From assembly GCF_000717875.1 (NCBI RefSeq), contig NZ_JOCT01000010.1, positions 111,110-175,109 on the forward strand: a stretch of DNA of 64,000 bases, given 5' to 3'. A program made the position numbers and the translations under genes. Positions 1 through 64,000 of this stretch are shown here, piece after piece (position 1 is the first letter of the stretch; the number at the start of each line of letters is the position of its first letter). The notes beneath the pieces were generated by a model, which had not been told where the DNA came from, made no database searches, and worked only from the letters and a program-made list of their open reading frames with translations. This DNA is from Streptomyces sp. NRRL S-455. Its GTDB lineage: Bacteria; Actinomycetota; Actinomycetes; Streptomycetales; Streptomycetaceae.

Positions 1-250
1 CTGTGCCGCTCGTTTGCTGGTAGGCGGCGACGAAGACGTTGATGCCGCTGGAGTCCATGAAGGTCACACCACTGAGATCCGCTACAACGCGCAGCGGCAC
101 CGTCGTGTCCTCAGCCAGCAGGGCTTGGCTGAGGACGTCCTGGACGTCGTGGTCGATCTCGCCCCGCAGCGTCACTACACGGATGCCCGAGAGCGTGCGG
201 TGTTCGACCAAGAGCCGCTCCGGCCGGTCCGCTGGTTCGATGTGGGCCAC
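1..250 (-). CDS. STAS-domain anti-sigma factor antagonist (partial, C-terminus off the left edge)
   Basis: Reading leftwards from a GTG at 250, the frame encodes a short N-terminal leader, then a beta strand (IRVVTLRGEID) and the STAS phosphorylation-loop signature DLSGVTFMDSSGINVF. This is the hallmark of SpoIIAA/RsbV anti-anti-sigma factors, where the first serine of the DSS pair is the one normally phosphorylated by a partner kinase. A purine-rich GAGGAG lies just before the GTG. The gene diverges from the ATPase gene that starts near 424, which resembles the kinase/anti-sigma half of such a switch, so the two may be partners. The last part of the protein lies outside the window. Family assignment is firm; the target sigma factor is unknown. 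Confidence 0.8.
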   Translation of the reverse strand, partial: MAHIEPADRPERLLVEHRTLSGIRVVTLRGEIDHDVQDVLSQALLAEDTTVPLRVVADLSGVTFMDSSGINVFVAAYQQTSGT

Positions 251-423
251 GGTCTCCTCGACTGCGATTCAGGCTTGTCCCCGGTTCAGGACACGCGCGG
301 ATGATTCTGCCCCACCCGTCCGGCCGGATGCATTCGCTTGGCGGCGTTCGAACACCACCCCTCCGGCATGCATGGCGGCGCAGGGGGTACCGGCGCGGGA
401 AACGGGGAGTGAGGGCGAGGCCA

Positions 424-894
424 GTGGAATCTGATGCCGACGGTGATGGCTGTATGGCGCCGGACAGGCACCTGGTGCGCGTCGGCTTCGCCCTGGGCGG
501 CGATGAGGGGTGCATCGCCGACGCCCACCAGCACGCCGCCGCCTTCCTCGACCAGGCTGGCGACGACTACGGCCTGCTGGTGCCGGCGCGTGTGAAGGAC
601 CTCGCCCAGCTCGTGGTCAGCGAGCTGGTCACCAACGCCTGCAAGTACGCTCCGGGCCCCGTCCTGGTGGAGCTGGGCCTCACCGCCGAAGCCCTGGAAG
701 TGGTCGTGTGGGACAGCGACCCCACGGTCCCCGCGGCCCGGGCTGCGGACCCCGGCAGGATCGGCGGCCACGGCCTGGAGATCGTCAAGGCGGTGACGGC
801 CGGACTGTCCGTCGAGCAGGAGGCGGTCGGTAAGCGCATCACGGCCCGCATTGCCCTGACCGGCGTATCCAACGACACTCCCGCCCGAGCCTGA
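424..894 (+). CDS. RsbW-like ATP-binding anti-sigma regulatory protein
   Basis: The 156-residue product is a HATPase_c_2 (GHKL) domain protein. The N box is visible as LVVSELVTNACKYA, with the Mg-coordinating Asn, and the G1 box as VVWDSDP followed by a glycine-rich GRIGGHGLEIV lid. Streptomyces genomes carry dozens of such stand-alone kinases that bind sigma factors or phosphorylate STAS antagonists. The neighbouring divergent STAS gene fits that role. Start choice is uncertain: GTG 424 has a GGGCGAGG stretch upstream, and ATG 454 lies in the same frame and would remove ten residues of low conservation. The longer-still frame back to 301 has no credible ribosome site. Confidence 0.8.
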   Translation: MESDADGDGCMAPDRHLVRVGFALGGDEGCIADAHQHAAAFLDQAGDDYGLLVPARVKDLAQLVVSELVTNACKYAPGPVLVELGLTAEALEVVVWDSDPTVPAARAADPGRIGGHGLEIVKAVTAGLSVEQEAVGKRITARIALTGVSNDTPARA

Positions 895-910
895 CGTAAC
901 GCCCCTCGAC

Positions 911-1219
911 GTGCAATCCCCATCTGTTGGCGCCCGCCCTCCCCTGGACGGCGCCGAGGTCCGCGCCACACTGCGGCTCGCGCTGCTGCTGCTGCGCCGA
1001 TGCCACCAGGCGGCCCGCGCAGTAACGCTGACGCTCTGAGCTGCCCAGACGATTCGGCTACGCGCGCGACGTCGCCTGGGCCGGGACCTCAGCACCGTCA
1101 TCGCGCAGCTGGCCGAGCTGACCCAGATGCCCCGGCCTCTGCTGCGCGACGGCCCTGCTGGGGATCGCGGGGTCTGGCACCGCACCGTGATCCGGCCTGA
1201 CGCAAACGGATCGTCGTAG
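911..1219 (+). pseudogene. Degenerate ORF, possible remnant of a small helical protein
   Basis: From a GTG at 911 the frame has strong GC3 codon character and encodes a leucine-rich helix, is cut by TGA at about 1038-1040, and continues in the same frame with an Arg/Leu-rich helical segment (LGRDLSTVIAQLAELTQ) to TAG at 1217-1219. One in-frame stop inside otherwise coding-looking sequence suggests a decayed small gene. I do not recognise the family. It could also be non-coding sequence with chance periodicity. It fills most of the 326-base gap between the ATPase gene and the acetyltransferase gene, where I see nothing else. Confidence 0.25.
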
Positions 1220-1220
1220 A

Positions 1221-1772
1221 TCAGCTGGACGGTGTGCCCGGGGACCACACGCCGAACCATTGCTCGGCTCCCCACTCTTCGAATCGCTCCACCTCAGTGA
1301 ACCCCAGCTTTCCTGCGAGGCGCATCGAGCGGTGGTTGGCGGTCTGGGTGCAAAGCACCACCGGCTCATGGGGGAACGCGTCGGCGAACCAGTCGAGTGC
1401 CGCTGCGCACGCCTCGGCCGCGTACCCGCAGCCCCACGCCTGCGGCAGGAACATGTAACCGAGTTCGGCTTCCCCGGCCTCGGGGCGGACGTGTCCCGGA
1501 CGTGTGGCGTCGCGCCTGTCGAGAAGCGTGATGGTGCCGATCAGCGCTCCGTCCAGCGCGACCACGAAGACGCCGGGACGCCGCCCGGGCAGTTCGGGCA
1601 CCGCGTGTTCGAGCTCATCACGCGAGCGAGCGCCGCCAAGGTAGGTGCGCACCTCAGGCGAGGCGAACAGCTCGATAAACGCCGGACGGTCCGCGGCCTC
1701 GGACTGGCGGAGCACGAGCCGTTCGGTCCTGATCGGAGCAGGCGGCCAGGCGACGAGTCCGGGCTCAGTCAT
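1221..1772 (-). CDS. GNAT family N-acetyltransferase (RimJ/RimL type)
   Basis: The 183-residue product begins IRTERLVLRQSEAADRPAFI and continues with the strand-turn pattern of the RimJ/RimL-like GNAT group. The acetyl-CoA pyrophosphate-binding loop is QAWGCGYAAEAC, matching the Q-x-x-G-x-G/A signature. A C-terminal NHRSMRLAGKLGFTEV segment matches the N-x-x-S-x-x-x-x-x-K-x-G-F motif of this family. Such enzymes acetylate amino groups of proteins, antibiotics or metabolites; the substrate cannot be read from sequence. The ATG at 1772 was chosen because the frame upstream has no family similarity. It stands alone, convergent with the upstream degenerate ORF. Confidence 0.85.
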   Translation of the reverse strand: MTEPGLVAWPPAPIRTERLVLRQSEAADRPAFIELFASPEVRTYLGGARSRDELEHAVPELPGRRPGVFVVALDGALIGTITLLDRRDATRPGHVRPEAGEAELGYMFLPQAWGCGYAAEACAAALDWFADAFPHEPVVLCTQTANHRSMRLAGKLGFTEVERFEEWGAEQWFGVWSPGTPSS

Positions 1773-2106
1773 GGCGGGCAACCTATCGCACTCACGTGCG
1801 GTGTTCACCCGGACATCGCAGTACGCGGCGGTCACCCGGCCTCTCACGCAGCCAGGTCGGGCCCCTGGGGTTCCTTGAGCACGAGGGGGAACCCGCGCGT
1901 CTTCCAGACGGGAAGGTGCGTCGCCGAGGCGCTACACCGGGGCGTCCGGCGAGACCGTGGACGATGCCTACGAGCCGTAGCGTGACCTGATCAGGCCCGA
2001 TAACGTTCCTGATCCCGCCGACGCCGGGATCACCCAAGTGCGGGCTGCTCGCCTCGGCGCTGATCTGTCGCCGTGAAGCGGAACACCTGCCAGGCCGGCG
2101 CCCCGG
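1773..2106. other. Gene-poor stretch, no supported gene
   Basis: No frame in this 334-base stretch shows a recognisable domain. One short plus-strand frame ends at about 1979 with a coding-like tail (GETVDDAYEP then stop), which could be the last residues of a lost gene. It separates the acetyltransferase start from the 3' end of the small membrane protein gene. Confidence 0.4.
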
Positions 2107-2418
2107 TCAGGCGCCGGCCCGGCGGTTCGCCGCCGTCGAGGTCCCTTCCCGGAGCCGTGCTCGCATCAGGACGCCTCGGCGTGCGCGTTCGCCGTGCGCC
2201 CGGCCCGGTCGGCCCCACGGTGCGCCCCCGGTCTCCCAGAGACACCAGGTTGACCACAGCAGCAGGACGAGGAAGAGGGCGAGCAGCCCCAGCAGCAGGA
2301 CCATCTGCCGCGCCGATTCCTTGCCCTGGACCAGATTCAGCAACAGGCAGAAGGTCCAGGCCACCACACCGCCCGCATACAAGGCCCTGAGCTGTCGCAA
2401 CTGACTGACCGAACCCAT
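2107..2418 (-). CDS. Small membrane protein of unknown function
   Basis: The 103-residue product starts at an ATG (2418) preceded by a good ribosome site, GGAAGG six bases upstream. It has two hydrophobic segments, about residues 16-30 (YAGGVVAWTFCLLLNLV) and 39-55 (LLLGLLALFLVLLLW). A basic, arginine-rich tail of about 40 residues is probably cytosolic. A two-span hairpin with a short periplasmic loop is the simplest topology. I do not recognise a family, and nothing in the neighbours suggests a function. Confidence 0.55.
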   Translation of the reverse strand: MGSVSQLRQLRALYAGGVVAWTFCLLLNLVQGKESARQMVLLLGLLALFLVLLLWSTWCLWETGGAPWGRPGRAHGERARRGVLMRARLREGTSTAANRRAGA

Positions 2419-2679
2419 CGTCACCCTTCCAGGCCGTGTCCCCACGCGTTGCCCTGCCTGTGCCCCCGCTACGCGAGTTCACCGCTTCGAAGGGCCGCTG
2501 ATTTCGGGGACTTGCCCACCGTCTCTGTGCTGTCGCACGCGTCCTGTGTCTGCTCACACCGGGATCCAAAGCGGCCGGCCCGCTCCACCTCGTTGCAATC
2601 CTCTCCGGCTTGCTGGCGTCAATGAAACCGAGGTCGCGGCGCTGTGCGAGGTGGTCGACGAGCACAGCACCACCCGCCC

Positions 2680-2950
2680 GCCCGCCATGGCACGACCCCA
2701 GGGACGTGGCGCGCCGCGCCGGTCTGACGAAGTCGACGGCCTACCGCGTTCCTCGGGATGCTCGTCCGGGTGGGGGCGGTCGAACATAGGGCACCGGCTA
2801 CCACATCGCGTTACAGATGATGTCCATCGGTGCAGCGTCGCCCGAAGGAGCGGTCCGCCGCGTCGCGCTTTCCGTACCTGCTGGATCTGCACCGGCTATA
2901 GGGCACACCGTTCATCTGTGCGTCCTGCGCGGCCGCCGGGCGGCACCACC
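2680..2950 (+). pseudogene. IclR-family transcriptional regulator, frameshifted remnant
   Basis: Pieces of an IclR repressor can be read across several frames. First comes the end of the winged helix (DVARRAGLTKSTAYRV), then a stop at about 2787, then the linker (MMSIGAASPEGAVRRVAL). After removal of one base near 2871 comes PYLLDLHRL, and after another change near 2900, GHTVHLCVLRG. These match in order the linker and start of the effector-binding domain of IclR proteins. The rest of the effector domain is missing before the next gene. It is therefore a dead gene with at least two frameshifts, one stop and a 3' truncation. No start codon can be assigned. Confidence 0.6.
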
Positions 2951-3140
2951 GGCACGACATGCCGGTCCCGCCGAAGAACGCACCACTGCCCGCCCGCGTT
3001 CGGCGCACCACAGAGGGTCTGGGAGGATGGACGGCAGCCGTCCGTACCGGGGTCCGCCGTATTGCACGGGTTCGGGAACCTGCGGGCGGCGAGAGACGGG
3101 CGGGTACGGGCAGCGGCCCGGCGGGCGGGAGAGCAGAGCG

Positions 3141-4148
3141 GTGCGGCACATGCCGGAGTACCCGGAGTACCTCGCCGCGGTCGTATTCGCCGCGGGCGGC
3201 GTCGTCAACGCCCTGCTGGCACCGCACCGGTTCTCCACCGCCGTCCTGTTCTGCCTCGCTGTGACCTCTGCCGGGCTCGGCGTGGCCGCTCGAAGTGCGG
3301 CAGCCCACCCGACCATCGCCACCGTCCTCGCCGTCGCCGCCCTGCTCCTGGCGCTCGCGCTGGGCCTGCTGCTGCTGGCCGACGGCGTCCTCCTGGTCCG
3401 GCGCTACGGACCGCAGGCAGCCCTGCTGGCGACCGGGGCCGCCGGCTGCGCGGTGCTGGCGGTGCTCTGCCTCGACGCGGTCTTCCACGCGGTCGGCGGC
3501 CAGGCGTTCGGTGCCCTCGTGGTCGCGGTGAACGCGGCCGCGGGATACCTCACTCTGCTCTTCCTGGTCTTCGCCGGCTACGTGTTCGTCCGGGGCCGTA
3601 GTGCCCCCCTGCCGGAAACCACCCATGTCGTCGTCCTGGGCGCCGGGCTCAACGGCGACCGGCCCGGCCCACTGCTGACCCGCAGGCTGGAGTGCGCCCT
3701 CGCGCTCGATGCCGCCCGCGCACCGGACACGCCTCGTGTGGTGTTCGTCGTCTCGGGCGGCCAGGGCGCCGACGAGGTCCGCTCCGAGGCGGACGCGATG
3801 GCCGACTATCTACGCGAACGCGGAGTGCCCGCCGACCGGATCGTGCGGGAAGACCGCTCCGTCAACACCGGGCAGAACCTCCGCTTCAGCGTGGCCCTCG
3901 TGGACGGCACCACTCCCGGCCACCGTGCCACGGTGGTCACCAGCGGCTTCCACGTCTACCGCACGACCCTGCTGGCCCGCCGCGTCGGCGTGCCCGTGCA
4001 CGTCGTGGGCGCGCCTACCGCCCCCGCCTACTGGCTGGCCGCGACACTGCGCGAATTCGCCGCCATCCTGTGGCTGGACCGCCTCCCCCTGGTTGGACTC
4101 AGCCTGCTGCTGGCAGTGCCGGTGGCGACGGCGGTCTTCGAGCACTGA
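3141..4148 (+). CDS. YdcF/SanA-like DUF218 membrane protein
   Basis: The 335-residue product has a hydrophobic N-terminal half with about four to five membrane spans (residues about 8-155), then a DUF218 domain beginning THVVVLGAGLNGDRPGPLL. Typical DUF218 motifs follow: VSGGQGADEVRSEADAM, EDRSVNTGQNLRFS and TSGFHVYRTTLLARRVG. A last hydrophobic helix lies at the C-terminus. Family members (YdcF, ElyC/SanA) are linked to envelope polysaccharide metabolism or barrier function, but the reaction is unknown for most. GTG 3141 has GGGAGAG eight bases upstream; ATG 3150 in the same frame is the alternative. The frame extends far upstream only because it runs through the dead IclR gene. Confidence 0.85.
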   Translation: MRHMPEYPEYLAAVVFAAGGVVNALLAPHRFSTAVLFCLAVTSAGLGVAARSAAAHPTIATVLAVAALLLALALGLLLLADGVLLVRRYGPQAALLATGAAGCAVLAVLCLDAVFHAVGGQAFGALVVAVNAAAGYLTLLFLVFAGYVFVRGRSAPLPETTHVVVLGAGLNGDRPGPLLTRRLECALALDAARAPDTPRVVFVVSGGQGADEVRSEADAMADYLRERGVPADRIVREDRSVNTGQNLRFSVALVDGTTPGHRATVVTSGFHVYRTTLLARRVGVPVHVVGAPTAPAYWLAATLREFAAILWLDRLPLVGLSLLLAVPVATAVFEH

Positions 4149-4274
4149 AGCGCCGGCCGCTGACCTCGTAAGAGGTCCTGGCAAAGGCGCCGTACATGGC
4201 GCGGCTGAGGAGGGGAGAGGGCTGCCCGGGCTGTCCGACCGGTGCGTGCAGCTCGCTGCGCGGGGTGCGCGCGG

Positions 4275-4694
4275 CTAGCTGTGCTGACCGGACTGACCGG
4301 ACAGGTTGGTGACGCGCTGGCTGGTGTTTGGCCGCTGATTCCGGTGTGGTCGGTGGTAGTTGCACCAGTCCAGCCAGTCGGGAAACGCTGCCTGTCGTTC
4401 GACGTCTGAGGTGTACGCCCAGGCGTTGTCGGTCAGCACCCGCTCGACGGTCACGCCGCGCGCGGCGAACCAGGCGGTTGCCCGTTGCAGGAAGCCGGCG
4501 CAGGTGGCGGACTTCTCGTCGGGCAGGTCCTCGGTGTAGGCCAGGCGGGAGTGGTCGTCCAGGGCGGTGTGCAGGTAGGCGTATCCGGCGCCGTTGCGGC
4601 GGTCCTGGTTGGCCCGGCCGGCTGCGCGGGGAGGGCTTTGTGGCCGCCGCCGTCCGTGATGCGGCCGAGCTTCTTGCCGGTTCAGATGTCGCAA
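4275..4694 (-). pseudogene. IS481-type transposase fragment with internal deletion
   Basis: This frame encodes the integrase core of an IS481/IS3-like DDE transposase: YAYLHTALDDHSRLAYTE (first Asp region), AWFAARGVTVERVLTDNAWA (second Asp), then directly FPDWLDWCNYHRPH and the family-typical C-terminus RVTNLSGQ. In intact relatives about 50 residues containing the catalytic Glu lie between the second Asp block and the WLxxYNxHRPH block. Here they are missing, so the enzyme cannot be active. The N-terminal half is absent, and a residual KKLGRI-type stretch upstream is out of frame. A 9-bp tandem duplication (TGACCGGAC) near 4280-4300 adds an extra SGQ at the end. Confidence 0.75.
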
Positions 4695-5855
4695 TCCACA
4701 CCGAATCCAGAGGCCCTCGCCTCGTTCGAGGACCGCTCAAGGCGTGTCGCCTGTCACCAACGTCCCGGGACAGCACACCTAGGATCTGTCCGGCGGATCT
4801 TGTGACTGATTCGAGGCGGATCGTCGTTGGCTTGGCCGTGGAGTGGGGAGCCAGTTTCCGGGCGCAGCTGAAAATTGGACGACAGTCGGGGCCCGGGCGC
4901 CCTAACGTCCGAAGGAAACGGCACCTTCGCTTGAACGTCCCCCCTTGCATGCCGACGAGCGCACCGCGCTCATCGGCTGGCTGGATCTCCAATGGCAGAT
5001 CTTGTGATGGAAGTGCACTGGCCTGAGCAAGGCGGACGCGCACCGCTCCGTCATCCCGACGTCGCCGGCGATGACGATGGCCGGGCTCATCAGCCCGTTG
5101 TACTCCGGCAGCACGGTGATGCCGCCCTGGTGAAGACGACAGAAACCCACGGGGCCAGGTGCGAGCCCGGCAGGCCGAGGACACCATCGTCCTCGACCAC
5201 GAGGATCACGCCCAGACCGGCCGGGAACGCGGCACCCGGCCGAACGCGGTGACTGCTCCTGACCCACGATCATGTGCGCCTTCGGTTGGGGAGGCTCTGC
5301 CGCCCGACTGAAGAAAGCTGTGTGTCCCGGTGGGGCGTTGGGGGGTACGCAGCGCGGGCACGCCGCTGCCGGTGAGCTTGTCGATCTGCCCGCCGTGGGA
5401 ACAACCCCCTTGCGTAGACGGGGCTACGGGGGAACGGCGATGCTGTACGAAGGGCTCGGTCTCGCGGTTCCTGACGGGCGGGCCGCGTCGGGTGATGGCG
5501 GCGGTGCTGTTCCGGCTGATAGGGCAGAACCGTCTGTCCGTGGCGGAAGACGGCACTGTCACCCTCCACGACGACGTGTACGAGCCCGATGCGACGGCCG
5601 GCATCGAGAAGGCGCTCATTGGTGCGGCGGGCATCTCTGCCTTCACCGTCGCTGACAGGAGATCCGGCTGACACTCGTGTCTCTCGGCGACGCCGATCAC
5701 AACCTGCCTCTTCAACTGCCTCCTGCCTCAGGAATGCCTCAGTACGTTGACGTGCGACCAGAGGCTCGTCCGAGGAGTTGGTGCCCTATCACAAGCGCAC
5801 CAAGCCACTTGGGCGAATCATTGACATGGCACTTCTCATGGACACGTGGTGGGTC
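4695..5855. other. Gene-poor transition zone at the cluster edge
   Basis: Apart from the fragment at about 5440-5671, listed separately, I find no gene here. A minus-strand frame around 5060-5150 has protein-like character (GGITVLPEYNGLMSPAIVI), but it is bounded by stops and matches no family I recognise. The stretch lies between the dead IS481 transposase and the first biosynthetic gene and looks like decayed sequence. Confidence 0.4.
5440..5671 (+). pseudogene. Possible fragment of a TIGR04222-type actinobacterial membrane protein
   Basis: The frame encodes FLTGGPRRVMAAVLFRLIGQ followed by NRLSVAEDGTVTLHDD. This resembles the winged-helix-like soluble part of actinobacterial TIGR04222 membrane proteins, whose typical text is L-x-G-G-P-x-R-V. 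The conserved start and the membrane spans are absent on both sides, so if the similarity is real it is a broken remnant. Recognition is by eye and weak. Confidence 0.25.
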
Positions 5856-7286
5856 ATGGAGACGCGTGAGCGGACCGGAATGCGAGCGGAGACACGTGAG
5901 GAAGGCGGCCCTTCATTCAGTCGTACCTGGCTGGACATGATCGCCCTCAGGCCGGTGACACGCCATGAGCGGGTCGCGGTGCGAAGCCCCGGTGCGGCCA
6001 ACGCCCTGCGCATCGTCGAAGAGGCGCTTGTGCACACGGGGGCGGGTGGGGCCCGGAGCGTTCCCTCCGCAGGTGCCTTGTTCCCGTACGACATCCTCAT
6101 CGTCACCACAGAGGCAGCCAGCGGCACCTCCCGGCCCGTGATCTATAGAGTCGATCTCGCCCAGGCGGTCTGCATCAGGCTCCCCCTCACTGTCATGCGC
6201 ACCGTGGAGCTCCATCGTGCGCTGGCCCACGGACAGAGCCCCGATGCCGTCGACCACATCGTGGTGCTGGCCAGGCCATGGTTGTCCATGCGCAAGTACG
6301 GTCCGCGCGGCTACCTCTATACCCATCTCGACGCTGGTCACGCCGCCACGAACCTGCTCGGCACCGCGCTCGGGAGAGGTGATGCGGCGCTGCGGCTGCG
6401 CGTCCCGCGTCCCGCGGTCCGAGCCGTCATCGACGACTTCCTGCCCTATCGGGAGGTCCACTCGGTGATCACGATCGCAGCGCCCACGGGAGACTCCACG
6501 GAGTTATCCGTCCTGGACCAGTCCCGCGGCACGCCCGCCGACTCGCACGGGGACCTGGAGCACTTCTGCTGGTCACAGATCCCCGCGGCACTGCCGGACG
6601 GAGGTGACCTGCCCGCCGCAGTGGAACTGGCCCCGGTCGTCGCACCCGGCGACAGACTGGCTTCCTCGTCGAGGATCGGACGCCACGAGTGGCGCCGTCT
6701 GACACAGTTGCGCTACTCCTGCAAGGCGTTCGCGCCGGAGGATCAGCCCCCCTCGGCGGTGGCACGCACCATGAGCGTGCTCAGTACCGCCCTGCCGACG
6801 GACCTGCGGCGCCTGAACGGTGAGCGGGATGGCGGCGTGAGAATCTCCCTGATCATCGGCCCTGGGGCGAATGTGGGCGCCTGCCGGGAGAAGTTCCCCA
6901 GCGGCGACGTGAGGCTGGTGGTCTCCGACGTCGTCGGCGACCGCGACGCGATCACCCGGCTCTGCTTCGGCCAGCGGCACATCGGGGATGCCCAGGCCCT
7001 CGTCCTCTTCCACATCCCCAGGGAGCGCGTGCTTCTGGATGGCCACCCGCAGGTGTTGCGGGATGCGCTCTTCCGGGCCTCGGCCGCCGCCCAGCTGATC
7101 TATCTGGGTGCGGCCCGCAACTCGGTGGCGGTGACGGCTGTGGGCGGTTTCGACGGGCCTGGCCTGCGCGACGTGGCCGGCATCGGGGACGACGAAGAAG
7201 TGGTGTACCTCATGGCCCTCGGCGTCGATGCGGAGGGCGGCCACAAGATCGACCGGCTGGCCGCCGCCCATGCGCACGGTGAATAG
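5856..7286 (+). CDS. Two-domain SagB-type / nitroreductase-like FMN oxidoreductase
   Basis: The 476-residue product contains two tandem nitroreductase-fold domains. The first (about residues 20-215) has the SagB/thiazoline-oxidase signature SVPSAGALFPYDILIV. The second (about 275-476) has RYSCKAFAPEDQP near its start and ARNSVAVTAVGGFDGPGLRD near its end. SagB-type dehydrogenases use FMN to oxidise azolines or other peptide-derived intermediates. No YcaO or RiPP precursor is nearby, so here the substrate is probably carrier-bound or a free intermediate. It is the first gene of the plus-strand run with the AMP ligase and ACP. Start is ambiguous (ATG 5826, 5838 or 5856); 5856 has GGTGGG upstream. 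Codon 217 is a TTA (6504-6506), suggesting bldA dependence. Confidence 0.75.
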   Translation: METRERTGMRAETREEGGPSFSRTWLDMIALRPVTRHERVAVRSPGAANALRIVEEALVHTGAGGARSVPSAGALFPYDILIVTTEAASGTSRPVIYRVDLAQAVCIRLPLTVMRTVELHRALAHGQSPDAVDHIVVLARPWLSMRKYGPRGYLYTHLDAGHAATNLLGTALGRGDAALRLRVPRPAVRAVIDDFLPYREVHSVITIAAPTGDSTELSVLDQSRGTPADSHGDLEHFCWSQIPAALPDGGDLPAAVELAPVVAPGDRLASSSRIGRHEWRRLTQLRYSCKAFAPEDQPPSAVARTMSVLSTALPTDLRRLNGERDGGVRISLIIGPGANVGACREKFPSGDVRLVVSDVVGDRDAITRLCFGQRHIGDAQALVLFHIPRERVLLDGHPQVLRDALFRASAAAQLIYLGAARNSVAVTAVGGFDGPGLRDVAGIGDDEEVVYLMALGVDAEGGHKIDRLAAAHAHGE

Positions 7287-7338
7287 CGGGACCAGTGGGA
7301 GCCGGCAGGGCGACGCACGGATACGGGAAACAGGGTTC

Positions 7339-8838
7339 ATGAGTGTGCTGAAGGACGTACTGGTCAGGCAATTCGCCGCCCATGCCGACCGGGTGGCGGT
7401 CGGCGACGCGAGCGGGAGCCTGACCTATCGCGAACTCGGCGCCGCCGCAGAGCGGTTCGCCGCGACGATCGACATGTGGTGGAAAGCGGGCGGTTCTGTC
7501 GGTGACGCGGCCGACGGCGACCGTGTCCGTGTCGCTGTCTACGCGGCGAACTCCGCCCGCTACATAGCGACGTACACCGGACTGCTCCATGCCGGCATGG
7601 TGCCCTTCCTGTTGGACCCGGCCCTGGGCGCCGAGGAGATAACCACCGTCGTGGCGGAATGCGGCATCGACGCCTTCGTCCATGACCGCGAGCTGCCGGG
7701 TGAGTTCGCCCAATGCGATACGACAACGATCGGCGGCCTGCGGGTGACCCGGGTCTCCGCCGGATCCGACCGACCCCGTCCAGCCCTCCTCGGGACCACG
7801 GAGGTCTGCCGGTTCACCTCCGGCTCCACCGGATCCCCGAGCTGTATCGAGTTCTCTGGTACCGCGGTGCACAACGCAGCGAAGGCCTGGCGGGAGGCGA
7901 CCGGACTGAGCGAAGGGGAGCGGGTGCTCTGCTTCGCGGGGCTCTTCAACGGGCTGGCCTTCAACACCTCGCTGTTGCCCGCCTTTCTCGCGGGCGCATC
8001 TCTGTGGGTGCCGTCCGGTCTGCCGAGCTCCGGCCACGTCATCCGGTTCCTGAAGCAGGTCACGCCGACACGGCTCACCGGTTTCCCGGCCCTGTACGAG
8101 TCGCTGCTGCGGCGGGACGCCGACATCCCCGAGCTCGCCGATCTGCGTAGTGCGCTGTCCTCGGCGGCGCCGCTGAAGGCGGAGACCGCACGCGCGCTGC
8201 GAGAGCGCTTCTCCCTGTCGGTGTGCAACTACTACGGGGTCGCCGAGGCGGGGCCGCTCACCTACGACCCCGAACCCGGTCCGGACCGAGGTGTGGGTTA
8301 CCCGCTGCCCGGAGTCGAGTTCGCCTTCGGCGGCGGGGCAGACAGCGCCGGCGACGAGAGCATGGCGGGGGAGATCCGGGTTCGCAGCTCCTCCATGGGA
8401 TCTCGGTATCTGAATGCCCCCGGCGTTCTGGAGGGCCGCCTCGACGCGGACGGCTTCTACCGCACCGGGGACGGAGGCCTGCTGGAGAGCGGCCGACTGG
8501 TGCTGAAGGGGCGGGTGGGCAAGGCCATCAACCTCGGCGGGCGCAAGATCGACCCGGCGGAGGTCCGCGCCGTCCTGGCGGAGTGCGGGGCGACGGAATC
8601 CGCTGTCTTCTCCGTGGACAAGCGCAACGGAGATCCCATGCTCGTGGCGGTGGTGGCCGGTTCGGAGGGCCTGACCGGGGAGCAGCTGCGGGCCCGGTGC
8701 CTGCGACGCCTCGCCGCCTACAAGGTGCCCGAGCGGTTCCTGGTCGTAGACCGACTTCCCAAGACGAGCCTCGGCAAGCCCCGGCTCAGCGCGGCGCGGC
8801 AGCTCTTCGCCGAGACGCAGGACGGGCCGACCATCTGA
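7339..8838 (+). CDS. AMP-dependent acyl/aminoacyl ligase (ANL superfamily), likely loader of the adjacent ACP
   Basis: The 499-residue protein has the ANL adenylation fold: TYRELG near the N-terminus, A3 loop RFTSGSTGSPS (about residues 157-167), A5 NYYGVAEAGPLTY, A7 YRTGDGG, A8 hinge GKAINLGGRKIDPAEVRAVL and A10 PKTSLGKPRLS with the catalytic Lys. The A3 loop normally ends in Pro-Lys-Gly; here the lysine position is serine, an unusual change that could slow pyrophosphate handling. It sits 70 bases upstream of a free ACP, the usual arrangement for trans-loading of an acid or amino acid. ATG 7339 begins MSVLKDVLVRQFAAHADRV, the expected family N-terminus. The substrate cannot be read from sequence. 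Confidence 0.85.
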   Translation: MSVLKDVLVRQFAAHADRVAVGDASGSLTYRELGAAAERFAATIDMWWKAGGSVGDAADGDRVRVAVYAANSARYIATYTGLLHAGMVPFLLDPALGAEEITTVVAECGIDAFVHDRELPGEFAQCDTTTIGGLRVTRVSAGSDRPRPALLGTTEVCRFTSGSTGSPSCIEFSGTAVHNAAKAWREATGLSEGERVLCFAGLFNGLAFNTSLLPAFLAGASLWVPSGLPSSGHVIRFLKQVTPTRLTGFPALYESLLRRDADIPELADLRSALSSAAPLKAETARALRERFSLSVCNYYGVAEAGPLTYDPEPGPDRGVGYPLPGVEFAFGGGADSAGDESMAGEIRVRSSSMGSRYLNAPGVLEGRLDADGFYRTGDGGLLESGRLVLKGRVGKAINLGGRKIDPAEVRAVLAECGATESAVFSVDKRNGDPMLVAVVAGSEGLTGEQLRARCLRRLAAYKVPERFLVVDRLPKTSLGKPRLSAARQLFAETQDGPTI

Positions 8839-8908
8839 CACGGCCGGGATCCGTCGCTCGGCACCACTCCACGTTTTCCTGTTCCCTGCAGAACTGAAGG
8901 AGATCCCG

Positions 8909-9181
8909 ATGTCCAACCACCAACTGCTCATGGAGCGCACGGCGAAGCTCGTGGCGACGGCCAGCGAAGGCGTCGTGAGCGAGGCGCAGGCGCTCCAGAG
9001 TGGCGTCACCCTCACCGAGCAGGGCCTGACCTCGCTCGCCTACCTCCGGCTGATCGACGCCGTGGAGACGGAGTTCGGCGTCTACATCGACCTGGAGGAG
9101 GACACGGGCTTCCTCCAGTCCGTCGAAGGGCTGGTGACTTACATGGTCGAGCAGGGTGTGAGCGCGACCAGCGAGGCCTGA
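8909..9181 (+). CDS. Discrete acyl carrier protein
   Basis: The 90-residue acidic four-helix protein carries the phosphopantetheine attachment site as LTEQGLTSLAYLRLIDAVE. The serine of the TSL triplet replaces the more usual DSL serine and is the expected modification site. Acidic helix III (FGVYIDLEEDTGF) is the normal partner-docking surface. AAGGAG lies eight bases before the ATG. Its position right after the AMP ligase argues that the ligase loads it. The loaded unit may then be oxidised by the SagB-like protein or the acyl-CoA dehydrogenase of the cluster. The PPTase at 27912-28589 is the likely activator. Confidence 0.9.
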   Translation: MSNHQLLMERTAKLVATASEGVVSEAQALQSGVTLTEQGLTSLAYLRLIDAVETEFGVYIDLEEDTGFLQSVEGLVTYMVEQGVSATSEA

Positions 9182-9283
9182 GCCGTACCGAACCCGCGGC
9201 TGGAGCCCAGGCAGCCGACGCCTGGGCAGCGCTGGTCGCCTATCCGGACCGGGTGCCCCATTTCACTTGCCGAAGGAGACCTG

Positions 9284-10051
9284 ATGACAGCGGATACGTC
9301 CGTCGACCTGCCCCCTATCGTCCAGCGACTGCGGATCCAGGTGGCGATCGCGGCACGTTCGCTGTCGATCGGCGGTCACGACGACTTCAACCAGGGGCAG
9401 GTGTCAGCCCGGGTGCCCGGGTCCGACCACATGCTCATCAAGGGAGCACTCAAGGGGTTCGACGAGTGCGCACCGGAGGACGTGATCGTCGCTCCGCTGG
9501 ACCCGGACGCACCGGCGCCCGCCATGGCGCCGCCGGAACTGCCCCTGCACCAAGCGGTGTACGAGGCACGCCCGGATGTCCACGCCATCGTCCACAGCCA
9601 CGCGCCCTACACCCTGGTCTTCGGAGCGACCGACCTGGCACTGCGGCCCGTGTCGCACGACGGCGCGTACTTCGAGGACCGCCTCGACCGGTTCACGATG
9701 ACCAGCAACACCATTCTCGACATCGAGACCGCCCGCGGCGTGGCCAAGGCGCTCGGCGCCAATCCCGCAGCCCTGCTCCGTAACCACGGGGGCGTCATCG
9801 TCGGGAAGTCCATCCGCCACGCCACCGTGCACGCGCATACTCTGGAGCGCGCGTGCCGCCTCCAGTTGATCGCCGAGCAGGTCCCCGGGGGTTACCACAC
9901 GTCGACGCCCGATGACGTCTGGGCCAAGCGCGAATTCATCTACGGTGACCTGGCGGTCCGCTCCTATTGGGACTACGCCGTCGGCCAGGTGCACCGCACA
10001 TGGCCGGAGGCCGCGGTCTGGAGTGTGCGCAAGCTTGCGCGTCCTTCCTGA
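9284..10051 (+). CDS. Class II aldolase/adducin family protein
   Basis: The 255-residue product has the zinc-site motifs of class II aldolase/adducin proteins: IVHSHAPYT (paired metal His) and a later ALLRNHGGVIVGKSI with the third His. DFNQGQVSARVPG near the N-terminus matches the N-x-S-x-R phosphate-binding loop in altered form. Family members split or epimerise hydroxy-aldehyde or hydroxy-keto compounds, and some have become decarboxylases or dehydratases in natural-product routes. A good GAAGGAG precedes the ATG at 9284. Its place between an ACP and an exporter suggests it makes or trims a building block. The exact reaction is open. Confidence 0.85.
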   Translation: MTADTSVDLPPIVQRLRIQVAIAARSLSIGGHDDFNQGQVSARVPGSDHMLIKGALKGFDECAPEDVIVAPLDPDAPAPAMAPPELPLHQAVYEARPDVHAIVHSHAPYTLVFGATDLALRPVSHDGAYFEDRLDRFTMTSNTILDIETARGVAKALGANPAALLRNHGGVIVGKSIRHATVHAHTLERACRLQLIAEQVPGGYHTSTPDDVWAKREFIYGDLAVRSYWDYAVGQVHRTWPEAAVWSVRKLARPS

Positions 10052-10092
10052 GTATCACGCCCGCCCCGCCGCAGCAGAGGAGAACGACCCGC

Positions 10093-11349
10093 GTGGACAA
10101 CACGACCGAACCGGACGCTCAGTCGGACGAGTCGCCCGCAGGCGTCCCTGCCGCACAGTCCGTGGCGACCGAGGGCGGTCGCAACACCCGAAACCTGGCT
10201 CTCCTGACGGGATGTCAATTCCTCTTCTACATGGGAGTGGGTGTCGACCTGACGCTGACCGCGATCGTGGGCCTCTCGCTGGCCCCGACCGCAGGGCTGG
10301 CGACGCTGCCGCTGACCCTCATGGGAGTGGTCGCCATGATCTCCAACTTCTCCGCGGGCCTGCTCAGCACCCGGTTCGGTCACCGCAAGGTGCTGATCAC
10401 GGGGGCGGTGCTCGCCGTCGTGGGCGGCCTGGTCTCCATGCGGGGCATCGAGGCGGGCAACTTCGCCGTGCTCTGCCTCGGTACCGCCATCGTCGGCGCC
10501 TACAAGGCGACGGGTGGCTACTTCCGCTATCTGGCCGCAGACACAGCGCCCCCCGGCCGGCGTGAGCGTTCCATCAGCATCCTGCTGTGCGGCGGTGTGG
10601 TTGCGGCGATAGCGGGGCCCCTGGCGGCGACCGCCTGCAGCGGCCTGCTCAGCACCCGGTACGCGGGCTCCTACTTGCTGGTCTCGGTGCTCGCAGCCGG
10701 TGTGATCCCGCTGGTCCTGGCCATCAGGGAGAACGCCAAGGGCACGTCCGGTCCCAAGGAGCACGTCGAGGCCGTACGGATCCGGGTCGCGGTCAAGACC
10801 GCGGATTTCCGTACCGCCTACGCCGTCATTACGGTGGCGGGCAGCATCATGACCCTGCTGATGGCGGCCGGTCCTCTCGGCAGCGCGCACGCCGGGCACT
10901 CCGAGGCGCAGGGCGCGATGGTCATCCAGTGGCACATGGCGGGCATGTATGCCCCGTCGCTCTTCAGTGGCTGGCTGAACACCGCACTGGGCGCACGCCG
11001 TACCGCGATCCTCGGCTCCGCGATCCTCGCGTCAGGCGGCCTGGTGGGCGCGGCGAGCACGAGCCTCGCGGCCTTCGTCGTATCGCTGGGGCTGATCGGT
11101 GTGGGCTGGAACTTCCTCTACGTGGCGGGAAGCTCCTACGTGGTTCGCTGCTACCCGCCCGGCGCGGGAGGCCGGGTCCAGGCCGTGGTCGAGGGCGGTA
11201 CCGGAATCTTCGTCACCATGTCCTCGCTCTCGTCCAGCATCCTTTTCGCCAGCCTGGGCTGGCAGGTGCTGAGCACGCTCGCGGCCCTGCCGCCGCTGGC
11301 GCTCTGTCTCTGGCTGGCCGTTCGCTCCGACGGCGAACGGCCGGAGTGA
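10093..11349 (+). CDS. MFS transporter, likely product exporter
   Basis: The 418-residue protein has about twelve hydrophobic helices. The loop 2-3 signature reads LLSTRFGHRKVLITGAVLAV, the standard G-x-x-x-D/x-R-x-G/R-R-R region of major facilitator proteins. A hydrophilic N-tail of about 35 residues (rich in Glu, Ser and Pro) precedes the first span. GTG 10093 was taken because GGAG lies about ten bases upstream and the earlier frame runs through the aldolase gene. Location inside the cluster suggests it exports the product and helps self-protection. It sits between the aldolase and monooxygenase genes in the same direction. Confidence 0.85.
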   Translation: MDNTTEPDAQSDESPAGVPAAQSVATEGGRNTRNLALLTGCQFLFYMGVGVDLTLTAIVGLSLAPTAGLATLPLTLMGVVAMISNFSAGLLSTRFGHRKVLITGAVLAVVGGLVSMRGIEAGNFAVLCLGTAIVGAYKATGGYFRYLAADTAPPGRRERSISILLCGGVVAAIAGPLAATACSGLLSTRYAGSYLLVSVLAAGVIPLVLAIRENAKGTSGPKEHVEAVRIRVAVKTADFRTAYAVITVAGSIMTLLMAAGPLGSAHAGHSEAQGAMVIQWHMAGMYAPSLFSGWLNTALGARRTAILGSAILASGGLVGAASTSLAAFVVSLGLIGVGWNFLYVAGSSYVVRCYPPGAGGRVQAVVEGGTGIFVTMSSLSSSILFASLGWQVLSTLAALPPLALCLWLAVRSDGERPE

Positions 11350-11447
11350 CATCGGACGGAGTAGTCATCTCCGCCGCAGTGAAGCAGCGCCGCCCGTCGT
11401 CCGTCGTCCCGGCCGGGCGGCCTCCGCACGTCAAGGAAGGAAGCATC

Positions 11448-12467
11448 ATGCTTCGACGTCGCTTCGACGTCTACGGCACGGCCCTCTCGCCGCACCCGCG
11501 CGAGGGGGCGCCTCTCCCCCTCATCGGTGAGCTCGCCGGGCTGGCGGAGCAGCACGCGGTGGATGGGTTGCTCGCGTTCTACAACCATCAGAACCTCGAT
11601 CCCTGGGCTGTCGCGGGGGCGGTGCTCCAACAGACCAAGACCGTCGTCCCGCTGGTCGCGCTGCAGCCGTACGCCATACCGCCTTTCACCGCCGCCAAGA
11701 TGATCCATAGCCTGACCCGCCTGTACGGGCGCCGGGTGGACGTCAACGTGATCACTGGCGCGGCCCAGGAAGAGCTGGGCCAGGTATGCGAATCCCTCGA
11801 CCACGACGAGCGCTACGAGCGGGCCGTCGAGTACATCGCGGTGCTGCGTGCCCTGCTCGCCACGGACGAACCGCTCGTCCACGAGGGGAGGTTCTACCGG
11901 TACCAGGGGCTGCGGACGTACTCGCGGCTGGATCCGGTGGACCGCCCGCGCGTCTTCGTCGCGGGTTCTTCTCCCGCCGCCCAGCGGGCCGCCGCCGTGG
12001 CCGACATCGCCATCACCCATCCCGAGCCGGTCGACACCTTCGCCCGCACGTTTCTGCAGTCGCCGCCCCGGGCGGGCGCCGCCGGTCCTGCGATCGGCAT
12101 CCGCGTCGGCCTGGTCGCCAGGGAGACGGACGACGAGGCATGGGAGGCCGCCAGGACCCTGTACCCGTCGGACCGGCTAGCGCAGCTCAAAACGGTGATG
12201 CGCAAGAAGTCGGAGTCGGACTGGAGCAGGCGGCTGGCGACTCTCGCCACCGACGGCGATGTCTACGACGAGGTGTACTGGACCGGCGCCTACCGCGCCG
12301 ACAAGGGTACGATGCCGCTCCTCGTGGGCAGCTACCGCCGGGTGGCCGACTACCTCGACCGGTATCTCGAGCTCGGTGTGAGCACGGTGCTGCTGGGCGG
12401 CCTGCTCACCGAGGAGGACTTCCGCCACACCGCGGTGGTGATCTCCGACCTGAAGAGCCGGGAGTAG
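11448..12467 (+). CDS. Luciferase-like (LLM) flavin-dependent monooxygenase, SsuD-like
   Basis: The 339-residue TIM-barrel protein has LLM-family features: FDVYGTALSPHPREG at the N-terminus, VDVNVITGAAQEELGQV (the N-V-x-x-G flavin-site strand) and the GLLTEEDF-type C-terminus. SsuD-type members use FMNH2 and oxygen to hydroxylate or cleave carbon next to a hetero-atom, and some N-oxygenate. They need a separate flavin reductase, and one is encoded at 18788-19306. AGGAAGG precedes the ATG at 11448. The gene ends just before a perfect hairpin that separates it from the convergent operon. A second, only distantly similar LLM gene lies on the opposite strand. Confidence 0.85.
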   Translation: MLRRRFDVYGTALSPHPREGAPLPLIGELAGLAEQHAVDGLLAFYNHQNLDPWAVAGAVLQQTKTVVPLVALQPYAIPPFTAAKMIHSLTRLYGRRVDVNVITGAAQEELGQVCESLDHDERYERAVEYIAVLRALLATDEPLVHEGRFYRYQGLRTYSRLDPVDRPRVFVAGSSPAAQRAAAVADIAITHPEPVDTFARTFLQSPPRAGAAGPAIGIRVGLVARETDDEAWEAARTLYPSDRLAQLKTVMRKKSESDWSRRLATLATDGDVYDEVYWTGAYRADKGTMPLLVGSYRRVADYLDRYLELGVSTVLLGGLLTEEDFRHTAVVISDLKSRE

Positions 12468-12500
12468 CCGGCCGACCCGCGCGTATGCCTGGGCAGTCGG

Positions 12501-12554
12501 CAGGCCCCGGTGCGTGAGCCGGAAGGACACTTCCGGCTCACGCACCGGGGCCTG
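12501..12554. terminator. Strong bidirectional hairpin terminator
   Basis: A perfect inverted repeat has 25-bp arms (12501-12525 and 12530-12554) and a four-base loop GACA. The arms begin CAGGCCCCGG and end CCGGAAG. It lies exactly between two convergent genes, the LLM monooxygenase ending at 12467 and the condensation protein ending at 12580. There is no U tract, as is common in Streptomyces terminators. Confidence 0.9.
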
Positions 12555-12579
12555 CTCGCGCGTGCTGTCGAGCAAGGGG

Positions 12580-13932
12580 TCAGCGGTCGGCGAGCTCACC
12601 CGCGACGGTCGCAGTGAGCTCGCCCACGAGTGCGTCGGTGCGCTCATGGGCCAGACGCAGAACGGTGTCGATCGCCGGGAGCAATGAGCGGGCAAGCTTC
12701 GGCGCGACATACGCCGTGTCGGCGCGCACCGCGAACTGCAGCAGCTCCTGGTCGCCCGCGACGGCGATCCCGCACCGGCCGCCCTGGTACGGCCACCACG
12801 GAAGCGGACGGACCGCATGGTCCTTGCCCGGATCGGGCTGCGCCGGGTGATCCATCACGGCGGGAAAGCCGCCCCGAACGTCGTTGAACGTGCACGTGGC
12901 CCCCAGCACCTCGTCCGCCGACCGGCCGGTGCCCCGCAGCGCGCTGTCGAGCGCCGCGGGCGACCAGAGCGCGCTGCTGTACGCGCGCAACGACCTGCGG
13001 CGGACCTGTCCGACGGCGTCGCCGAATCTCTGGTCCGGGTTCAGGTCGACCGTCATCGGGCCCAGTTGCGCCAGCACGCCCAGATAGTCCTCGGTGTCGG
13101 ACCGGTGCCGGTTGGAGGTGACCACCTGGAGCGGGAGCGACCGCAGCCCGAGGTGCGAGCCCAGTGCGACGGACACCGCCGCCAGCAGCACGGCCGACGC
13201 GTCCGTGCCCAGTACGGCGGTCAGCTCCTCCAGTCTGGTGGCCGCCGGCCTGGAGGTGAGCGTCTCCTGGATGATGCCCCCCGCTCCGGGTTCTGGCCGC
13301 CGGGCGACGAACGGGAGGTCCGCACCGGCCAGGGCGCGCAGCCATGCGGTCGTCGAGCGCTCCGCTGCCTGCGCGAGCCGGTCACCGGCCTCCGCCTCGG
13401 CCTGGTCCTTCGGCTGGGGCGGAGGCCCCTGCCGCGGCTCGTCGAGATGGCTCAGCAGGACCCGCACGCTGGACGCGTCGACGGCCAGATGCGAGATGGC
13501 CCAGATCAGCTGCCGGGGCCTGCCCTCCTCGACGACGACGGCTGCCGCGAACGGCAGCTTGCCGTTGCCGATCATCGGCAGCGCCCGCAGCCGCGCCGCA
13601 TGGCCCGCGAAGTCGCTCTCGTCTGTGGCCTCGATGATCTCCACCGGGAACTCGCCGCGACCGCGCACGCGCTGGCGCAGCCGGCCGTCCGCACCCTCCC
13701 TGACGTCGGTACGCAGCCCTTCGTACCGGGAGACGGTCGAGCCGAGCAGCTGGAAGACGTCCGCCAGACTCCAGCCCTCGGGCACCGTCCACACGGGAGC
13801 GACATTGCGGTACCAGGACGTGCAGTCGTATCTCTTCAGGCTGTCCCAGAAGCCCTGTTGCCCCCAGGTGGCAGGCCCCTCCCAGTCCCCGGATCCCGAG
13901 AACGGGACCGCCTTCATGCCGTGGTGATTCAT
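12580..13932 (-). CDS. Free-standing NRPS condensation-domain protein with altered catalytic motif
   Basis: The 450-residue protein is a stand-alone condensation-fold (chloramphenicol-acetyltransferase-like) enzyme. Expected strands and the SNRH region (VTSNRHRSDTEDYLG) are present. The core HHxxxDG motif reads SHLAVDASS: the catalytic second His and the Asp are kept, the first His is Ser and the Gly is Ala. It may therefore condense, or esterify or transfer a carrier-bound group, with changed acceptor preference. Its ATG follows the stop of the LLM gene with no gap (TAGATG), showing translational coupling in the operon DapB-like, ACAD, LLM, C. The free C protein at 19550-20824 has the canonical motif. 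Confidence 0.85.
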   Translation of the reverse strand: MNHHGMKAVPFSGSGDWEGPATWGQQGFWDSLKRYDCTSWYRNVAPVWTVPEGWSLADVFQLLGSTVSRYEGLRTDVREGADGRLRQRVRGRGEFPVEIIEATDESDFAGHAARLRALPMIGNGKLPFAAAVVVEEGRPRQLIWAISHLAVDASSVRVLLSHLDEPRQGPPPQPKDQAEAEAGDRLAQAAERSTTAWLRALAGADLPFVARRPEPGAGGIIQETLTSRPAATRLEELTAVLGTDASAVLLAAVSVALGSHLGLRSLPLQVVTSNRHRSDTEDYLGVLAQLGPMTVDLNPDQRFGDAVGQVRRRSLRAYSSALWSPAALDSALRGTGRSADEVLGATCTFNDVRGGFPAVMDHPAQPDPGKDHAVRPLPWWPYQGGRCGIAVAGDQELLQFAVRADTAYVAPKLARSLLPAIDTVLRLAHERTDALVGELTATVAGELADR

Positions 13933-15105
13933 CTACTCCTCGCGTTTCGTCATGGCCTTGCTGCGGGCCGCGAACTGGGCCTCTTGGAAAGCGACCCGGT
14001 TGCTCGCCACCCAGGACTGGGACGCGAGTAGACCGTCGGCGGACCCCCGGAAGCGGGGCGCGACGAATCGGGCGAAGAGTTCCAGGCTGTGGTGGGAGCG
14101 CTCTGGCGTGGCCCAGTCCTGGAGAGTGATCAGCAGGGTGCCGAACCCTCCGGTGGCCTCTTGGAGTTTCTGGATGCCCGCGACCACGTCGTCCACGTCG
14201 CCGACGAGGATGCCTCCCGCTGCCACGGTGGTCTCGAAGGCCTTGCGGGCACTGGTCTCGCCGCGAGCGACGGGGAAGCCCATGGTGTCCGCCCACAGTT
14301 CGCCGCGGTCGCGGAGCCAGCCCGGCAGGATGTCGGCGATCGCCTGCTCCCGGCTCGCCGCCACATGGACCGGAACCACCAGGCGCCAGTTCTTCCGGTC
14401 GCAGGGGGTACCGGCCTCGCTCGCCGCGTCCTGCAGGTGACGCCACTGCTCGGCCAGTCGCTCCACACCGACGCTGTGGCCGGCGCGCGCGGCGCCCCAC
14501 GGTGCGGAGGCGTTGGAAAGAACCCCGATGCCCGTACGGCCCGCCAGCCTCATGCCGAAGGGCGTGGAGGCGCTGGTGATCGCGATCTCGAAGCCGCCCG
14601 GGTTGAAGGGGCGCAGCTGGACACGACCGTCCCTGAGCGTGAACCAGTCCGTCTCGCGCGTCACGGTCTCGCCGCGCAGCAGAGGGAGGATGGTGTCCAT
14701 CGACTCCTCGACACGGCGCCGGGTGTCCTCGGGAGCGACGCCCAGCATGTGCATGTCCGCCGCCCCGGATCCGGCACCGACGCCGAGGATGAACCGGCCG
14801 CGGGTCAGGTTGTCCAGCTGCATGGCGCGCTCGGCGACCATGTAGGGGTGGTGGTACGGGAGGGCGGTAACGCCCGTGGCAAGCTTGATCCGCTTGGTCC
14901 GCTCGGCGGCCGCCGCGATGAAGAGCTCGGGTGCGGTGACCGTGCCCCAGCCGCCGGTGTGGTGCTCGCCGATCCACATCTCGTCGAAGTTGAGTTCGTC
15001 CACCAGCTCCGTGGTGCACAGATCGCGCCGCAGCAGCAGGTTCGGGTCCTCTCCCGGGCGGTGCCACGGCGCAAGGAAGCAACCGAATCGCAGGGGTGTG
15101 GGCAT
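13933..15105 (-). CDS. LLM class flavin-dependent oxidoreductase (luciferase alpha-like)
   Basis: The 390-residue protein begins RFGCFLAPWHRPGEDPN and has the luciferase-type motifs DEMWIGEHHTGGWG, ERTKRIKLATGVTALPYHHP and RGRFILGVGAGSG. This subgroup (long, LimB/HsaA-unlike, bacterial-luciferase-like) oxidises small organic substrates with FMNH2 and oxygen. The ATG at 15105 has AGAGGAA close upstream; the frame continues upstream only by reading through the neighbour. It lies between the acyl-CoA dehydrogenase and the condensation gene in one operon. The flavin reductase at 18788-19306 is the likely electron source. Two LLM enzymes in one cluster suggest two separate hydroxylations or N-oxygenations. 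Confidence 0.85.
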   Translation of the reverse strand: MPTPLRFGCFLAPWHRPGEDPNLLLRRDLCTTELVDELNFDEMWIGEHHTGGWGTVTAPELFIAAAAERTKRIKLATGVTALPYHHPYMVAERAMQLDNLTRGRFILGVGAGSGAADMHMLGVAPEDTRRRVEESMDTILPLLRGETVTRETDWFTLRDGRVQLRPFNPGGFEIAITSASTPFGMRLAGRTGIGVLSNASAPWGAARAGHSVGVERLAEQWRHLQDAASEAGTPCDRKNWRLVVPVHVAASREQAIADILPGWLRDRGELWADTMGFPVARGETSARKAFETTVAAGGILVGDVDDVVAGIQKLQEATGGFGTLLITLQDWATPERSHHSLELFARFVAPRFRGSADGLLASQSWVASNRVAFQEAQFAARSKAMTKREE

Positions 15106-15152
15106 GGGGTTCCTCTCGGGCGGTAGCGAGGTCGTGGAGCGGTGAGCGGTCG

Positions 15153-16289
15153 TCACAGGCTCTGGGCGATGGACACGCGCTGGATCTGGTTGGTGCCCTC
15201 GATGATCTGGAGTAACTTCGCCTCGCGCATCCAGCGCTCGACCGGGTAGTCCTGGGTGTATCCGTAGCCGCCCAGGACCTGGACGGCGTCCGTGGTGACG
15301 CGCATCGCCATGTCCGTGGCGAAGAGCTTGCACTTGGCGGCTTCGGTCGAGATCGGACGGCCGGTGTCCTTCAGACGGGCGACCGACAGCATCAGCGCGC
15401 GTGCGGCGGCGATCTGGGTCGCCATGTCGGCGAGCATGAAGGAGACGCCTTGGAAGGAGATGACCGGGCTGCCGAACTGCCGTCGCTCCTTCGCGTATTG
15501 GCATGCGTAGTCGAGTGCGGCCTGGGCGAGACCGATGGCACAGGCGGAGATGCCGAGGCGCCCGTGGTCGAAGACCGAGGCGGCGACGAGCATTCCGCGG
15601 TTCCTGCCGCCGATCATCCGCTCGGCCGGTACGCGCACGTCGTCGAAGCCGATCTGGGCCGTCGGCAGTGCGCTGACCCCCATCTTGCTGATGTGCGCCA
15701 GGGGCTGCACACCGGTCTGCGAGGCATCGACCAGGAAGCACGAGACACCGCCCACCCCGGAGCGGCCCGTGCGGCAGTAGACGTTGTATACGTCCGCCAC
15801 ACCGCCGTGGCTGACCCAGGACTTCATGCCCGAGATCGCGTATCCGTCGTCCTGGGGCCGCGCCTCGGTGGTCATGGCGGCCAGGTCGGATCCGGCCTCC
15901 GCCTCGGACATGCAGTTGGCGCCCAGCAGTTCGCCCTGCAGCATCCTCGGAAGGTAGGCCTCGCGCAGCGGGTCCTTGCCGAACTGGGCCAGCCCGTGGC
16001 AGGCCAGCACCTGGAGGTGGACGGACTCGGCCGCGGCCAACCAGCCGTAGGAGAGGCGTTCGAGGACCTGGAGGTAGAACGTGTAGGACTGGCCTCCACC
16101 GCCCCACTTCTCCGGGAACGGCAACCCCATCAGGCCGAGTTCTCCGAGAGTCCCGACGATCTCGCGGGGGTACTCCGACCTGGCCTCGTACTGGGCGGCG
16201 TTCGGGGCGATCACCTCGTCCGCCACCTGCTCAACGACGGCGAAGAGTTCGGCCTGCTCAGGCGAGTCGAAGTGCCGGATCATTGTCAT
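15153..16289 (-). CDS. Acyl-CoA dehydrogenase family protein
   Basis: This 378-residue flavoprotein carries the ACAD signatures: [17 protein letters not shown] (flavin/substrate motif 1), [22 protein letters not shown], and [20 protein letters not shown]. The catalytic Glu is in [13 protein letters not shown], so it should be an active alpha,beta-dehydrogenase rather than an inactive relative. In peptide clusters such enzymes often desaturate carrier-bound acyl or prolyl groups. The discrete ACP at 8909 and the two PCPs offer candidate substrates. It is second in the minus-strand operon, 57 bases after the DapB-like gene. Codon 359 is TTA (complement of 15213-15215), a possible bldA checkpoint. 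Confidence 0.9.
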
Positions 16290-16346
16290 GTGTGCGCTCC
16301 TGCTCGCGGGGTGCGGAATGTCCGAGGGGCCGGTGGTCCGGTGAGT

Positions 16347-17090
16347 TCACCGAAGGAAGAGATGGTCGAAGAGATCGGTGAGGGAGTGATAGCCGGGCGC
16401 GGCGTCGTGTGCCCAGGAAGCGGCGGTGAGCGCGCCGAAGACGGCCGCTCCCAGATCCCGTACGTCATGACGGAGCGTCAGCGTCTCGTGGCAGAAGGTG
16501 AGATCGAAGGCGTGCTCGCTCACGGGAAGCCCGGCCCGGTAGGAGGCGATCTCCTTCGTCGCCCCGTCGCCGAGCACCTCGTCCCAGGTGCCGGCCAGCG
16601 CCCGCGCGGTTGCGCTCGGCCGGTCCCGCTTCGCCGCCGTGTGGCGTTCGAGCACGGCGGCGGCGGGCAGTTCGGGCAGCCGCCGTGCGATCCGCGCCGC
16701 AGTGCTCACCAGCCGGCACTGCAGCCAGTGCGCCACGGACAGGTTGACGGCACGTACGACCGGCACCCGCGCGGACAGCTCCCTCGCGGCCGCCAGTTCC
16801 CCGGGACCGAGGTCCGAGGCGCAGGCCACCAGCGCGGCGCCCGTCTCCTCGCAGTGCGCGGCTGTCCGCGGCAGCACGGCTCCGCGGCTGGCGTCGATGA
16901 CCACGGTGGGCGGGCGGGCCGGCTCGTCGTGCGACGCCGGTGTCGCACCCCACGCCTTGCTGGTCGCCGTCCAGGTGACGGGAATGCCGCGTCGGGCGCA
17001 TTCCCCGACGATGCTCGACCCCAGTCGTCCGGTTGCGCCGACCACTCCGACCAGGAGCGGCCGCTCCTGGGAGTGTTGATGAGAGGGCAT
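16347..17090 (-). CDS. Dihydrodipicolinate reductase (DapB)-like NAD(P)H oxidoreductase
   Basis: The 247-residue protein starts with a Rossmann nucleotide loop, VGVVGATGRLGSSI. Its C-terminal half has ERHTAAKRDRPSATARALA, which aligns with the DapB active-site motif (E-x-H-H-x-x-K-x-D-A-P-S-G-T-A), keeping the catalytic His and Lys positions, the Asp and the PS pair. True DapB reduces a cyclic dihydropyridine dicarboxylate in lysine synthesis. Divergence in the GTA triplet and the cluster setting suggest it instead reduces a cyclic imine or enamine made from an amino-acid precursor. It is first in the minus-strand operon and diverges from the aminotransferase gene across about 200 bases that must hold both promoters. 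Confidence 0.8.
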   Translation of the reverse strand: MPSHQHSQERPLLVGVVGATGRLGSSIVGECARRGIPVTWTATSKAWGATPASHDEPARPPTVVIDASRGAVLPRTAAHCEETGAALVACASDLGPGELAAARELSARVPVVRAVNLSVAHWLQCRLVSTAARIARRLPELPAAAVLERHTAAKRDRPSATARALAGTWDEVLGDGATKEIASYRAGLPVSEHAFDLTFCHETLTLRHDVRDLGAAVFGALTAASWAHDAAPGYHSLTDLFDHLFLR

Positions 17091-17296
17091 GGGGGCGTCC
17101 TCCAGGGGAGCCGGGCAGGGACCGGGGTGAGCGGCGGGTTCATGCCTCGCCTCGGCGCAGCACGTTAGTCACGCCCGGATGCCCTGGGCGGCAGTTGGAG
17201 AGGCAGATGATCAGGGCGGTGCTCATCCCCAGGAAAGCGTCGGACACCTGCGGACGGGCCTCTGTAAGGTGCTGGCGACGTCTCGTTCCGTGTGCC

Positions 17297-18592
17297 GTGT
17301 GCCCTAAGGAGATCACCATCAATCCCACCACCCTCAGCACCGATACCCTCGTCGCCCACCGAGATCGCGCGCAGCGGGACTATGCCGAGCTGGTGGGGCA
17401 GCACCTCTCCCTCGACCTGACGCGTGGGAAGCCGGCCGCGGACCAGCTCGACCTCTCCCTGCCGCTGCTCACACTCCCGGGCGACACGTACTTCGGCGCC
17501 GAGGCCGTGGACTGCCGCAACTACGGTGGTCTGCAGGGCTTGCGGGAGCTGCGGGAGATCTTCAGCGGACCGCTCCAGGTCCCCGTCGAGCAGCTCGTGG
17601 CCGCGGGCAACTCCAGCCTGGAACTGATGCACGACTGTCTGGTGCACGCGCTGCTGAGCGCGCTGCCGGGAGCCAAGTCCCGCTGGGTGGACGACGAGCG
17701 CATCGCCTTCCTCTGCCCCGTTCCCGGTTACGACCGGCACTTCGGCGTCTGCGAACGCCTCGGTATCGAGATGATTCCGGTCCCCATGACCGACCAGGGT
17801 CCGGACATGGATGTCGTGGAGGGGCTGGTGGCCGAGGACTCCTCGGTCAAGGGCATCTGGTGCGTGCCCAAGTACAGCAACCCCGACGGGATCAGCTACA
17901 GCGACGAGACCGTCGCCCGGCTCGCCGCCATGTCCACCGCCGCCCCGGACTTCAGGATCTTCTGGGACAACGCCTACGCGGTGCACCACCTGACCGACGA
18001 GCGCGTGGAGATCAGCGATCTGCTCGCCGCCTGCGCGCGGAGCGGCCATACCGACCGGGCCTTCGTCTTCGGATCCACCTCCAAGATCACCCTCGCCGGC
18101 AGTGGCGTCGCCTTCTTCGGCTCCTCCCCGGACAATGTCGCCTGGCTCCTGGCCAACACCGCGAAGCGCACCATCGGCCCGGACAAGGTGAACCAGCTGC
18201 GTCACGCGCTGTTTCTCAAGGACGAAGCCGGTGTCCACGCGCACATGGAACGCCATCGCGCCAAGCTCAGGCCGAAGTTCGACGCCGTCGTGCGCATCCT
18301 CGAAGCCGAGCTGGGTGGCACCGGGCTCGCCACATGGACGGAGCCGAAAGGCGGCTACTTCATCACCCTGAAAGTCCTCGACGGCTGTGCCCGCGCAGTG
18401 GTGCGCCACGCTGCCGAGGCGGGCATCGTGCTCACTCCCGCGGGCGCCACCCACCCTCACGGCCAGGACCCGGACGACTCGGTGATCCGGATCGCACCCA
18501 GCTACCCCACCCTCGACGAGCTGGTGCAGGCAATCATGGGTGTCACCGCCTGCATGCGGCTCGTCGGTTACGAGAAGCTGCTGGCGAGGTAA
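17297..18592 (+). CDS. Aspartate aminotransferase, actinobacterial type Ic (PLP fold type I)
   Basis: The product (about 424-431 residues) matches the large actinobacterial aspartate transaminase group. Visible are LDLTRGKPAADQLDLS (substrate loop), GNSSLELMHD, the PLP-contact block CPVPGYDRHF, WCVPKYSNPDGISYSDE, FRIFWDNAYAVHHL (Asp and Tyr contacts) and the Schiff-base lysine in FGSTSKITLAGSGVAFF. It probably transfers an amino group to or from a 2-oxo acid that feeds the cluster. The start is odd: a strong AAGGAG (17306-17311) is followed six bases later by ATC (17318), not ATG. The nearest conventional start is GTG 17297, upstream of that site. Both are given as possible. Confidence 0.85.
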   Translation: MCPKEITINPTTLSTDTLVAHRDRAQRDYAELVGQHLSLDLTRGKPAADQLDLSLPLLTLPGDTYFGAEAVDCRNYGGLQGLRELREIFSGPLQVPVEQLVAAGNSSLELMHDCLVHALLSALPGAKSRWVDDERIAFLCPVPGYDRHFGVCERLGIEMIPVPMTDQGPDMDVVEGLVAEDSSVKGIWCVPKYSNPDGISYSDETVARLAAMSTAAPDFRIFWDNAYAVHHLTDERVEISDLLAACARSGHTDRAFVFGSTSKITLAGSGVAFFGSSPDNVAWLLANTAKRTIGPDKVNQLRHALFLKDEAGVHAHMERHRAKLRPKFDAVVRILEAELGGTGLATWTEPKGGYFITLKVLDGCARAVVRHAAEAGIVLTPAGATHPHGQDPDDSVIRIAPSYPTLDELVQAIMGVTACMRLVGYEKLLAR

Positions 18593-18787
18593 CTGCCGGT
18601 CCGACTGCCGCTCATAGGGGGCAGCCATACCTAGGGTTGGCAGCGTCGCGCTCCGTGGGGGCCGCCGCGCCGCCGGGCACACCGGAGCACTCCCGCGAGA
18701 ACGATCTGCGAGCAGCGGAGCGGACCCAGACCGCCTGCGGTCACCATCCGCTCCGTCGAGCCCCGCACGTCAGCGAGGAGATTCCCC

Positions 18788-19306
18788 ATGGCCGCATCGG
18801 CCCACTCGACCGAGGCCGCATCCGATGAGGACTTCCGGGCCGCGATGGCCCACCTCCCCACCTTCGTCACCGTCATCACCACCATGAGCGAACAGGGACC
18901 GGTGGGCTGTACGGCCAACGCCCTGCTCTCCCTGTCCGCACAGCCGCCGTCGCTGCTGGTGTCGCTGGCACAGACCAGCCGGACCGCTGGGCACATCCGC
19001 CGCAGCGGAGCCTTCGTAGTGAACGCACTGGCTCAGGGGCAGGAGGAACTCTGCCGCCACTTCTCCGCCGGCGACGCGAAGACCCGCTTCGACAGCGTCG
19101 CGCACACCCTTCGGCACGGCCAGCCCGTCCTCACCGGCGCGGCCGTCACGGTGATGTGCGCCGTGGAGAGCGTGCAGCCGGTACGGGACCATCTGCTGTT
19201 CGTCGGCCGCGTGTTGTCGAGCGCGTACGACGAGGAGCGGCAGCCCGTCGTCTACCACGGTCACCGGTTGCTGCCCGTACCGACGGTGCAGACCGCCGGA
19301 CTCTGA
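18788..19306 (+). CDS. Flavin reductase family protein (FMN:NADH reductase)
   Basis: The 172-residue protein has the split-barrel flavin reductase pattern: FRAAMAHLPTFVTVITTMSE, VGCTANALLSLSAQPPSLLV (flavin-binding) and HLLFVGRVLSSAYDEERQPV near the end, with the GH pair in VVYHGHRL. Such enzymes supply free FMNH2 to two-component monooxygenases. The cluster holds two LLM monooxygenases that lack their own reductase domain, so this is their likely partner. GCGAGGAG lies a few bases upstream of the ATG. It stands between the aminotransferase and the condensation gene with gaps of about 200-240 bases on either side. Confidence 0.9.
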   Translation: MAASAHSTEAASDEDFRAAMAHLPTFVTVITTMSEQGPVGCTANALLSLSAQPPSLLVSLAQTSRTAGHIRRSGAFVVNALAQGQEELCRHFSAGDAKTRFDSVAHTLRHGQPVLTGAAVTVMCAVESVQPVRDHLLFVGRVLSSAYDEERQPVVYHGHRLLPVPTVQTAGL

Positions 19307-19549
19307 GCCGGGGCGCGTATCTGCCGCTGCCGCTGCCGCTCATTCCCGGCGGGGGCCGGTACGTTTTCGACATCCCACGGGGCCCGCTGGCATTCGAACG
19401 CCTTCCACTGTGTCCCGGTTCATCGCTGCGTCGGCCCACCGGTCCGCAGCCATCGCCTTCTCGTCACCAGATGCCGGTCCACAAGACGCACCCCAGGAGC
19501 AGGGGACGGACGGCACCGCCGGAACACACCGATTCACGCAGGAGACGCA

Positions 19550-20824
19550 ATGAGCACGAAGGGCCCTCTTTCGTTCGGGCAGCTCTCTGTGATGCGAGCC
19601 GTCCAGAGCCTCCCGGTGGAGCGGTGGCACGAGTCGAACCTCAAGACGCTGTGGGCCCTTCCGGCTCCGGCGCCCGTCGCCGCCGTACACGGGGCGCTGC
19701 GGACTCTGGCGTTCCGGCACGAGTCGCTGCGGACCGTCTACGACATATCCGATCCGGCGCTCCCGCGGCAGGTCGTACACGAGGACCCCGGCACCGCCGC
19801 GGACGTGGTCGAGGTGGGCCGTGCCACGGAGCATGAGCTTCGTGGCATGACGACCGACATGGCTCACCAGCCGTTCGACCTGTGGTCCGAGTACGCGTGG
19901 CGGGCGAGCATCCTCACCCGGGACGGGGAGGCGACGCACGTGGCGATGGTGAACCACCACATCCTCGCGGACGGAACGGCCAAGAAGATCCTCTGGGACG
20001 ATCTGATGACGGCCCTGACCTCCCCGGAAACGCCGGTGGAGAGTGCATACAGCCTGATCCGGACGGCCCAGGAGCAGCGTTCGGACGAGTTCCGCGCCAA
20101 GCGGCTTGCGGCCGAACGGCACTGGGAGAAGACGCTCACCGCGTCGATCGACGGCGGCATGCCGCCCGAGCACGGTGACGGCGGCACCGAGGTGATCCAG
20201 GGATGCCTGCGATCCCGCCGCTCCCGTGTCGCGGCCGAACAGCTCGCGACCCGGCTTGGTCTCTCCGTGTCCGTCGTCCTGCTCGCTGCCTACGCGCGTG
20301 CGGTCGCGGAGGTCCAAGGCGTGCGGTCGATCCCCATGCGGATGGCGTCGTCGAACCGGCACGGCCACCCCTGGGTCGATCACGTCACGTCGATGAACCA
20401 GTGGACACCCCTGCACATCGGGGTCCAGGAGGGGGGCTCCTTCGAAGACCTGGCCCGGCCGCTGGCCATGCGGAGCCTGCAGGCCTATCGCAACGGCATG
20501 TTCGACCACGACGCCATCGCGGCGATCCGCAGCCGTTTCCCACAGCACATCGCCATGAACGAGTCGACGTGGGCCTTCAACCACGTCGTCGCAGGCAGCT
20601 CCGGCGATCCCGGTGCCTTCGAGGAATTCGGCAGGGAGGAGGGGGAGCTCACCTGGGAGCCGGTCTTTCTCGCCCTCGGGCCCCGTTTCTACCTGCGCGT
20701 CACGGACAACGGGAATGACGCGTGGGCGATCCGGCTGCGGGCCAGGGGGATCGGACGGGACGCGGTGTCGGAGATTCTGACGACGATCCACAAGACGCTG
20801 CTCAGCGAGGCCGCCGGCCAATAG
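19550..20824 (+). CDS. Free-standing NRPS condensation-domain protein with canonical HHxxxDG
   Basis: The 424-residue condensation-fold protein has an intact catalytic motif in VNHHILADGTAKKILW. The early LSFGQLSVMRAVQSLP strand and a late SNRHGHPWVDHVTSMNQWTP segment match the C-domain core and latch regions. It shares only broad similarity with the free C protein on the opposite strand. As no A or PCP is fused, it must join units carried on the discrete PCPs or ACP. CAGGAG lies about seven bases before the ATG. It starts the run C, hydrolase, PCP, PCP, A, C-A, PhyH, which is nearly gapless. Confidence 0.85.
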   Translation: MSTKGPLSFGQLSVMRAVQSLPVERWHESNLKTLWALPAPAPVAAVHGALRTLAFRHESLRTVYDISDPALPRQVVHEDPGTAADVVEVGRATEHELRGMTTDMAHQPFDLWSEYAWRASILTRDGEATHVAMVNHHILADGTAKKILWDDLMTALTSPETPVESAYSLIRTAQEQRSDEFRAKRLAAERHWEKTLTASIDGGMPPEHGDGGTEVIQGCLRSRRSRVAAEQLATRLGLSVSVVLLAAYARAVAEVQGVRSIPMRMASSNRHGHPWVDHVTSMNQWTPLHIGVQEGGSFEDLARPLAMRSLQAYRNGMFDHDAIAAIRSRFPQHIAMNESTWAFNHVVAGSSGDPGAFEEFGREEGELTWEPVFLALGPRFYLRVTDNGNDAWAIRLRARGIGRDAVSEILTTIHKTLLSEAAGQ

Positions 20825-20865
20825 CTGATCGAGACCTCAGTTGTTGAGCGCGACCGGGAAGCGAC

Positions 20866-21672
20866 ATGGCATCGACGACGGTTAACGGTATCCGGATTCA
20901 TTACGCGTCACACGGCTCGGGCGAGCCGGTTGTGATGGTGGCCGGAAGCGGAAGTGGGGGACGGGTCTGGCACCTGCATCAGGTGCCGCACCTCACTGCG
21001 GCGGGGTACCGGGTGATCACCTTCGACAACCGCGGTATCGCGCCCTCCGACCCGTGTGCCGAAGGTTTCACCGTGCAGGACATGGTGGCGGACACCGCCG
21101 CGCTGATCGAGCGGCTCAGCCTCGGCAGGTGCCGCCTCGTCGGTCACTCACTCGGCGCGCAGATCGTCCAGGAGCTCGCCCTGTCCAGGCCGGACCTGGT
21201 CGACCGCGCCGTACTGATCGCCACGCGCGGTCGCTCGGACGTCCTGCGGCGGGCCCTCGCCGAGGCGGAACTGGCGCTCCATGACTCGGCGGCTCGGCTA
21301 CCGGCCTCCTACAAGGCGGTCGTCAGAGCCATGCAGAACCTGTCGCCGCACACGCTCGCGAACGCCGAGCGGATCGACGACTGGCTTGCCCTGCTGGAGA
21401 TGTCCGCCGCCGTCAGCGGGTCGAACCGGGCGCAGTTGGCGCTCTCCGCCATGCCGGACCGTCTCGACGCCTACCGGAAGATCGAGCGGCCCTGCGCGGT
21501 GGTGGCGTTCGCGGACGACCTCATCACTCCGGCTCAACTGGGCCGGGAGGTCGCCGAGGTGATTCCAGGCGCGAGTTTCCAATTGATCGAGAGATGTGGT
21601 CACTACGGATATCTGGAAGACCCCGGCAGCGTGAACAAGGCAATTGCCGAGTTTTTCGGGTCCGTACGTTGA
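20866..21672 (+). CDS. Alpha/beta hydrolase, probable off-loading or type II thioesterase
   Basis: The 268-residue alpha/beta hydrolase has a G-x-S-x-G nucleophile elbow in LVGHSLGAQIVQEL, an oxyanion-region segment VVMVAGSGSGGRVWHL, and a C-terminal RCGHYGYLEDP with the catalytic His. The general acid Asp is likely in AFADDLITP. Its place between a condensation protein and two PCPs suggests it releases the product or clears stalled carriers, since no thioesterase domain is fused to any NRPS protein here. A separate catabolic or lactonase role cannot be excluded. It is probably co-transcribed with the genes on either side. Confidence 0.8.
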   Translation: MASTTVNGIRIHYASHGSGEPVVMVAGSGSGGRVWHLHQVPHLTAAGYRVITFDNRGIAPSDPCAEGFTVQDMVADTAALIERLSLGRCRLVGHSLGAQIVQELALSRPDLVDRAVLIATRGRSDVLRRALAEAELALHDSAARLPASYKAVVRAMQNLSPHTLANAERIDDWLALLEMSAAVSGSNRAQLALSAMPDRLDAYRKIERPCAVVAFADDLITPAQLGREVAEVIPGASFQLIERCGHYGYLEDPGSVNKAIAEFFGSVR

Positions 21673-21716
21673 CACCCACACCCATCGAAATGACAAGTAT
21701 CTCCGAAAGGGGCCCG

Positions 21717-21974
21717 ATGATGGAAAGCGGGCAGCGTACCGACGTGGACATGCGGCAACTGGTGCGCGCGGTATGGGAGCAGGTCCTCGGCCACGCCGAC
21801 TTCGGCGACGACGACCGCTTCTTCACCGTGCCCGGCGGCCACTCGCTGACGGCCGTCCAGGTGGTCGTCGCGCTGAGCAAGGAGCTCGACGTCAAGCTGC
21901 CGGTCCGGCTGATCATGCGCCATCGGACCGTGAACGAACTCGCCGCCGCCATCACCGAGCAGGCCGGCGCGTGA
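21717..21974 (+). CDS. Discrete peptidyl carrier protein (first of two)
   Basis: The 85-residue protein has the carrier motif DDRFFTVPGGHSLTAVQVVV, with the phosphopantetheine serine in GGHSL. This is the peptidyl-carrier form (D-x-F-F-x-x-G-G-x-S-L). Two adjacent ATG codons (21717 and 21720) are possible starts, behind GAAAGGGG; a third ATG at 21690 is less likely. Being free, it must be charged in trans by the A protein at 22301 or the C-A protein at 23941. It is followed after 46 bases by a second PCP, so two residues can be held at once. Confidence 0.85.
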   Translation: MMESGQRTDVDMRQLVRAVWEQVLGHADFGDDDRFFTVPGGHSLTAVQVVVALSKELDVKLPVRLIMRHRTVNELAAAITEQAGA

Positions 21975-22020
21975 CGACCGTTGCGCAGCCCAGGACGATC
22001 CGGACCGACAGGAGGGCGTG

Positions 22021-22308
22021 GTGATCCAGCCGCGGGAGAACTTCACCGACATCCCGTACCGGGAGCCCGTAGGGACACCCGCGGCCGACGTGGCGCGGAT
22101 CATGGCCGACATCCTCGGTGTCGACCGAGTGGGACTCGACGACAGCTTCTACGATTTCGGTGGGACGTCGCTCCAGGCCATCCGCGTGTGCGTACGGATC
22201 GAGCAGGTGACCGGACACACGCTGAGTCCCGTCTCGTTCTTCGAGCACGACGTGCTGGCCGACCTGGTGAACTGGCTGGATTCCGCGCAGGCGGCCGCCC
22301 GTGGCTGA
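22021..22308 (+). CDS. Discrete peptidyl carrier protein (second of two)
   Basis: The 95-residue protein has a PCP core ending DDSFYDFGGTSLQAIRVCVR, with the modified serine in GGTSL. A short basic/acidic N-tail (about 20 residues) precedes helix I. GGAGG lies at 22011-22015, so GTG 22021 is better spaced than GTG 22018. Its last eight bases overlap the start of the A-domain gene (GTGGCTGA), so the two are translationally coupled. This makes that A protein its most likely partner. The sequence differs strongly from the first PCP, so the pair is not a recent duplication. Confidence 0.85.
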   Translation: MIQPRENFTDIPYREPVGTPAADVARIMADILGVDRVGLDDSFYDFGGTSLQAIRVCVRIEQVTGHTLSPVSFFEHDVLADLVNWLDSAQAAARG

Positions 22309-23944
22309 GGACATACCGGCTGTGAGGACGGTCCATCTCGCCGTGGCCCGCCACGCGCGGGAGACGCCTGGTGCGATCGCGCTCATCCACCGTGACCGGC
22401 ATTACGACTACCGCACCCTGCACGCCGCCGCAGGGGCCTATGCGGCGCGACTCGCCGCCCGGGGCGTGGGACCGGGGCACATCGTGCCCCTCCTGATGTC
22501 CCGCTCACCCGAGCTCGTGGCCGTTCAGCTCGGTGTGCTCATGTGTGGCGCCGCCTACAGCAGCGTGGACCCCCACTGGCCGCGGCAGCGGCTACGGGAC
22601 GTGCTCGATATGGTCAACTCCCGCGTCGTGGTGGCTGCCGACGGAACCTGGCGGTTCGGCGACGCCGAGGTCTTGGTCGTACCGACGGGGGACATGGACA
22701 GGGCCGCCGCAGCTTCCCTGTCCGCACCGCCCGCGCCTGCGGCGGACGCCGGGGCTCCTGCCATGGTGATCTTCACTTCCGGAACGACCGGGCGCCCCAA
22801 GGGCGTGCTCGTTCCCCACCGGGCGGTCACCCGGATGTTCCGCGAGACGCCGCCACCGGGCTTCGGCCGGGGCAACGTCATGCCGCAAGGAGCCCCGCCC
22901 TGGTGGGACATGTACGCGTTCGAGCTGTTCGGGCAGCTCATGACCGGTGGCACGTCCGTGCTCAACGACACGGACTACCTGCTGCCGGCCACGGTGCGCA
23001 CCATGATCCGTACGCACGGAGTGACCACTCTGCGCCTGACCACGACGCTGTTCCACCTCTTCGTCGACGAGGACCCGGACTGCTTCACCGGTCTGCGGCA
23101 GGTGTTCGTCGGAGGCGAGCGGATGTCCCCCCGGCATGCCGGAGCCTTCCTGAAGCATCACCCCGAGGTTCTGCTCGTCAACGGGTACGGCCCTGCGGAG
23201 AGTTGCATGCACGCCGCGTCCCATCGCGTCCGTGCCGAGGACTGCGCGGACGACTCGGCCGTCCCGCTGGGCAGGGCGGTGCCGTTCACGTCGATCACCG
23301 TACTCGGCGGGGAAGGCGAGCCCTGCGCCCCCGGTGAGGTGGGAGAGATTCTCCTTTCCGGCGAGGGGCTCGCTCACGGATATCACGGGGAACCCGAGCT
23401 GACGGACCGGGCTTTCGTCCGGATCCCCGGCGAGAACGGCACGGTCCGCGCCTATCGCACCGGAGACCTCGGCTTCCTCGACGGGGAAGGGATCCTGCAC
23501 TTCCGCGGCCGTGCCGACCGCCAGCTGAAGATCCACGGTAACCGCGTGGAGCTCGCCGAGATCGAGGCGTCCACTCGACGCGTGGCTGGCGTCCGCGACT
23601 GCGCGGTGGTCCCCGTCACCGCGGCCGACGGTGTCGTCACCGGGACAGCCCTGTTTTACGTGCCCGCCGCCGCGCCTGAGCGTGCCGAGGAGGGTGCCGA
23701 TCCGGATGACCCGCTGGACGTCGCGCGAGGGCTGGTGGAGCTGCTGCCGCAGTACCTGATACCCGGACTGGTGCGCGCTGTCGACGCCTTCCCGCTGACC
23801 CCCAACGGCAAGATCGACCGCTCGGCCCTGGTCGCGCTGGCCAGCGGGTCCCGCCGACGCAGGCGCCCCGGGCCGGCCGCGGCGGCATCGCGGGCACAGC
23901 GGCGCCCCACTGAGACGACGGAACGTACGGAGAGTGAAGCGTGA
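22301..23944 (+). CDS. Free-standing NRPS adenylation domain
   Basis: The 547-residue product is a complete A domain. Motifs visible are A3 IFTSGTTGRPKGV, A4 region PWWDMYAFELFGQ, A5 NGYGPAESCMH, A7 YRTGDLGFLDGEG, A8 GRADRQLKIHGNRVELAEIE and A10 LTPNGKIDR with the catalytic Lys. The pocket Asp expected for alpha-amino acid binding (Asp in WWDMY) appears kept, so it probably activates an amino acid. I did not assign a substrate. The C-terminus carries an unusual Arg-rich, disordered extension of about 40 residues after A10 (SRRRRRPGPAAA). It starts at GTG 22301 overlapping the second PCP and ends overlapping the C-A gene by four bases (GTGA). Confidence 0.9.
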   Translation: MAEDIPAVRTVHLAVARHARETPGAIALIHRDRHYDYRTLHAAAGAYAARLAARGVGPGHIVPLLMSRSPELVAVQLGVLMCGAAYSSVDPHWPRQRLRDVLDMVNSRVVVAADGTWRFGDAEVLVVPTGDMDRAAAASLSAPPAPAADAGAPAMVIFTSGTTGRPKGVLVPHRAVTRMFRETPPPGFGRGNVMPQGAPPWWDMYAFELFGQLMTGGTSVLNDTDYLLPATVRTMIRTHGVTTLRLTTTLFHLFVDEDPDCFTGLRQVFVGGERMSPRHAGAFLKHHPEVLLVNGYGPAESCMHAASHRVRAEDCADDSAVPLGRAVPFTSITVLGGEGEPCAPGEVGEILLSGEGLAHGYHGEPELTDRAFVRIPGENGTVRAYRTGDLGFLDGEGILHFRGRADRQLKIHGNRVELAEIEASTRRVAGVRDCAVVPVTAADGVVTGTALFYVPAAAPERAEEGADPDDPLDVARGLVELLPQYLIPGLVRAVDAFPLTPNGKIDRSALVALASGSRRRRRPGPAAAASRAQRRPTETTERTESEA

Positions 23945-26853
23945 CCGGTCACAGCGAGCCGAAGACCTATCCGCTGTCCCGTGAGCAGGAGGCCATCTGG
24001 CTCAATGACGCGATAGCGGAGGGGCGTTCGAGGTACACCGTGCTATGGGCCCGCCGGCTCCGCGGCGATGTCGACCCGGACGCCGTGGAGTGGGCGCTCG
24101 ACCAGGTGACACGTCGGCATGAGTCCCTGCGCAGCCGGTACGCCATGGAGGCGGAGGGGCTGGTCCAGGTCGTCTGCCCTGAGGCACTCCAACCCCTCGT
24201 ACGCGTCGAGTGCCCGGAGGCGGAGCTGGACGAGCGGCTGCGGGAGCTCGCCGCCCGTCCCCTCGACCCGGCGGACGGCCCGCTCCGGCCGACGCTTCTG
24301 CGTGTCGCGGACGGGCACTGGGTCATCGCCGTCCTCATGCACCATCTGGTCATGGACGACTGGTCCCTGGCCGTCCTGGACCGCGAGTTCGCCCACTTCT
24401 ACCGCACCCACGTGCGCAGGGAGGACGAATGCGAGCCCGCTGAGGCCGCGTTGCCGGCACTCGCCCTGCAGGCCGGTCCTTACGCGGCCGAGCAGCGCGC
24501 TCATGACATCCCCGAGGAGCAGCTGCGCTACTGGCACGAGCGGTTGACCGGGCTGCCGAAAGCCTCGACCGTCCCGCCTGACTTTCCCCGGCCGAAGGAA
24601 CTCGGCGACGGCGGGGGGCGCGTCGAGTTGGGCCTGCCCGCGGAGCTGGCCGAGTCCGTGCGGCGCTTGGCCCGGGCGTGTAGGAGCACCCCCTTCACCG
24701 TCCTCGCCTCCGCGGTCGCCGCCCTGCTCCACCGCCACAACGGCCAGAGCGACACCGTCCTCGGCACGGCCGTCTCGCGCCGGGGTGGGGCGGGCCTCGA
24801 CTCCCTCATGAGTTGCCTGAGCGACGTCATGCCGCTGCGGCTGGACACTCGCCCTGAGGTGTCCTTCCGGGACCTCGTCGGCACTGTCAAGCAGGAAGTG
24901 CTCGGCACGATGCGCCACCGCGACGTGCCCTTCGGCAGGCTGGTCCGGGACACGACGACCGGCGAGGACCTCAGTAGGTTCCCGCTGTTCCAGACCGTCG
25001 TCACCGTCAACGACGAACCCGCCGTGGCGCTGGACCTCCCCGGGGCGACGGTCGAGCGCCTCCACGTTCACCCCGGCACGTCCAAGTTCGACCTCTGCTT
25101 CGACTTCGCCGTCGACGACGGCGCCTTCCGCGGGTTCCTCGACTATTCGACGGACCTCTACGCCGACGCGACCGCGGAGCGCATCGCCGAGCGCTTCCGC
25201 GTTCTGCTCGATGCGGCGGTCACCGACCCCGACCGGCCGCTGGACGAGTTGCCCCTGCTGTCGGCCGACGAGACCGCCCTCGTGACTGGCATCTGGGCAC
25301 AGGCCTCCGACGCGGCCCGCACCGCACCCCTCGTGCACGACGCGTTCGAGAACCAGCGGCGCGCGACCCCCGAGGCGATCGCCGCCGTCTGGCGGGACCA
25401 GGAGCTGACCTACGAGGAACTGGGCAGGCGTGCGGACCGGCTCGGCCGGGTGCTGAGGCGGTCCGGCAAGCCGGGCCAGGCCGTCGGCATCCTGATGGAG
25501 CGCTCCCTCGACATGGCCGTCGCCGTGCTCGCGGTGCTCAAGTCCGGGGCGCCGTACGTTCCTCTGGACCCGTCGTACCCCGCCGACCGCCTCACCTACA
25601 TGATCCACGACAGCGGCCTGCACACGCTGCTCACACAGCCGTCCCTGCGCGACCGCTGCGCCGTACCGGAGAGCGTGAAGACCCTGGAGCCGCAGGACTG
25701 GGACCTGCCGCAGCAGTCCGAGGAGATCGCGGCCGACTGCCCGCCGGTCGGGCCGGACGACCTGGCCTACCTCATGTACACCTCGGGCTCCACTGGTCTA
25801 CCGAAGGGGGTGGCGATGCCGCACGGCCCGGTGGCCGGGATGGTGGACTGGCAGTGCCGTGACTCGGCGGCCGGCCCCGGTGACCGTACCCTCCAGTTCT
25901 CCGCCCTGAGCTTCGACGCCTCGTTCCTGGAGTTCTTCTGCACGTGGTCCACGGGCGGCACGCTCGTGATCATTGACGCGGAGGTCCGCACGGACTACGA
26001 CGCGCTGCTCGAGGTGATCGCCAAGCAGCGGGTGAAGCGGATCTTCCTGCCGTTCGTGGCCCTGCAGAGCATCGCCTTCTACGCGACCGCGATGGGCCTG
26101 CCGACACCGGCCCTCAAGGAGTGCATCACCGCCGGCGAGCAGCTCCATGTGACGCCGGCGATCCGGGAGTTCTTCGCCGGACTCGACGACGCGGTCCTGT
26201 TCAACCAGTACGGTCCGACGGAAACCCACAGCGTCAGCTCGCTGCGCCTGGACGGGGATCCCGCGAAGTGGCCTCTCATGCCCACGATCGGCTACCCGAT
26301 CAACGGAGCCCGGGTCTACATCCTCGACGACCGGTTCCGGGTGCAGCCGGCGGGCGTGGCCGGAGAACTGTGCGTCGCTGGACGACCCGTGTCCCAGGGG
26401 TACTGGCAGCGCCCGGAGCTCACGCGGGAGAAGTTCATGCCGAGCCCCCTGGGTGAGGCGGACGGAACCCTCTACCGCACCGGTGACGTCGCCAGGTATC
26501 TGCCGAACGGACAGATCGAGTTCTTCGGCCGCAGGGACGGCATGGTGAAGATCCGGGGATACCGGGTCGAGATCGGCGAGATCGAGGCGCTCCTGGGTGA
26601 GCAGCCCGGAATCGCGGACGCCGTGGTCATCGCCCATACGTCTGGGGTCGGCGACACCAGGCTCATCGCCCACTACCGGCCGAGCGAGCAGCCCGGCCCG
26701 GATGCGGCCACCCTCCAGAAGACACTCGCCGACCGGCTTCCCGAGTACATGCTTCCGTCCGCGTACGTCCTCACGGAGCACGAGTTCCCCCGGACACCCA
26801 GCGGAAAGGTCGACCGGCTGGCTCTGTCCCGAACGGCCCCCGGCGCCCGCTGA
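23941..26853 (+). CDS. NRPS protein with C-A organisation and no carrier domain
   Basis: The 970-residue protein has a condensation domain (about residues 8-440) and an adenylation domain (about 460-965), with no PCP behind A10. C-domain motifs include YPLSREQEAIWLNDA and the core MHHLVMDDWSL, where the usual Gly of HHxxxDG is Asp. A-domain motifs are A3 YTSGSTGLPKGV, A4 SALSFDASFLEFF, A5 NQYGPTETHSV, A7 YRTGDVARYLPNGQ, A8 KIRGYRVEIGEIE and A10 RTPSGKVDR. It must load and elongate on the discrete PCPs, probably those at 21717-22308. It is the only multidomain NRPS in the window. Start GTG 23941 overlaps the A gene stop (GTGA). Confidence 0.92.
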   Translation: MTGHSEPKTYPLSREQEAIWLNDAIAEGRSRYTVLWARRLRGDVDPDAVEWALDQVTRRHESLRSRYAMEAEGLVQVVCPEALQPLVRVECPEAELDERLRELAARPLDPADGPLRPTLLRVADGHWVIAVLMHHLVMDDWSLAVLDREFAHFYRTHVRREDECEPAEAALPALALQAGPYAAEQRAHDIPEEQLRYWHERLTGLPKASTVPPDFPRPKELGDGGGRVELGLPAELAESVRRLARACRSTPFTVLASAVAALLHRHNGQSDTVLGTAVSRRGGAGLDSLMSCLSDVMPLRLDTRPEVSFRDLVGTVKQEVLGTMRHRDVPFGRLVRDTTTGEDLSRFPLFQTVVTVNDEPAVALDLPGATVERLHVHPGTSKFDLCFDFAVDDGAFRGFLDYSTDLYADATAERIAERFRVLLDAAVTDPDRPLDELPLLSADETALVTGIWAQASDAARTAPLVHDAFENQRRATPEAIAAVWRDQELTYEELGRRADRLGRVLRRSGKPGQAVGILMERSLDMAVAVLAVLKSGAPYVPLDPSYPADRLTYMIHDSGLHTLLTQPSLRDRCAVPESVKTLEPQDWDLPQQSEEIAADCPPVGPDDLAYLMYTSGSTGLPKGVAMPHGPVAGMVDWQCRDSAAGPGDRTLQFSALSFDASFLEFFCTWSTGGTLVIIDAEVRTDYDALLEVIAKQRVKRIFLPFVALQSIAFYATAMGLPTPALKECITAGEQLHVTPAIREFFAGLDDAVLFNQYGPTETHSVSSLRLDGDPAKWPLMPTIGYPINGARVYILDDRFRVQPAGVAGELCVAGRPVSQGYWQRPELTREKFMPSPLGEADGTLYRTGDVARYLPNGQIEFFGRRDGMVKIRGYRVEIGEIEALLGEQPGIADAVVIAHTSGVGDTRLIAHYRPSEQPGPDAATLQKTLADRLPEYMLPSAYVLTEHEFPRTPSGKVDRLALSRTAPGAR

Positions 26854-26889
26854 GCAAGGGTCCCCCTTTCACCGTAAGGAGATCGCCTC

Positions 26890-27729
26890 ATGACCACGAC
26901 GCTCGACACCCCCTTCGCCCGGCTGCGGGCCGCATACGACGAGGACGGCTGGTGCCCCGTACCGTTCCGGTTCGACAAGGCGGCGGTCGACCTCATACGT
27001 GAGCACGTCGATTCCATCTGCCAGGAGCGCCGGCCGGAGGTCGTCTACGAGAAGGGCAGCGACGTGGTGCGGGCCATCCACGGCTGCCACGCCTTCGACG
27101 ACGTGTGCGCCGCGCTCGTGAGGCACCCGCGGCTCGTCGCCCTGGCCGAGGCACTGACCGGCAAGTCCGTCTACGTCTACCAGTTCAAGGTCAACCTCAA
27201 GCAGGCCCAAGAGGGCGCGGCCTGGCCCTGGCATCAGGACTACGCGTTCTGGAGCGAGCAGGACGGCATGCCGAGCCCGGCAGCTGTCAACATCGCGGTG
27301 TCGCTGGATGACATCCACGAGGAGAACGGCCCCTTGGTCGTCGTCCCGGGCTCTCACCGTCTCGGTCTCTTCGATCTCCCCGAGACGGGGGACGACAAGG
27401 GCGATTGGCGCCAGCACGTGTCCGCGGACCTCGCCTACACGGTGACCGCGGACACGGCCGAGGCGCTGGCCCGGAAGAGAGGCAAGGAACGTGTGATGGG
27501 CCGGGCCGGTTCGATCCATGCTTTCCACCCGAGCATCGTGCACTCGTCGTCGAACAACATCTCCGCGGACCGTCGCGCTCTGCTTCTCATCACGTACAAC
27601 ACGGTCGACAACGCCCCGCCCAGCCCGACGCGTCCGGAGTTTCTGGTCGCCCGGGACTCGGCTCCGATCGCGGCTCGGCACGACGACAGACTGGGCGTCG
27701 AGGCCGACGAGCAGGTACTGGTCGGCTGA
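26890..27729 (+). CDS. Phytanoyl-CoA dioxygenase (PhyH)-family Fe(II)/2-oxoglutarate hydroxylase
   Basis: The 279-residue protein has the double-stranded beta-helix iron site: WPWHQDYAFWSEQDG gives the H-x-D pair and FHPSIVHSSSNN the distal His. The 2-oxoglutarate Arg is probably in the segment just after it (ADRRALLL). The WHxDxxxWxxxDGMP wording is close to that of ectoine- and proline-hydroxylase relatives, so it likely hydroxylates an amino acid, free or carrier-bound, to give a hydroxylated residue. AAGGAG lies seven bases before the ATG. It follows the C-A gene by 36 bases and closes the NRPS run. Confidence 0.88.
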   Translation: MTTTLDTPFARLRAAYDEDGWCPVPFRFDKAAVDLIREHVDSICQERRPEVVYEKGSDVVRAIHGCHAFDDVCAALVRHPRLVALAEALTGKSVYVYQFKVNLKQAQEGAAWPWHQDYAFWSEQDGMPSPAAVNIAVSLDDIHEENGPLVVVPGSHRLGLFDLPETGDDKGDWRQHVSADLAYTVTADTAEALARKRGKERVMGRAGSIHAFHPSIVHSSSNNISADRRALLLITYNTVDNAPPSPTRPEFLVARDSAPIAARHDDRLGVEADEQVLVG

Positions 27730-27763
27730 CGGCCCGGGCAGTTCACCGAGAGGGCGTGGGCAC

Positions 27764-27985
27764 GTGAGTATCGTCGACACCGTCAGGCGGTGGCGGGATG
27801 CCGCGGTCCGCGAGGTCTGCTGCAGCGAGTGCCTGTGGATCCATGCCCGGGGACTGCCTGCCGCGGGGCACGCGGAGGAACAGTCAGCCGCAGCCGTCCG
27901 GGACCACCGGGTCAGTCCGCCGATTCGGCTGGTACCGCGACGGCTGCGACCACCAGGCCCTGACCGACCGTCCACCAGCCGCTGA
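27764..27985 (+). CDS. Small Cys-containing protein, unrecognised
   Basis: A 73-residue frame from GTG 27764 encodes SIVDTVRRWRDAAVREVCCS, then ECLWIHARGLPAAGHAEEQ and an Arg/Pro-rich tail. The first 50 residues have coding-like composition, while the tail overlaps the 3' end of the convergent PPTase gene by 74 bases and is likely unselected. A purine-rich GAGAGGG lies about ten bases upstream. The CC-x-x-C cluster could bind metal. I know no family for it. It might be a true accessory peptide of the cluster or a chance ORF. Confidence 0.35.
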   Translation: MSIVDTVRRWRDAAVREVCCSECLWIHARGLPAAGHAEEQSAAAVRDHRVSPPIRLVPRRLRPPGPDRPSTSR

Positions 27986-28589
27986 ACTCGTCGACCGTAC
28001 GGCCGTCCACCACGGGCGCCGTGACCAGCAGCCGAGCTCGGAAACGGCGGCTGTCCGGAGTGAACGTCAGCCGTGCGCCGTCGAATCCGAGCCACGCACC
28101 CGTCAGCGGGAACCAGGCCTTGTACACCGCCTCCTTGGCGCAGAAGAGCAGTCGGTCCCAGTGAACATCCGGTTCGGCTGCCGTCAGTGCGGCGAGCATC
28201 GCACGCTCGGCGGGCAGCGTGACGATGCGCAGGGTGCCCCCGGGCAGGGGCTGGTGGGGTTCGGCGTCGATGCCGACCGCGCGGAACCGGTCGGTCTCCG
28301 TGACGGCGGCGGCGCGGTAGCCGGGGCAGTGAGTGAGGCTGCCTGTGACACCGTCGGGCCAGCGAACGGCTCCTCTGTGCCCGGGGAGGAGCGGAACGGC
28401 GGGCCGGCCCAGCTGAGCGAGGGCGAGCCGGGCGCAGTGTCTGGCCGTGCGGAACTCCCGCTGCCGCTCGGGCACCGAGTTGCGGATGACGAGTTCCTCC
28501 TCGGCGTACGTCGGTGGGCCGGTGTGGTCGCCGAACGACGAGAAGTAGGCGATCGAAGGAGGGAGGACGCGCTTGAGCACGGATGTCAC
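27912..28589 (-). CDS. 4'-phosphopantetheinyl transferase (Sfp/EntD type)
   Basis: The 225-residue protein has the three PPTase blocks: GSLTHCPGYRAA (P1b), AVGIDAEPHQPLP with the Mg-binding Asp and Glu, and FCAKEAVYKAWFPLTGAWL with the W/F-x-x-K-E-x-x-x-K motif. It transfers phosphopantetheine from CoA to carrier serines and should activate the ACP and the two PCPs of this cluster. The start is GTG 28589, which overlaps the stop of the XRE gene by four bases (GTGA), so the regulator and PPTase are translated as a pair. The 3' end runs into the small convergent ORF. Confidence 0.92.
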   Translation of the reverse strand: MTSVLKRVLPPSIAYFSSFGDHTGPPTYAEEELVIRNSVPERQREFRTARHCARLALAQLGRPAVPLLPGHRGAVRWPDGVTGSLTHCPGYRAAAVTETDRFRAVGIDAEPHQPLPGGTLRIVTLPAERAMLAALTAAEPDVHWDRLLFCAKEAVYKAWFPLTGAWLGFDGARLTFTPDSRRFRARLLVTAPVVDGRTVDEFSGWWTVGQGLVVAAVAVPAESAD

Positions 28590-29089
28590 CGCTGACCGCC
28601 GGGGGTGCGGGCTGTTTCGGCGAGGCAGTCCTCGGGGCTGGGCCCGGTCGGCAGGCACAGAACCGACCAGGCCGTGGGGATGCCGGCGCTCCCGGTGGCT
28701 ACGAAGACGATCTCCCTGCCGGAGACCGGCTCTTCCGCCTGGACCGACATGAGCCGCCGTTTCTCTAAGACGAGGAGCTCGGCGAGCGTCTGAATCTCGG
28801 CGTCGAGGGGTCTGTCGTCAGTCGGCAGCGCGTCCACGACGTGGTGCGCGTGGTCGACCAGTGGCCCTGCCGCCGTCGCCATGAACGCGTTGCGGCGATC
28901 GGTGCCGAGACGGAAGGCGTCGGCGAGGAGTCTGATGGTGTCCTTACGCGGCCGGCTCACCCGGCCCCGTTCGAGATCTCGTATGGCTCGGACACTGAGG
29001 CCGGCCAAGTCGGCGAGCTCCTTCTGGGTGAGCTTGGCGCGTATGCGCATCTCTCTGAGGACTGTGCAGAAACTGGGCAGCTTGTTCAA
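28586..29089 (-). CDS. XRE-family (helix-turn-helix) transcriptional regulator, likely cluster regulator
   Basis: The 167-residue protein has an N-terminal Cro/C1-type HTH: LTQKELADLAGLSVRAIRDL, followed by ERGRVSRPRKDTIRLLADAF. The C-terminal half (about residues 75-167) has no recognised domain; it carries several acidic and aliphatic stretches. It diverges from the ATP-grasp gene at 29119 across a 29-base gap, so it may bind there and control both directions. It is coupled to the PPTase gene by a four-base overlap. Codon 108 is TTA (complement of 28766-28768), which would tie its expression to the bldA tRNA and so to development. Confidence 0.85.
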   Translation of the reverse strand: MNKLPSFCTVLREMRIRAKLTQKELADLAGLSVRAIRDLERGRVSRPRKDTIRLLADAFRLGTDRRNAFMATAAGPLVDHAHHVVDALPTDDRPLDAEIQTLAELLVLEKRRLMSVQAEEPVSGREIVFVATGSAGIPTAWSVLCLPTGPSPEDCLAETARTPGGQR

Positions 29090-29118
29090 GGCTCGACTTT
29101 CATGATGGGGAGGGTGAG

Positions 29119-30444
29119 GTGCAGCAGTACCCGCAGTCAGCAGTTTCCTCGGAGGCGGACGGAAGAGACCTGGTCGCCGAGGTGCGGCGCCAGTTCCGGG
29201 GAATCCCGTTCAAATGGGCACCCTTTGTTTCGGCGGGTCCCATAGTCCTTTCCGCTGAGCTGGGGGACGAGGTCCGCGATGCCTCCGTCCGCCTGATCGA
29301 CCTGGTGCACCGCGCGGTCCGGTCCCTCGCCGGCACCCCGGTGGCCCGGCACCGGAAGCTAAAGCTGGACCCTGAGCTTGAAGTCCTTTACAAAGACACC
29401 GATTTCGAGGACCGCTATGCCGCGGTCATTTCGCGCCCGGACGTTGTTCTCACCGAGGAAGGCTGGAAGTTCGTCGAGCTCAACGCCTGTGCGGGAGTGG
29501 GGGGGCCGACATGGGTCCATCTCTTCAACGATGTCTGGAGCAGGACCCTGCCGTCGGACCTGCTCCAGGGGCTGCGGCTGGAGCGGCCGTTCGAGGCCCG
29601 CAATGCCATGCTGAGGAGAGTCGCCAAGGAACTCGAAGTCGATCCGCGCGTGGCGGTCATCGGCTGCGCCGAGTACATGAAGCTTCCCACTCTCCGTTAC
29701 TACGAGGTGGAAATCGAGGAGATGCGGAGGGCGGGGATCGAGTCGGAGTACTTCGAACCCGAGCAATTTGTCCAGGTGTCGACTGGGAACGGTCCCGGTT
29801 CGTTGTTCCCGCTGGGACTGCAGAGGTGCGTACCGCAGGAGTGGCTGGAGAACGGTCGCGACCTCGCCCCCCTGGAAGCCATGCGGAACACGGGGACGAC
29901 CGTGCTGGCGTCGCAGAGTTCCTACCAGCTGAGCAGTAAGGCGGTTCTGGCCATGCTGTCCGTTGGCCAGGACTGGATGACGGACGACGACCGGGAGTTC
30001 GTGGAGCGCTACGTTCCGTGGTCACGCGAACTCGTCGAATCGGTCGTGGACTTCCATGGGGAGTCGTGGAAGCTGAGCCAACTCGTGCGTGCGGGGCAGG
30101 ACTGCTTCGTTCTCAAGCGTACGGACAGCAACCGGGGTAACGGAGTCTTCATGGGCTCCGAGATGGATCCGGTGGCGTGGCGGGCGCTGTTGCATGACGC
30201 CTTCGCGTCGGGCGCCTGGGTGGTGCAGGAACGGGTCACATCCCAGCGGATTCCGGTGAGCCTCGTTGAACCCGGCAGCGGACGCGTGATCGAGACGGAG
30301 GCGCCGACGGTTTTCGGTCCCGTCGTCATCGACGGAGAGCTGGCGGGCTGTATGGCGCGCTTCGACGTGGCGAACAGCAACGATGTCATCTCCTTTGACA
30401 AGACTCATGTCCTCATGAACTCCGTCGCATGGAGCACACGGTGA
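29119..30444 (+). CDS. ATP-grasp-like ligase (circularly permuted type), paralogue A
   Basis: The 441-residue product reads as an ATP-grasp-like ligase with N-terminal acceptor part. VELNACAGVGG provides an E-x-N metal-ligand motif, then a long central part, and late nucleotide-binding segments FVLKRTDSNRGNGVFMGSEM and WVVQERVTSQ. The order of these motifs is unusual and fits circularly permuted ATP-grasp enzymes of the glutathionylspermidine-synthase type. The gene at 42006-43370 encodes a clear paralogue with the same order. Such enzymes make amide bonds using ATP. GTG 29119 has GGGGAGGG five bases upstream. It is isolated from the NRPS run by direction and from the next gene by a 577-base gap. 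Confidence 0.65.
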   Translation: MQQYPQSAVSSEADGRDLVAEVRRQFRGIPFKWAPFVSAGPIVLSAELGDEVRDASVRLIDLVHRAVRSLAGTPVARHRKLKLDPELEVLYKDTDFEDRYAAVISRPDVVLTEEGWKFVELNACAGVGGPTWVHLFNDVWSRTLPSDLLQGLRLERPFEARNAMLRRVAKELEVDPRVAVIGCAEYMKLPTLRYYEVEIEEMRRAGIESEYFEPEQFVQVSTGNGPGSLFPLGLQRCVPQEWLENGRDLAPLEAMRNTGTTVLASQSSYQLSSKAVLAMLSVGQDWMTDDDREFVERYVPWSRELVESVVDFHGESWKLSQLVRAGQDCFVLKRTDSNRGNGVFMGSEMDPVAWRALLHDAFASGAWVVQERVTSQRIPVSLVEPGSGRVIETEAPTVFGPVVIDGELAGCMARFDVANSNDVISFDKTHVLMNSVAWSTR

Positions 30445-30879
30445 CGGCGGGCAGACCTCTGACGGCCCCGGAGGCCTGCAGTCGCGTCCGGCCTAGGCCC
30501 TATTCCGACATCCGGCATGCGTACTCATGCGCACGCTGAAGATCTTGCATGGACATGACTACGTTAGGCAAGTAGTTGACAAACTGTTCGGGGTCATTTA
30601 ACAACCTTTTAAACTGTCGCATTCTTGACTCGCTGCCGCAGGATCAGAGGGAAAGAATGCTCTCGGCCCGGGATGCGCCGCTACAGTTCGAGTCCGCCGA
30701 ACGGCAGAAAATCCTCTTGACTTGACGATCGGCGATGGATTCCCGGGTCACTACAGTTGTCCGTAATATACCCAAAAGGCGGCCACTGTGATGGCTGGTG
30801 GCTGTCAGCCCGGTGTGCTGAAGGCCTTGCTGTCAACGACCATTCGGCCGCAACGTCGACAGGTTTCAGCCTTTTGATC

Positions 30880-30925
30880 AGTGGTCGGGTCTTCGGGAGC
30901 GATTCCCCCGGGAGACCCGACTACT
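30880..30925. terminator. Hairpin, probable terminator or leader structure
   Basis: Arms 30880-30892 (AGTGGTCGGGTCT) and 30913-30925 (AGACCCGACTACT) pair over 13 bases with a single G-U wobble, around a 20-base loop. It could end the ATP-grasp transcript or belong to the regulator leader; no U tract follows. Confidence 0.5.
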
Positions 30926-30978
30926 AGGTCGTCAGAACCGGTTTCTTGCAGATCTTTCCGGTCTGGTCACAGCGGACC

Positions 30979-30998
30979 GAACGGGATGGATCCCGTTC
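30979..30998 (+). promoter_or_regulatory. Perfect 8-bp inverted repeat just before the regulator start
   Basis: GAACGGGA (30979-30986), loop TGGA, TCCCGTTC (30991-30998), followed directly by TTTCTTCC. It lies 17 bases upstream of the TTG/SD region of the XRE-TPR regulator. Either an operator for self-control or a short attenuator hairpin with a U-rich tail would fit. Confidence 0.5.
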
Positions 30999-31021
30999 TT
31001 TCTTCCAGGTAGAGGTTGAAG

Positions 31022-32239
31022 TTGCTCGAGCAGCCAGCATTCGGTCGGCGTCTGCGTCAGCTGAGACAGCAGCAAGGGAAGTTCCAGGCACATTTGGCAG
31101 GGTCTGGGATGTCCGCCGCCTATGTGTCACGGCTGGAATCCGGCGACCGCCGTCCCACGGAGCGGGTAGTGGCGTACTTGGCCGAGCGGCTCGGTATACC
31201 GGCGGAGAGCTTCGAGGAGCAGCCCGAGGACCGCCTCACCAACGCGGTCACCGCCGTCGACACCCTCCCGGAGGGCGAGGTCACCGAGGAGACCGCCCTT
31301 CTCCTCGCCGAGGCCCTGGACACCGCCACGGACGCCGATCCGGTGATGCGGTGGCATGCGCTCGCCCAACTCGCCCGGATCCATGAGACCCTCGGCGACT
31401 TCCTCAGCCAGCGCCATGCCCTGTGCCGCCTCAACGAGCTGAGCGACGAACTGGCCCGTCCCATGCTCCAGATCCGGGCGCGGTTGCGGATGGCGCACTA
31501 CGCCTGTAACCACGGCGACGCGGAGACAGCCCGCCGGGCGGCGCGAGAGGCGCTCGCCCTCAGCGAGCAGTACGTCCCGCGGATCTTCGCCCCGGGCGAG
31601 CTGGTCCGGGTCAATCTCGTCCTGGTGTCCGCCGAGGCGGAACTGGGCGATCTCGCCAAGGCGGCCCTTCACATTGACAAGATCTGCGGATCGTTGGAGC
31701 GCACCGACGGTGCTCTGGCCGCGGAAGTCTTCTGGACGGCGGCCACGGTCAGCACCCGGCAAGGAAACCTCGCCCGCGCCCTCGGCTTCCTGGAGGACGC
31801 ACTGGCTGCGGTCGACAGCCGGGACAACCTCATTCTGTGGATCAGGCTGAGGCTGGCTGTCGCTTCCCTGTCCCTGCAGGCCCTGCCGCCCCGGCTGGCA
31901 GAGGCCGAGTCGTACCTGGATAGCGTCGAGCCCCTCCTCAAGGTCACGGGGCCCCTGCGACACTGGTACGAACTGCTCTTCCTCAAGGCGAAGCTCGCCT
32001 TCCACCAGGGCGCCCTCGACCGTGCCGCCCTTCTCGCGGCCGAGGCCGAAGGGGGCGTCAAGATGCTCTCGTACCGCGACCAGGTCCGCTATGAAGTCCT
32101 GCGCGGAGTCCTCGCCCTGAACTCCGGGGACGCGGACGCAGGCGCCCGGCTCAAGGAGATCATCGCTCAGGTCCAGACGGCCAACATGCCCGATCTCGCG
32201 GCCGAGGTCTGGCGCACGGTGGCCGAGAGCACTCTGTGA
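31022..32239 (+). CDS. XRE-family regulator with C-terminal TPR-like repeats
   Basis: The roughly 405-residue protein has an HTH at residues about 5-60 (FGRRLRQLRQQQGKFQAHLA, then AAYVSRLESGDRRPT) and a long all-helical TPR-like tail with alternating RWHALAQLARIHETLGDF and NLARALGFLEDALAAVDSR type repeats. This is the standard Streptomyces HTH-TPR regulator layout; such proteins often sense a peptide or small ligand through the TPR part. TTG 31022 has AGAGG six bases upstream; TTG 31016 in frame is too close to that site. A perfect inverted repeat sits just upstream. It lies in the middle of the second gene set, so it is a good candidate regulator for the MFS operon. Confidence 0.85.
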   Translation: MLEQPAFGRRLRQLRQQQGKFQAHLAGSGMSAAYVSRLESGDRRPTERVVAYLAERLGIPAESFEEQPEDRLTNAVTAVDTLPEGEVTEETALLLAEALDTATDADPVMRWHALAQLARIHETLGDFLSQRHALCRLNELSDELARPMLQIRARLRMAHYACNHGDAETARRAAREALALSEQYVPRIFAPGELVRVNLVLVSAEAELGDLAKAALHIDKICGSLERTDGALAAEVFWTAATVSTRQGNLARALGFLEDALAAVDSRDNLILWIRLRLAVASLSLQALPPRLAEAESYLDSVEPLLKVTGPLRHWYELLFLKAKLAFHQGALDRAALLAAEAEGGVKMLSYRDQVRYEVLRGVLALNSGDADAGARLKEIIAQVQTANMPDLAAEVWRTVAESTL

Positions 32240-32306
32240 CCCGGGATCCGGAGGGCCGTGCGGGCAGTGCCCATGGCATTCCGGCCATGCTTCGGCCGGA
32301 GCCGCA

Positions 32307-32336
32307 GTGTGCCGGCCCGCGCCCGGGCCGGCACAC
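32307..32336. terminator. Bidirectional hairpin terminator
   Basis: Perfect 13-bp arms GTGTGCCGGCCCG (32307-32319) and CGGGCCGGCACAC (32324-32336) surround a CGCC loop. It lies between the stop codons of two convergent genes, the TPR regulator (32239) and the aminopeptidase gene (32345). Confidence 0.9.
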
Positions 32337-32344
32337 CCCTGTGG

Positions 32345-33853
32345 TCAGGCCTTGAGCCGGGCCATCCACGCCTCGACCTCGTCCGCCTGCCGCGGCAGGC
32401 CGGCCGAGAGGTTCTCATTGCCGTCCTCGGTGACGAGGATGTCGTCCTCGACGCGCACGCCGATGCCCCGATACTCCTTCGGCACCGTCAGGTCGTCCTC
32501 TTGGAAGTACAGTCCCGGCTCCACGGTCAGGCACATGCCCGGCTCCAGCACGCCCTCGACGTACATCTCGGTCCGGGCCGCGGCGCAGTCGTGCACGTCC
32601 AGGCCGAGCATGTGACCGGTGCCGTGCATGGTCCAGCGGCGCTGCAGCCCCAGCTCCAGGACCTTCTCCACGTCCATGTCGCCGAACAGGCCCCACTCGA
32701 CGAGCCTGGAGGCGAGGACGCGCTGAGCGGCCCGGTGGAAGTCGCGGTACGGGGCACCCGGCCGCACCGCCGCGATGCCGGCCTCCTGGGCCTCGTAAAC
32801 CGCGTCGTAGATCTTGCGCTGCAGGGGCGTGAACCGGCCGTTGATCGGCAAGGTGCGGGTCACGTCTGCGGTGTAGAGATTGCGGGTCTCCACGCCGGCG
32901 TCGAGCAGCAGCAGTTCACCGTCGCGGACCGCGCCGTCGTTGCGCACCCAGTGGATGGTGGTGGCGTGTGGCCCGGCGGCGGCGATCGTGCTGTAGCCGA
33001 CGTCGTTGCCCTCGACGCGGGCGCGCAGGAAGAACGTGCCCTCGATGTACCGCTCCGACGTGGCCCGCGCCTGGTCGAGGGAGCGGACGACGTCCTCGAA
33101 GCCACGGGTGGTGGCGTCGCAGGCGAAGCGCAGGTCGGCGATCTCGAACTCGTCCTTGATCCGGCGCATTTCGGAGAGGAAGACGCGGAACTCCTCGTCG
33201 CGTTCCGCAGTGACCTTCTCGGTGAGGGCCTCCTCGATGCCGGCGTCGTAGCCGCGCAGCAGGCGGACCGGGCCTGTGCCCTCCCGGAGCGCGTCGGCGA
33301 GGATGCGGACGTCCTCGCAGGGCAGGCCGAGAAGTCGCTCGTTCTCGCCGAGGCTGTTGCGGCGGCCGTCCCACAGCTCGCCGCGGTCGGAGAGCCAGAA
33401 CTCGCCGTTCTCCCGGTCGGATCGTGGCAGGAGGTAGGCGGTGGCCTCGTGGCCGCCCTCCTCCCGGGGTTCCAGCACCAGTACCCCATTCTCGGTCTGG
33501 TCGCCCGTCAGATACGTGTAGTCGGAGGAGGGACGGAACCGGTAGACCGTGTCGTTGGCGCGGACCTTCAGGTTGCCGGCCGGGATCACCAGGCGCTCGC
33601 CGGTGAAGCGGGCGGACAGCTCGGCGCGGCGGCGGGCCGTGTGCCAGGCCTGCGGGATCGGCTGCAGGTCGTGCTGCTCGGTGTCGGCCCAGCCTTGCTT
33701 CATGTTCTCGGCGAGCTGCTCACTCACGTCCCGCTCCAGACCGTTCTTGCGCTGTTCAACGGCCTCGCTCGCCTCGTCCTCCGGGATCTCCGCGGTCTCC
33801 GGGACCGGGAGTCCCCGGCCGATCTCCTGGCTCTCAAGCGTCTGCTCCGTCAC
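32345..33853 (-). CDS. pepP: Aminopeptidase P family metallopeptidase (Xaa-Pro aminopeptidase)
   Basis: The 502-residue protein has an N-terminal creatinase-like domain and a C-terminal pita-bread domain. The metal-binding residues are readable in order: LLLLDAGVETRNLYTADVTR (both Asp), TGHMLGLDVHDC (His), LTVEPGLYFQ (Glu) and GVRVEDDILVT (last Glu). HWVRNDG and the RWTMHGTGH stretch fit the substrate site. The enzyme removes an N-terminal residue in front of proline. An extended, Glu-rich N-tail of about 60 residues is typical of Streptomyces PepP. Its position inside a biosynthetic region is notable: it might be a resistant target copy or a peptide-trimming enzyme. GTG 33853 has GGAGG seven bases upstream. 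Confidence 0.9.
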   Translation of the reverse strand: MTEQTLESQEIGRGLPVPETAEIPEDEASEAVEQRKNGLERDVSEQLAENMKQGWADTEQHDLQPIPQAWHTARRRAELSARFTGERLVIPAGNLKVRANDTVYRFRPSSDYTYLTGDQTENGVLVLEPREEGGHEATAYLLPRSDRENGEFWLSDRGELWDGRRNSLGENERLLGLPCEDVRILADALREGTGPVRLLRGYDAGIEEALTEKVTAERDEEFRVFLSEMRRIKDEFEIADLRFACDATTRGFEDVVRSLDQARATSERYIEGTFFLRARVEGNDVGYSTIAAAGPHATTIHWVRNDGAVRDGELLLLDAGVETRNLYTADVTRTLPINGRFTPLQRKIYDAVYEAQEAGIAAVRPGAPYRDFHRAAQRVLASRLVEWGLFGDMDVEKVLELGLQRRWTMHGTGHMLGLDVHDCAAARTEMYVEGVLEPGMCLTVEPGLYFQEDDLTVPKEYRGIGVRVEDDILVTEDGNENLSAGLPRQADEVEAWMARLKA

Positions 33854-33978
33854 GCCGCCTCCATCGTATGGGAAAGCATGAACAATACTCCGCCCAAAAT
33901 ATTCGAATCACCCGAGTGGAGGCATTTCGGCCGATGTCAAGCCCGGAGCTGTTGTGTGGCGCACCGAATAAACTCCCA

Positions 33979-34008
33979 TTGACAGCCGGTGATCTCCGGC
34001 CTTAGCAT
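33979..34008 (+). promoter_or_regulatory. Candidate promoter of the MFS-led operon
   Basis: TTGACA (33979-33984) is an exact -35 consensus, followed after 18 bases by TAGCAT (34003-34008), four of six matches to -10. It lies about 150 bases before the GTG of the MFS gene. A perfect 6-bp inverted repeat, GGATGA-N7-TCATCC, lies between promoter and gene at about 34114-34132 and could be an operator. No other gene lies in the 302-base gap 33854-34155. Confidence 0.45.
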
Positions 34009-34155
34009 GACGAGCCATCATATAGGGCGAACGCTACGGGGGTTGTCGCCGCTGAGTCACGGCAGTTGGTTCCTAATCGGTGGCGGATCGACTTTTCTCG
34101 ACCCCAGAACCTCCGGATGATTTCGAGTCATCCATTCTGTGCTGACAGGAGAATT

Positions 34156-35409
34156 GTGTCCGAGAGTGCGTCGCCGTCGAATTCCGGACTGGGTTCCTAT
34201 CTGCGATTACTGAGGTCGCCCGGCGCTGGCGCGCTGGCCTTCTGGGGAATGGTCGGCCGGTTCCCGATCGCCATGCGCTCCATCGGCTGTCTGATGCTGA
34301 TCTCGGCCGTCACCGGATCGTTGGGCGACGCCGGCACGGTGGCGGCGGCGATGCTCATCTCTCAGGGAGTGGCAGCCCCGTTCCTCGGACGCTTGGCTGA
34401 CCGACACAGCCAGCGCAAGGTGTTGCTCACCACCTGCCTGGGTCATGCGGTCGGCATGACACTGCTGCTGGTGTCGATCGGGCTGGAGCTTCCGCTATGG
34501 GCCATGGTCGCCGCGGCCGTGGTCACCGGGTGCACTTCCGTTTCGTTCACCGGCTTCATGCGGGCGCGCTGGGCGGCGTTCGTCGACCAGAGTGCGCTGC
34601 GTACCGCGTACGCCATGGAGTCCATGCTCGACGACACGATCTTCCTCCTCGGACCGCTGCTGGTCACCGTGTTGAGCTCGTCGGTGTACCCGGCAGGAGG
34701 GCTGGTCGCCTGCGCGATTCTGACCGTGACCGGCTCGATCTTCGTGGCGCTGCACCGGCGGTCCGAGCCGACGAGCGTCCAGAAGCCGGGCGAGCGTCCT
34801 CAGCGGGCGATCACGGTGCCCGGGGTCTGGGTGCTGATGATCGCCTACGCTGGCATGGGCTTCCTGTTCGGGGCGGTCGACGTCACGATGATCGCGTTCG
34901 CCCAGGAGCGATCGGCGCCCGGTCTCGGCGGTGTGCTGCTGGCGCTGATCGCGGTGGGCAGCCTTGTCGCCGGGGCGGTCTATGGCGCCGTCAACTGGCG
35001 TGTGCCGCAGGTCAGACTGCTCGCGGTCACTACCTGTGTGCTGACGCTCAGCGCGGTCCCCCTGGCCTTCGCAGACTCCCTTCCCGTGATGGCCGTCCTG
35101 GCGGTCGTCGCGGGCGTCGCGGTCTCGCCCGCCCTGATCGCGGGCAGCACGCTCCTCGAATCGGTGGCTCCGAAGGGCGCCCTGTCCGAGGCGTTCTCCT
35201 GGCTCAACAGTTGCGGCGCCCTCGGCATCGCGTCGGGCACTGCCGTCGGCGGGCAACTGGCCGACCTGGCCACTTCTGCGCATGCCGCATGGGCGGGGGC
35301 TGCCGGCGGACTCGTCGCCCTGGTGCTGAGTCTCGTCGGACAGTCGGTGCTGCGGAGGGGGGCGTTGGCCGCGCAGCCGGCTCCTGAAATGGCAACAGCA
35401 GAACAGTGA
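34156..35409 (+). CDS. MFS transporter with an early TTA codon
   Basis: The 417-residue protein has about twelve hydrophobic segments and the MFS loop motif GRLADRHSQRKVLLTT after span 2. A central soluble loop RRSEPTSVQKPGERP divides the two halves. It is the likely exporter for the second gene set. GTG 34156 (VSESASPSNSG) has ACAGGAG five bases upstream; the longer frame from 34066 lacks one. Codon 18 is TTA (34207-34209), so translation should stall at once without the bldA leucyl tRNA. This would make the whole coupled operon subject to developmental control through polarity. Confidence 0.88.
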   Translation: MSESASPSNSGLGSYLRLLRSPGAGALAFWGMVGRFPIAMRSIGCLMLISAVTGSLGDAGTVAAAMLISQGVAAPFLGRLADRHSQRKVLLTTCLGHAVGMTLLLVSIGLELPLWAMVAAAVVTGCTSVSFTGFMRARWAAFVDQSALRTAYAMESMLDDTIFLLGPLLVTVLSSSVYPAGGLVACAILTVTGSIFVALHRRSEPTSVQKPGERPQRAITVPGVWVLMIAYAGMGFLFGAVDVTMIAFAQERSAPGLGGVLLALIAVGSLVAGAVYGAVNWRVPQVRLLAVTTCVLTLSAVPLAFADSLPVMAVLAVVAGVAVSPALIAGSTLLESVAPKGALSEAFSWLNSCGALGIASGTAVGGQLADLATSAHAAWAGAAGGLVALVLSLVGQSVLRRGALAAQPAPEMATAEQ

Positions 35410-35426
35410 AGAACGAGGACAGAGTT

Positions 35427-36293
35427 GTGAATACAGCGCATTCTGTGTCCGGGCGGGACAGTATCGGGGGCCTATCGGTTCCCCGTATCTCGTTCGATGA
35501 GTTCCTGGCCTTCGGGCGGCAAGCCCTCATCCGGGCTGACGTCCCGGTGGTCATCACCCTGCCGAAGGGCGCCCAGGGCCTGGGTCGCGACGGCGTGGCC
35601 GAGCGCCTCGGCGACATGACGGTCACCCTGTTCACCGAGCCGGGCAACAAACAGAACCGGGAGCGGTGGACTACCAGGGAGATCAGGCTACGTGAGTTCT
35701 TCGAGGACGACCGGCACATGAACGATCCCAGCACGTGGAACCGCATCGTCTCGAACTTCCGCAACAGCCCGACCGACGTCAACGCGATCCTCGGCTTCGA
35801 CGCGGGGAGGCTCTTCGACTACCGCGGCCCCATGAACGCCGCCAACCTGTGGATCAGTCACAAGGGCGTGTTCACCCAGAGTCACTTCGACGAGCTGGAG
35901 AACTTCAACATCTGCCTGGAGGGCAGCAAGCGGTTCGTCCTGGCTCCTCCCGGCTTCTGGGAGTACTACCCAAGGTCGCTCAGGCGCGGGTTCGGCGACA
36001 AGTCGCAGGTCTTCGACTTCGACGACGTGGACTGGGCGCGCTATCCGAAGCTCGCCGCCAAGCTCGCCCAGCGGCGCGAACTGGTCCTGAAGCCCGGCGA
36101 GATGCTCTATCTGCCTCTCGGCTGGTGGCACCAGGCCGAGTCGCTGGACGACATGAACATCAATATGAACTTCTGGCTGCGCGACCCGAAGATATTTCGC
36201 CGCCCGTACGTGCTTGGCGTGGCGATCTACACCGCGGTCTACCGGAAGCTCAAGGGCGTCTACAACTACGAACCGGCGGATACCACGTCATGA
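35427..36293 (+). CDS. Cupin/JmjC-type Fe(II)/2-oxoglutarate oxygenase
   Basis: The 288-residue product has the JmjC/cupin_8 core: NLWISHKGVFTQSHFDELEN supplies the H-x-D/E pair (SHFDE), a Lys-like 2-oxoglutarate anchor lies in the following GSKRFVLAPPGFWEYY, and the distal His is in LYLPLGWWHQAESLDD. Members hydroxylate amino-acid side chains of proteins or free and carrier-bound amino acids; several act in peptide antibiotic routes. GTG 35427 has GAGGAC six bases upstream; GTG 35406, overlapping the MFS stop, is the alternative. It is joined to the next gene by an ATGA overlap, so the two are translated together. Confidence 0.8.
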   Translation: MNTAHSVSGRDSIGGLSVPRISFDEFLAFGRQALIRADVPVVITLPKGAQGLGRDGVAERLGDMTVTLFTEPGNKQNRERWTTREIRLREFFEDDRHMNDPSTWNRIVSNFRNSPTDVNAILGFDAGRLFDYRGPMNAANLWISHKGVFTQSHFDELENFNICLEGSKRFVLAPPGFWEYYPRSLRRGFGDKSQVFDFDDVDWARYPKLAAKLAQRRELVLKPGEMLYLPLGWWHQAESLDDMNINMNFWLRDPKIFRRPYVLGVAIYTAVYRKLKGVYNYEPADTTS

Positions 36294-37570
36294 CCGAGCG
36301 CCAGACCATCACCCCCACCCACCGGTACCGCAACAACGACAAGCTGATCGGTATCGGCAACGAGTTCTGGGACATGTCGGAGCGCCACGGCCTGGCCGGG
36401 ATCGTGGCCGACTTCGACGCCGAGACGGGAGTCCTGCGCGCCACCGAGGGCCATGAGTTCATCCCCGCGGGCCACGAGTTCGTCAACTTCAGCTGCTGCT
36501 CGTACCTGGATCTCGACTCCCACCCCAAGGTGATCGAGGGTGCCGTCGATGCACTGCGCCGCTACGGCGTGCTCGACCACTGCATCGCCCGCAGCCGGGT
36601 CCAGATCCCCGCCATGCAGGAACTGGAGACCTCACTCGGGGAGCTGTTCGGCGCCCAGGTCGTCTGCTCCATCGCCGCCAGCACCGCGACCTTCGGCCTG
36701 CTCCCGCTGATTGCCTCCGGCCATTTGGGCAACGGCCCCCGGCCATTGATGATCTTCGACAAGAACGCCCATGTGTCGATGGCCAACGTCAAGCCGGTCT
36801 GCGCCGACGAGACCGAGGTCGTCACCTCCCGCCACCACGACCTTGAGTTCATCGAGGACATGTGCAAGAAATACGCCCAGGTCGCCTACGTCTGCGACGG
36901 CAGCGACAGCCTGGGGGGCTACGCGCCGGTGAAGGAACTCGCCGACCTCCAGGACAGGTACGGCCTGCTGGTCTACTATGACGACTCGCACTCGCTGTCG
37001 GCGTACGGCGAGCGGGGCATCGGCTACGTCCGTACGCACAACCCGGCCAAGGATGAGCGCACCATCACGGTGGTCACCCTCAACAAGGCATTCGGCACCA
37101 GCGGTGCGGCGATCGTGCTCGACGGGCAGTCCAAGGAGACGCTGCGCATCATCGAGCGTTTCGGCGGCGCCCTGAACTACTCCCAGCTCCTGGACACCGC
37201 TTCGGTGGGAGCCGGCCTCGCCTCGGCGGAGATCCACCGGACCGACGAACTGACCACGCTGCAGAGCCGCCTCTACCGCAACATCGAGCTCTTCGACTCG
37301 CTGATCCACACCGACCAGGGCGGCAGCACCTTCCCGATCCGGCTGGTGCCGATGAGCGACGTGACCGTGATCGAGGCGGGCCGTCGCGTCATCGAGGCCG
37401 GGTTCTACGTCTCCCCGGTGTTCTTCCCGATCGTCGCGCGCGGCACGGCGGGCCTGCGGGTCATGATGCGCGCGGGCCAGACCGAGCAGCAGATCCGCGA
37501 CTTGGGCAAGGTGCTGGTTGAGGTGGGCGCCCGCCCGGCCGGCCCGCTCGCGGCCGAGGCGGCCCGGTGA
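36290..37570 (+). CDS. Alpha-oxoamine synthase family PLP enzyme (KBL/AONS/SPT type)
   Basis: The 426-residue fold-type-I PLP protein matches the alpha-oxoamine synthase family. Visible are NFSCCSYLDLDSHPKVIEGA (opening substrate loop), YVCDGSDSLGGYAPVKEL, YYDDSHSLSAYGERGIGY (D-x-x-H contact) and VTLNKAFGTSGAAIVLDG with the Schiff-base Lys. Family members join an amino acid to an acyl-CoA with loss of carbon dioxide to give an alpha-amino ketone. The catalytic loop is TLNKAFG where most members have TLSKAFG, and DDSHS replaces DEAHS, so the substrate may be unusual. It is coupled to the JmjC gene (ATGA) and to the CitE-like gene (TGATG). Confidence 0.88.
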   Translation: MTERQTITPTHRYRNNDKLIGIGNEFWDMSERHGLAGIVADFDAETGVLRATEGHEFIPAGHEFVNFSCCSYLDLDSHPKVIEGAVDALRRYGVLDHCIARSRVQIPAMQELETSLGELFGAQVVCSIAASTATFGLLPLIASGHLGNGPRPLMIFDKNAHVSMANVKPVCADETEVVTSRHHDLEFIEDMCKKYAQVAYVCDGSDSLGGYAPVKELADLQDRYGLLVYYDDSHSLSAYGERGIGYVRTHNPAKDERTITVVTLNKAFGTSGAAIVLDGQSKETLRIIERFGGALNYSQLLDTASVGAGLASAEIHRTDELTTLQSRLYRNIELFDSLIHTDQGGSTFPIRLVPMSDVTVIEAGRRVIEAGFYVSPVFFPIVARGTAGLRVMMRAGQTEQQIRDLGKVLVEVGARPAGPLAAEAAR

Positions 37571-38472
37571 TGGGCGCGGCCCGGGCCATCCCCCGCAGCA
37601 TCCTGTACACGTCGGCGCTCTCCCTCGACCAGGTCGTCAAAGCCTGGTCGTACGACGCGGACCTCCATGTGATCGACCTGGAGGATTCGGTCCCGCCGCA
37701 GCAGAAGGCGGCGGCGCGAAACGTGTGCCGGGCAGCCCTGGAGAAGGCCCCCGAGCCGGCGAACGTCGCCGTGCGCGTCAACGAACTGGGCACCATGGAG
37801 GCGGTCCACGACCTGCTGATGCTTGCTGAGTGTCCAGTCAAGCCCGGCTTCGTCGTGATGACCATGGTCGACTCCGCGACTGAGGTCGCCCTGGTGCGCG
37901 ACACCCTTGCCTCGGCGGGTGTGCATCCGCAGATCTATGTGACCCTGGAGACGCCCCGTGCCGTCGCCGGCGTCGACGCAATCGCGGAGGCAGCCGACGG
38001 CCTGGTGCTCGGCTCTGCCGATCTGGCCGCCACCATGGGCGTCGAGATCACCTGGGCGAACATGCTCCCGGCGCGGCAGGCGATGGCGATGGCCTGCGCC
38101 CGCTACCGCACGGCCTGCATCGACACCGCCAACTTCCGGCTCGGTGAGCCCGCGGCGCTGGCCGAGGAGATCGCCCGCATCCACGAGCTGGGCTTCCAGG
38201 GCAAGGTGACTGTGCACCCGGCCGAACTGGCTGCGATCAACCGCGCACTGCGGCCCGATCCGGAAGAGCTGCGCCGGGCCCGGCGCGTCACCGAGGCCGT
38301 GCTAGCGGCCGACGGCGGTGTCGCGCTCCTGGACGGGAGCATGGTCGGCCCGCCATTCGCCCGCATGGCCCGTACGACGGTGGCGCTCGGGGATGCGTGG
38401 GCGCAGCGGTTCGGGCGCAGCGCCAAAGGCACGTGGAGCGACGGCGAGGAGGCAGCCCATGACCGTCGTTGA
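37570..38472 (+). CDS. CitE-like HpcH/HpaI aldolase (malyl-CoA lyase/citrate lyase beta type)
   Basis: The 300-residue TIM-barrel protein has CitE-family motifs: RSILYTSALSLDQVVKAWSY, HVIDLEDSVPPQQKAAARN (metal-binding Glu-Asp), IYVTLETPRAVAGVD and GLVLGSADLAATMG, then GKVTVHPAELAAIN with the CoA-proximal segment. Relatives catalyse reversible aldol condensation or cleavage between an acyl-CoA and a 2-oxo or glyoxylate partner. With the MaoC hydratase at 41333-41854 it could make a branched or unsaturated acyl-CoA for the alpha-oxoamine synthase. Its ATG overlaps the stop of the previous gene by one base. The 3' end overlaps the next gene by 14 bases. Confidence 0.85.
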   Translation: MGAARAIPRSILYTSALSLDQVVKAWSYDADLHVIDLEDSVPPQQKAAARNVCRAALEKAPEPANVAVRVNELGTMEAVHDLLMLAECPVKPGFVVMTMVDSATEVALVRDTLASAGVHPQIYVTLETPRAVAGVDAIAEAADGLVLGSADLAATMGVEITWANMLPARQAMAMACARYRTACIDTANFRLGEPAALAEEIARIHELGFQGKVTVHPAELAAINRALRPDPEELRRARRVTEAVLAADGGVALLDGSMVGPPFARMARTTVALGDAWAQRFGRSAKGTWSDGEEAAHDRR

Positions 38473-39388
38473 CGACACCACCGGCATCACGCCCGGAGCC
38501 GTACCCCCCGTCTCCGTCGCCGTCATCGGCACTGGGGCCATTGGCCAGGACCTGGTCAGCAAGGCGCACCGCTCCGAAATCCTGGAGTGCGCCGTGGTGG
38601 TCGGACGCAGCCCCGACTCCGCCGGCCTCCGGTACGCCGCCAGGCTCGGCTACCCGACATCGTCGGACGGGATCGACGCGATCCTCGCCGCGCCGCGGCC
38701 ATTCGATGTCGTCTTCGACGCCACCAACGCCATGGCGCACGCCGAACACTGGCGGCGACTTGAACCGCTGGGCACGCTGCTGATCGACATGACGCCCAGC
38801 AAGATCGGGCAGATGGTTGTGCCGACCGTCACCGGCACGCAGGCGCCGATGGTGCGCAACATCAACCTGATCAGCTGCGGCGGGCAGGCGTCGGTTCCGA
38901 TCGCGCACGCGCTCGCCAACCGGTTCGACGTGGAGTACATCGAGGTCGTCTCCACCGTGGCCTCCACAATCGCGGGCCGCGCGACCCGGCTGAACCTCGA
39001 CGAGTACGTGGCCACGACGCAGCACGCCGTCACCGCGTTCTCCGGTGTACGCGACACCAAGGCGGTCCTCAACATCAGCCCTGCCGTCCCCCCGGCACCC
39101 TTCCGGACGGCCGTCCACGCGGTCGCCCCGGGAGCCGACGCCGAGGCGGTGCGCGCCGTCGTCGCCACAGCGGCCGAACAGGTCCGGGCCGTCCAGCCCG
39201 GCTACGAGGTCGTCGCCTGTACGGTGAGCGGCGACCGGATCACTGTCTCCCTGGAGGTCATGGCGGACAGCGAGGTGCTTCCGCCGTACGCCGGGAACCT
39301 CGACATCATCAACTCGGCGGCCATCATGGTCGCCGAGCAGCATGCTGCCCGGCTCATCTCGGCAGTCCGGACGGGGGAGCGCCGATGA
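38459..39388 (+). CDS. Acetaldehyde dehydrogenase (acylating), MhpF/DmpF family
   Basis: The 309-residue protein has [19 protein letters not shown] (NAD-binding loop), [17 protein letters not shown] and [18 protein letters not shown] with the catalytic Cys of this family. Later, [16 protein letters not shown] matches the C-terminal signature. The enzyme interconverts an aldehyde and acyl-CoA using NAD and in catabolism channels acetaldehyde from the aldolase encoded next. Here it is embedded in a biosynthetic operon without any aromatic meta-cleavage genes, so it may run in the reducing direction or use another aldehyde. GAGGAGG lies just upstream of ATG 38459. Confidence 0.9.
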
Positions 39389-40401
39389 GCTCCGTGACGA
39401 TCCACGACCCGACGCTGCGCGACGGCCAGCACGCGGTGCGGCACCAGCTCGGCGCCGCCCTGCTGCGTGGGTACGCGGAAGCCGCCGACGCCGCGAGGAT
39501 CCCGGTGGTGGAGGTGGGCCACGGTAACGGCCTGGGCGCCTCCTCGCTCCAGGTCGGACGGGCCGCAGTCAGCGACGACGAGATGCTGTCGACCGTGCGG
39601 GAGGCGCTGACCACCAGCAAGATGGGCGTCTTCATGCTGCCCGGCTGGGGCACCTCCGCCGATCTGCGCAAGGCTGTCGTGCACGGGGCCGACATCCTCC
39701 GTATCGGTGTGCACTGCACCGAGACGTCGCTGGCCGAGCGCCACCTCGAATTCCTGCGGGCAGAGGGCGCCGAGGCGCATTGCGTGCTGATGATGAGCCA
39801 TATGGCAACGCCCGCCGAGCTGGCCGAGCATGCGGCGAAGGCCGTGGGGTACGGGGCGCAGGCGGTCGGCATCATGGACTCCGCCGGCCACTTCCTGCCC
39901 GAGGACGTCACCGAGCGGATCGGCGCGATCGCCGGGACCGTCGACGTGCCCGTGATCTTCCACGGGCACAACAACCTCGGCATGGCCGTCGCCAACTCGG
40001 TGGCCGCCGCCGGGGCGGGCGCCACGATCATCGACGGCTGCGCACGCGGCTTCGGTGCCGGGGCGGGCAACACCCAGCTGGAGGTGCTCGTTCCGGTCCT
40101 GGAACGCACCGGGTTCCGCACCGGAATCGACCTGTACGCGCTGCTCGACGCCGCCGAGTTCGCGGAGCGGGAACTCATGCCCGCACCACCGGTCACCGGC
40201 TCACTGAGCATCGTCAGCGGTCTGGCCGGAGTCTTCTCAGGGTTCAAACACCAGGTGCTCGACCACGCCGTGCGCGCCGGGGTCGACCCGCGCGACGTGT
40301 TCTTCGAACTCGGCAGGCGCCAGGCCATCGCCGGTCAGGAGGACTTGATTGTCGACGTCGTCGCCGAGCTGAGCACCCGTAAGGACGGCAGGGTCGCATG
40401 A
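39385..40401 (+). CDS. 4-hydroxy-2-oxovalerate aldolase, MhpE/DmpG family
   Basis: The 338-residue HMGL-like TIM barrel shows [19 protein letters not shown] (catalytic Arg, Asp and His), [17 protein letters not shown] and [17 protein letters not shown] with the two metal His, followed by the C-terminal communication domain. It normally splits 4-hydroxy-2-oxoacids into pyruvate and an aldehyde passed through a tunnel to the acylating dehydrogenase; the preceding gene encodes that partner with an ATGA overlap. In a biosynthetic cluster the pair may instead join an aldehyde to pyruvate to build a hydroxy-oxoacid. The next gene overlaps by four bases. Confidence 0.92.
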
Positions 40402-41354
40402 CAGGACCGTTGATGATTACCGCCGGGGACATGGCGGGCGAGGAGCGTCTGCTCGGCGTGATCGACGCGCTGGCCGACGCGTTCGCCGATCTCTCCGCGG
40501 GCAGGACCGCCTCGCCGTCGCGGACCGTCGTCCAGCACGGCCTGCAGCGGGAGCTGCTGGCAGGGACGGCGGTCTGGGAGCGGCGTGGAGTGGGCAGCGT
40601 CAAGATCACCACGCTCACTCCGGACAATCCCGACCGCGGCCTGCCGCTGATCCACGGCGTGGTGGTGCTCACGGACCTGGAGACCGGGCGAGTCACGGCG
40701 CTGCTGGAGGGCGCCGAGCTGACCGCCGTCCGCACGGGCGCGGTCGCGGCTCTCGCGACCCGCCTGTGTGCCCCGAAGGACGCTGAGGACCTAGCCCTCA
40801 TCGGTGCCGGGGTGCAGGCGCGGGCGCTGGTACGGGCGGTGTCGGCGGTCCGCCCGGTTCGCTCGGTGCGGGTGTTCTCTCGCACCCGTGCCCGTACGGA
40901 GACGTTCGCCCAGTGGGTACGGGACACATCGGGCCCCGCGGTGCAGGTCACGGTGTGCGACACCGCCCGGGATGCCGTGCTGGACGCCCAGATCGTCTGC
41001 ACGGCGACCTCGACCAGCGACCGCACGCACCTCGTGGCCGCCGACTGGTTGTTCCCCGGGGCACACGTCAATGTGATCGGCGGCACCCACGAGGACGCGG
41101 TTGAGGTCGAACCGGCGCTGCTCGCGGACGCGTTCGTCGCCGTGGAGAAGCGGTCCGTAGCCGTCGAGGAAGCCGCCGAGGTACGGGCCGCGCTCGCCGC
41201 AGGACTGATCGGCGAACATCAGCTGGTCGAACTGGGCGCGCTGGTGGACGGGTCGGCCGCAGCGGATGGCCGTACCTCGGTGTTCCGCGGCGTTGGCATG
41301 GCCATCGAGGACACGGCCGCTGCGACAGCGCTCTACGAGGCTTCGTGCGGCTGA
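40398..41354 (+). CDS. Ornithine cyclodeaminase / mu-crystallin family protein
   Basis: The 318-residue protein has the OCD/mu-crystallin pattern: [40 protein letters not shown] (the highly conserved T-x-x-R-T-G-A), a Rossmann loop [17 protein letters not shown] and [15 protein letters not shown]. Family members include amino-acid and ketimine reductases and cyclodeaminases that work through an imine and NAD(H). It could reduce or cyclise an amino-ketone from the alpha-oxoamine synthase, or reductively aminate the oxoacid from the aldolase. Its ATGA overlap couples it to the aldolase. The 3' end overlaps the convergent MaoC gene by 22 bases. Confidence 0.9.
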
Positions 41355-41854
41355 GGGGCATCGTGCCGCGTCTCGCGGCAGCGGACCATGAAGGAGCGCT
41401 CGAACACGATTACCGTCTCCCCGGTCGACTTCCTGCCCGTCGTCTCCACCGTGACGATCCCATGCCCCGGGCGGGACTCGGACAGCCGCTTATGGAGGAT
41501 CCGGCTCTCGGCGTACAGCGTGTCGCCGACGTACACCGGGTCCTTCAAGCGGACCTTGTCCCAGCCCAGGTTGGCCACCGCCCGTGCGGAGAGGGCCTGC
41601 ACGGTCATGCCGCCGATCAGGCAGAGTGTGATCCCGCTGTTGACGAGGACCCGCCCGTACTCGGCGCCCTCGCCGTAGGCGCGGTCGAAGTGCAGCGGGT
41701 GCTGGTTCATGGTGAGCAGGGTCAGCCAGGTGTTGTCGGTCTCGGTGATGGTGCGGCCCGGCCAGTGCCGGATCAGCATTCCGGCCTCGAAGTCCTCGTA
41801 GTCCCCGCCGTGCTCCTCCACGTACTCATTGTCCCGAACGCGGCGCAGCGTCAT
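41333..41854 (-). CDS. MaoC-like hot-dog dehydratase/hydratase
   Basis: The 173-residue single hot-dog protein has YEDFEAGMLIRHWPGRTITE and NQHPLHFDRAYGEGAEYGRV, where D-x-x-x-H is replaced by the N-x-H-P-L-H pattern of MaoC enoyl-CoA or mesaconyl-CoA hydratase relatives, then VNSGITLCLIGGMTVQALS and VGDTLYAESRIL. It adds or removes water on acyl-CoA thioesters. With the CitE-like aldolase in the same gene set it forms the aldol/dehydration pair also seen in malyl-CoA/mesaconyl-CoA metabolism. It is on the opposite strand, starts at ATG 41854 and overlaps the OCD gene 3' end by 22 bases. Confidence 0.85.
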   Translation of the reverse strand: MTLRRVRDNEYVEEHGGDYEDFEAGMLIRHWPGRTITETDNTWLTLLTMNQHPLHFDRAYGEGAEYGRVLVNSGITLCLIGGMTVQALSARAVANLGWDKVRLKDPVYVGDTLYAESRILHKRLSESRPGHGIVTVETTGRKSTGETVIVFERSFMVRCRETRHDAPQPHEAS

Positions 41855-42005
41855 GCGTTGATCTCCCTTGTGCGATACGGCGGTTGCCGGGCGGTGCGAC
41901 TGTAGGCTATCCACATCGCGGATGAGCACCTGTCTGACATGGGCACATGCCATCCGTACCGGATTTGGTGTCACGAGTGGATCGGAAGGGTCGGGGGGAA
42001 GGCGC

Positions 42006-43370
42006 ATGAGTGCGCTCGTGGAGGTCGGTACGCAGGCGCCGTCGGGCCACCCGTGGTTCGGCAACCACCGCATGGCCACGCCGGCCCTGCCCCCGGCCAC
42101 GATCCGCCGGATGCTTGACCACGAGATACGGGACACCGGCTGGCCGTACCAGCGGCTGCTGCCCGCAGCGCCCATTGTGCTGCCGCGCGCATCGTACGCG
42201 GAGTTGTTCCAGGTGACCGCCGCGCTGCTCGACCTGGTGCGCCGCACCGCGCTGGAGACGGCCACCAGCACGGAGGGTCGGCTGGCGGCGTACCGCATGC
42301 CAGAGAGTGAGCACCAGCTCTTCATGGCCGATCAGTTTCTTGAGGAGCGGTACGCGGACTGCGTGACCCGCCCGGACATCGTGATCGGTCCGAACGGCCC
42401 GCAGTTCCTGGAGTTCAACGTCAGCGGGGCGCTCGGCGGCCCTGTGGAGGTGCGTTCCCGCCTGGCGGTCTGGCGCGACCTGTACGCCGACGACCAGGGT
42501 CGGGTGCCATTCAGCAGCCAGGACCCCTTCGCAGTACGCACCGAGATGTTCCGCGGCCTGTGCGCGGAGCTGGGCGTGGCGCCCCGCGTGGCGGTGCTGG
42601 GCAGTGCCCGCGACCAGGGCGGCTTGACCCGCTACTTCGACATGCAGACCGAGTACTTCGCCAGCCGAGGCCTGACCGCGCGATTCTTCGAGCCTGAGGA
42701 CCTCTACCAAGCCTGGGACTGCCCGCCGCACCTGCGCTACCGGGTCGGGCTGAGGGACTTCACCATCCCGGACTGGCTGGAACTGGGCATCGACACCGCG
42801 CCCGTACAGGATGCCCTGGACCACGGCTGCCTGCTAGTGGGCACCCAGACATCCACCTTCCTGTCCAGCAAGCTCACCATGGGGCTCCTGTCGGAAGGCC
42901 GCCCGTGGATGAGCGCCGCCGAGCAGGCCCTGGTCGACCGGTACCTCCCGTGGACGCGGGTGCTGTCCCACCGCTTCACGCACCGGGGCGACCGCAAGGT
43001 CGACCTCGTCGGGTACGCCGTGGACAACCGCGAGTCGCTGGTGCTCAAGGCGAGCATCGGGATGAGCGGCAAGCAGGTCGCCATCGGCCGCGAGACGGAT
43101 CCGGCGGAGTGGGAGACGGCGGTGATCGCAGCTGCCGAGGCGGGCACCAGCATCGTCCAGGACTTCGTGTCCCCGCGCACCTGCCGCCTGTCCCTGGCCG
43201 CCGACGGCGCGGACGAGCCCCACGACGCCGACATCGCACCGGTCCTCGGCCCGCTCCTCTTCGGCGGCCGCCCAGCGGGCATGCTCGCCCGCTTCTTCGG
43301 CGACGGCACAACCGGCATCGTCACCGTCCACGGCACCCACAGCTCCGACAACTGCGTGGTCGCCGTCTGA
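42006..43370 (+). CDS. ATP-grasp-like ligase (circularly permuted type), paralogue B
   Basis: The 454-residue protein is a paralogue of the product of 29119-30444. Aligned landmarks are ERYADCVTRPDIVIGPNG, FLEFNVSGALGG (E-x-N), FFEPEDLYQ, STFLSSKLTMGLLSEGRPWM, DRYLPWTRVL, LVLKASIGMSGKQVAIGRE and SIVQDFVSPRT. Conservation of order but clear divergence suggests two ligases with different substrates. Amide bond formation using ATP is the likely role, with products of the preceding genes as one partner. ATG 42006 has GGGGGAAGG about four bases upstream. It diverges from the MaoC gene across 151 bases and ends the second gene set. Confidence 0.65.
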   Translation: MSALVEVGTQAPSGHPWFGNHRMATPALPPATIRRMLDHEIRDTGWPYQRLLPAAPIVLPRASYAELFQVTAALLDLVRRTALETATSTEGRLAAYRMPESEHQLFMADQFLEERYADCVTRPDIVIGPNGPQFLEFNVSGALGGPVEVRSRLAVWRDLYADDQGRVPFSSQDPFAVRTEMFRGLCAELGVAPRVAVLGSARDQGGLTRYFDMQTEYFASRGLTARFFEPEDLYQAWDCPPHLRYRVGLRDFTIPDWLELGIDTAPVQDALDHGCLLVGTQTSTFLSSKLTMGLLSEGRPWMSAAEQALVDRYLPWTRVLSHRFTHRGDRKVDLVGYAVDNRESLVLKASIGMSGKQVAIGRETDPAEWETAVIAAAEAGTSIVQDFVSPRTCRLSLAADGADEPHDADIAPVLGPLLFGGRPAGMLARFFGDGTTGIVTVHGTHSSDNCVVAV

Positions 43371-44100
43371 CGCGACTGGTGGCGGCTGGGGGCAGCGCGT
43401 CAGCCTGAATCTGCCGGGACACGCCCAGCGGGCTGGTGTTGAGCTGGTACCCCACACGCTTGCTTTGGCCCCCAACGGGCCCTGGCCTCGCACAACGCGT
43501 ACTACACCACGCCACTGTGTGCTGTCGGTAAAAAAGCGTCCTTGGCCCAAGTGATCGGAACGCGATCACATGTTCTGACCATCGTCGACGGCGTGTGGGC
43601 CCTGTCCCTGTGGCGTGCCCGCACGGTGGTGGGGGCGAGCGGGATCGCCGTGGTCGGGGTGGTCCGGGTGCGGAAGTGGGCCTGGCCCGACGTTCAGGAC
43701 ATCGTCGTGGAGACGGAGTCCTCCCCACCGTGCGACAGCCAAGGGCGGCAGACCACCCTGCCTCACGTTGCCGACCGCCATCTGCCGGATCTCCACGCCC
43801 TGCGACCCCGGTAGCCCCGCTGGTCCTGGCTGGGCTCACCCCTCCCCGGGCGGGTAGGGCCGCGCACCGCGCAGAGGGGGGGGTGGCGTCTGCGGGTCCG
43901 GCACGGACCCTGAGGCAGCTTCCCACACGGCTGCCCTGCCGCTCTGTCCCGTCCGGGGGGCGGTGGGCTGCTGGAGTTTGCCGGCGGTGAGCTGGCTGTG
44001 CCTGGTCCTGGTGTGGGACAGCACACCCCCCGGGCGGGACCTCGGTCCCCGCCCTGGTCGTGGAGCCGTGCGGCGTACAGGGCGGGCAGGGACGGACGGT
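43371..44100. other. Intergenic stretch with one possible relic
   Basis: This 730-base stretch separates the biosynthetic genes from the CHAT operon. Apart from the PH-like fragment at about 43542-43814 I see no gene. The part 43815-44100 is GC-rich with no long coding-like frame. Confidence 0.4.
43542..43814 (+). pseudogene. Possible truncated bacterial PH-domain protein
   Basis: The frame encodes ARTVVGASGIAVVGVVRVRK then WAWPDVQDIVVE and DSQGRQTTLPHVADRHLPDL, which resembles the bacterial PH (bPH_6) domain found in small actinobacterial membrane proteins (V-x-x-x-G-I-x-V-R-x-x-x-R-x-x-x-x-W-x-x-V). The two membrane spans expected before the domain are absent, and no good start or ribosome site is seen. 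It is probably a truncated relic. Confidence 0.35.
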
Positions 44101-44445
44101 TCAGCCTCGGGTGAAGGTGAAGGTGATCCCTGCCTGCCCCGCCAGTTCACCGCCGGACCCGAGCAGGGACACCGTTCCCTTCGCGCTCACCTCCGCGCTG
44201 AACGTCACCTCGTTCAGCTGGAACTCGCCCGCGCGCTGGGGCAGCGAGGCGATCACGTCCTGCATCGTCGTGACGAAGTCGCCGAGGCGGGAGCGGAGTT
44301 CCTCGGCAGGGATCTCGGTGCGGGCGGCCCGCCATTCTTCGAGGCGTCGCAGGGTCAGCCGGTCGGTGCGACCCGAGTCGGTGTCCTCCAAGCCGAGGAC
44401 GCTGATCGTCTTCGCGGTGTCAGGAGCGGGCTGGATCTGAGGCAC
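44101..44445 (-). CDS. Pepco-like small protein linked to the CHAT protease
   Basis: The 114-residue product has a helical middle (RLTLRRLEEWRAARTEIPAE) and a C-terminal beta module FQLNEVTFSAEVSAKGTVSL followed by LGSGGELAGQAGITFTFTR. The last part matches the peptidase-co-occurring (Pepco/Trypco-like) small domains described next to CHAT and trypsin-like proteases in bacterial immunity and cell-death gene sets. It may be a substrate, sensor or inhibitor of the adjacent protease. GTG 44445 has GAGGAGAG six bases upstream and overlaps the CHAT gene by 26 bases, so the two are co-translated. Family recognition is by eye. Confidence 0.7.
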   Translation of the reverse strand: MPQIQPAPDTAKTISVLGLEDTDSGRTDRLTLRRLEEWRAARTEIPAEELRSRLGDFVTTMQDVIASLPQRAGEFQLNEVTFSAEVSAKGTVSLLGSGGELAGQAGITFTFTRG

Positions 44446-45688
44446 GGGGTCTCTCCTCGGGTGTCGGGCGGACGTGCAGGCCGGGATCGGCGTAGGCGGC
44501 ATACGTGAGGCCCAGCGGGTTGCGCAGCGTGTACAGCAGGTGCAGGCGGGACTCGAGCAGTGCTCTGCCCAGCGGGATCCTGCGGACGAGGAAGCGTTCG
44601 TACAGCGCCGTGGAGAACGCGGCGGCGATGTCGTCGGGGATCTCGGTCTCGGTGCCGATGAAGCCGCGGTTGCCGTTCATGAGGAAGAGGTACGGGAACG
44701 ACGGCGCTCCCGGGGCGCGCACCCGGCCCGACCCGCAGGCGTTCATCATCACCAGCGGCAGGTCGAAGTCGCGCACGTCCTGGCTGGCGCCGAGGGCGAC
44801 GAGGTCCGCTCCGAGGGCGCCCAGCGTGATGCGCGAGTGGTGTCCCGCTCCGCTGAGTTCGATCTCGGAGGCGAGTGTGTCGTCCGAGCGCGTGTAACAG
44901 TGACAGGCGAAGTGCTGTACCTGGTCGGGCAGTTCGCGCCGGGTGCCGTCGAGGAGGAGCCGGGGGTCGAAGATCTGCTCGGCCAGGCCCGGCCCGCGCT
45001 CCGCGCCGTCGGGGTACGGGCCTTCGAGGTCGATGTGCGCGCTTGCGGCACCGCTGAACCAGGCCAGCTCTTCGACGGCTCCTTCGAGGTGCTCGTAGTA
45101 CAGGTAGCGGGCGGGGACCCGGCCGTAGGGGCCGGTGTGCAGGGTAAGGCCGCCGTGGACCGGGGCGGGCAACATGGCCCGGCGCACCACGCACGAGAAG
45201 CCCACGAGGCTCCGGCAGGCGGTGATGAAGTCGTCCGGGGTCTCGATGGGCGCGCCCGGGAACATCCGGAACAGCGGCAGGAACTCCAGGGGCAGGAAGC
45301 CGTCCCGGCCGCCGACGCACTCGACGAGCGGGGGCGGCAGTTCGGGGTTCATGCCGTACGGCAGGGCGTCGTTCCAGAACGCCTGGAGTTCCTTGAGGAC
45401 GGCCTGCTGTCCGCCGAAGAGGATGAAGAGCAGGGTGCGGCCGAGGCCGTGCAGGCTCTGGAAGACCCGGTTGAGGTCCTTGTCCTCGACGTCGAACGCG
45501 GTGAGTTCGTCCTTGAGGCGGGTCAGACCCCGGTCCAGTTCCTGGCGGACCCTCAGCAGCGCGTCGCTGCCGAGCAGAGTGGCGCGCACGGGCGCGACGC
45601 CGGGACGCTGGGCGGTGAACTCCAGCCGGATCGCCTCATCGGTGGTCAGGACACGTACGGAGACGTCCGGCGGCCGCGCCTCGTTCAT
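44420..45688 (-). CDS. CHAT-domain (caspase-like) protease
   Basis: The 422-residue protein has its CHAT caspase-fold domain in about residues 170-400. The catalytic His lies in VQHFACHCYTRSDDTL and the catalytic Cys in PLVMMNACGSGRV, the standard spacing and wording of CHAT proteases. The N-terminal 150 residues are helical and Leu-rich (LGRTLLFILFGGQQAVLKEL) and may receive a signal. NRGFIGTETEIPDDIAAAFS is the conserved strand-helix after the Cys. ATG 45688 overlaps the upstream membrane-protein stop (ATGA). The operon order membrane protein, CHAT, Pepco-like suggests a membrane-linked sensor or effector controlled by proteolysis. Confidence 0.88.
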   Translation of the reverse strand: MNEARPPDVSVRVLTTDEAIRLEFTAQRPGVAPVRATLLGSDALLRVRQELDRGLTRLKDELTAFDVEDKDLNRVFQSLHGLGRTLLFILFGGQQAVLKELQAFWNDALPYGMNPELPPPLVECVGGRDGFLPLEFLPLFRMFPGAPIETPDDFITACRSLVGFSCVVRRAMLPAPVHGGLTLHTGPYGRVPARYLYYEHLEGAVEELAWFSGAASAHIDLEGPYPDGAERGPGLAEQIFDPRLLLDGTRRELPDQVQHFACHCYTRSDDTLASEIELSGAGHHSRITLGALGADLVALGASQDVRDFDLPLVMMNACGSGRVRAPGAPSFPYLFLMNGNRGFIGTETEIPDDIAAAFSTALYERFLVRRIPLGRALLESRLHLLYTLRNPLGLTYAAYADPGLHVRPTPEERPRASDPARS

Positions 45689-48234
45689 GCGTCGCCTGCC
45701 GCCCCTGCCGGGGCCTGTACCTCTACCTTGAGGGCGACGACCTGGACCAGGTGGCCCGCCTGGTAGAGCTGGAACCACACCTCGTGGCCGCCCTCCTCCT
45801 CGGGCAGCCGGAACTCGAAAACTGTCTGCTGCTCGTTCTCGACAAGGAGGTTCCTGCGCTGTGGCAGGGGTGTGAGCGTCGAACTGTCGGCCATGGCGTC
45901 GAAGGACACCGTACGGGAGTCCCTGCCGCCCTCGACGCGTACCGGCTCGAAGACGAAGAAGTCCCGGCCCGGAGGGCTCTCGACGACCGACGGGAGGTCA
46001 CGGGCGCGTGCGTCGCGCACGACGGAGACGAACAGCTTCACCCGCCGCCCCGCCGGTGCCGTGACCACGCCCCCCTCGGCCCGTACGTCCTGCTGCCCCC
46101 GGTCCAGCTCGATCGCGAGGTAGCCGACGAAGTTCGACAGGGCGGGGCCGGCCACGGACTCCTTCACCGAGGAGTGGATCGCGGCGCGGACGTCCCGCTC
46201 GAACTGCCGGTGCAGTTCCGTCAGATGGTTCTTCAGGTGGCCCTTCAGGCCTTCGGCGACGGGACCGGCCGCCCGGCCGGCGACCTCCCGCGCGAGGGCG
46301 CTCACATCGAGGTCCGCGCCGGCGGCGCCGGCCGGGAACCGCGCATCGAGTGAGGCGTCCCTCTCCCGGACCGCCTGGCGTACCTCGGCGCGTACGCCGC
46401 TGCGCACCCGTAGCGCCACGAGGTCGGCGAGTTCGTCGAGCCGGGCGCCGTCGGGAAGCTCCGGCTCCTGCGGCCGGTGCCACCCGGATCGGTCCGGGGG
46501 CTCGTCACCGCTCAGCGCGCCGGCCAGCCGGATCATGTACGGGCCCGAGGGGTCCGGCGGCAGGGTGATGTGCATGCGCTTGGCCAGGTCGTACCGGTAG
46601 ACCTCGACCGCGTCCGCCTTGGCTTGGCTCACCTCGGCCAGCAACCTGCGCGCCTGCACCAGCGCTATCGCCGCCACGACCAGCGGCCCCCAGACGAGCG
46701 GGACGGGCCGCCAGTCCGTGTAGCGGAAACCGCCGAAGCCGGTGAGCGCGATGAGCAGCCAGGCACCCGCCGTGCCCAGGGCCGCGGCGATGGTGATCCG
46801 CCAGACGAGGACGCCCCGCTCCCCGCCCCGCACCTGTCGCAGGACCTCGTCGGAGGCGACCAGGGCGATCCGGGGCCAGACCTCGTCGATGACGAGGCCG
46901 GTGGTCAGAACCGTACGCCGGTGGACTTCGTTCACGGCGGCAGACCGCAGGGGATGTGCGAGACGCCGCCACCAGGTGGAGACGCTGCCCGGAGTCGAGT
47001 CCCACTCGCCCAAGCGGCGCTCCCGTACCCGCTCCCGCTCCCGTTCCCGGTAGCGTTCCCAGGCCTGCTCCCGCTCCCAGTCCCACTCGCCCTCCGGCGA
47101 CGACCACCCAGGCCCGTACCCGTCATGCCCGCGCGACAGCCGGCCGGAGCCATCCGGACGCCCCGCAGGCCCGGCATCCTCCCGAGCCAGCCCACGTACG
47201 CGCCGGGCCATCTCGGCCGTCCAGCCCCGCGGCTGTCCGCTGCCCGTCCACAGCAGTACGACGTTCTGCACCAGCAGCAGAGCGGCACCGGCCACGGCCA
47301 GCCAGCCAACCCGCAGCAGCCGTTCGCCGGAGTCCGCTGCGCTCCACGGCTCCCCGGAGGACATCGCCCACGCGACACTGCCCAGCGGGACCAGAATCCC
47401 CGCGAGCTGCGCCCCCGGCGGAGCCGTCCGGCCGCGACCACCGGCGGTCCTTCGACGGAGAGCGGAGGCGAGGCAGAGCGCACCGACGACGAGCAGCGGA
47501 CCGCCCACCACGACACCGCCCGCCCACCACGCGGCTACGGTCTCACCCCGCAGCGCGAAACCCGCCACCACACCGCCCGCCCCCAGGGCCCCGGCGCCCC
47601 CGAACACCTTGAGGTACCTGTCCTCGACCGACCAGTCCTGCGCATCGGACAGCCAGAAACCCGCGGCCAGTGCCACCATCGCACCACCGAGGGCCCAGGC
47701 CGCCCACAGAGGCCCCTCAGCCGCGAAACGGGCGGTGAGCCAGGCCCCGCACGCCTCGGCCAGAGTGAAGGCAGCGATGGTGAGGACGCCGTCGGACGGG
47801 GTGTGGCCACTGGCCGAGCCATAGCGGCCGCTGGCACTGGCGGTACGCCAGGACCCCACGCCGAGCAGCGCAAGGAACACACCTCCGGCCGCCCAGGCCG
47901 TCACGTCCTCCTGGCCGCGGGACAGCCTGGCGATGATCACCGTCAGTTCGCCCACACAGACCGTCGCCAGGATCCCAGTCGTGTACAGGTGCAGCGTCCG
48001 GGTTTCCCCCTGACGAGTGGACTGGCGGCTGCGCCGGACACGAGCGACGGCCGCCTCGGCACACCACGCGGCGGCCGCCGCGACCACCAGCCACCCGCTG
48101 AGCAGCCACAGACCGTGCGCCGCAGCGCCGTGCACGGGAACGAGCACCACACCCGCGCCGCCCACGGCGACCAGGACAGCCGCGGCCGTCGCGAAGAAAG
48201 CGACGCCCCGCGCCGTGCCCGTGCTCCCCGCCAT
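45685..48234 (-). CDS. Large polytopic membrane protein, CHAT-operon partner
   Basis: The 849-residue protein has an N-terminal half with about eight to ten membrane spans (residues about 10-335), then an extremely charged linker (EREQAWERYRERERERVRER, about 395-415), two further spans (about 480-530: ITIAAALGTAGAWLLIALTG) and a long soluble C-terminal part. The latter contains coiled-coil-prone stretches (AEGLKGHLKNHLTELHRQFE) and an all-beta end (FEFRLPEEEGGHEVWFQLYQ). I do not recognise the family. It is the first gene of the CHAT operon, with ATG 48234 behind GGGGA; the stop overlaps the CHAT start. It could be the sensor or the cleaved effector of the system. Confidence 0.75.
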   Translation of the reverse strand: MAGSTGTARGVAFFATAAAVLVAVGGAGVVLVPVHGAAAHGLWLLSGWLVVAAAAAWCAEAAVARVRRSRQSTRQGETRTLHLYTTGILATVCVGELTVIIARLSRGQEDVTAWAAGGVFLALLGVGSWRTASASGRYGSASGHTPSDGVLTIAAFTLAEACGAWLTARFAAEGPLWAAWALGGAMVALAAGFWLSDAQDWSVEDRYLKVFGGAGALGAGGVVAGFALRGETVAAWWAGGVVVGGPLLVVGALCLASALRRRTAGGRGRTAPPGAQLAGILVPLGSVAWAMSSGEPWSAADSGERLLRVGWLAVAGAALLLVQNVVLLWTGSGQPRGWTAEMARRVRGLAREDAGPAGRPDGSGRLSRGHDGYGPGWSSPEGEWDWEREQAWERYRERERERVRERRLGEWDSTPGSVSTWWRRLAHPLRSAAVNEVHRRTVLTTGLVIDEVWPRIALVASDEVLRQVRGGERGVLVWRITIAAALGTAGAWLLIALTGFGGFRYTDWRPVPLVWGPLVVAAIALVQARRLLAEVSQAKADAVEVYRYDLAKRMHITLPPDPSGPYMIRLAGALSGDEPPDRSGWHRPQEPELPDGARLDELADLVALRVRSGVRAEVRQAVRERDASLDARFPAGAAGADLDVSALAREVAGRAAGPVAEGLKGHLKNHLTELHRQFERDVRAAIHSSVKESVAGPALSNFVGYLAIELDRGQQDVRAEGGVVTAPAGRRVKLFVSVVRDARARDLPSVVESPPGRDFFVFEPVRVEGGRDSRTVSFDAMADSSTLTPLPQRRNLLVENEQQTVFEFRLPEEEGGHEVWFQLYQAGHLVQVVALKVEVQAPAGAAGDA

Positions 48235-48362
48235 CACATCCCCGTCGGCTACTCCGAGTCCGGCAACTCAACGACCAGTATGGCCAGTTGTCAGGCCGCT
48301 CGCGACACCCCGGACGAAAGCGCGCTCATGGAGCGGTACCGGGGACCAAGCAGGAGGATGCT

Positions 48363-49652
48363 GTGCCGACGCTCGACCGCCAGCCTGAGGCCCTGATGCG
48401 GGAGTTGCTCGAGGCGCTCCCGCAGGACTGGAGCTGCAGCCCCGACTACGCCCCCCGGGAACCGTCGGCCGAGGGGTACGACCTGGACATGCGCGAGCGA
48501 GCCCAGGACACGCGGTCCCAGGCCGTGCATCTGCGGCCAGGTGAGGAGATCGTCCTCGACTGGCGCCTGATCTTCAGCCGTGATCGGCCCGACCGCACCA
48601 CTGACGGAGCGGTCGTGGGAGCCCTTCGAAGCCCCGGCGGCGCTCACCAGTTCTTCGTCCACTACCGCAACGTGGACGCCGACCCTGCGGGCCTCTTCCG
48701 CCGCTGGTCGGATCACACCCCGGCTCATGGGATCGCTCACTGGCTTCAGCAGACAGCCAGGGCCACCGACACCGACCTGATCGAACGCGCTCTTGTAGAG
48801 GAGCGCCAGGACTCCCTGCTGGGGGAAAACTGGTTCCCCTGCCGCTCCGTGCTGGTACTCGACACCGAGACCACCGGCCTGTCCACAGACCAAGACCGCG
48901 TCGTCGAAGTGGCGTGGCTGCTGGCCGACCACGCCCCGCGGCAGTGGCGCAGTCATCTGATCAACCCCGGGGTCCCCATGCCCGCCGACGCCTACACAGT
49001 CAACGGCATCGACGACTCCCTGCTGCACGCCGAGGGCGGGCGTCCTGCGCAGACGCTCGACCACGCACTGGATGCCATCGCCGAGCATCTGCGCGACGGT
49101 GCGGTGCTGGTGGTGGCGAACGCCGAATTCGACCTTCAGTTGCTGGATGCCGAATGCCGGCGCCACAACCTCCGGCTACTGGCCGCCCGCGTCGGCGTGG
49201 AGCATCTGAAGGCGATTGACCCGATACGCATCCATCAAAGACTGTTCGGCGCCCGCAGGGGCCACAGCACCATCCCCGCATTGGCCGAACTGCACGTTCC
49301 CGGCGGCGCGATCGGTTCGCACACGGCTCTCGGCGACTGCCACGCCACGCTCCATATCCTGGCCGGTCTCCTGCGCCAGGAGGGCGAGCGGATCGTGCGC
49401 CACATCACCGTCCACGACACCAACCAGAGCTTCACGGGTCACCACGTAATCGGAGCCCGGCCGCGTCCCACCCTGCACCACCTGCTAGCCCTCAGTAGCT
49501 CCTGGCCCGGCCCGTCCACACCGTCGCAGACAGGCCCGAACTCGAGGTCGCCTCCGCTACCCGCTGAGGCTGCCTTCCGCCGCCGGCCGCGTCCCGGCTG
49601 CCGCGCCCATGGGGCCGGTGTCAACCCGCCCTGGCGTCGACCGGCACCCTGA
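48363..49652 (+). CDS. DEDDh 3'-5' exonuclease (DnaQ epsilon-like) with N-terminal extension
   Basis: The 429-residue protein has an RNase T/DnaQ exonuclease domain at about residues 160-345. Exo I is VLVLDTETTGLS (Asp, Glu), Exo II VVANAEFDLQLLD (Asp) and Exo III HTALGDCHATLHIL (His, Asp). The first 155 residues form an unrecognised domain (EEIVLDWRLIFSRDR, GAHQFFVHYRNVDAD). The last 60 residues are Pro/Arg/Ser-rich and look like readthrough of a former 3' end. GTG 48363 has AGGAGG six bases upstream. It diverges from the CHAT operon over about 130 bases; whether it belongs to that system or is a separate DNA-processing gene is open. Confidence 0.85.
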   Translation: MPTLDRQPEALMRELLEALPQDWSCSPDYAPREPSAEGYDLDMRERAQDTRSQAVHLRPGEEIVLDWRLIFSRDRPDRTTDGAVVGALRSPGGAHQFFVHYRNVDADPAGLFRRWSDHTPAHGIAHWLQQTARATDTDLIERALVEERQDSLLGENWFPCRSVLVLDTETTGLSTDQDRVVEVAWLLADHAPRQWRSHLINPGVPMPADAYTVNGIDDSLLHAEGGRPAQTLDHALDAIAEHLRDGAVLVVANAEFDLQLLDAECRRHNLRLLAARVGVEHLKAIDPIRIHQRLFGARRGHSTIPALAELHVPGGAIGSHTALGDCHATLHILAGLLRQEGERIVRHITVHDTNQSFTGHHVIGARPRPTLHHLLALSSSWPGPSTPSQTGPNSRSPPLPAEAAFRRRPRPGCRAHGAGVNPPWRRPAP

Positions 49653-49796
49653 TGCGGCGGTGTGAATCGGGTGCACTCGGCGGCCGAGGTGCTGTGTGGG
49701 CCGCTGGCACTCCCGGGCGGCCACCGAGCGCCTGTTGGGCGCGGAGCTCGGCGCCGTGTGAGGAGGCCCTGCCCGGCGGGTCGGATGAGAGCACAG

Positions 49797-49826
49797 GGCC
49801 CCGGTCCGGAAGGAGGCCCCGGGGCC
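49797..49826. terminator. Hairpin between convergent genes
   Basis: GGCCCCGG (49797-49804) pairs with CCGGGGCC (49819-49826). It lies between the 3' ends of the exonuclease gene and the convergent frameshifted gene. Confidence 0.55.
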
Positions 49827-49840
49827 GTGCACATGACCGG

Positions 49841-52181
49841 TCAGATCTGCAGAATCAGTGCCTCCACCTGCCCGAGCGTGGTCACGCTGGCCTGTGCGGC
49901 CTCCCGGGCCTTGGCCAGCTTCTCCATCCACTCGATCCGCTGCTCGGCGGGCAGAGCTTCCTCGCCGAGCTGGGCACGCAGGCGGCGTGCTTCCTCAAAG
50001 TCCGTCATCAGGGTGTGCGCGGCGTCGCACGCGCGCTGGTAGCTGTCCCCGACCAGCTCGACTCGGGCGGGCAGTTCCCGGCGCAGGGTGGCCAGCCGCT
50101 CGCGGGGGTCGGGCGGCGCCTCTCCGTGAGATGTGGAGCCGCTGGCCGGCTCGCTTGCCGGGAGGGTGATGCCGGTGCCCACGCCGCTGCTGCGGGCGGG
50201 ATTCGGTGCCGCGCGGCCGAGTTCTACCGGGAACGTCTCGTCGAACCAGTCCTTGTCGGCGACGTACCTGGTCGGCCGGCCCTCGATGTCGGGGACGATC
50301 ACCGTCCCGGCTGTGACCGCGCTCTGCTCTTCCTCGGCCAGGTGGCGCTCGCAGTAGCAGACCAGAGGGCCGCCGTCTTCTGCGACGGGGGGCTGGGTGG
50401 CGTCGGGGTGCTCCAGGACGGACGTCGCGAACGCGAGGAGGAGAGGCCGGCTGATGGCCGGGCTTCTTCGAGGTGTAGGCCAGAGTCAGGGACGCGAGGG
50501 CGCTGCTGGGGGTCCGGCGTACGCCCTTGCGGCCCTCACCCGCCTCGCTTCCCTGACCGGGCGTGATGAAGGGCTCCGGAGCGTGCATGAGCGCCGGCGC
50601 CATCCGCTGGACCAGAGCGGCCCATGCTGTTGCTTCGCCGGCCTCCGCTCCGAGGAGTAGTTCCTTGAGCGACCTGGGGTCCTGTCCGGAGCCCTCCCTG
50701 GTCTCCTCGACACCGAACAGTCCCAGCGAGGACAGGATGTTGCCGCGGTGCAGGAACAGCTGGGCGACTGCGGCCGACCACAGACGCGTGCGGGCACCGG
50801 CCGTCTTCCCGTTGACCTGGCTCCACGCCCGCTCCTGGAGCGTCCCTTTCACAACCGGCCAAAACCGCCCCGTGTCCCGGACGGTGCGCTTGCCCGTTGC
50901 CGTCTCAGGAGCCGTGGGGATCTCCGGGAACACGAGTGCGGTGATGGCCCGCACAGCGATATCGCGCAGGACCACCGGGGACACCTCGTCGCCCGCGGGG
51001 ACGAGCGGCTCCAGCGGGTCGAGCGGCCCGTTGGCGGTCAGGGCATCGCGCACCCCGAGCAGATCGAGCAGATCCGCGCCCCGCGCACGGGGGAACGCTT
51101 CGGCCAGAGCGGCCGCCAGGAGGGACTGGCTCGCATAGGAGTCGACGAGCGTAGCGAACAGGGCGACCAGGCGGGCGTCCTCGTCGTAGGGCTGGATGCC
51201 GCGCAGGTGATCGTTGACATTCAGCGCCCGCAGGACATGTTCCAGCGCGGCCGGCTTGTTGCAGCCGATGACGATCTCCGTGGGCACCGTGGCGATCTTC
51301 CCCGCCCGGATCGCCGGGTCCTCAGGGCTCGTCTCCGGCTGGGTGCCGGCCTCGTTGAGCCGGGCGGAGACCCGGTTCAGGACCTCCCGCAGATTCAGCA
51401 GCCGCAGCTTGGGGTCGCTCTTCTCCTTCGGCAGCGACAGCAGGGACTGAGGCATGCCCGTGACCAGGTACTCCGGGTGCACACCGAAGATGTCCAGGCG
51501 GGCCAGCGCCCGGTTGTTGCCGGTCACGGCGGCCATGCGCCAGATCCGGGACACCGTGCCGTCAGGGTTGATGATCTGCCACTGCTGAAGGACGTTCATG
51601 CCCTTGGAGAGCTGGCCGGCGTCCACGAGGGACTCGGCCAGGTCGTAGCCCCGGGTCTTCCCCGCGCGCTGCAAGCAGCTGGCGGCGTACCGCTGCACGT
51701 GGACGGCGACCTCGTACGGCTGCTCGGCGAGCGTGAGCGCCGCCTTCGGCTCGCGGTCCTCTTCCACCGCACGGACCACGGGCCGCGGTCGGCGGTTGCC
51801 CAGAGCGGTAAGCAGCGCCTGCCGCTCCCTTTCGAGCTTCTTGACGTGCCGGACGGCGTCCAGGTGCTTCTGCGTGGCCGCCTCAAGAGCCTCAGCGGTG
51901 TAGGTCTCGTCGCCGGGCGCGCGGCGACGGGCCTCTCGCTCCTTCGCGGCGCTCTTCGCCGCCTTCACGACGTGATCGAAACAGCGTCGCGCCGCCTCGC
52001 CGGGGACGGTGGGCTCGGCGAGTACGCTCTCGTGCCCGACGTCGCGCTGGAGCTCATGATCGGCGTGCGACAGGAGCTGCCGCTGCACAACGCTCACGTC
52101 GAAGGCCTCACCCGGCTCCTGCGGGACACCATCGGCACCATCGGTGCGGGCAGTGGGCCCGGGGAGGGGAACTGCTGCCAC
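49841..52181 (-). pseudogene. Large unrecognised protein gene broken by one frameshift near 50450
   Basis: From about 52181 to 50450 one frame has steady coding character: helical, charged segments (EREARRRAPGDETYTAEALE, VRHVKKLERERQALLTALGN), then QQWQIINPDGTVSRIWRM and AAVTGNNRALARLDIFG, faintly like the ParB-type G-N-x-R-x-x-A turn. Near 50448-50452 the reading shifts by one base: the frame after it changes to Arg/Pro junk, while the next frame continues sensibly (PLLLAFATSVLEHPD, DGGPLVCYCERHLAEEEQ, ADKDWFDETFPVEL) to the stop at 49841. So a single indel separates the last 200 residues. It could be a true mutation, a sequencing error or programmed frameshifting. No function assigned; total would be about 780 residues. 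Confidence 0.6.
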
Positions 52182-52226
52182 TGCGGCGGGACCGGCCTGG
52201 CCCGCCCGCTGTGGAAGCCGTCGTTC

Positions 52227-52730
52227 TCAGCTGGCCACGACGTCGCGTAGTTCCCGTACGACGCGTTCGCGGTGGGCCTGGGCGGGGATCGCCTCGTACA
52301 GGTCCAGGGCGCGGCGGCGGACCAGGCCGGTGCGGTAGTCCGTCGGCAGCGCGGTCAGGGCGGCGATCGTGCGGCGGCACGCCTGTTCGGTGTCGCCGTC
52401 GTGATGGGAGCAGGCGGCGGCGTCGATGTGCAGCAGGGTGCGCGTCATGGTGCTGGTCGGCGCGGACAGCTCCAGGGCGCGCTGCTGGCTTTCGTTCGCG
52501 CGGCGGGTGCTCCCGAGGGTGGTTTAGGCGTGGCTGAGGTGGGCGTGGTGTTTCTGCTCGCCGTACGTCAGCCACGTGTCCGACCGCTCGCCCTCGGGGA
52601 GCCGGTCCATGAGGGGCGTCGGCGGCGGCCAGCGCTTGGCGGGCCTGCTCGGGCTGGTGGTTGAGGGCGTATGCGTGGGCGGCGACAGCGGCCGCCAGCG
52701 TCGCCGCGGCGGTCGGCCGTTGCCGGCGAC
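52227..52730 (-). pseudogene. HTH-TPR regulator remnant (C-terminal TPR part, stop and frameshift)
   Basis: Segments typical of the TPR tail of Streptomyces XRE-TPR regulators are readable: ATLAAAVAAHAYALNHQPEQ and ARQALAAAD in one frame, DTWLTYGEQKHHAHLSHA in the next, an in-frame stop at about 52526, then TRTLLHIDAAACSHHDGDTE and YRTGLVRRRALDLYEAIPAQ to the end. No N-terminal HTH is found upstream. It is a dead gene with one frameshift and one nonsense codon. Confidence 0.65.
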
Positions 52731-52777
52731 GTGACGGGCCCGTTCGGCCGGCGCCGGCCAGCTGATCACCCACCCGC

Positions 52778-53797
52778 CTACGCGCAGCCGGGCTGCTCGG
52801 ACAACCATTGCGTTGCCGCTTCCAGGACGGGATCCTTGCTTCCCCCGCGCCCGAGGTTGTCGGCGACTGGCTGGTCAGGCGGAATGGGGCTGTCGTATGC
52901 ACGCCCCGTGCGGTCGGCATCCATCACCTCTGTCAGGTTGAGGATCGCCCCGTCGGACAGTCGGTGTTGTGCGTTGCCGGTGGGGACGCCTGTGGTGTCC
53001 TCGCCGAAGGAGCGCGTATGCGGGCGCCCGCGGAAGGCCACGGTCACCGCCTCCCCGGAACTGGCAGTGGAACGGCTGGTGAGCACCGCAACAGGGGCTG
53101 ATCCGCCGCCTACGGGAGGACTTGTTCCCCAGCCGGTGGATGCACCGTCCAGACGAGGGCTGCCCTTCCCAATGGACCACACCGTCTTCTTGCCGTCCGC
53201 ATCGACGAACGCCCCGACGTCGCCGTCGCCGAGGATCGGTCCCACGACGGCAAGCATCGGCCACATGTTGCCACCGCGGTTGCGGCGGAGGTCGATCACC
53301 CAGCCGCAGGCGTTCGGACGGTCAGCCTTCGCCACGGCATCTCGCCCCTCCCGCACGTACTGCTGATGGACCTTCTCAGATCCCTTGACCCCGGGGAGCG
53401 ATAGATACCCAATGCGGCCGGTCAACGCCCGCCCTTCCACAGGGTTGCGGATCTGCTTGTCCCCGTGCAGCTCTCTCGACCTCTTCGGGTCGTAGAAGCC
53501 GCTGTGCCCGTCTCCCAAACTGCCCAGGGCCGCCTCAATGGCCCGATAGGTATCGCCAGGACGCTGCGCGCTGCCGGCTTCGGTGAAGGCTGTTCGCCGT
53601 ACCTCACCCCAGTCGACATCGTCGCGGCGAAGGGCGTTGTCCTCCATGACGGTCAACGCCTTGGACAGGTAGGACCGAGCCTCGTCAGACATCGCCGCCC
53701 CCGGAGTGGACGCCTCCTCTCCCGAGCACCCAGCCCCAGCAGCGAGAACACACACCAACCCAGCAGCCCCTAAACGCGGCAAACGCCCCCGAACCAT
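52778..53797 (-). CDS. S41 family peptidase, probable lipoprotein
   Basis: The 339-residue protein has a lipoprotein signal peptide: a hydrophobic stretch GLVCVLAAGAGCSG with the lipobox Cys. The tail-specific protease (C-terminal processing peptidase) fold follows: TYRAIEAALGSLGDGHSGFY, ACGWVIDLRRNRGGNMWPML and the nucleophile region AVLTSRSTASSGEAVTVAFR with the Ser of S-S-G-E, then RSFGEDTTGVPTGNAQHRL. It is expected on the outer face of the membrane and likely trims peptides or proteins. GTG or ATG start at 53797 is not preceded by an obvious strong ribosome site (GGGAGGG lies 5-8 bases upstream). It stands alone. Confidence 0.85.
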   Translation of the reverse strand: MVRGRLPRLGAAGLVCVLAAGAGCSGEEASTPGAAMSDEARSYLSKALTVMEDNALRRDDVDWGEVRRTAFTEAGSAQRPGDTYRAIEAALGSLGDGHSGFYDPKRSRELHGDKQIRNPVEGRALTGRIGYLSLPGVKGSEKVHQQYVREGRDAVAKADRPNACGWVIDLRRNRGGNMWPMLAVVGPILGDGDVGAFVDADGKKTVWSIGKGSPRLDGASTGWGTSPPVGGGSAPVAVLTSRSTASSGEAVTVAFRGRPHTRSFGEDTTGVPTGNAQHRLSDGAILNLTEVMDADRTGRAYDSPIPPDQPVADNLGRGGSKDPVLEAATQWLSEQPGCA

Positions 53798-54338
53798 GTG
53801 CCCTCCCAGTCAGCCAAACCAGTCGATCTATTGGTGACCCTAACTTCCGATGATCAGTGCGCGGCCGACTCCCAGAAACAGGCTCTTAACCGCACAGCAA
53901 CTGGACCAACTGCGCGAGCACGGCCCGGCCCGGCCCGCCTTCTGGCGCTTCGGCCGCGACCACCGCCAGCCCCTGCTGGACGCGGGCCGCTGCGCGTCCA
54001 GCTCCGCAACCACCCGCTCTGCGCGGCGCCGTTCCTGTTCCCAACCCACCCGACGGGTGTGGCAGCAGAACTCCTCCGCGGCCAGCAAAACACCTCCTAG
54101 AGAAGTTGCAGATCAGCGTCAGGAGGCCGGCGCATCAGCCCTGTCGTCCCCTCAGATCAACTGCTCGCCCTCCTGGACAAGGATCCAGAGCTGGCTACTT
54201 CAGTTATCGCTAGAGTCGCTTCGCTGTGACTGCGGGAGTCGTTCCACGGCTCAGGTCGTGGCGGAGTAGTGCACTGACCTGTGTGAGCCCTTCAGTAGGC
54301 CGATGGGCAGGAGCTGTTCTTGCCTACTGCACTCGCAC
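53798..54338. other. Gene-poor stretch, no supported gene
   Basis: 541 bases between the S41 peptidase start and the hydrolase 3' end. Short frames on both strands have Arg/Pro-rich junk composition and no recognisable domain. AT content rises around 53810-53860, which probably is the S41 gene promoter. Confidence 0.4.
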
Positions 54339-55196
54339 TCAGTCGGAGTGTCGGGTCGGTTCTGCTCCAGTCTGGACAAGAAAGTCAGTCAGCACTTCGG
54401 CCAGCCGTTCGGGTTGGTCCTCGGGGATGAGGGTGGACGAGTCGGCGATCTCGATCAGCCGGCCCTGCGGGTACAACTCGGCCAGTCGGGGGCCGTGCTC
54501 ACGCGGCATCAGTCTGTCCTCGGTCGCCCAGACGACCAGTACCGGGCGGTCGAAGGCACGCAGTCGCTCGCTCCAGGCCAGCAGTGTCTTGCGGCCGGGT
54601 GCTCCGGTGGCGAACTTGGCGAGGTCCTTGCGGATGGCCCTGCTGCGGGTGGCGGGAGCGAACCAGTCGTCCATGATGTCGTCGGGGATCCCGCGCAGGC
54701 TCATCCCGCCGTATCCGGCGCGGTTGTGGCGGAACGCGGGGATGCCCATGAGCCGGGTCAGGAGCCAGACGCCGCCGGGGACCCTGCATGCCTGGGCCAT
54801 CGCCTTGGCGGGTCCGGGGGGAAAGTTGTCGAAGGCCTCGCAGGCCACCAGCACCATGCGCGCGAGCCTCTGGGCCCGCCCTTCCGACACCAGGAACTGG
54901 CCCCCGCCCCAGTCGTTGAGGACGAGGGTCACCTGGTCCAGGCCTAGCCGTTCGATGAACTCACCCAGGAGCCGGGCGACGCCGCTTTGGGACAGGTCGG
55001 CATCCGGGTTCATCGGCTGGCGGTGACCGCCGAGGGGCAGCGTGGGCAGGACACAGCGGTATCCGTCCAGCAGTGGGACCACCTTGCGCCATTGAGTCTC
55101 GTTCATCGGCATACCGTGGCCGAATACCAGCACTGGCCCTTCACCGCCGGTGTCCTGGTAGTCAACCGGTCCAGACGACAGCTCGATCCTCGGCAT
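54339..55196 (-). CDS. Alpha/beta hydrolase with Asp nucleophile (haloalkane dehalogenase/epoxide hydrolase-like)
   Basis: The 285-residue protein has VLVFGHGMPMNETQWRKVVP (oxyanion HG region) and a nucleophile elbow VTLVLNDWGGGQFLVSEG, where the central residue is Asp, as in haloalkane dehalogenases and epoxide hydrolases, not Ser. VVWATEDRLMP gives the acid and the C-terminal segment the His region. The catalytic His is not obvious in the last strand (ADSSTLIPEDQPE has no His where most relatives read H-x-P), so activity is uncertain. It diverges from the TetR gene at 55257, and is probably its target, across a 60-base gap with a TAGA-N4-TCTA palindrome. Confidence 0.82.
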   Translation of the reverse strand: MPRIELSSGPVDYQDTGGEGPVLVFGHGMPMNETQWRKVVPLLDGYRCVLPTLPLGGHRQPMNPDADLSQSGVARLLGEFIERLGLDQVTLVLNDWGGGQFLVSEGRAQRLARMVLVACEAFDNFPPGPAKAMAQACRVPGGVWLLTRLMGIPAFRHNRAGYGGMSLRGIPDDIMDDWFAPATRSRAIRKDLAKFATGAPGRKTLLAWSERLRAFDRPVLVVWATEDRLMPREHGPRLAELYPQGRLIEIADSSTLIPEDQPERLAEVLTDFLVQTGAEPTRHSD

Positions 55197-55211
55197 TAAA
55201 CCCCCATTTGA

Positions 55212-55223
55212 TAGATTGTTCTA
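55212..55223. promoter_or_regulatory. Candidate TetR operator
   Basis: The perfect palindromic ends TAGA-TTGT-TCTA lie in the 60-base gap between the divergent hydrolase and TetR genes. A wider imperfect repeat AGATT-N10-AATCT overlaps it. This resembles the TAGA...TCTA boxes bound by LmrA/YxaF-type TetR repressors. Autorepression and control of the hydrolase are inferred. Confidence 0.5.
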
Positions 55224-55256
55224 CTGTAATCTTGAGGGAAGGGAGAGTAGAGGGCA

Positions 55257-55847
55257 ATGGGGCAATCGGACACTCGAGCCAGGATCCAGGGCGCTGCCGC
55301 GATGCTGTTCCGCCGCCACGGCTACTCGGCGACCGGCCTCAAGCGGGTCGCGACAGAGGCGGAAGCGCCGTTCGGCTCGATCTATCACTTCTTCCCCGGT
55401 GGGAAGCAGCAACTGGCCGAGGACATGATCCGCACGTCCGGAGCTGAGTACGGCCGAATGGTTATGGCTCTGCTGGACAGCGTGCCGGACCCTGCCGAAT
55501 CCCTCGTGCACGCCTTCGAGGCGGCCGCGGACGACCTTGGTGCGGCCGATTACGCCGACGCATGCCCGATCGGGACAGTGGCATTGGAGGTTGCCAGCAG
55601 CAATGAGGTGCTGCGGGCCGCGACGGCAGAGGTCTTCGAGGGGTGGGTCGACAGCGCGACGCGGTGGTTCGGCCGTTGGGTCGTCGACCCGAGGGCGGCG
55701 CGATCGCTCGCCTGCTCGATGATCATGATGCTTGAGGGGGCGTTCATGCTCAGCCGGGCTGCTCGTGATGCGGAACCGCTGCGGGTGGCCGGCCGGTCGA
55801 TGGCCGAGTTGCTGCGCACAACTGTCGCACAGGCAGGTGAGGGCTGA
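55257..55847 (+). CDS. TetR/AcrR family regulator (LmrA/YxaF-like)
   Basis: The 196-residue protein has a TetR N-terminal HTH: RIQGAAAMLFRRHGYSATGL, KRVATEAEAPFGSIYHFFPG and KQQLAEDMI. The C-terminal part has the DACPIGTVALEVASSNEVLR sequence typical of the LmrA/YxaF ligand-binding domain. ATG 55257 is preceded by AGAGGG. It diverges from a hydrolase gene, the usual arrangement for a repressor and its target, and a palindrome lies between them. The ligand is unknown. Confidence 0.9.
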   Translation: MGQSDTRARIQGAAAMLFRRHGYSATGLKRVATEAEAPFGSIYHFFPGGKQQLAEDMIRTSGAEYGRMVMALLDSVPDPAESLVHAFEAAADDLGAADYADACPIGTVALEVASSNEVLRAATAEVFEGWVDSATRWFGRWVVDPRAARSLACSMIMMLEGAFMLSRAARDAEPLRVAGRSMAELLRTTVAQAGEG

Positions 55848-55901
55848 CTCCGGCAAGTGAGACGGCGGCCCGATTGCGAGTCGGTAAAGAGCGCAGGACT
55901 C

Positions 55902-55945
55902 GTGGATGTCAATCGTGCCAGGTGCCCGTCCAGTCGTAGAGCGGC
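55902..55945. repeat. Direct repeat copy 1 (44 bp identical, 700 bp apart)
   Basis: 44 bases starting GTGGATGTCAATCGTGCCAG are identical to 56602-56645; homology continues imperfectly for another 130 bases or so. Both encode the same C-terminus, VPLYDWTGTWHD or APLYDWTGTWHD, of a SnoaL-like protein. This is a segmental duplication. Confidence 0.85.
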
Positions 55946-56097
55946 GCCGAGATTGCGTGCCCTCGTAGGTAGGCGATCGCCTTCCCTTCAAGCCTGGCGA
56001 TCGTTGCGCCCTTAAACGGGCCATCTTTCATTGTCAGGTGCAGGAGAAGATCAACTCGCCAGGCGCCTGGAATGTAGGACAAGCTGAAGACCCGCAC
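55909..56097 (-). pseudogene. SnoaL-like (NTF2-fold) protein, C-terminal relic 1
   Basis: This 62-residue frame encodes RVDLLLHLTMKDGPFKGATI, ARLEGKAIAYLRGHAISAPL and YDWTGTWHD, matching the last strands of SnoaL-like polyketide-cyclase-fold proteins. The N-terminal half is missing, replaced by a hairpin and the frameshifted PPOX gene. It may be a truncated duplicate of the copy at 56609-56995. Confidence 0.6.
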
Positions 56098-56115
56098 CCC
56101 CGGGTGCGGGTCTTC
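56086..56115. terminator. Hairpin terminator after the PPOX gene
   Basis: A perfect inverted repeat of 14-bp arms (GAAGACCCGCACCC and complement) has a two-base spacer. It starts five bases past the PPOX gene stop on the minus strand. Confidence 0.85.
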
Positions 56116-56119
56116 TCCG

Positions 56120-56573
56120 TCACGCCTCCTCGGCAGTCAGCCGAGCTCGCCATTTTGCCGCGATCTCGGTTTCGCTGGTGCCGTCCTCGTATGCAGGAGA
56201 GACCAGCCGCTCGGTTTCCAGCACACGGACGACCACTGCCGATTTGACCCGGGCCGGGTTCGTGCCGCGGCTGCGCTGGAAGCGACGTACGATCCGGTCG
56301 TACAGCTCGCCCTCAGTGTGCACCTCGCCGACTCCGCGGAAGCGGTAACCCTTCCGGCGGACCGGGTCGAATACGTTAATCTCCACTGCCGGGTTCGCGA
56401 CGAGGTTGGCTACCGTGCCGGGCGAGTGGAGGTCGAGGAAGACGAGGTGATCGTCATCCCATATCTCGGTCGTGCCCTTGGGGACAAGCTCGGAGTACCG
56501 TCCGGCCGTACCGTGGCAACGAATCCCGGTCCCTGAACGGTCACCAGGCGACGCGCATCCTCATCGAGCCTCA
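56120..56573 (-). pseudogene. Pyridoxamine 5'-phosphate oxidase-family protein, one frameshift
   Basis: From GTG 56573, with GGAGGT upstream, the frame gives RLDEDARRLVTVQGPGFVAT, VRPDGTPSLSP, then a one-base loss in the CCCC run at 56480-56483 breaks it. The next frame resumes GTTEIWDDDHLVFLDLHSPG, TVANLVANPAVEINVFDPVR and KGYRFRGVGEVHTEGELYD to the stop at 56120. This is the split-barrel PPOX/FMN-binding fold. A homopolymer single-base indel could be a sequencing error, so the gene may be intact in the cell. Confidence 0.7.
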
Positions 56574-56601
56574 CTGCGATGTACCTCCGAGCAGAACGAT
56601 T

Positions 56602-56645
56602 GTGGATGTCAATCGTGCCAGGTGCCCGTCCAGTCGTAGAGCGGC
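56602..56645. repeat. Direct repeat copy 2 (44 bp identical, 700 bp apart)
   Basis: Identical over 44 bases to 55902-55945. It lies at the 3' end of the longer SnoaL-like pseudogene. Confidence 0.85.
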
Positions 56646-56995
56646 ACTGAGGTTGCGTACTCCCGAAGGTGGGCGATCTTCCCCCGGCGATCGTTGCGCC
56701 CTCGAACGTGGCTGCCTTTCCTTGTCAGGTGCAGGAGAAGATCCACTCGGCGATCAGCGCCTCCTCGGCGGTCGCCTCCGAGGTGATTCCAAGCATCGAC
56801 CGAACCGCTGGCACCGAACCAGGCATGCATTCACTGTTCGACCCGTCGATGCCCGCGGTAGACCGAGCAGTAGCATTCGGTGATCAGGCAGTCGTCGGTC
56901 AACGTGGCCAGCACTCCCGCTGCATCGTCGCGTCGCCAGGCGTCGGTGCAGGCATGCAGTCGGCTCGGCTTCGTCGGCATCGCCGCAGCACTCAT
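56609..56995 (-). pseudogene. SnoaL-like (NTF2-fold) protein, frameshifted longer copy
   Basis: The start (56995 down) reads SRLHACTDAWRRDDAAGVLA, TLTDDCLITECYCSVYRGHR in one frame to a stop at 56831. Another frame continues MHAWFG, DAWNHLGGDRR, RVDLLLHLTRKG and KIAHLREYATSVPLYDWTGT. Together they cover a whole SnoaL-like domain with at least two frame changes, so the gene is dead. The C-terminal part is duplicated at 55909-56097. Confidence 0.6.
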
Positions 56996-57016
56996 CGGCC
57001 ACCGCCGGCTCAACGG

Positions 57017-57478
57017 ATGACCTGCACTGCGCCCAGCGGTCCTGGCATGCTCGACGGCGTGATCGGATGGATACGCCGCACACCGCGCTCGGCGGTCGCA
57101 CTGATCGTCGTGTACGTCGTCGTCCTCGTCTTCATCGGTGCCGCCTCGCACATCACCGACCTCGTCCACAGTGGCCTGCACCCCTACCGCTGGGCTCCAC
57201 AGTGGCTGAACCTGTTCTGGTCATCTCTCGCCATCTTCGACTCGCTGGCAGCCGTGCTTCTGGTGTGCGGCAAACGAGCGGGGGTGGATCTGACCTGCGG
57301 CATCATGGCAACCGACCTGGCCGCCAATTGGTATGCGGTCTACTCCATCCAGCACAGCAACCTGTCCGCCCAGCCGGGTCTTCAGCGGCTCACCGCCTTC
57401 GCCCTTCTCGTGCTTGGTACCGGCCCCTTCGTGCGTTCTCGCCTCGGACACAACGCCATCTGCAACGACGACGTCTAA
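57017..57478 (+). CDS. Four-span membrane protein, unknown function
   Basis: The roughly 150-residue product has hydrophobic spans at about residues 25-45 (VALIVVYVVVLVFIGAASHI), 65-85 (LNLFWSSLAIFDSLAAVLLV), 90-110 and 125-140 (LTAFALLVLGTGPFVRS). A region WAPQWLNLFW faces the first loop. No family recognised. Start ATG 57017 or 57047; neither has a clear ribosome site. It overlaps the convergent GNAT gene by four bases at the 3' end. Confidence 0.6.
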   Translation: MTCTAPSGPGMLDGVIGWIRRTPRSAVALIVVYVVVLVFIGAASHITDLVHSGLHPYRWAPQWLNLFWSSLAIFDSLAAVLLVCGKRAGVDLTCGIMATDLAANWYAVYSIQHSNLSAQPGLQRLTAFALLVLGTGPFVRSRLGHNAICNDDV

Positions 57479-57996
57479 TCCAACGACAACTCGAACACCC
57501 GTACACGCCGACCACCGGTGGGATTGACGGTCTCACGGAACAGATGCATCCCCAGTTTGGTCATGATGCGTTCGGAGGCGTCGTTGCCCACTTGAGCGAT
57601 GCTGACGATCCGCTTCAGCCCTCGCTCTTCGAACCCGAACCGTACAGCGGCCGCAGCGGCCTCGGTGGCCAAGCCCTGCCCCCAGTGGGAGCGTCCCAGC
57701 CGCCAGCCGACCTCAACCGCCGGCAGTATCTCCGGCAAGTAGTTGGGCACCGAAAGGCCGGTGAACCCGGCCAGCTCGCCGGTGGACCGTATCTCCACGG
57801 CGAACAGGCCGAAGCCCTGTGACTCCCACTCGCTCTCCCATGCCTGGACCCGGCCGCGAGTCTGCTGTTCGTCAAGGACGCTGCCGTCGCGGATCCACCG
57901 CATGACCTGGGGGTCGGCATTGATGGCAGCCATGGGCGCGACGTCTTCCTCGCGCCAGCGACGCAGGATCAAACGGGGAGTATCAAAGGTGACCAT
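57475..57996 (-). CDS. GNAT family N-acetyltransferase (RimJ/RimL type)
   Basis: The 173-residue protein starts FDTPRLILRRWREEDVAPMA, the RimJ/RimL-type opening. It has the CoA loop SHWGQGLATEAAAAAVRFGF and the C-terminal NDASERIMTKLGMHLFRE, with the N-x-x-S...K-x-G pattern. It acetylates an unknown amine. ATG 57996 was taken; the longer frame has no ribosome site. It is not closely similar to the acetyltransferase at 1221-1772. Confidence 0.88.
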   Translation of the reverse strand: MVTFDTPRLILRRWREEDVAPMAAINADPQVMRWIRDGSVLDEQQTRGRVQAWESEWESQGFGLFAVEIRSTGELAGFTGLSVPNYLPEILPAVEVGWRLGRSHWGQGLATEAAAAAVRFGFEERGLKRIVSIAQVGNDASERIMTKLGMHLFRETVNPTGGRRVRVFELSLD

Positions 57997-58089
57997 CCAA
58001 CCATTCTGAACCGCGCGGTACTCCCTCCCAAGACCACCACATCCCCAGCGGGTTTTCGCCGGAGCACCGCCCAGATCCCCCGAACCTGC

Positions 58090-58350
58090 TGGTCCTTGAG
58101 TACGACTGGCGCACCGCTTTGGAGGGCCTGGCCACACGTCGCCAGCTGCGCACCGCAGGCCTTCGCCCCGGTGGTCAGGAGCCAGCTGTGGTGCTGCGCT
58201 GTAAGGCCTGCGCGACCCGGCCACAGCGCGCGCACCCGGCCCGCTTACCTGTACCGGGTCGACCTGGCCCCGCCGGTGCGCCCGATGACGCTCGCCAAGG
58301 AGGCCGCGCTCGCCAGATCACTCAGGGCCGGGGCATGTCGGCCTCGCAAG
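58090..58350 (+). pseudogene. RRQRL-motif zinc-binding protein, frameshifted relic
   Basis: One frame encodes EYDWRTALEGLATRRQLRTA, GLRPGGQEPAVVLRCKACAT; after a shift near 58240-58246 another encodes AYLYRVDLAPPVRPMTLAKE and AALA. These are, in order, the conserved parts of the small actinobacterial RRQRL motif-containing zinc-binding proteins, with RRQLR in place of RRQRL. Start and Cys-rich end are missing. Confidence 0.5.
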
Positions 58351-58358
58351 GACGCGCC

Positions 58359-59120
58359 CTACGCTTCAGCGCGTCGCAGAGAGGCAGGCGTACGCCCCAT
58401 GAAGTCCCTCGCGGTACGGGCGAGATGGGCCTGGTCGGCGAAGCCCGCGGTGGCTGCGGCTAGGGCGGCGGTCGAATCCGGCAGGTCGGCGATCGCGGTG
58501 CGGAGCTGGCCCCATCGGCGCAGGCGGGTAAGCGTAATGCCCACGTCCTGGCGGACCAGGGCGCGCAACCGCGGGGCAGACAGCCCGACCTCGATGGCGA
58601 TGGAGGTGATGGGCATGTCCGGATCGTGCAGCGTGCACAGGTCGACAGCGTGGGCGACTCTCGGATCGAGTGGGGAGGGGCGCCCCGCGAGTGTCCGCAG
58701 CTCGGTGTATCCGGCGGTCGTGTCCACACCGGCGTCGGGGCCGTCGGAATCAATGGTGCCGAGCGAGGCGAGCAGGCGGCTGACCTCGCCAGCATCGAGC
58801 CGTATCGGCTCCGGGCAGGGGGCCAGCAGCCAGGGGTCGACGAACAGGGCGATGTAGGGCGAAGTCGCCGCACAGGTGTGGGCCAACTGGGGGGGAACAA
58901 TCAGCCCGGGCGTCGCCACCAAGGGCCGTCCCGGCTGGCGGAGTTCGACGTGACCGCCGATCGGCAGCACGGCTTTCCACGCGGGCAGCCGGTGTTGGGC
59001 GACGCGGAACGGGCGGAATTCGGCGAACATCGTCGCTTCAGTGCCTAAGGCGAAGACGATACGGCGATCGTTTTGTTCAAGCGCCCAGGCACGAGGTGAA
59101 CGAATCATCGTGCCATGCAT
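58359..59120 (-). CDS. AraC-family transcriptional regulator
   Basis: The 253-residue protein has an N-terminal cupin-like sensing part (AVLPIGGHVELRQPGRPLVA) and a C-terminal double HTH. The first helix pair is PITSIAIEVGLSAPRLRALV, then RRWGQLRTAIADLPDSTAAL and the second HTH AAATAGFADQAHLARTARDF followed by GRTPASLR. This is the AraC signature, with the GF-x-D/S-x-x-H-x-x-R-x-F-x-x-x-G-x-x-P motif. Start ATG 59120 or 59108; neither has a clear ribosome site. No obvious target beside it. Confidence 0.88.
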   Translation of the reverse strand: MHGTMIRSPRAWALEQNDRRIVFALGTEATMFAEFRPFRVAQHRLPAWKAVLPIGGHVELRQPGRPLVATPGLIVPPQLAHTCAATSPYIALFVDPWLLAPCPEPIRLDAGEVSRLLASLGTIDSDGPDAGVDTTAGYTELRTLAGRPSPLDPRVAHAVDLCTLHDPDMPITSIAIEVGLSAPRLRALVRQDVGITLTRLRRWGQLRTAIADLPDSTAALAAATAGFADQAHLARTARDFMGRTPASLRRAEA

Positions 59121-59534
59121 GCGATGTGCCGGTTTGGTGTCAGTGGGTGGGTGTCAGTGACGGCACATCAGAGGTGGGTGTTTTCGATGGTCGGGCGTTG
59201 GGGAAGGGCGTGGTCACTGTCGTGGGGTGGTTTTTGTAGCGGTGCGGCTGTCATGGGGCGGTACACCCCGCTCCGTTTCACTGTCTTGAGAACGGCACTT
59301 CTGATCCTTCCGAGGGCTGCGCGGCGGCACGGTGGTCGGTTTTGACTGCGCACCTACAGAACGCGCTGCTCACCACCGCTGAAGCATCCATCGACCGGGC
59401 CTTGCTGAGGCGGCTATTCCAGCGGGTCGCGCCGCCACTGTGAACAGAGCACTCCTGCAAGAGACGGGAGGGCGATCGCATGCTCCCGGCCACCGGCAAG
59501 CACACGATGTCCCGCCCGCGTGAGGGGAGCTGAC
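59121..59534. other. Gap holding the possible left end of the Mu/TnsB-type transposon
   Basis: No gene is seen in these 414 bases. TGTCAGTG occurs twice, at 59138-59145 and 59152-59159, separated by six bases. TnsB/Mu-type elements of the Tn5053/Tn552 kind usually begin with TGTC and carry repeated transposase-binding sites, so this could be the left end. I cannot confirm it without the right end. Confidence 0.35.
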
Positions 59535-59930
59535 ATGGAGGACGGTGACGCGGTCCGCGCAGGCGGCGGACTGCCTGCGGCGTCGAGGACTGCGCTGCGC
59601 GGTCCGGCCGTGCGGCGGCTGCTGGCACTGCGGGCAGGGAAGAAGCTGACAGCAGTCCATGTACGGGTGGCCGCGGACGCGCTAGGAGTGTCGGAGCGCA
59701 CGGTGTGGCGCTGGCTGGCCACCGCTCAGAGCGATGAGACCGCGGCCGCCAACCCCGGCGCACGCTCCCGGGTCGATGCAAGGTTCACGGTCACGCCCGA
59801 GGTCCGTGGACTGTTGGCGCTGTGGAAGGGGAACGTGCGGGCGGTCCACCGCGAACTGGTCCTGCGTGCTGCCAGGCAGTCTCCGCACCGTCTCTGACGA
59901 CGCTGCACCGGGCGATCCGCCGTGATCTGA
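59535..59930 (+). pseudogene. TnsB/Mu-type transposase, N-terminal part (split by IS insertion)
   Basis: ATG 59535 (GGGGAGC upstream) opens an HTH-bearing frame: VRRLLALRAGKKLTAVHVRV, AADALGVSERTVWRWLATAQ, VTPEVRGLLALWKGNVRAVH. A small indel near 59875 shifts the frame (stop at 59897), while the original continues as APSLTTLHRAIRRDL to 59930. The protein resumes at 62192 with TPGERAGL after the inserted element. The gene is thus broken twice. It is the DNA-binding part of a Mu/TnsB-like DDE transposase. Confidence 0.75.
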
Positions 59931-60075
59931 GAAGCCGTTGCTCTATCGATCTTGGTGTGCATGAGTTCGAGGTCGTCGACTCGGTCGGGTGATCTCGCGG
60001 CCGGCGGTGCATGCAAGCGGGGCCTCCCGTACAGCTCGTGGGTGTCGAATCCAGCCGAGCAACAGGAGGCCCCTG

Positions 60076-60984
60076 GTGCTGCAGTTTTCCGTGCCGTCGC
60101 CGATGGCGTCCAACTCGGAGCCTCTGACGTGTGATTGCCTCGCTCACCGGTTCGGGAATGCCGGGGATCATCCGCACAGGCGGCCGAGGTATCCGTCCGA
60201 CATGAGCGACGCGGAGTGGGCGGTCGTACGCGATGCGATGCCGGTGCCTGGCTGGCTGGAGGGCCGCGGCGGGCAGCCGGAGAGTTATTGCCACCGTCAG
60301 ATGGTCGACGCGGTGCGCTATCTGGTCGCGGGCGGTATCACCTGGCGGGCGATGCCTGCGGACTTCCCCGCCTGGGGCCGCGTCTACGCCTTCTTCCGGC
60401 GCTGGCGGGACAAGGGTCTGGCGGCCGAGTTCCACGACCGGCTGCGTGACCGGGTCCGCACGGTCGCGGGCCGGGACCCGGAGCCGACGGCAGGCATCAT
60501 CGACGCGCAGTCGGTGAAGGCAGCCGCATCGGTACCGGCTGCGACCAGGGGTTTCGACGGCGGGAAGAAGGTCAACGGCCGCAAGCGACACATCGTGGTG
60601 GACACTCTCGGACTGCTGCTGCATGTGATGGTGACCGCAGCCTCGGTCACCGACCGGGAGGCGGGACAGACACTGCTGGCCCGGCTGCACGAGCGGAACT
60701 GGCGTGTCACGCGGGTGTGGGCCGACGGAGGCTACACCGGGCGCCTGGTCGACCTCGCCCGCGACGTCCTGAGCGTCGCGCTGACCGTGGTCAGACGCAG
60801 CGACGACACCAGCGGGTTCACCGTGCTGCCGAAGAGGTGGCTGGTAGAGCGCACGTTCGCGTGGCTGATGCACTCACGCCGGCTGGCCCGCGACTACGAG
60901 AGGCGCACCGACACCTCGGAGGCGGTGATCCGGTGGTCGATGACCATGGTCATGAGCCGCCGACTCGCCCGGCGACCGGGCTGA
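60076..60984 (+). CDS. IS5-family DDE transposase
   Basis: The 302-residue protein begins with a conserved extension (CDCLAHRFGNAGDHP), then RYPSDMSDAEWAVVRDAMPV, DAVRYLVAGGITWRAMPADF and the DDE domain: GIIDAQSVKAA (first Asp), RVTRVWADGGYTGRLVD (second Asp), VLPKRWLVERTFAWLMHSRR with the Glu of the Y/W-x-V-E-R-T motif. All three catalytic residues are present, so it is probably active. GTG 60076 has AGGAGG six bases upstream; ATG 60103 and 60201 are in the same frame. Confidence 0.9.
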   Translation: MLQFSVPSPMASNSEPLTCDCLAHRFGNAGDHPHRRPRYPSDMSDAEWAVVRDAMPVPGWLEGRGGQPESYCHRQMVDAVRYLVAGGITWRAMPADFPAWGRVYAFFRRWRDKGLAAEFHDRLRDRVRTVAGRDPEPTAGIIDAQSVKAAASVPAATRGFDGGKKVNGRKRHIVVDTLGLLLHVMVTAASVTDREAGQTLLARLHERNWRVTRVWADGGYTGRLVDLARDVLSVALTVVRRSDDTSGFTVLPKRWLVERTFAWLMHSRRLARDYERRTDTSEAVIRWSMTMVMSRRLARRPG

Positions 60985-61000
60985 TTTCACCGCGTTCAAT

Positions 61001-61522
61001 TCAGGACAGGGGTTCGTAGAACGGACGGTCAGGCGCGAAGTTGCGAGAACACACCGTCACGTCCTCACCCCTGAGATAAGCCAGCAACCAGTCGCTGAAT
61101 GTCATCTCATGGAGAGTCCAGGCCGGACTGTCAAGCTCCTGAACCAGGACGCTCCAGGGCGACGAGGGCCCGTCTGGAACGCGAAGGAAAACCCATTCCC
61201 CCGTCGTGGCCGACGCAACCGGCATCAACTCACCGGGCTTCGACCCAACCGGACTGGGCAGAAACTCTGCCATGTCCTCCTCCCGCCACATCTCGAGATC
61301 CCCCCTGATGGTCTCTCTCAAGCTGTGCAGAAGATGGCCGGCGGGGTGCTCCAGGTACAATTGACCGTTGATCTGGATCGAACCGTAGGCGTTCACGATC
61401 TCACGGAAATCCGCAGGGAATTCGATACCGAACTCCCGCTCTATTTCGACCCATGGCACCGCATCCGACCAGTTAAATCGGGGTTCGCCCAACAGGGAGC
61501 GGATCTCTGAAAGCGTTGCCAC
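61001..61522 (-). CDS. SMI1/KNR4 (SUKH) family protein, IS passenger
   Basis: The 173-residue protein has the SUKH pattern: WVEIEREFGIEFPADFREIV and NAYGSIQINGQLYLEHP at the start, EWVFLRVPDG in the middle and FSDWLLAYLRGE near the end (the W-x-x-x-x-G-x-x-F-P-x-D-x-x-x motif). SUKH proteins are common immunity proteins against polymorphic or nuclease toxins. No toxin gene lies in the window. It is carried inside the IS5-type element, 16 bases after the transposase stop on the opposite strand. GTG 61522 has GGAAGAGG upstream. Confidence 0.85.
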   Translation of the reverse strand: MATLSEIRSLLGEPRFNWSDAVPWVEIEREFGIEFPADFREIVNAYGSIQINGQLYLEHPAGHLLHSLRETIRGDLEMWREEDMAEFLPSPVGSKPGELMPVASATTGEWVFLRVPDGPSSPWSVLVQELDSPAWTLHEMTFSDWLLAYLRGEDVTVCSRNFAPDRPFYEPLS

Positions 61523-61580
61523 CGCTGGGCCTCTTCCTCCAGGTTTCGGACGTCCTGGCCGGTACACCCGCCCCAGCAGC

Positions 61581-62076
61581 CTACGGGGCGCTGACTCGCC
61601 TGGCGACCGCGCTGAACATCCCCGGACGTTCCTCGGCCAGCCAGCCCCGCGCGACCAGGCGCTTCGCCTTCGACCGCACCCCCCTCGACCTTTGCCGGAA
61701 CCGCCTCCAGACCGAGCGCCACGGCGAGTTGCCGACAGTCCATCGCCTCCCCGCCCGGCTCGCTCCCGCCGGCAAGGACATCCACGAGTCGGCGGTAGTC
61801 CGGCGCCAACGCACTGTCCTCGAGTCCGTCCCTCCACACCGGCACCACTGAACCAGGCACAGCTGCGACGGTCCGCGTCGACGGCTCACCTGCCGCTACG
61901 ACCGGCGGCACCTCATTGCCTCCGCAGGACTCAGCCAGCACCAGTCCGACCGACTCCCGGGCGATCATGAACCGCTCCCACGCGGCCTCCGCCTCCCGAA
62001 GCTCTGCCTGAAGAGCTTCCACCCGCTGCCGAGCAGCACGCTCGCGCTCCTCCAACAGCCCCATCACGGACGACAT
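61581..62076 (-). pseudogene. Actinobacterial coiled-coil hypothetical protein with C-terminal winged helix, one frameshift
   Basis: ATG 62076 (GGAGGTG upstream) opens with GLLEERERAARQRVEALQAE and EAAWERFMIARESVGLVLAE, a charged coiled coil, then DYRRLVDVLAG and CRQLAVALGLEAVPAKVEG. Near 61680 a single-base change moves the rest to another frame: VRSKAKRLVARGWLAEERPG then MFSAVARR. Proteins with this coiled coil plus winged-helix end are familiar beside Streptomyces transposases, but their role is unknown. Not functional unless the indel is an error. Confidence 0.55.
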
Positions 62077-62191
62077 CCCAACACCTCCACCGCAGAGACG
62101 ACACGACACCTCGTCTCTGCCGCCGAAGCACCGGTCCTATACCTGACCAGCGGGAACGCGCCCGCGACGCTCGGAAAGACAACGGCTTCTG

Positions 62192-63400
62192 ACGCCGGGG
62201 GAGCGGGCCGGACTTGCGGGAGGCGAGCGCGCGGCGCGCAAGCATGATGTGTTCCTGGCCCGGCCGCGGGGCTGGCGTAACCAGGTGTGGGAGACCGACC
62301 ACGTCCAGGCGCCGGTGCTGGTCGACATCGACGGCAAGGCCCGCAGGCCGTGGATCACCTGGTTCACCGACTGTGCCACCAACGCGATCACCGGCGTTGC
62401 CGTCACGCCCGGGCATCCGTCGCGGGAGTCGGTGCTGGCCGCGCTCCGCTCCGCGGTCCTGCGCGAGGACCCCTACGGCCCGTTCGGCGGCGTGCCCGAG
62501 AAAGTGCGGGTGGACCGTGGCAAGGACTTCCTGTCCCGGACGGTGACCGCAGCGTTCGATCTCCTCGACGTGACGGTGGAGGACCCGCCCGCCTACACCC
62601 CCCACCTCAAGGGCACCGTGGAGGGCCTGAACCGGGCGGTGGAGAGCATGTTCCTGGCTTCGCTGCCCGGCTACGCCCGCCAGCCGCGCCCCGGCAAACG
62701 GGCTTCTCGTCCGAAGGACGAAGTGCTGCTGGGCTTCGAGGACTTCACCGCCCGGCTGCTGGATTGGACGCTGTGGTGGAACACCGAGCACCGCCCGGCG
62801 CCGTTGCGGGGCAAGACCCCGCTTCAGGCGTGGCAGGACGATCCCACGCCGCTGCGGGACGTGCCCGCGGCGGACTTGTGGACGTTCACCCTGGAGGACG
62901 CCGGCACCCGCACGCTGACCACCCGCGGCATCCGCTTCAGGAAACGCGACTACGTGGGTCCGTGGATGACCGGCCAGGCCGGGATCCAGGTCCGTATCCG
63001 CTTCATGCCCCACCACGACCACCGCATCGAGGTCTACCACGCCGCCACCGGCCGCTACCTGGGCCCCGCGAACCTGGCCGACCAGGCCACCGACGAACAG
63101 ATCAGCGCCGTACGAAGGGCGCGGTCCGCTCGCGCACGCCGCCTGAAGAAGGACCTGGAGGCCTCGCAGCTCGAGCGCTACGCCGCCGTGAACCAGCCCG
63201 AGGCACCTCAACGGCTCGGCGCGCTGACCACCGCGCAGGCCGAGGCCGAACTCGCCCAGACTGCCGACTCCGACCTCGCGCAGCTCGCGCTGCCGGACGT
63301 CATCCCGCCCGCCGCGCCACCGGCCGACTGGCGCACCCCGGCTTCCCCGGCCGCCGCTGACCACGCCAGGCCCGCCCGTCCGGTACCCGTACGGCCGTGA
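62192..63400 (+). pseudogene. TnsB/Mu-type DDE transposase, C-terminal part (split by IS insertion)
   Basis: From TPGERAGL the frame runs into RKHDVFLARPRGWRNQVWET, where D-H after W-E-T is the first catalytic Asp. GKDFLSRTVTAAFDL follows the second (VRVDRGKD), and PPAYTPHLKGTVEGLNRAVE gives the catalytic Glu. A Mu-type beta-barrel domain follows (RGIRFRKRDYVGPWMTGQAG, VRIRFMPHHDHRIEVYHA), then a disordered C-terminal tail that usually binds the ATPase partner. The catalytic core is intact, but it lacks its N-terminal DNA-binding part because of the insertion. An internal GTG at 62249 could start a truncated protein. Confidence 0.8.
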
Positions 63401-63473
63401 CGGCGCTTCCGCCCCCGACGGCCCGGGCGGGCGGGCCGCACCCCCCCACCACCGATGAAGACGGAGACGCCTC

Positions 63474-64000
63474 GTGACCGCGGCCACCTACCAGTACGTC
63501 GACCTGCCCGACGCATCCGTGGTCACCACCCGCGCCCTGCTCACTGCCCGGGAGAACATCACCGACACGGTCGCTGCCCGCGCGATGATGTGCATCCATG
63601 GCGGCGCTGGCTTCGGCAAGACCCTCGCTGTCAACACCTGCCTGCGCGCACTCGAACCCGGCGAGGACGTCCGAAAGATCACCTTCCGGGCCCGGCCCAC
63701 CGCCCGCGCGGTGCGCTACGAACTGTTCACCGCGCTCGACCTGGCCGGCGAGCCACCGCGCCACCCCAGCGAGTTCGACCGCCTGCTGAAAACGGCCCTG
63801 GCCGAACGCCCCCGTACCTTCCTCGTCGACGAGGCCCAGTGGCTCAACGGGGAGGCGTTCGAATACTTCCGCTACCTCTGGGACGAACCCTCAACCCAGC
63901 TCTGGCTCCCCTTCCCGTCGATGTCGAGGCAGTCTTTCCGGGGCCTGATCGGTATGGCGCGCGAGGTCACCCAGCTCTACCCTCGGGCCGGGCAGCCGGA
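63474..64000 (+). CDS. TnsC/IstB-like AAA+ ATPase of the transposon (partial, runs off the right edge)
   Basis: GTG 63474 opens a frame with MMCIHGGAGFGKTLAVNTCL (Walker A), RARPTARAVRYELFTAL, then TFLVDEAQWLNGEAFEYFRY (Walker B and sensor region). It is the ATPase partner of Mu/TnsB-type transposases, choosing target DNA. After about 63905 the reading (WLPFPSMSRQSFRGLIGMAR) no longer resembles the strand after Walker B in this family, so another indel or junction may lie there. The start lies 74 bases after the transposase stop. Confidence 0.7.
   Translation, partial: MTAATYQYVDLPDASVVTTRALLTARENITDTVAARAMMCIHGGAGFGKTLAVNTCLRALEPGEDVRKITFRARPTARAVRYELFTALDLAGEPPRHPSEFDRLLKTALAERPRTFLVDEAQWLNGEAFEYFRYLWDEPSTQLWLPFPSMSRQSFRGLIGMAREVTQLYPRAGQP

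Follow-up and report, generated by a model that had tools for sequence, protein, structure and literature searches.

A conserved NRPS-free gene block in Streptomyces sp. NRRL S-455 related to the ketomemicin cluster and linked to an aminopeptidase P gene

Gene content and enzyme features of the block

The window analysed, a 64,000-nucleotide stretch of the Streptomyces sp. NRRL S-455 genome, harbours between positions 32345 and 43370 a compact block of genes, listed below with their domain and family scores.

32345..33853, minus strand: aminopeptidase P (Xaa-Pro aminopeptidase, M24 with AMP_N domain); PF00557 174 bits, PF05195 50 bits
34156..35409, plus strand: MFS exporter; PF07690 86.8 bits
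35406..36293, plus strand: JmjC/Cupin_8 Fe(II)/2-oxoglutarate oxygenase; PF13621 105 bits
36290..37570, plus strand: alpha-oxoamine synthase (AOS), KtmB homologue; NF005697 512 bits
37570..38472 (alternative GTG 37567), plus strand: CitE/HpcH-type aldolase, KtmA homologue; PF03328 79.6 bits
38459..39388, plus strand: acylating aldehyde dehydrogenase (AldDH), DmpF type; TIGR03215 302.5 bits, cut-off 282
39385..40401, plus strand: 4-hydroxy-2-oxo-acid aldolase (HOA), DmpG type; TIGR03217 347.9 bits, cut-off 286; communication domain PF07836
40398..41354, plus strand: OCD/mu-crystallin-family reductase; PF02423 191 bits
41333..41854, minus strand: MaoC/mesaconyl-CoA-hydratase-type dehydratase, KtmC homologue; PF19315 76.5 bits, PF01575 53.6 bits
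42006..43370, plus strand: ATP-grasp C-N ligase, glutathionylspermidine-synthetase (GspS)/YgiC type

The seven co-directional genes of 34156-41354, beginning with the exporter and ending with the OCD-like reductase, overlap in order by 4, 4, 1 (4 with the GTG start), 14, 4 and 4 bases. An exporter-led run of JmjC, AOS, CitE-like, AldDH, HOA and OCD genes with overlaps of 1-14 bases had been proposed in a preliminary description, and was found to be real, with all genes on the plus strand. That description had also placed MaoC and ATP-grasp genes after the run; the ligase gene belongs there, with the ATG at 42006 as its better start, whilst the MaoC gene is present but lies on the minus strand, convergent with the OCD gene and divergent from the ATP-grasp gene. 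The aminopeptidase P gene, absent from the earlier account, was found to be conserved with the block.

Residues central to these enzyme families were retained in every matched locus. The HxD...H triad of the JmjC oxygenase (H160, D162, H242) was kept in 61/61 loci, the PLP lysine of the AOS (Lys266) in 71/71, Glu127 of the CitE-like aldolase in 69/69 and Lys69 of the OCD enzyme in 70/70. Cys140 of the AldDH (56/56) and His193/195 of the HOA (55/55), the catalytic residues of the pair, were likewise invariant; with both subunits above the curated cut-offs and the communication domain present, these two proteins constitute a DmpFG-type pair. Alb29 (PDB 8xha) was among the four best-matching solved AOS enzymes (about 309 bits), and the best solved match of the OCD enzyme was a Delta1-pyrroline-2-carboxylate reductase (6t3e, 132 bits). 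The ligase at 42006-43370 returned no Pfam match at E<=10 and nothing among PDB sequences at E<=1; its predicted fold is that of an ATP-grasp enzyme, which together with its acid-activating residues places it with the GspS/YgiC type.

Conservation of the block across genomes

Loci extending up to 10 kb either side of an AOS match were fetched, some of them cut by contig ends, and the seven-gene order was present in 38 of the 71, including six from Serratia and one from Xenorhabdus. A core of CitE, AldDH, HOA, OCD and MaoC genes accompanied the AOS in 9/9 further genomes from the family of the window organism in which it reached at least 70% identity, four of which were loci already among the 71. 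From 30 other AOS-carrying genomes of the family at 40-45% identity, 11 loci with a 42-44% AOS were sampled; none of the 11 had this core, and five of them encoded KtmA, KtmB and KtmC at 59-79%. Since the same genes recur across phyla, the block represents more than a chance association.

Several versions are incomplete. Among the 62 loci with an AOS of at least 65% identity, the MFS gene was present in 40, AldDH or HOA was absent from nine and the ATP-grasp gene was absent from 14, at least one of which (L038) is cut by contig ends; a peptide bond would thus be formed in some versions only. Locus L061 is reduced to JmjC, AOS and ATP-grasp genes, and the Serratia (six loci), Xenorhabdus and Nocardia versions yielded no hit for the window ligase within their loci. 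More distant HOA versions occur in P. protegens and Trinickia (48-51% to the window HOA), and a carbamoyltransferase gene adjoins the AOS/HOA/AldDH variants of these organisms, Nostoc and two Streptomyces, as if the alcohol arising from the HOA step were decorated.

Another HOA was encoded in 8/8 genomes lacking a cluster HOA, compared with 6/19 of those possessing one (at least 37% identity; Fisher P 0.0014), five of the eight being Salinispora; the latter count leaves aside four extra matches of 29-33%, distributed over three of these 19. This is suggestive only of HOA being supplied in trans where the cluster copy is missing. Searches for further HOA and M24 copies covered genomes other than that of L029.

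HOA and AldDH families are usually catabolic, as their names imply, and the block might accordingly be read as a catabolic or assimilatory operon in which the pair serves meta-cleavage or amino-acid breakdown. We consider this very improbable: the cluster HOA of 19 genomes from the Actinomycetota and Enterobacterales is 74-100% identical to that of the window, as against 29-50% for HOA-like copies elsewhere in carrier genomes, no hydratase or ring-cleavage gene is among the conserved-block families, and AOS, ligase and exporter co-segregate. The co-conservation, together with the divergence of the cluster HOA from copies in the same genomes, led us to reject the catabolic operon.

It is equally improbable that the block supplies tailoring genes to the adjacent NRPS-like cluster (about 17000-30444), notwithstanding their physical proximity and a paralogous ATP-grasp gene at 29119-30444. 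None of 21 ORFs tested between 9284 and 32239 had a close counterpart in five relatives; NRPS genes occurred in two of the five at 30-38%, and matches of 31-37% were scattered over five or six of 27 loci (flanks of up to 10 kb). In those 27 related loci the ORF at 29119-30444, a 30% paralogue, matched the cluster ligase alone, and the two ligases initially ascribed to the pathway are hence reduced to one. Nor was any neighbour tested beyond 32345-43370 conserved with the block, whether leftward in the five relatives (14-20 kb further) or rightward to about 47500. A tie to the NRPS-like genes or the second ATP-grasp gene was rejected, as the synteny is not common to the relatives.

Relationship to the ketomemicin genes and a proposed pathway

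The roles of the ketomemicin (ktm) genes have been described, including the formation of the ketomethylene unit by KtmA, KtmB and KtmC (PMC11943689). The CitE-like aldolase of the block is of KtmA type (34.9% identity to KtmA over 261 residues, E 1e-37), the AOS shares 43.5% over 398 residues (range 43-44%) with the Salinispora protein assigned as KtmB, and the MaoC protein is of KtmC type (52.4% over 170 residues, range 52-55%). KtmA, KtmB and KtmC were matched at two Salinispora loci holding the full ktm gene content; three of five Salinispora genomes searched harboured a second, ktm-type aldolase, with full ktm content in two and partial content in the third. An AOS tree was built from 39 rows, comprising 33 hand-picked loci of the 71 plus window, ktm and outgroup rows, with stop letters in translated matches replaced by X; the three KtmB rows fell outside a 33-row clade containing the window AOS (90/97; long branches flagged). 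The block was rejected as a ktm cluster proper, as three of the six ktm genes are missing: searches of the window with KtmD, KtmE and KtmF gave nothing at E<=1e-5.

With moderate confidence, we regard 32345-43370 as a biosynthetic cluster in its own right that works without an NRPS and is sister to ktm; its product would be an amino-ketone or ketomethylene pseudodipeptide. This is the best-supported reading because three genes are homologues of KtmA, KtmB and KtmC and the remainder co-segregates with them across genera and phyla. Weighing against it are the placement of the KtmB rows apart from the window AOS clade and the loci without AldDH, HOA or the ligase, as well as the reduced locus L061. 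The amino-ketone or pseudopeptide pathway suggested at the outset is thus upheld as a reading, the product itself being inferred.

The substrates and order of steps that we infer from the enzyme families are as follows. The AldDH would reduce an acyl-CoA (acetyl-CoA by default) and pass the aldehyde to the HOA, which would condense it with pyruvate to a 4-hydroxy-2-oxo acid. The CitE-like aldolase would couple a 2-oxo acid, probably this product, to malonyl- or acetyl-CoA, and MaoC would dehydrate the malyl-CoA-type adduct. The AOS would then carry out a decarboxylative condensation of the acyl-CoA with an amino acid, yielding the amino-ketone or ketomethylene pseudodipeptide. The OCD-family enzyme may act as the hydride donor, the part of KtmF in the ktm pathway; this step may differ, however, given that the block has no KtmF-type reductase and that the OCD family is best known for C=N reduction and cyclodeamination. 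Hydroxylation by the JmjC oxygenase, attachment of an amino acid or amine by the ATP-grasp ligase (in most actinomycete versions) and export by the MFS protein would follow, with the aminopeptidase P copy either guarding against the product or trimming it.

The same dedicated pathway could also end in a cyclised amino-acid antimetabolite, for instance with a proline-, pipecolate- or pyridone-like ring, rather than an open ketomethylene pseudodipeptide, the amine of the AOS product forming a cyclic imine that the OCD enzyme reduces. The closest solved relative of the OCD enzyme and the missing KtmF homologue both favour such a route, the Serratia, Xenorhabdus and Nocardia loci without an ATP-grasp match fit a free amino acid, and an aminopeptidase P copy would suit an Xaa-Pro-like product. 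Nevertheless, the KtmA/B/C homology favours ketomethylene logic and no ring-forming step was identified, and we judge a cyclised product unlikely, if still worth weighing.

The linked peptidase and comparison with known systems

The window M24 protein possesses the AMP_N and M24 domains and conserved metal ligands of aminopeptidase P. Its best solved match was aminopeptidase P 5wze (218 bits), and it scored 239 bits against the Xaa-Pro aminopeptidase model PRK10879 of NCBIfam, below the cut-off of 465. A copy of at least 40% identity was present in 32 of the 62 loci with an AOS of at least 65%, and a different subfamily, a prolidase-type M24 gene, lies beside the AOS in 9/9 Serratia carriers. 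The source genome encodes a second aminopeptidase P outside the cluster, and all 11 searched genomes with a linked copy hold at least one more. A tree including 22 of 33 cluster copies, that of the window among them, indicated that aminopeptidase P has joined the cluster at least twice, and probably three times. Position 300, adjoining the substrate histidine, is Ile in 21/22 cluster copies and Leu in 19/19 others, a difference noticed post hoc that suggests altered binding. General convergence of the cluster peptidases was unsupported (three convergent versus two control columns of 222), column 300 being the sole one to stand out.

The window copy is a candidate self-resistance or trimming peptidase. 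We tentatively suggest that widespread NRPS-free amino-ketone pseudopeptides hit Xaa-Pro-cleaving M24 peptidases, and that producers have repeatedly and independently recruited an extra M24 gene. Such compounds would span the Actinomycetota and Enterobacterales, with distant versions in Pseudomonas/Burkholderiaceae and Nostoc; the M24 metallopeptidases hit by the actinomycete and Serratia versions would be aminopeptidase P and prolidase, and recruitment would have happened two or more times (probably three) for aminopeptidase P and on one further occasion, in Serratia, for a prolidase-type gene.

A rather doubtful alternative assigns the M24 enzyme to maturation, in that the ATP-grasp ligase caps a warhead with an amino acid, the MFS protein exports it and aminopeptidase P uncaps it. 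The M24 gene (at least 40% identity) does occur in 32 of 48 ligase-bearing loci and in none of 14 without the ligase (AOS of at least 65%), the metal ligands of the window copy are intact, and there is a precedent in PepN, which uncaps leucylblasticidin S (PMC4664946). Against it, all 11 searched genomes with a linked copy hold a further one, the nine Serratia genomes carry an M24 gene of another subfamily and six Serratia loci showed no window-ligase match, and the residue at position 300 points to altered binding.

As a sister cluster in many genera with its own precursor-supply pair and peptidase gene, the block provides a testable hypothesis of product, target and resistance, for which the compact eight-gene operons of Serratia and Xenorhabdus offer a small system for expression. 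No description of its gene combination was found in the open-access literature searched, and to our knowledge no metabolite of this cluster is known.

Individual elements do have counterparts elsewhere. Nikkomycin SanM/SanN, reportedly an aldolase and interacting partner that yield a 4-hydroxy-2-oxo acid for antibiotic synthesis, offer a precedent for a biosynthetic AldDH/HOA pair, though nikkomycin is a peptidyl nucleoside made without AOS/CitE/MaoC logic. Cp1B of the E-64 pathway resembles the window ligase in its hGSH-synthetase/YgiC-like fold and RxD...ExN residues and forms a pseudodipeptide; that pathway, unlike the block, is fungal, starts at epoxysuccinate and lacks the AOS carbon-carbon bond. 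Arphamenine, for which no gene cluster was found in the open-access literature, is a ketomethylene pseudopeptide that inhibits an aminopeptidase, and arphamenines and ketomemicins are described as the sole known natural ketomethylene pseudopeptides (PMC11943689). The closest counterpart is ktm itself (Salinispora/Streptomyces/Micromonospora), which has in common with the block the homologous aldolase, AOS and MaoC, an ATP-grasp ligase, a reductase and independence from NRPS. The block differs from it in lacking KtmD (a PGM1-type ATP-grasp enzyme carrying PF18604/PF18105), KtmE (an amidinotransferase) and KtmF (an MDR dehydrogenase), and in possessing JmjC, AldDH, HOA and OCD enzymes, an ATP-grasp ligase of another family and aminopeptidase P.

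Extent and conservation of the cluster

The gene cluster at 32345-43370 is real, conserved and biosynthetic. An undescribed pathway had been proposed for its genes at 34156-43370 in the preliminary description, and this was partly upheld: the cluster is conserved across loci and, as far as listings of open-access literature show, undescribed. For comparison, 20 relatives of the alpha-oxoamine synthase (AOS) were aligned and 71 named loci were retrieved. Amongst the 62 loci with an AOS of at least 65% identity, counting genes as present at 40% identity or more, the CitE-like aldolase, the OCD-family reductase and the JmjC oxygenase were each found in 61, MaoC in 59, the acylating aldehyde dehydrogenase (AldDH) and 4-hydroxy-2-oxo-acid aldolase (HOA) in 53 each, the ATP-grasp ligase in 48, the MFS exporter in 40 and aminopeptidase P in 32. 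The remaining nine loci all carried MaoC, with CitE, AldDH, HOA and OCD present in three each.

The order MFS-JmjC-AOS-CitE-AldDH-HOA-OCD was co-linear in 38 of the 71 loci, including those of six Serratia and Xenorhabdus hominickii, in which no ligase match was present. A second arrangement, AldDH-HOA-JmjC-AOS-CitE-OCD-ATP-grasp-MaoC-M24, was found in Streptomyces, Kitasatospora and others; the positions of MaoC and M24 differ in Micromonospora, and AldDH and HOA are missing in five Salinispora genomes. Streptomyces goshikiensis also harbours a second, reduced locus (L061:9045-12650) of JmjC, AOS and ATP-grasp only.

A pattern-independent sample of 394 genomes from the family of the window gave the same conservation result. 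An AOS match at E<=1e-60 was obtained in 40 genomes, nine of which (excluding that of the window) reached at least 70% identity, four of these loci being already within the 71. CitE, AldDH, HOA, OCD and MaoC were close by in all nine, JmjC and ATP-grasp in seven each, M24 in six and MFS in one.

The cluster limits were established by comparing 27 of the 71 loci, with flanks of up to 10 kb either side of AOS, to mechanically called window ORFs at 20000-56000. Within these flanks, syntenic counterparts were confined to 32345-43370, such that the aminopeptidase P gene (32345-33853, minus strand) joins the conserved set, and none was found for the regulator at 31016, the PhyH gene at 26890 or the ORFs tested from 43542 to approximately 47500. 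Two features neighbour the cluster:

17033-27729: NRPS-like set, comprising genes for a PLP enzyme of the Asp aminotransferase type, a condensation domain and a hydrolase, and for adenylation, condensation-adenylation and PhyH proteins
44420-45778, minus strand: CHAT-domain peptidase-like gene

The CHAT-domain gene was not conserved with the cluster in the 27 loci (flanks of up to 10 kb). In five relatives read 14-20 kb farther left, the window ORFs tested at 9284-32239 had no close counterpart; only NRPS and hydrolase genes matched, at 30-38%, in two of the five. The ATP-grasp-like gene at 29119-30444, 30% identical to the cluster ligase, had been regarded as a second ligase of the cluster, a proposal that we abandon since it had no syntenic counterpart in the 27 loci within the same flanks; it probably belongs to the NRPS-like set.

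Association with M24 peptidases

Nine of 30 Serratia genomes encoded the AOS, all with a creatinase/prolidase-type M24 gene (assigned by Pfam; NCBIfam cut-offs were not reached) approximately 3.9 kb away. This gene occurred in two of the 21 Serratia without AOS, but there the 16 remaining Serratia-locus ORFs were all missing from its vicinity. As all carriers belong to one genus, the nine linkages may represent a single event.

In a 41-row tree, cluster-linked aminopeptidase P copies formed two separate groups, namely a single clade (100/100) of 12 second-arrangement copies, and nine Streptomyces copies close to Streptomyces copies located elsewhere in genomes. The copy of locus L021, on the opposite side of its cluster, took a third position. 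The tree points to recruitment at least twice, probably three times, the exact count being uncertain because the unlinked copy of L100 branches next to the nine Streptomyces cluster copies. Each of the 11 linked-copy genomes searched encoded a further copy elsewhere. The cluster copies retain the metal ligands, and in L021 one of the substrate-pocket His residues (E. coli numbering) is replaced by Thr. Position 300, directly ahead of the substrate His, is Ile in 21 of 22 cluster copies, spanning all three lineages, and Leu in 19 of 19 others; this notwithstanding, there was no overall excess of convergence across the cluster copies. That M24 genes are repeatedly linked to the cluster suggests a product that acts on Xaa-Pro peptidases, or is processed by them.

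The AldDH/HOA pair and carbamoyltransferase variants

The AldDH/HOA pair resembles DmpF/DmpG, and a catabolic route had been considered in the preliminary description. Cluster HOA copies in 19 genomes were 74-100% identical to that of the window, whereas other HOA-like copies within carrier genomes reached 29-50%, which argues against catabolic carry-over. SanM/SanN of nikkomycin biosynthesis provide a precedent for such a pair.

Carbamoyltransferases adjoin AOS/HOA/AldDH variants in Pseudomonas protegens, Trinickia fusca, Nostoc and two Streptomyces, as if the aldolase-derived alcohol were carbamoylated. The P. protegens (L067:5873-17052) and Trinickia (L069:5635-13539) loci, whose HOA versions showed 48-51% identity to that of the window, combine HOA, AldDH, carbamoyltransferase, AOS, CitE, MaoC and OCD, the former with additional SDR, ATP-grasp-like (below the Pfam cut-off) and MFS genes. 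The Nostoc version (L079:44-16979) adjoins NRPS, Asp/Asn hydroxylase, PhyH oxygenase and carbamoyltransferase genes. Both Streptomyces variants include an arginyl-tRNA synthetase-like gene (L155:3918-5981 and L033:14537-16600) beside HOA or SDR genes (PF00750; TIGR00456 at 238 bits, below the cut-off of 262), the sole match at E<=1e-40 in each genome. The gene may serve self-resistance or the supply of an amino acid, and its presence hints that the product of these variants resembles arginine.

Relation to ketomemicin biosynthesis

Kawata et al. 2017 reportedly set out the order of the chemical steps in ketomemicin (ktm) biosynthesis. Three of the five Salinispora genomes that carry the window-type cluster also encoded another CitE homologue, at 34-35%; two of these loci had full ktm gene content and the portion read of the third agrees, the assignment to ktm being made from gene content rather than name. 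AldDH, HOA, OCD, JmjC, ATP-grasp and M24 occurred in none of 11 sampled loci with an AOS at 42-44%; five of these encoded KtmA, KtmB and KtmC at 59-79%, three of them also KtmD, KtmE and KtmF. The ktm genes, as given in PMC11943689, encode an aldolase, a PLP C-acyltransferase, a dehydratase, an ATP-grasp ligase, an amidinotransferase and a dehydrogenase. Relative to the Salinispora ktm locus, the window CitE was 34.9% identical to KtmA, AOS 43.5% to KtmB and MaoC 52.4% to KtmC, whereas KtmD, KtmE and KtmF had no match in the window; hence the C-C-bond logic appears common and the remainder differs. The product class is an inference; by sequence comparison the cluster is a ketomemicin-type variant, a sister of ktm rather than a member.
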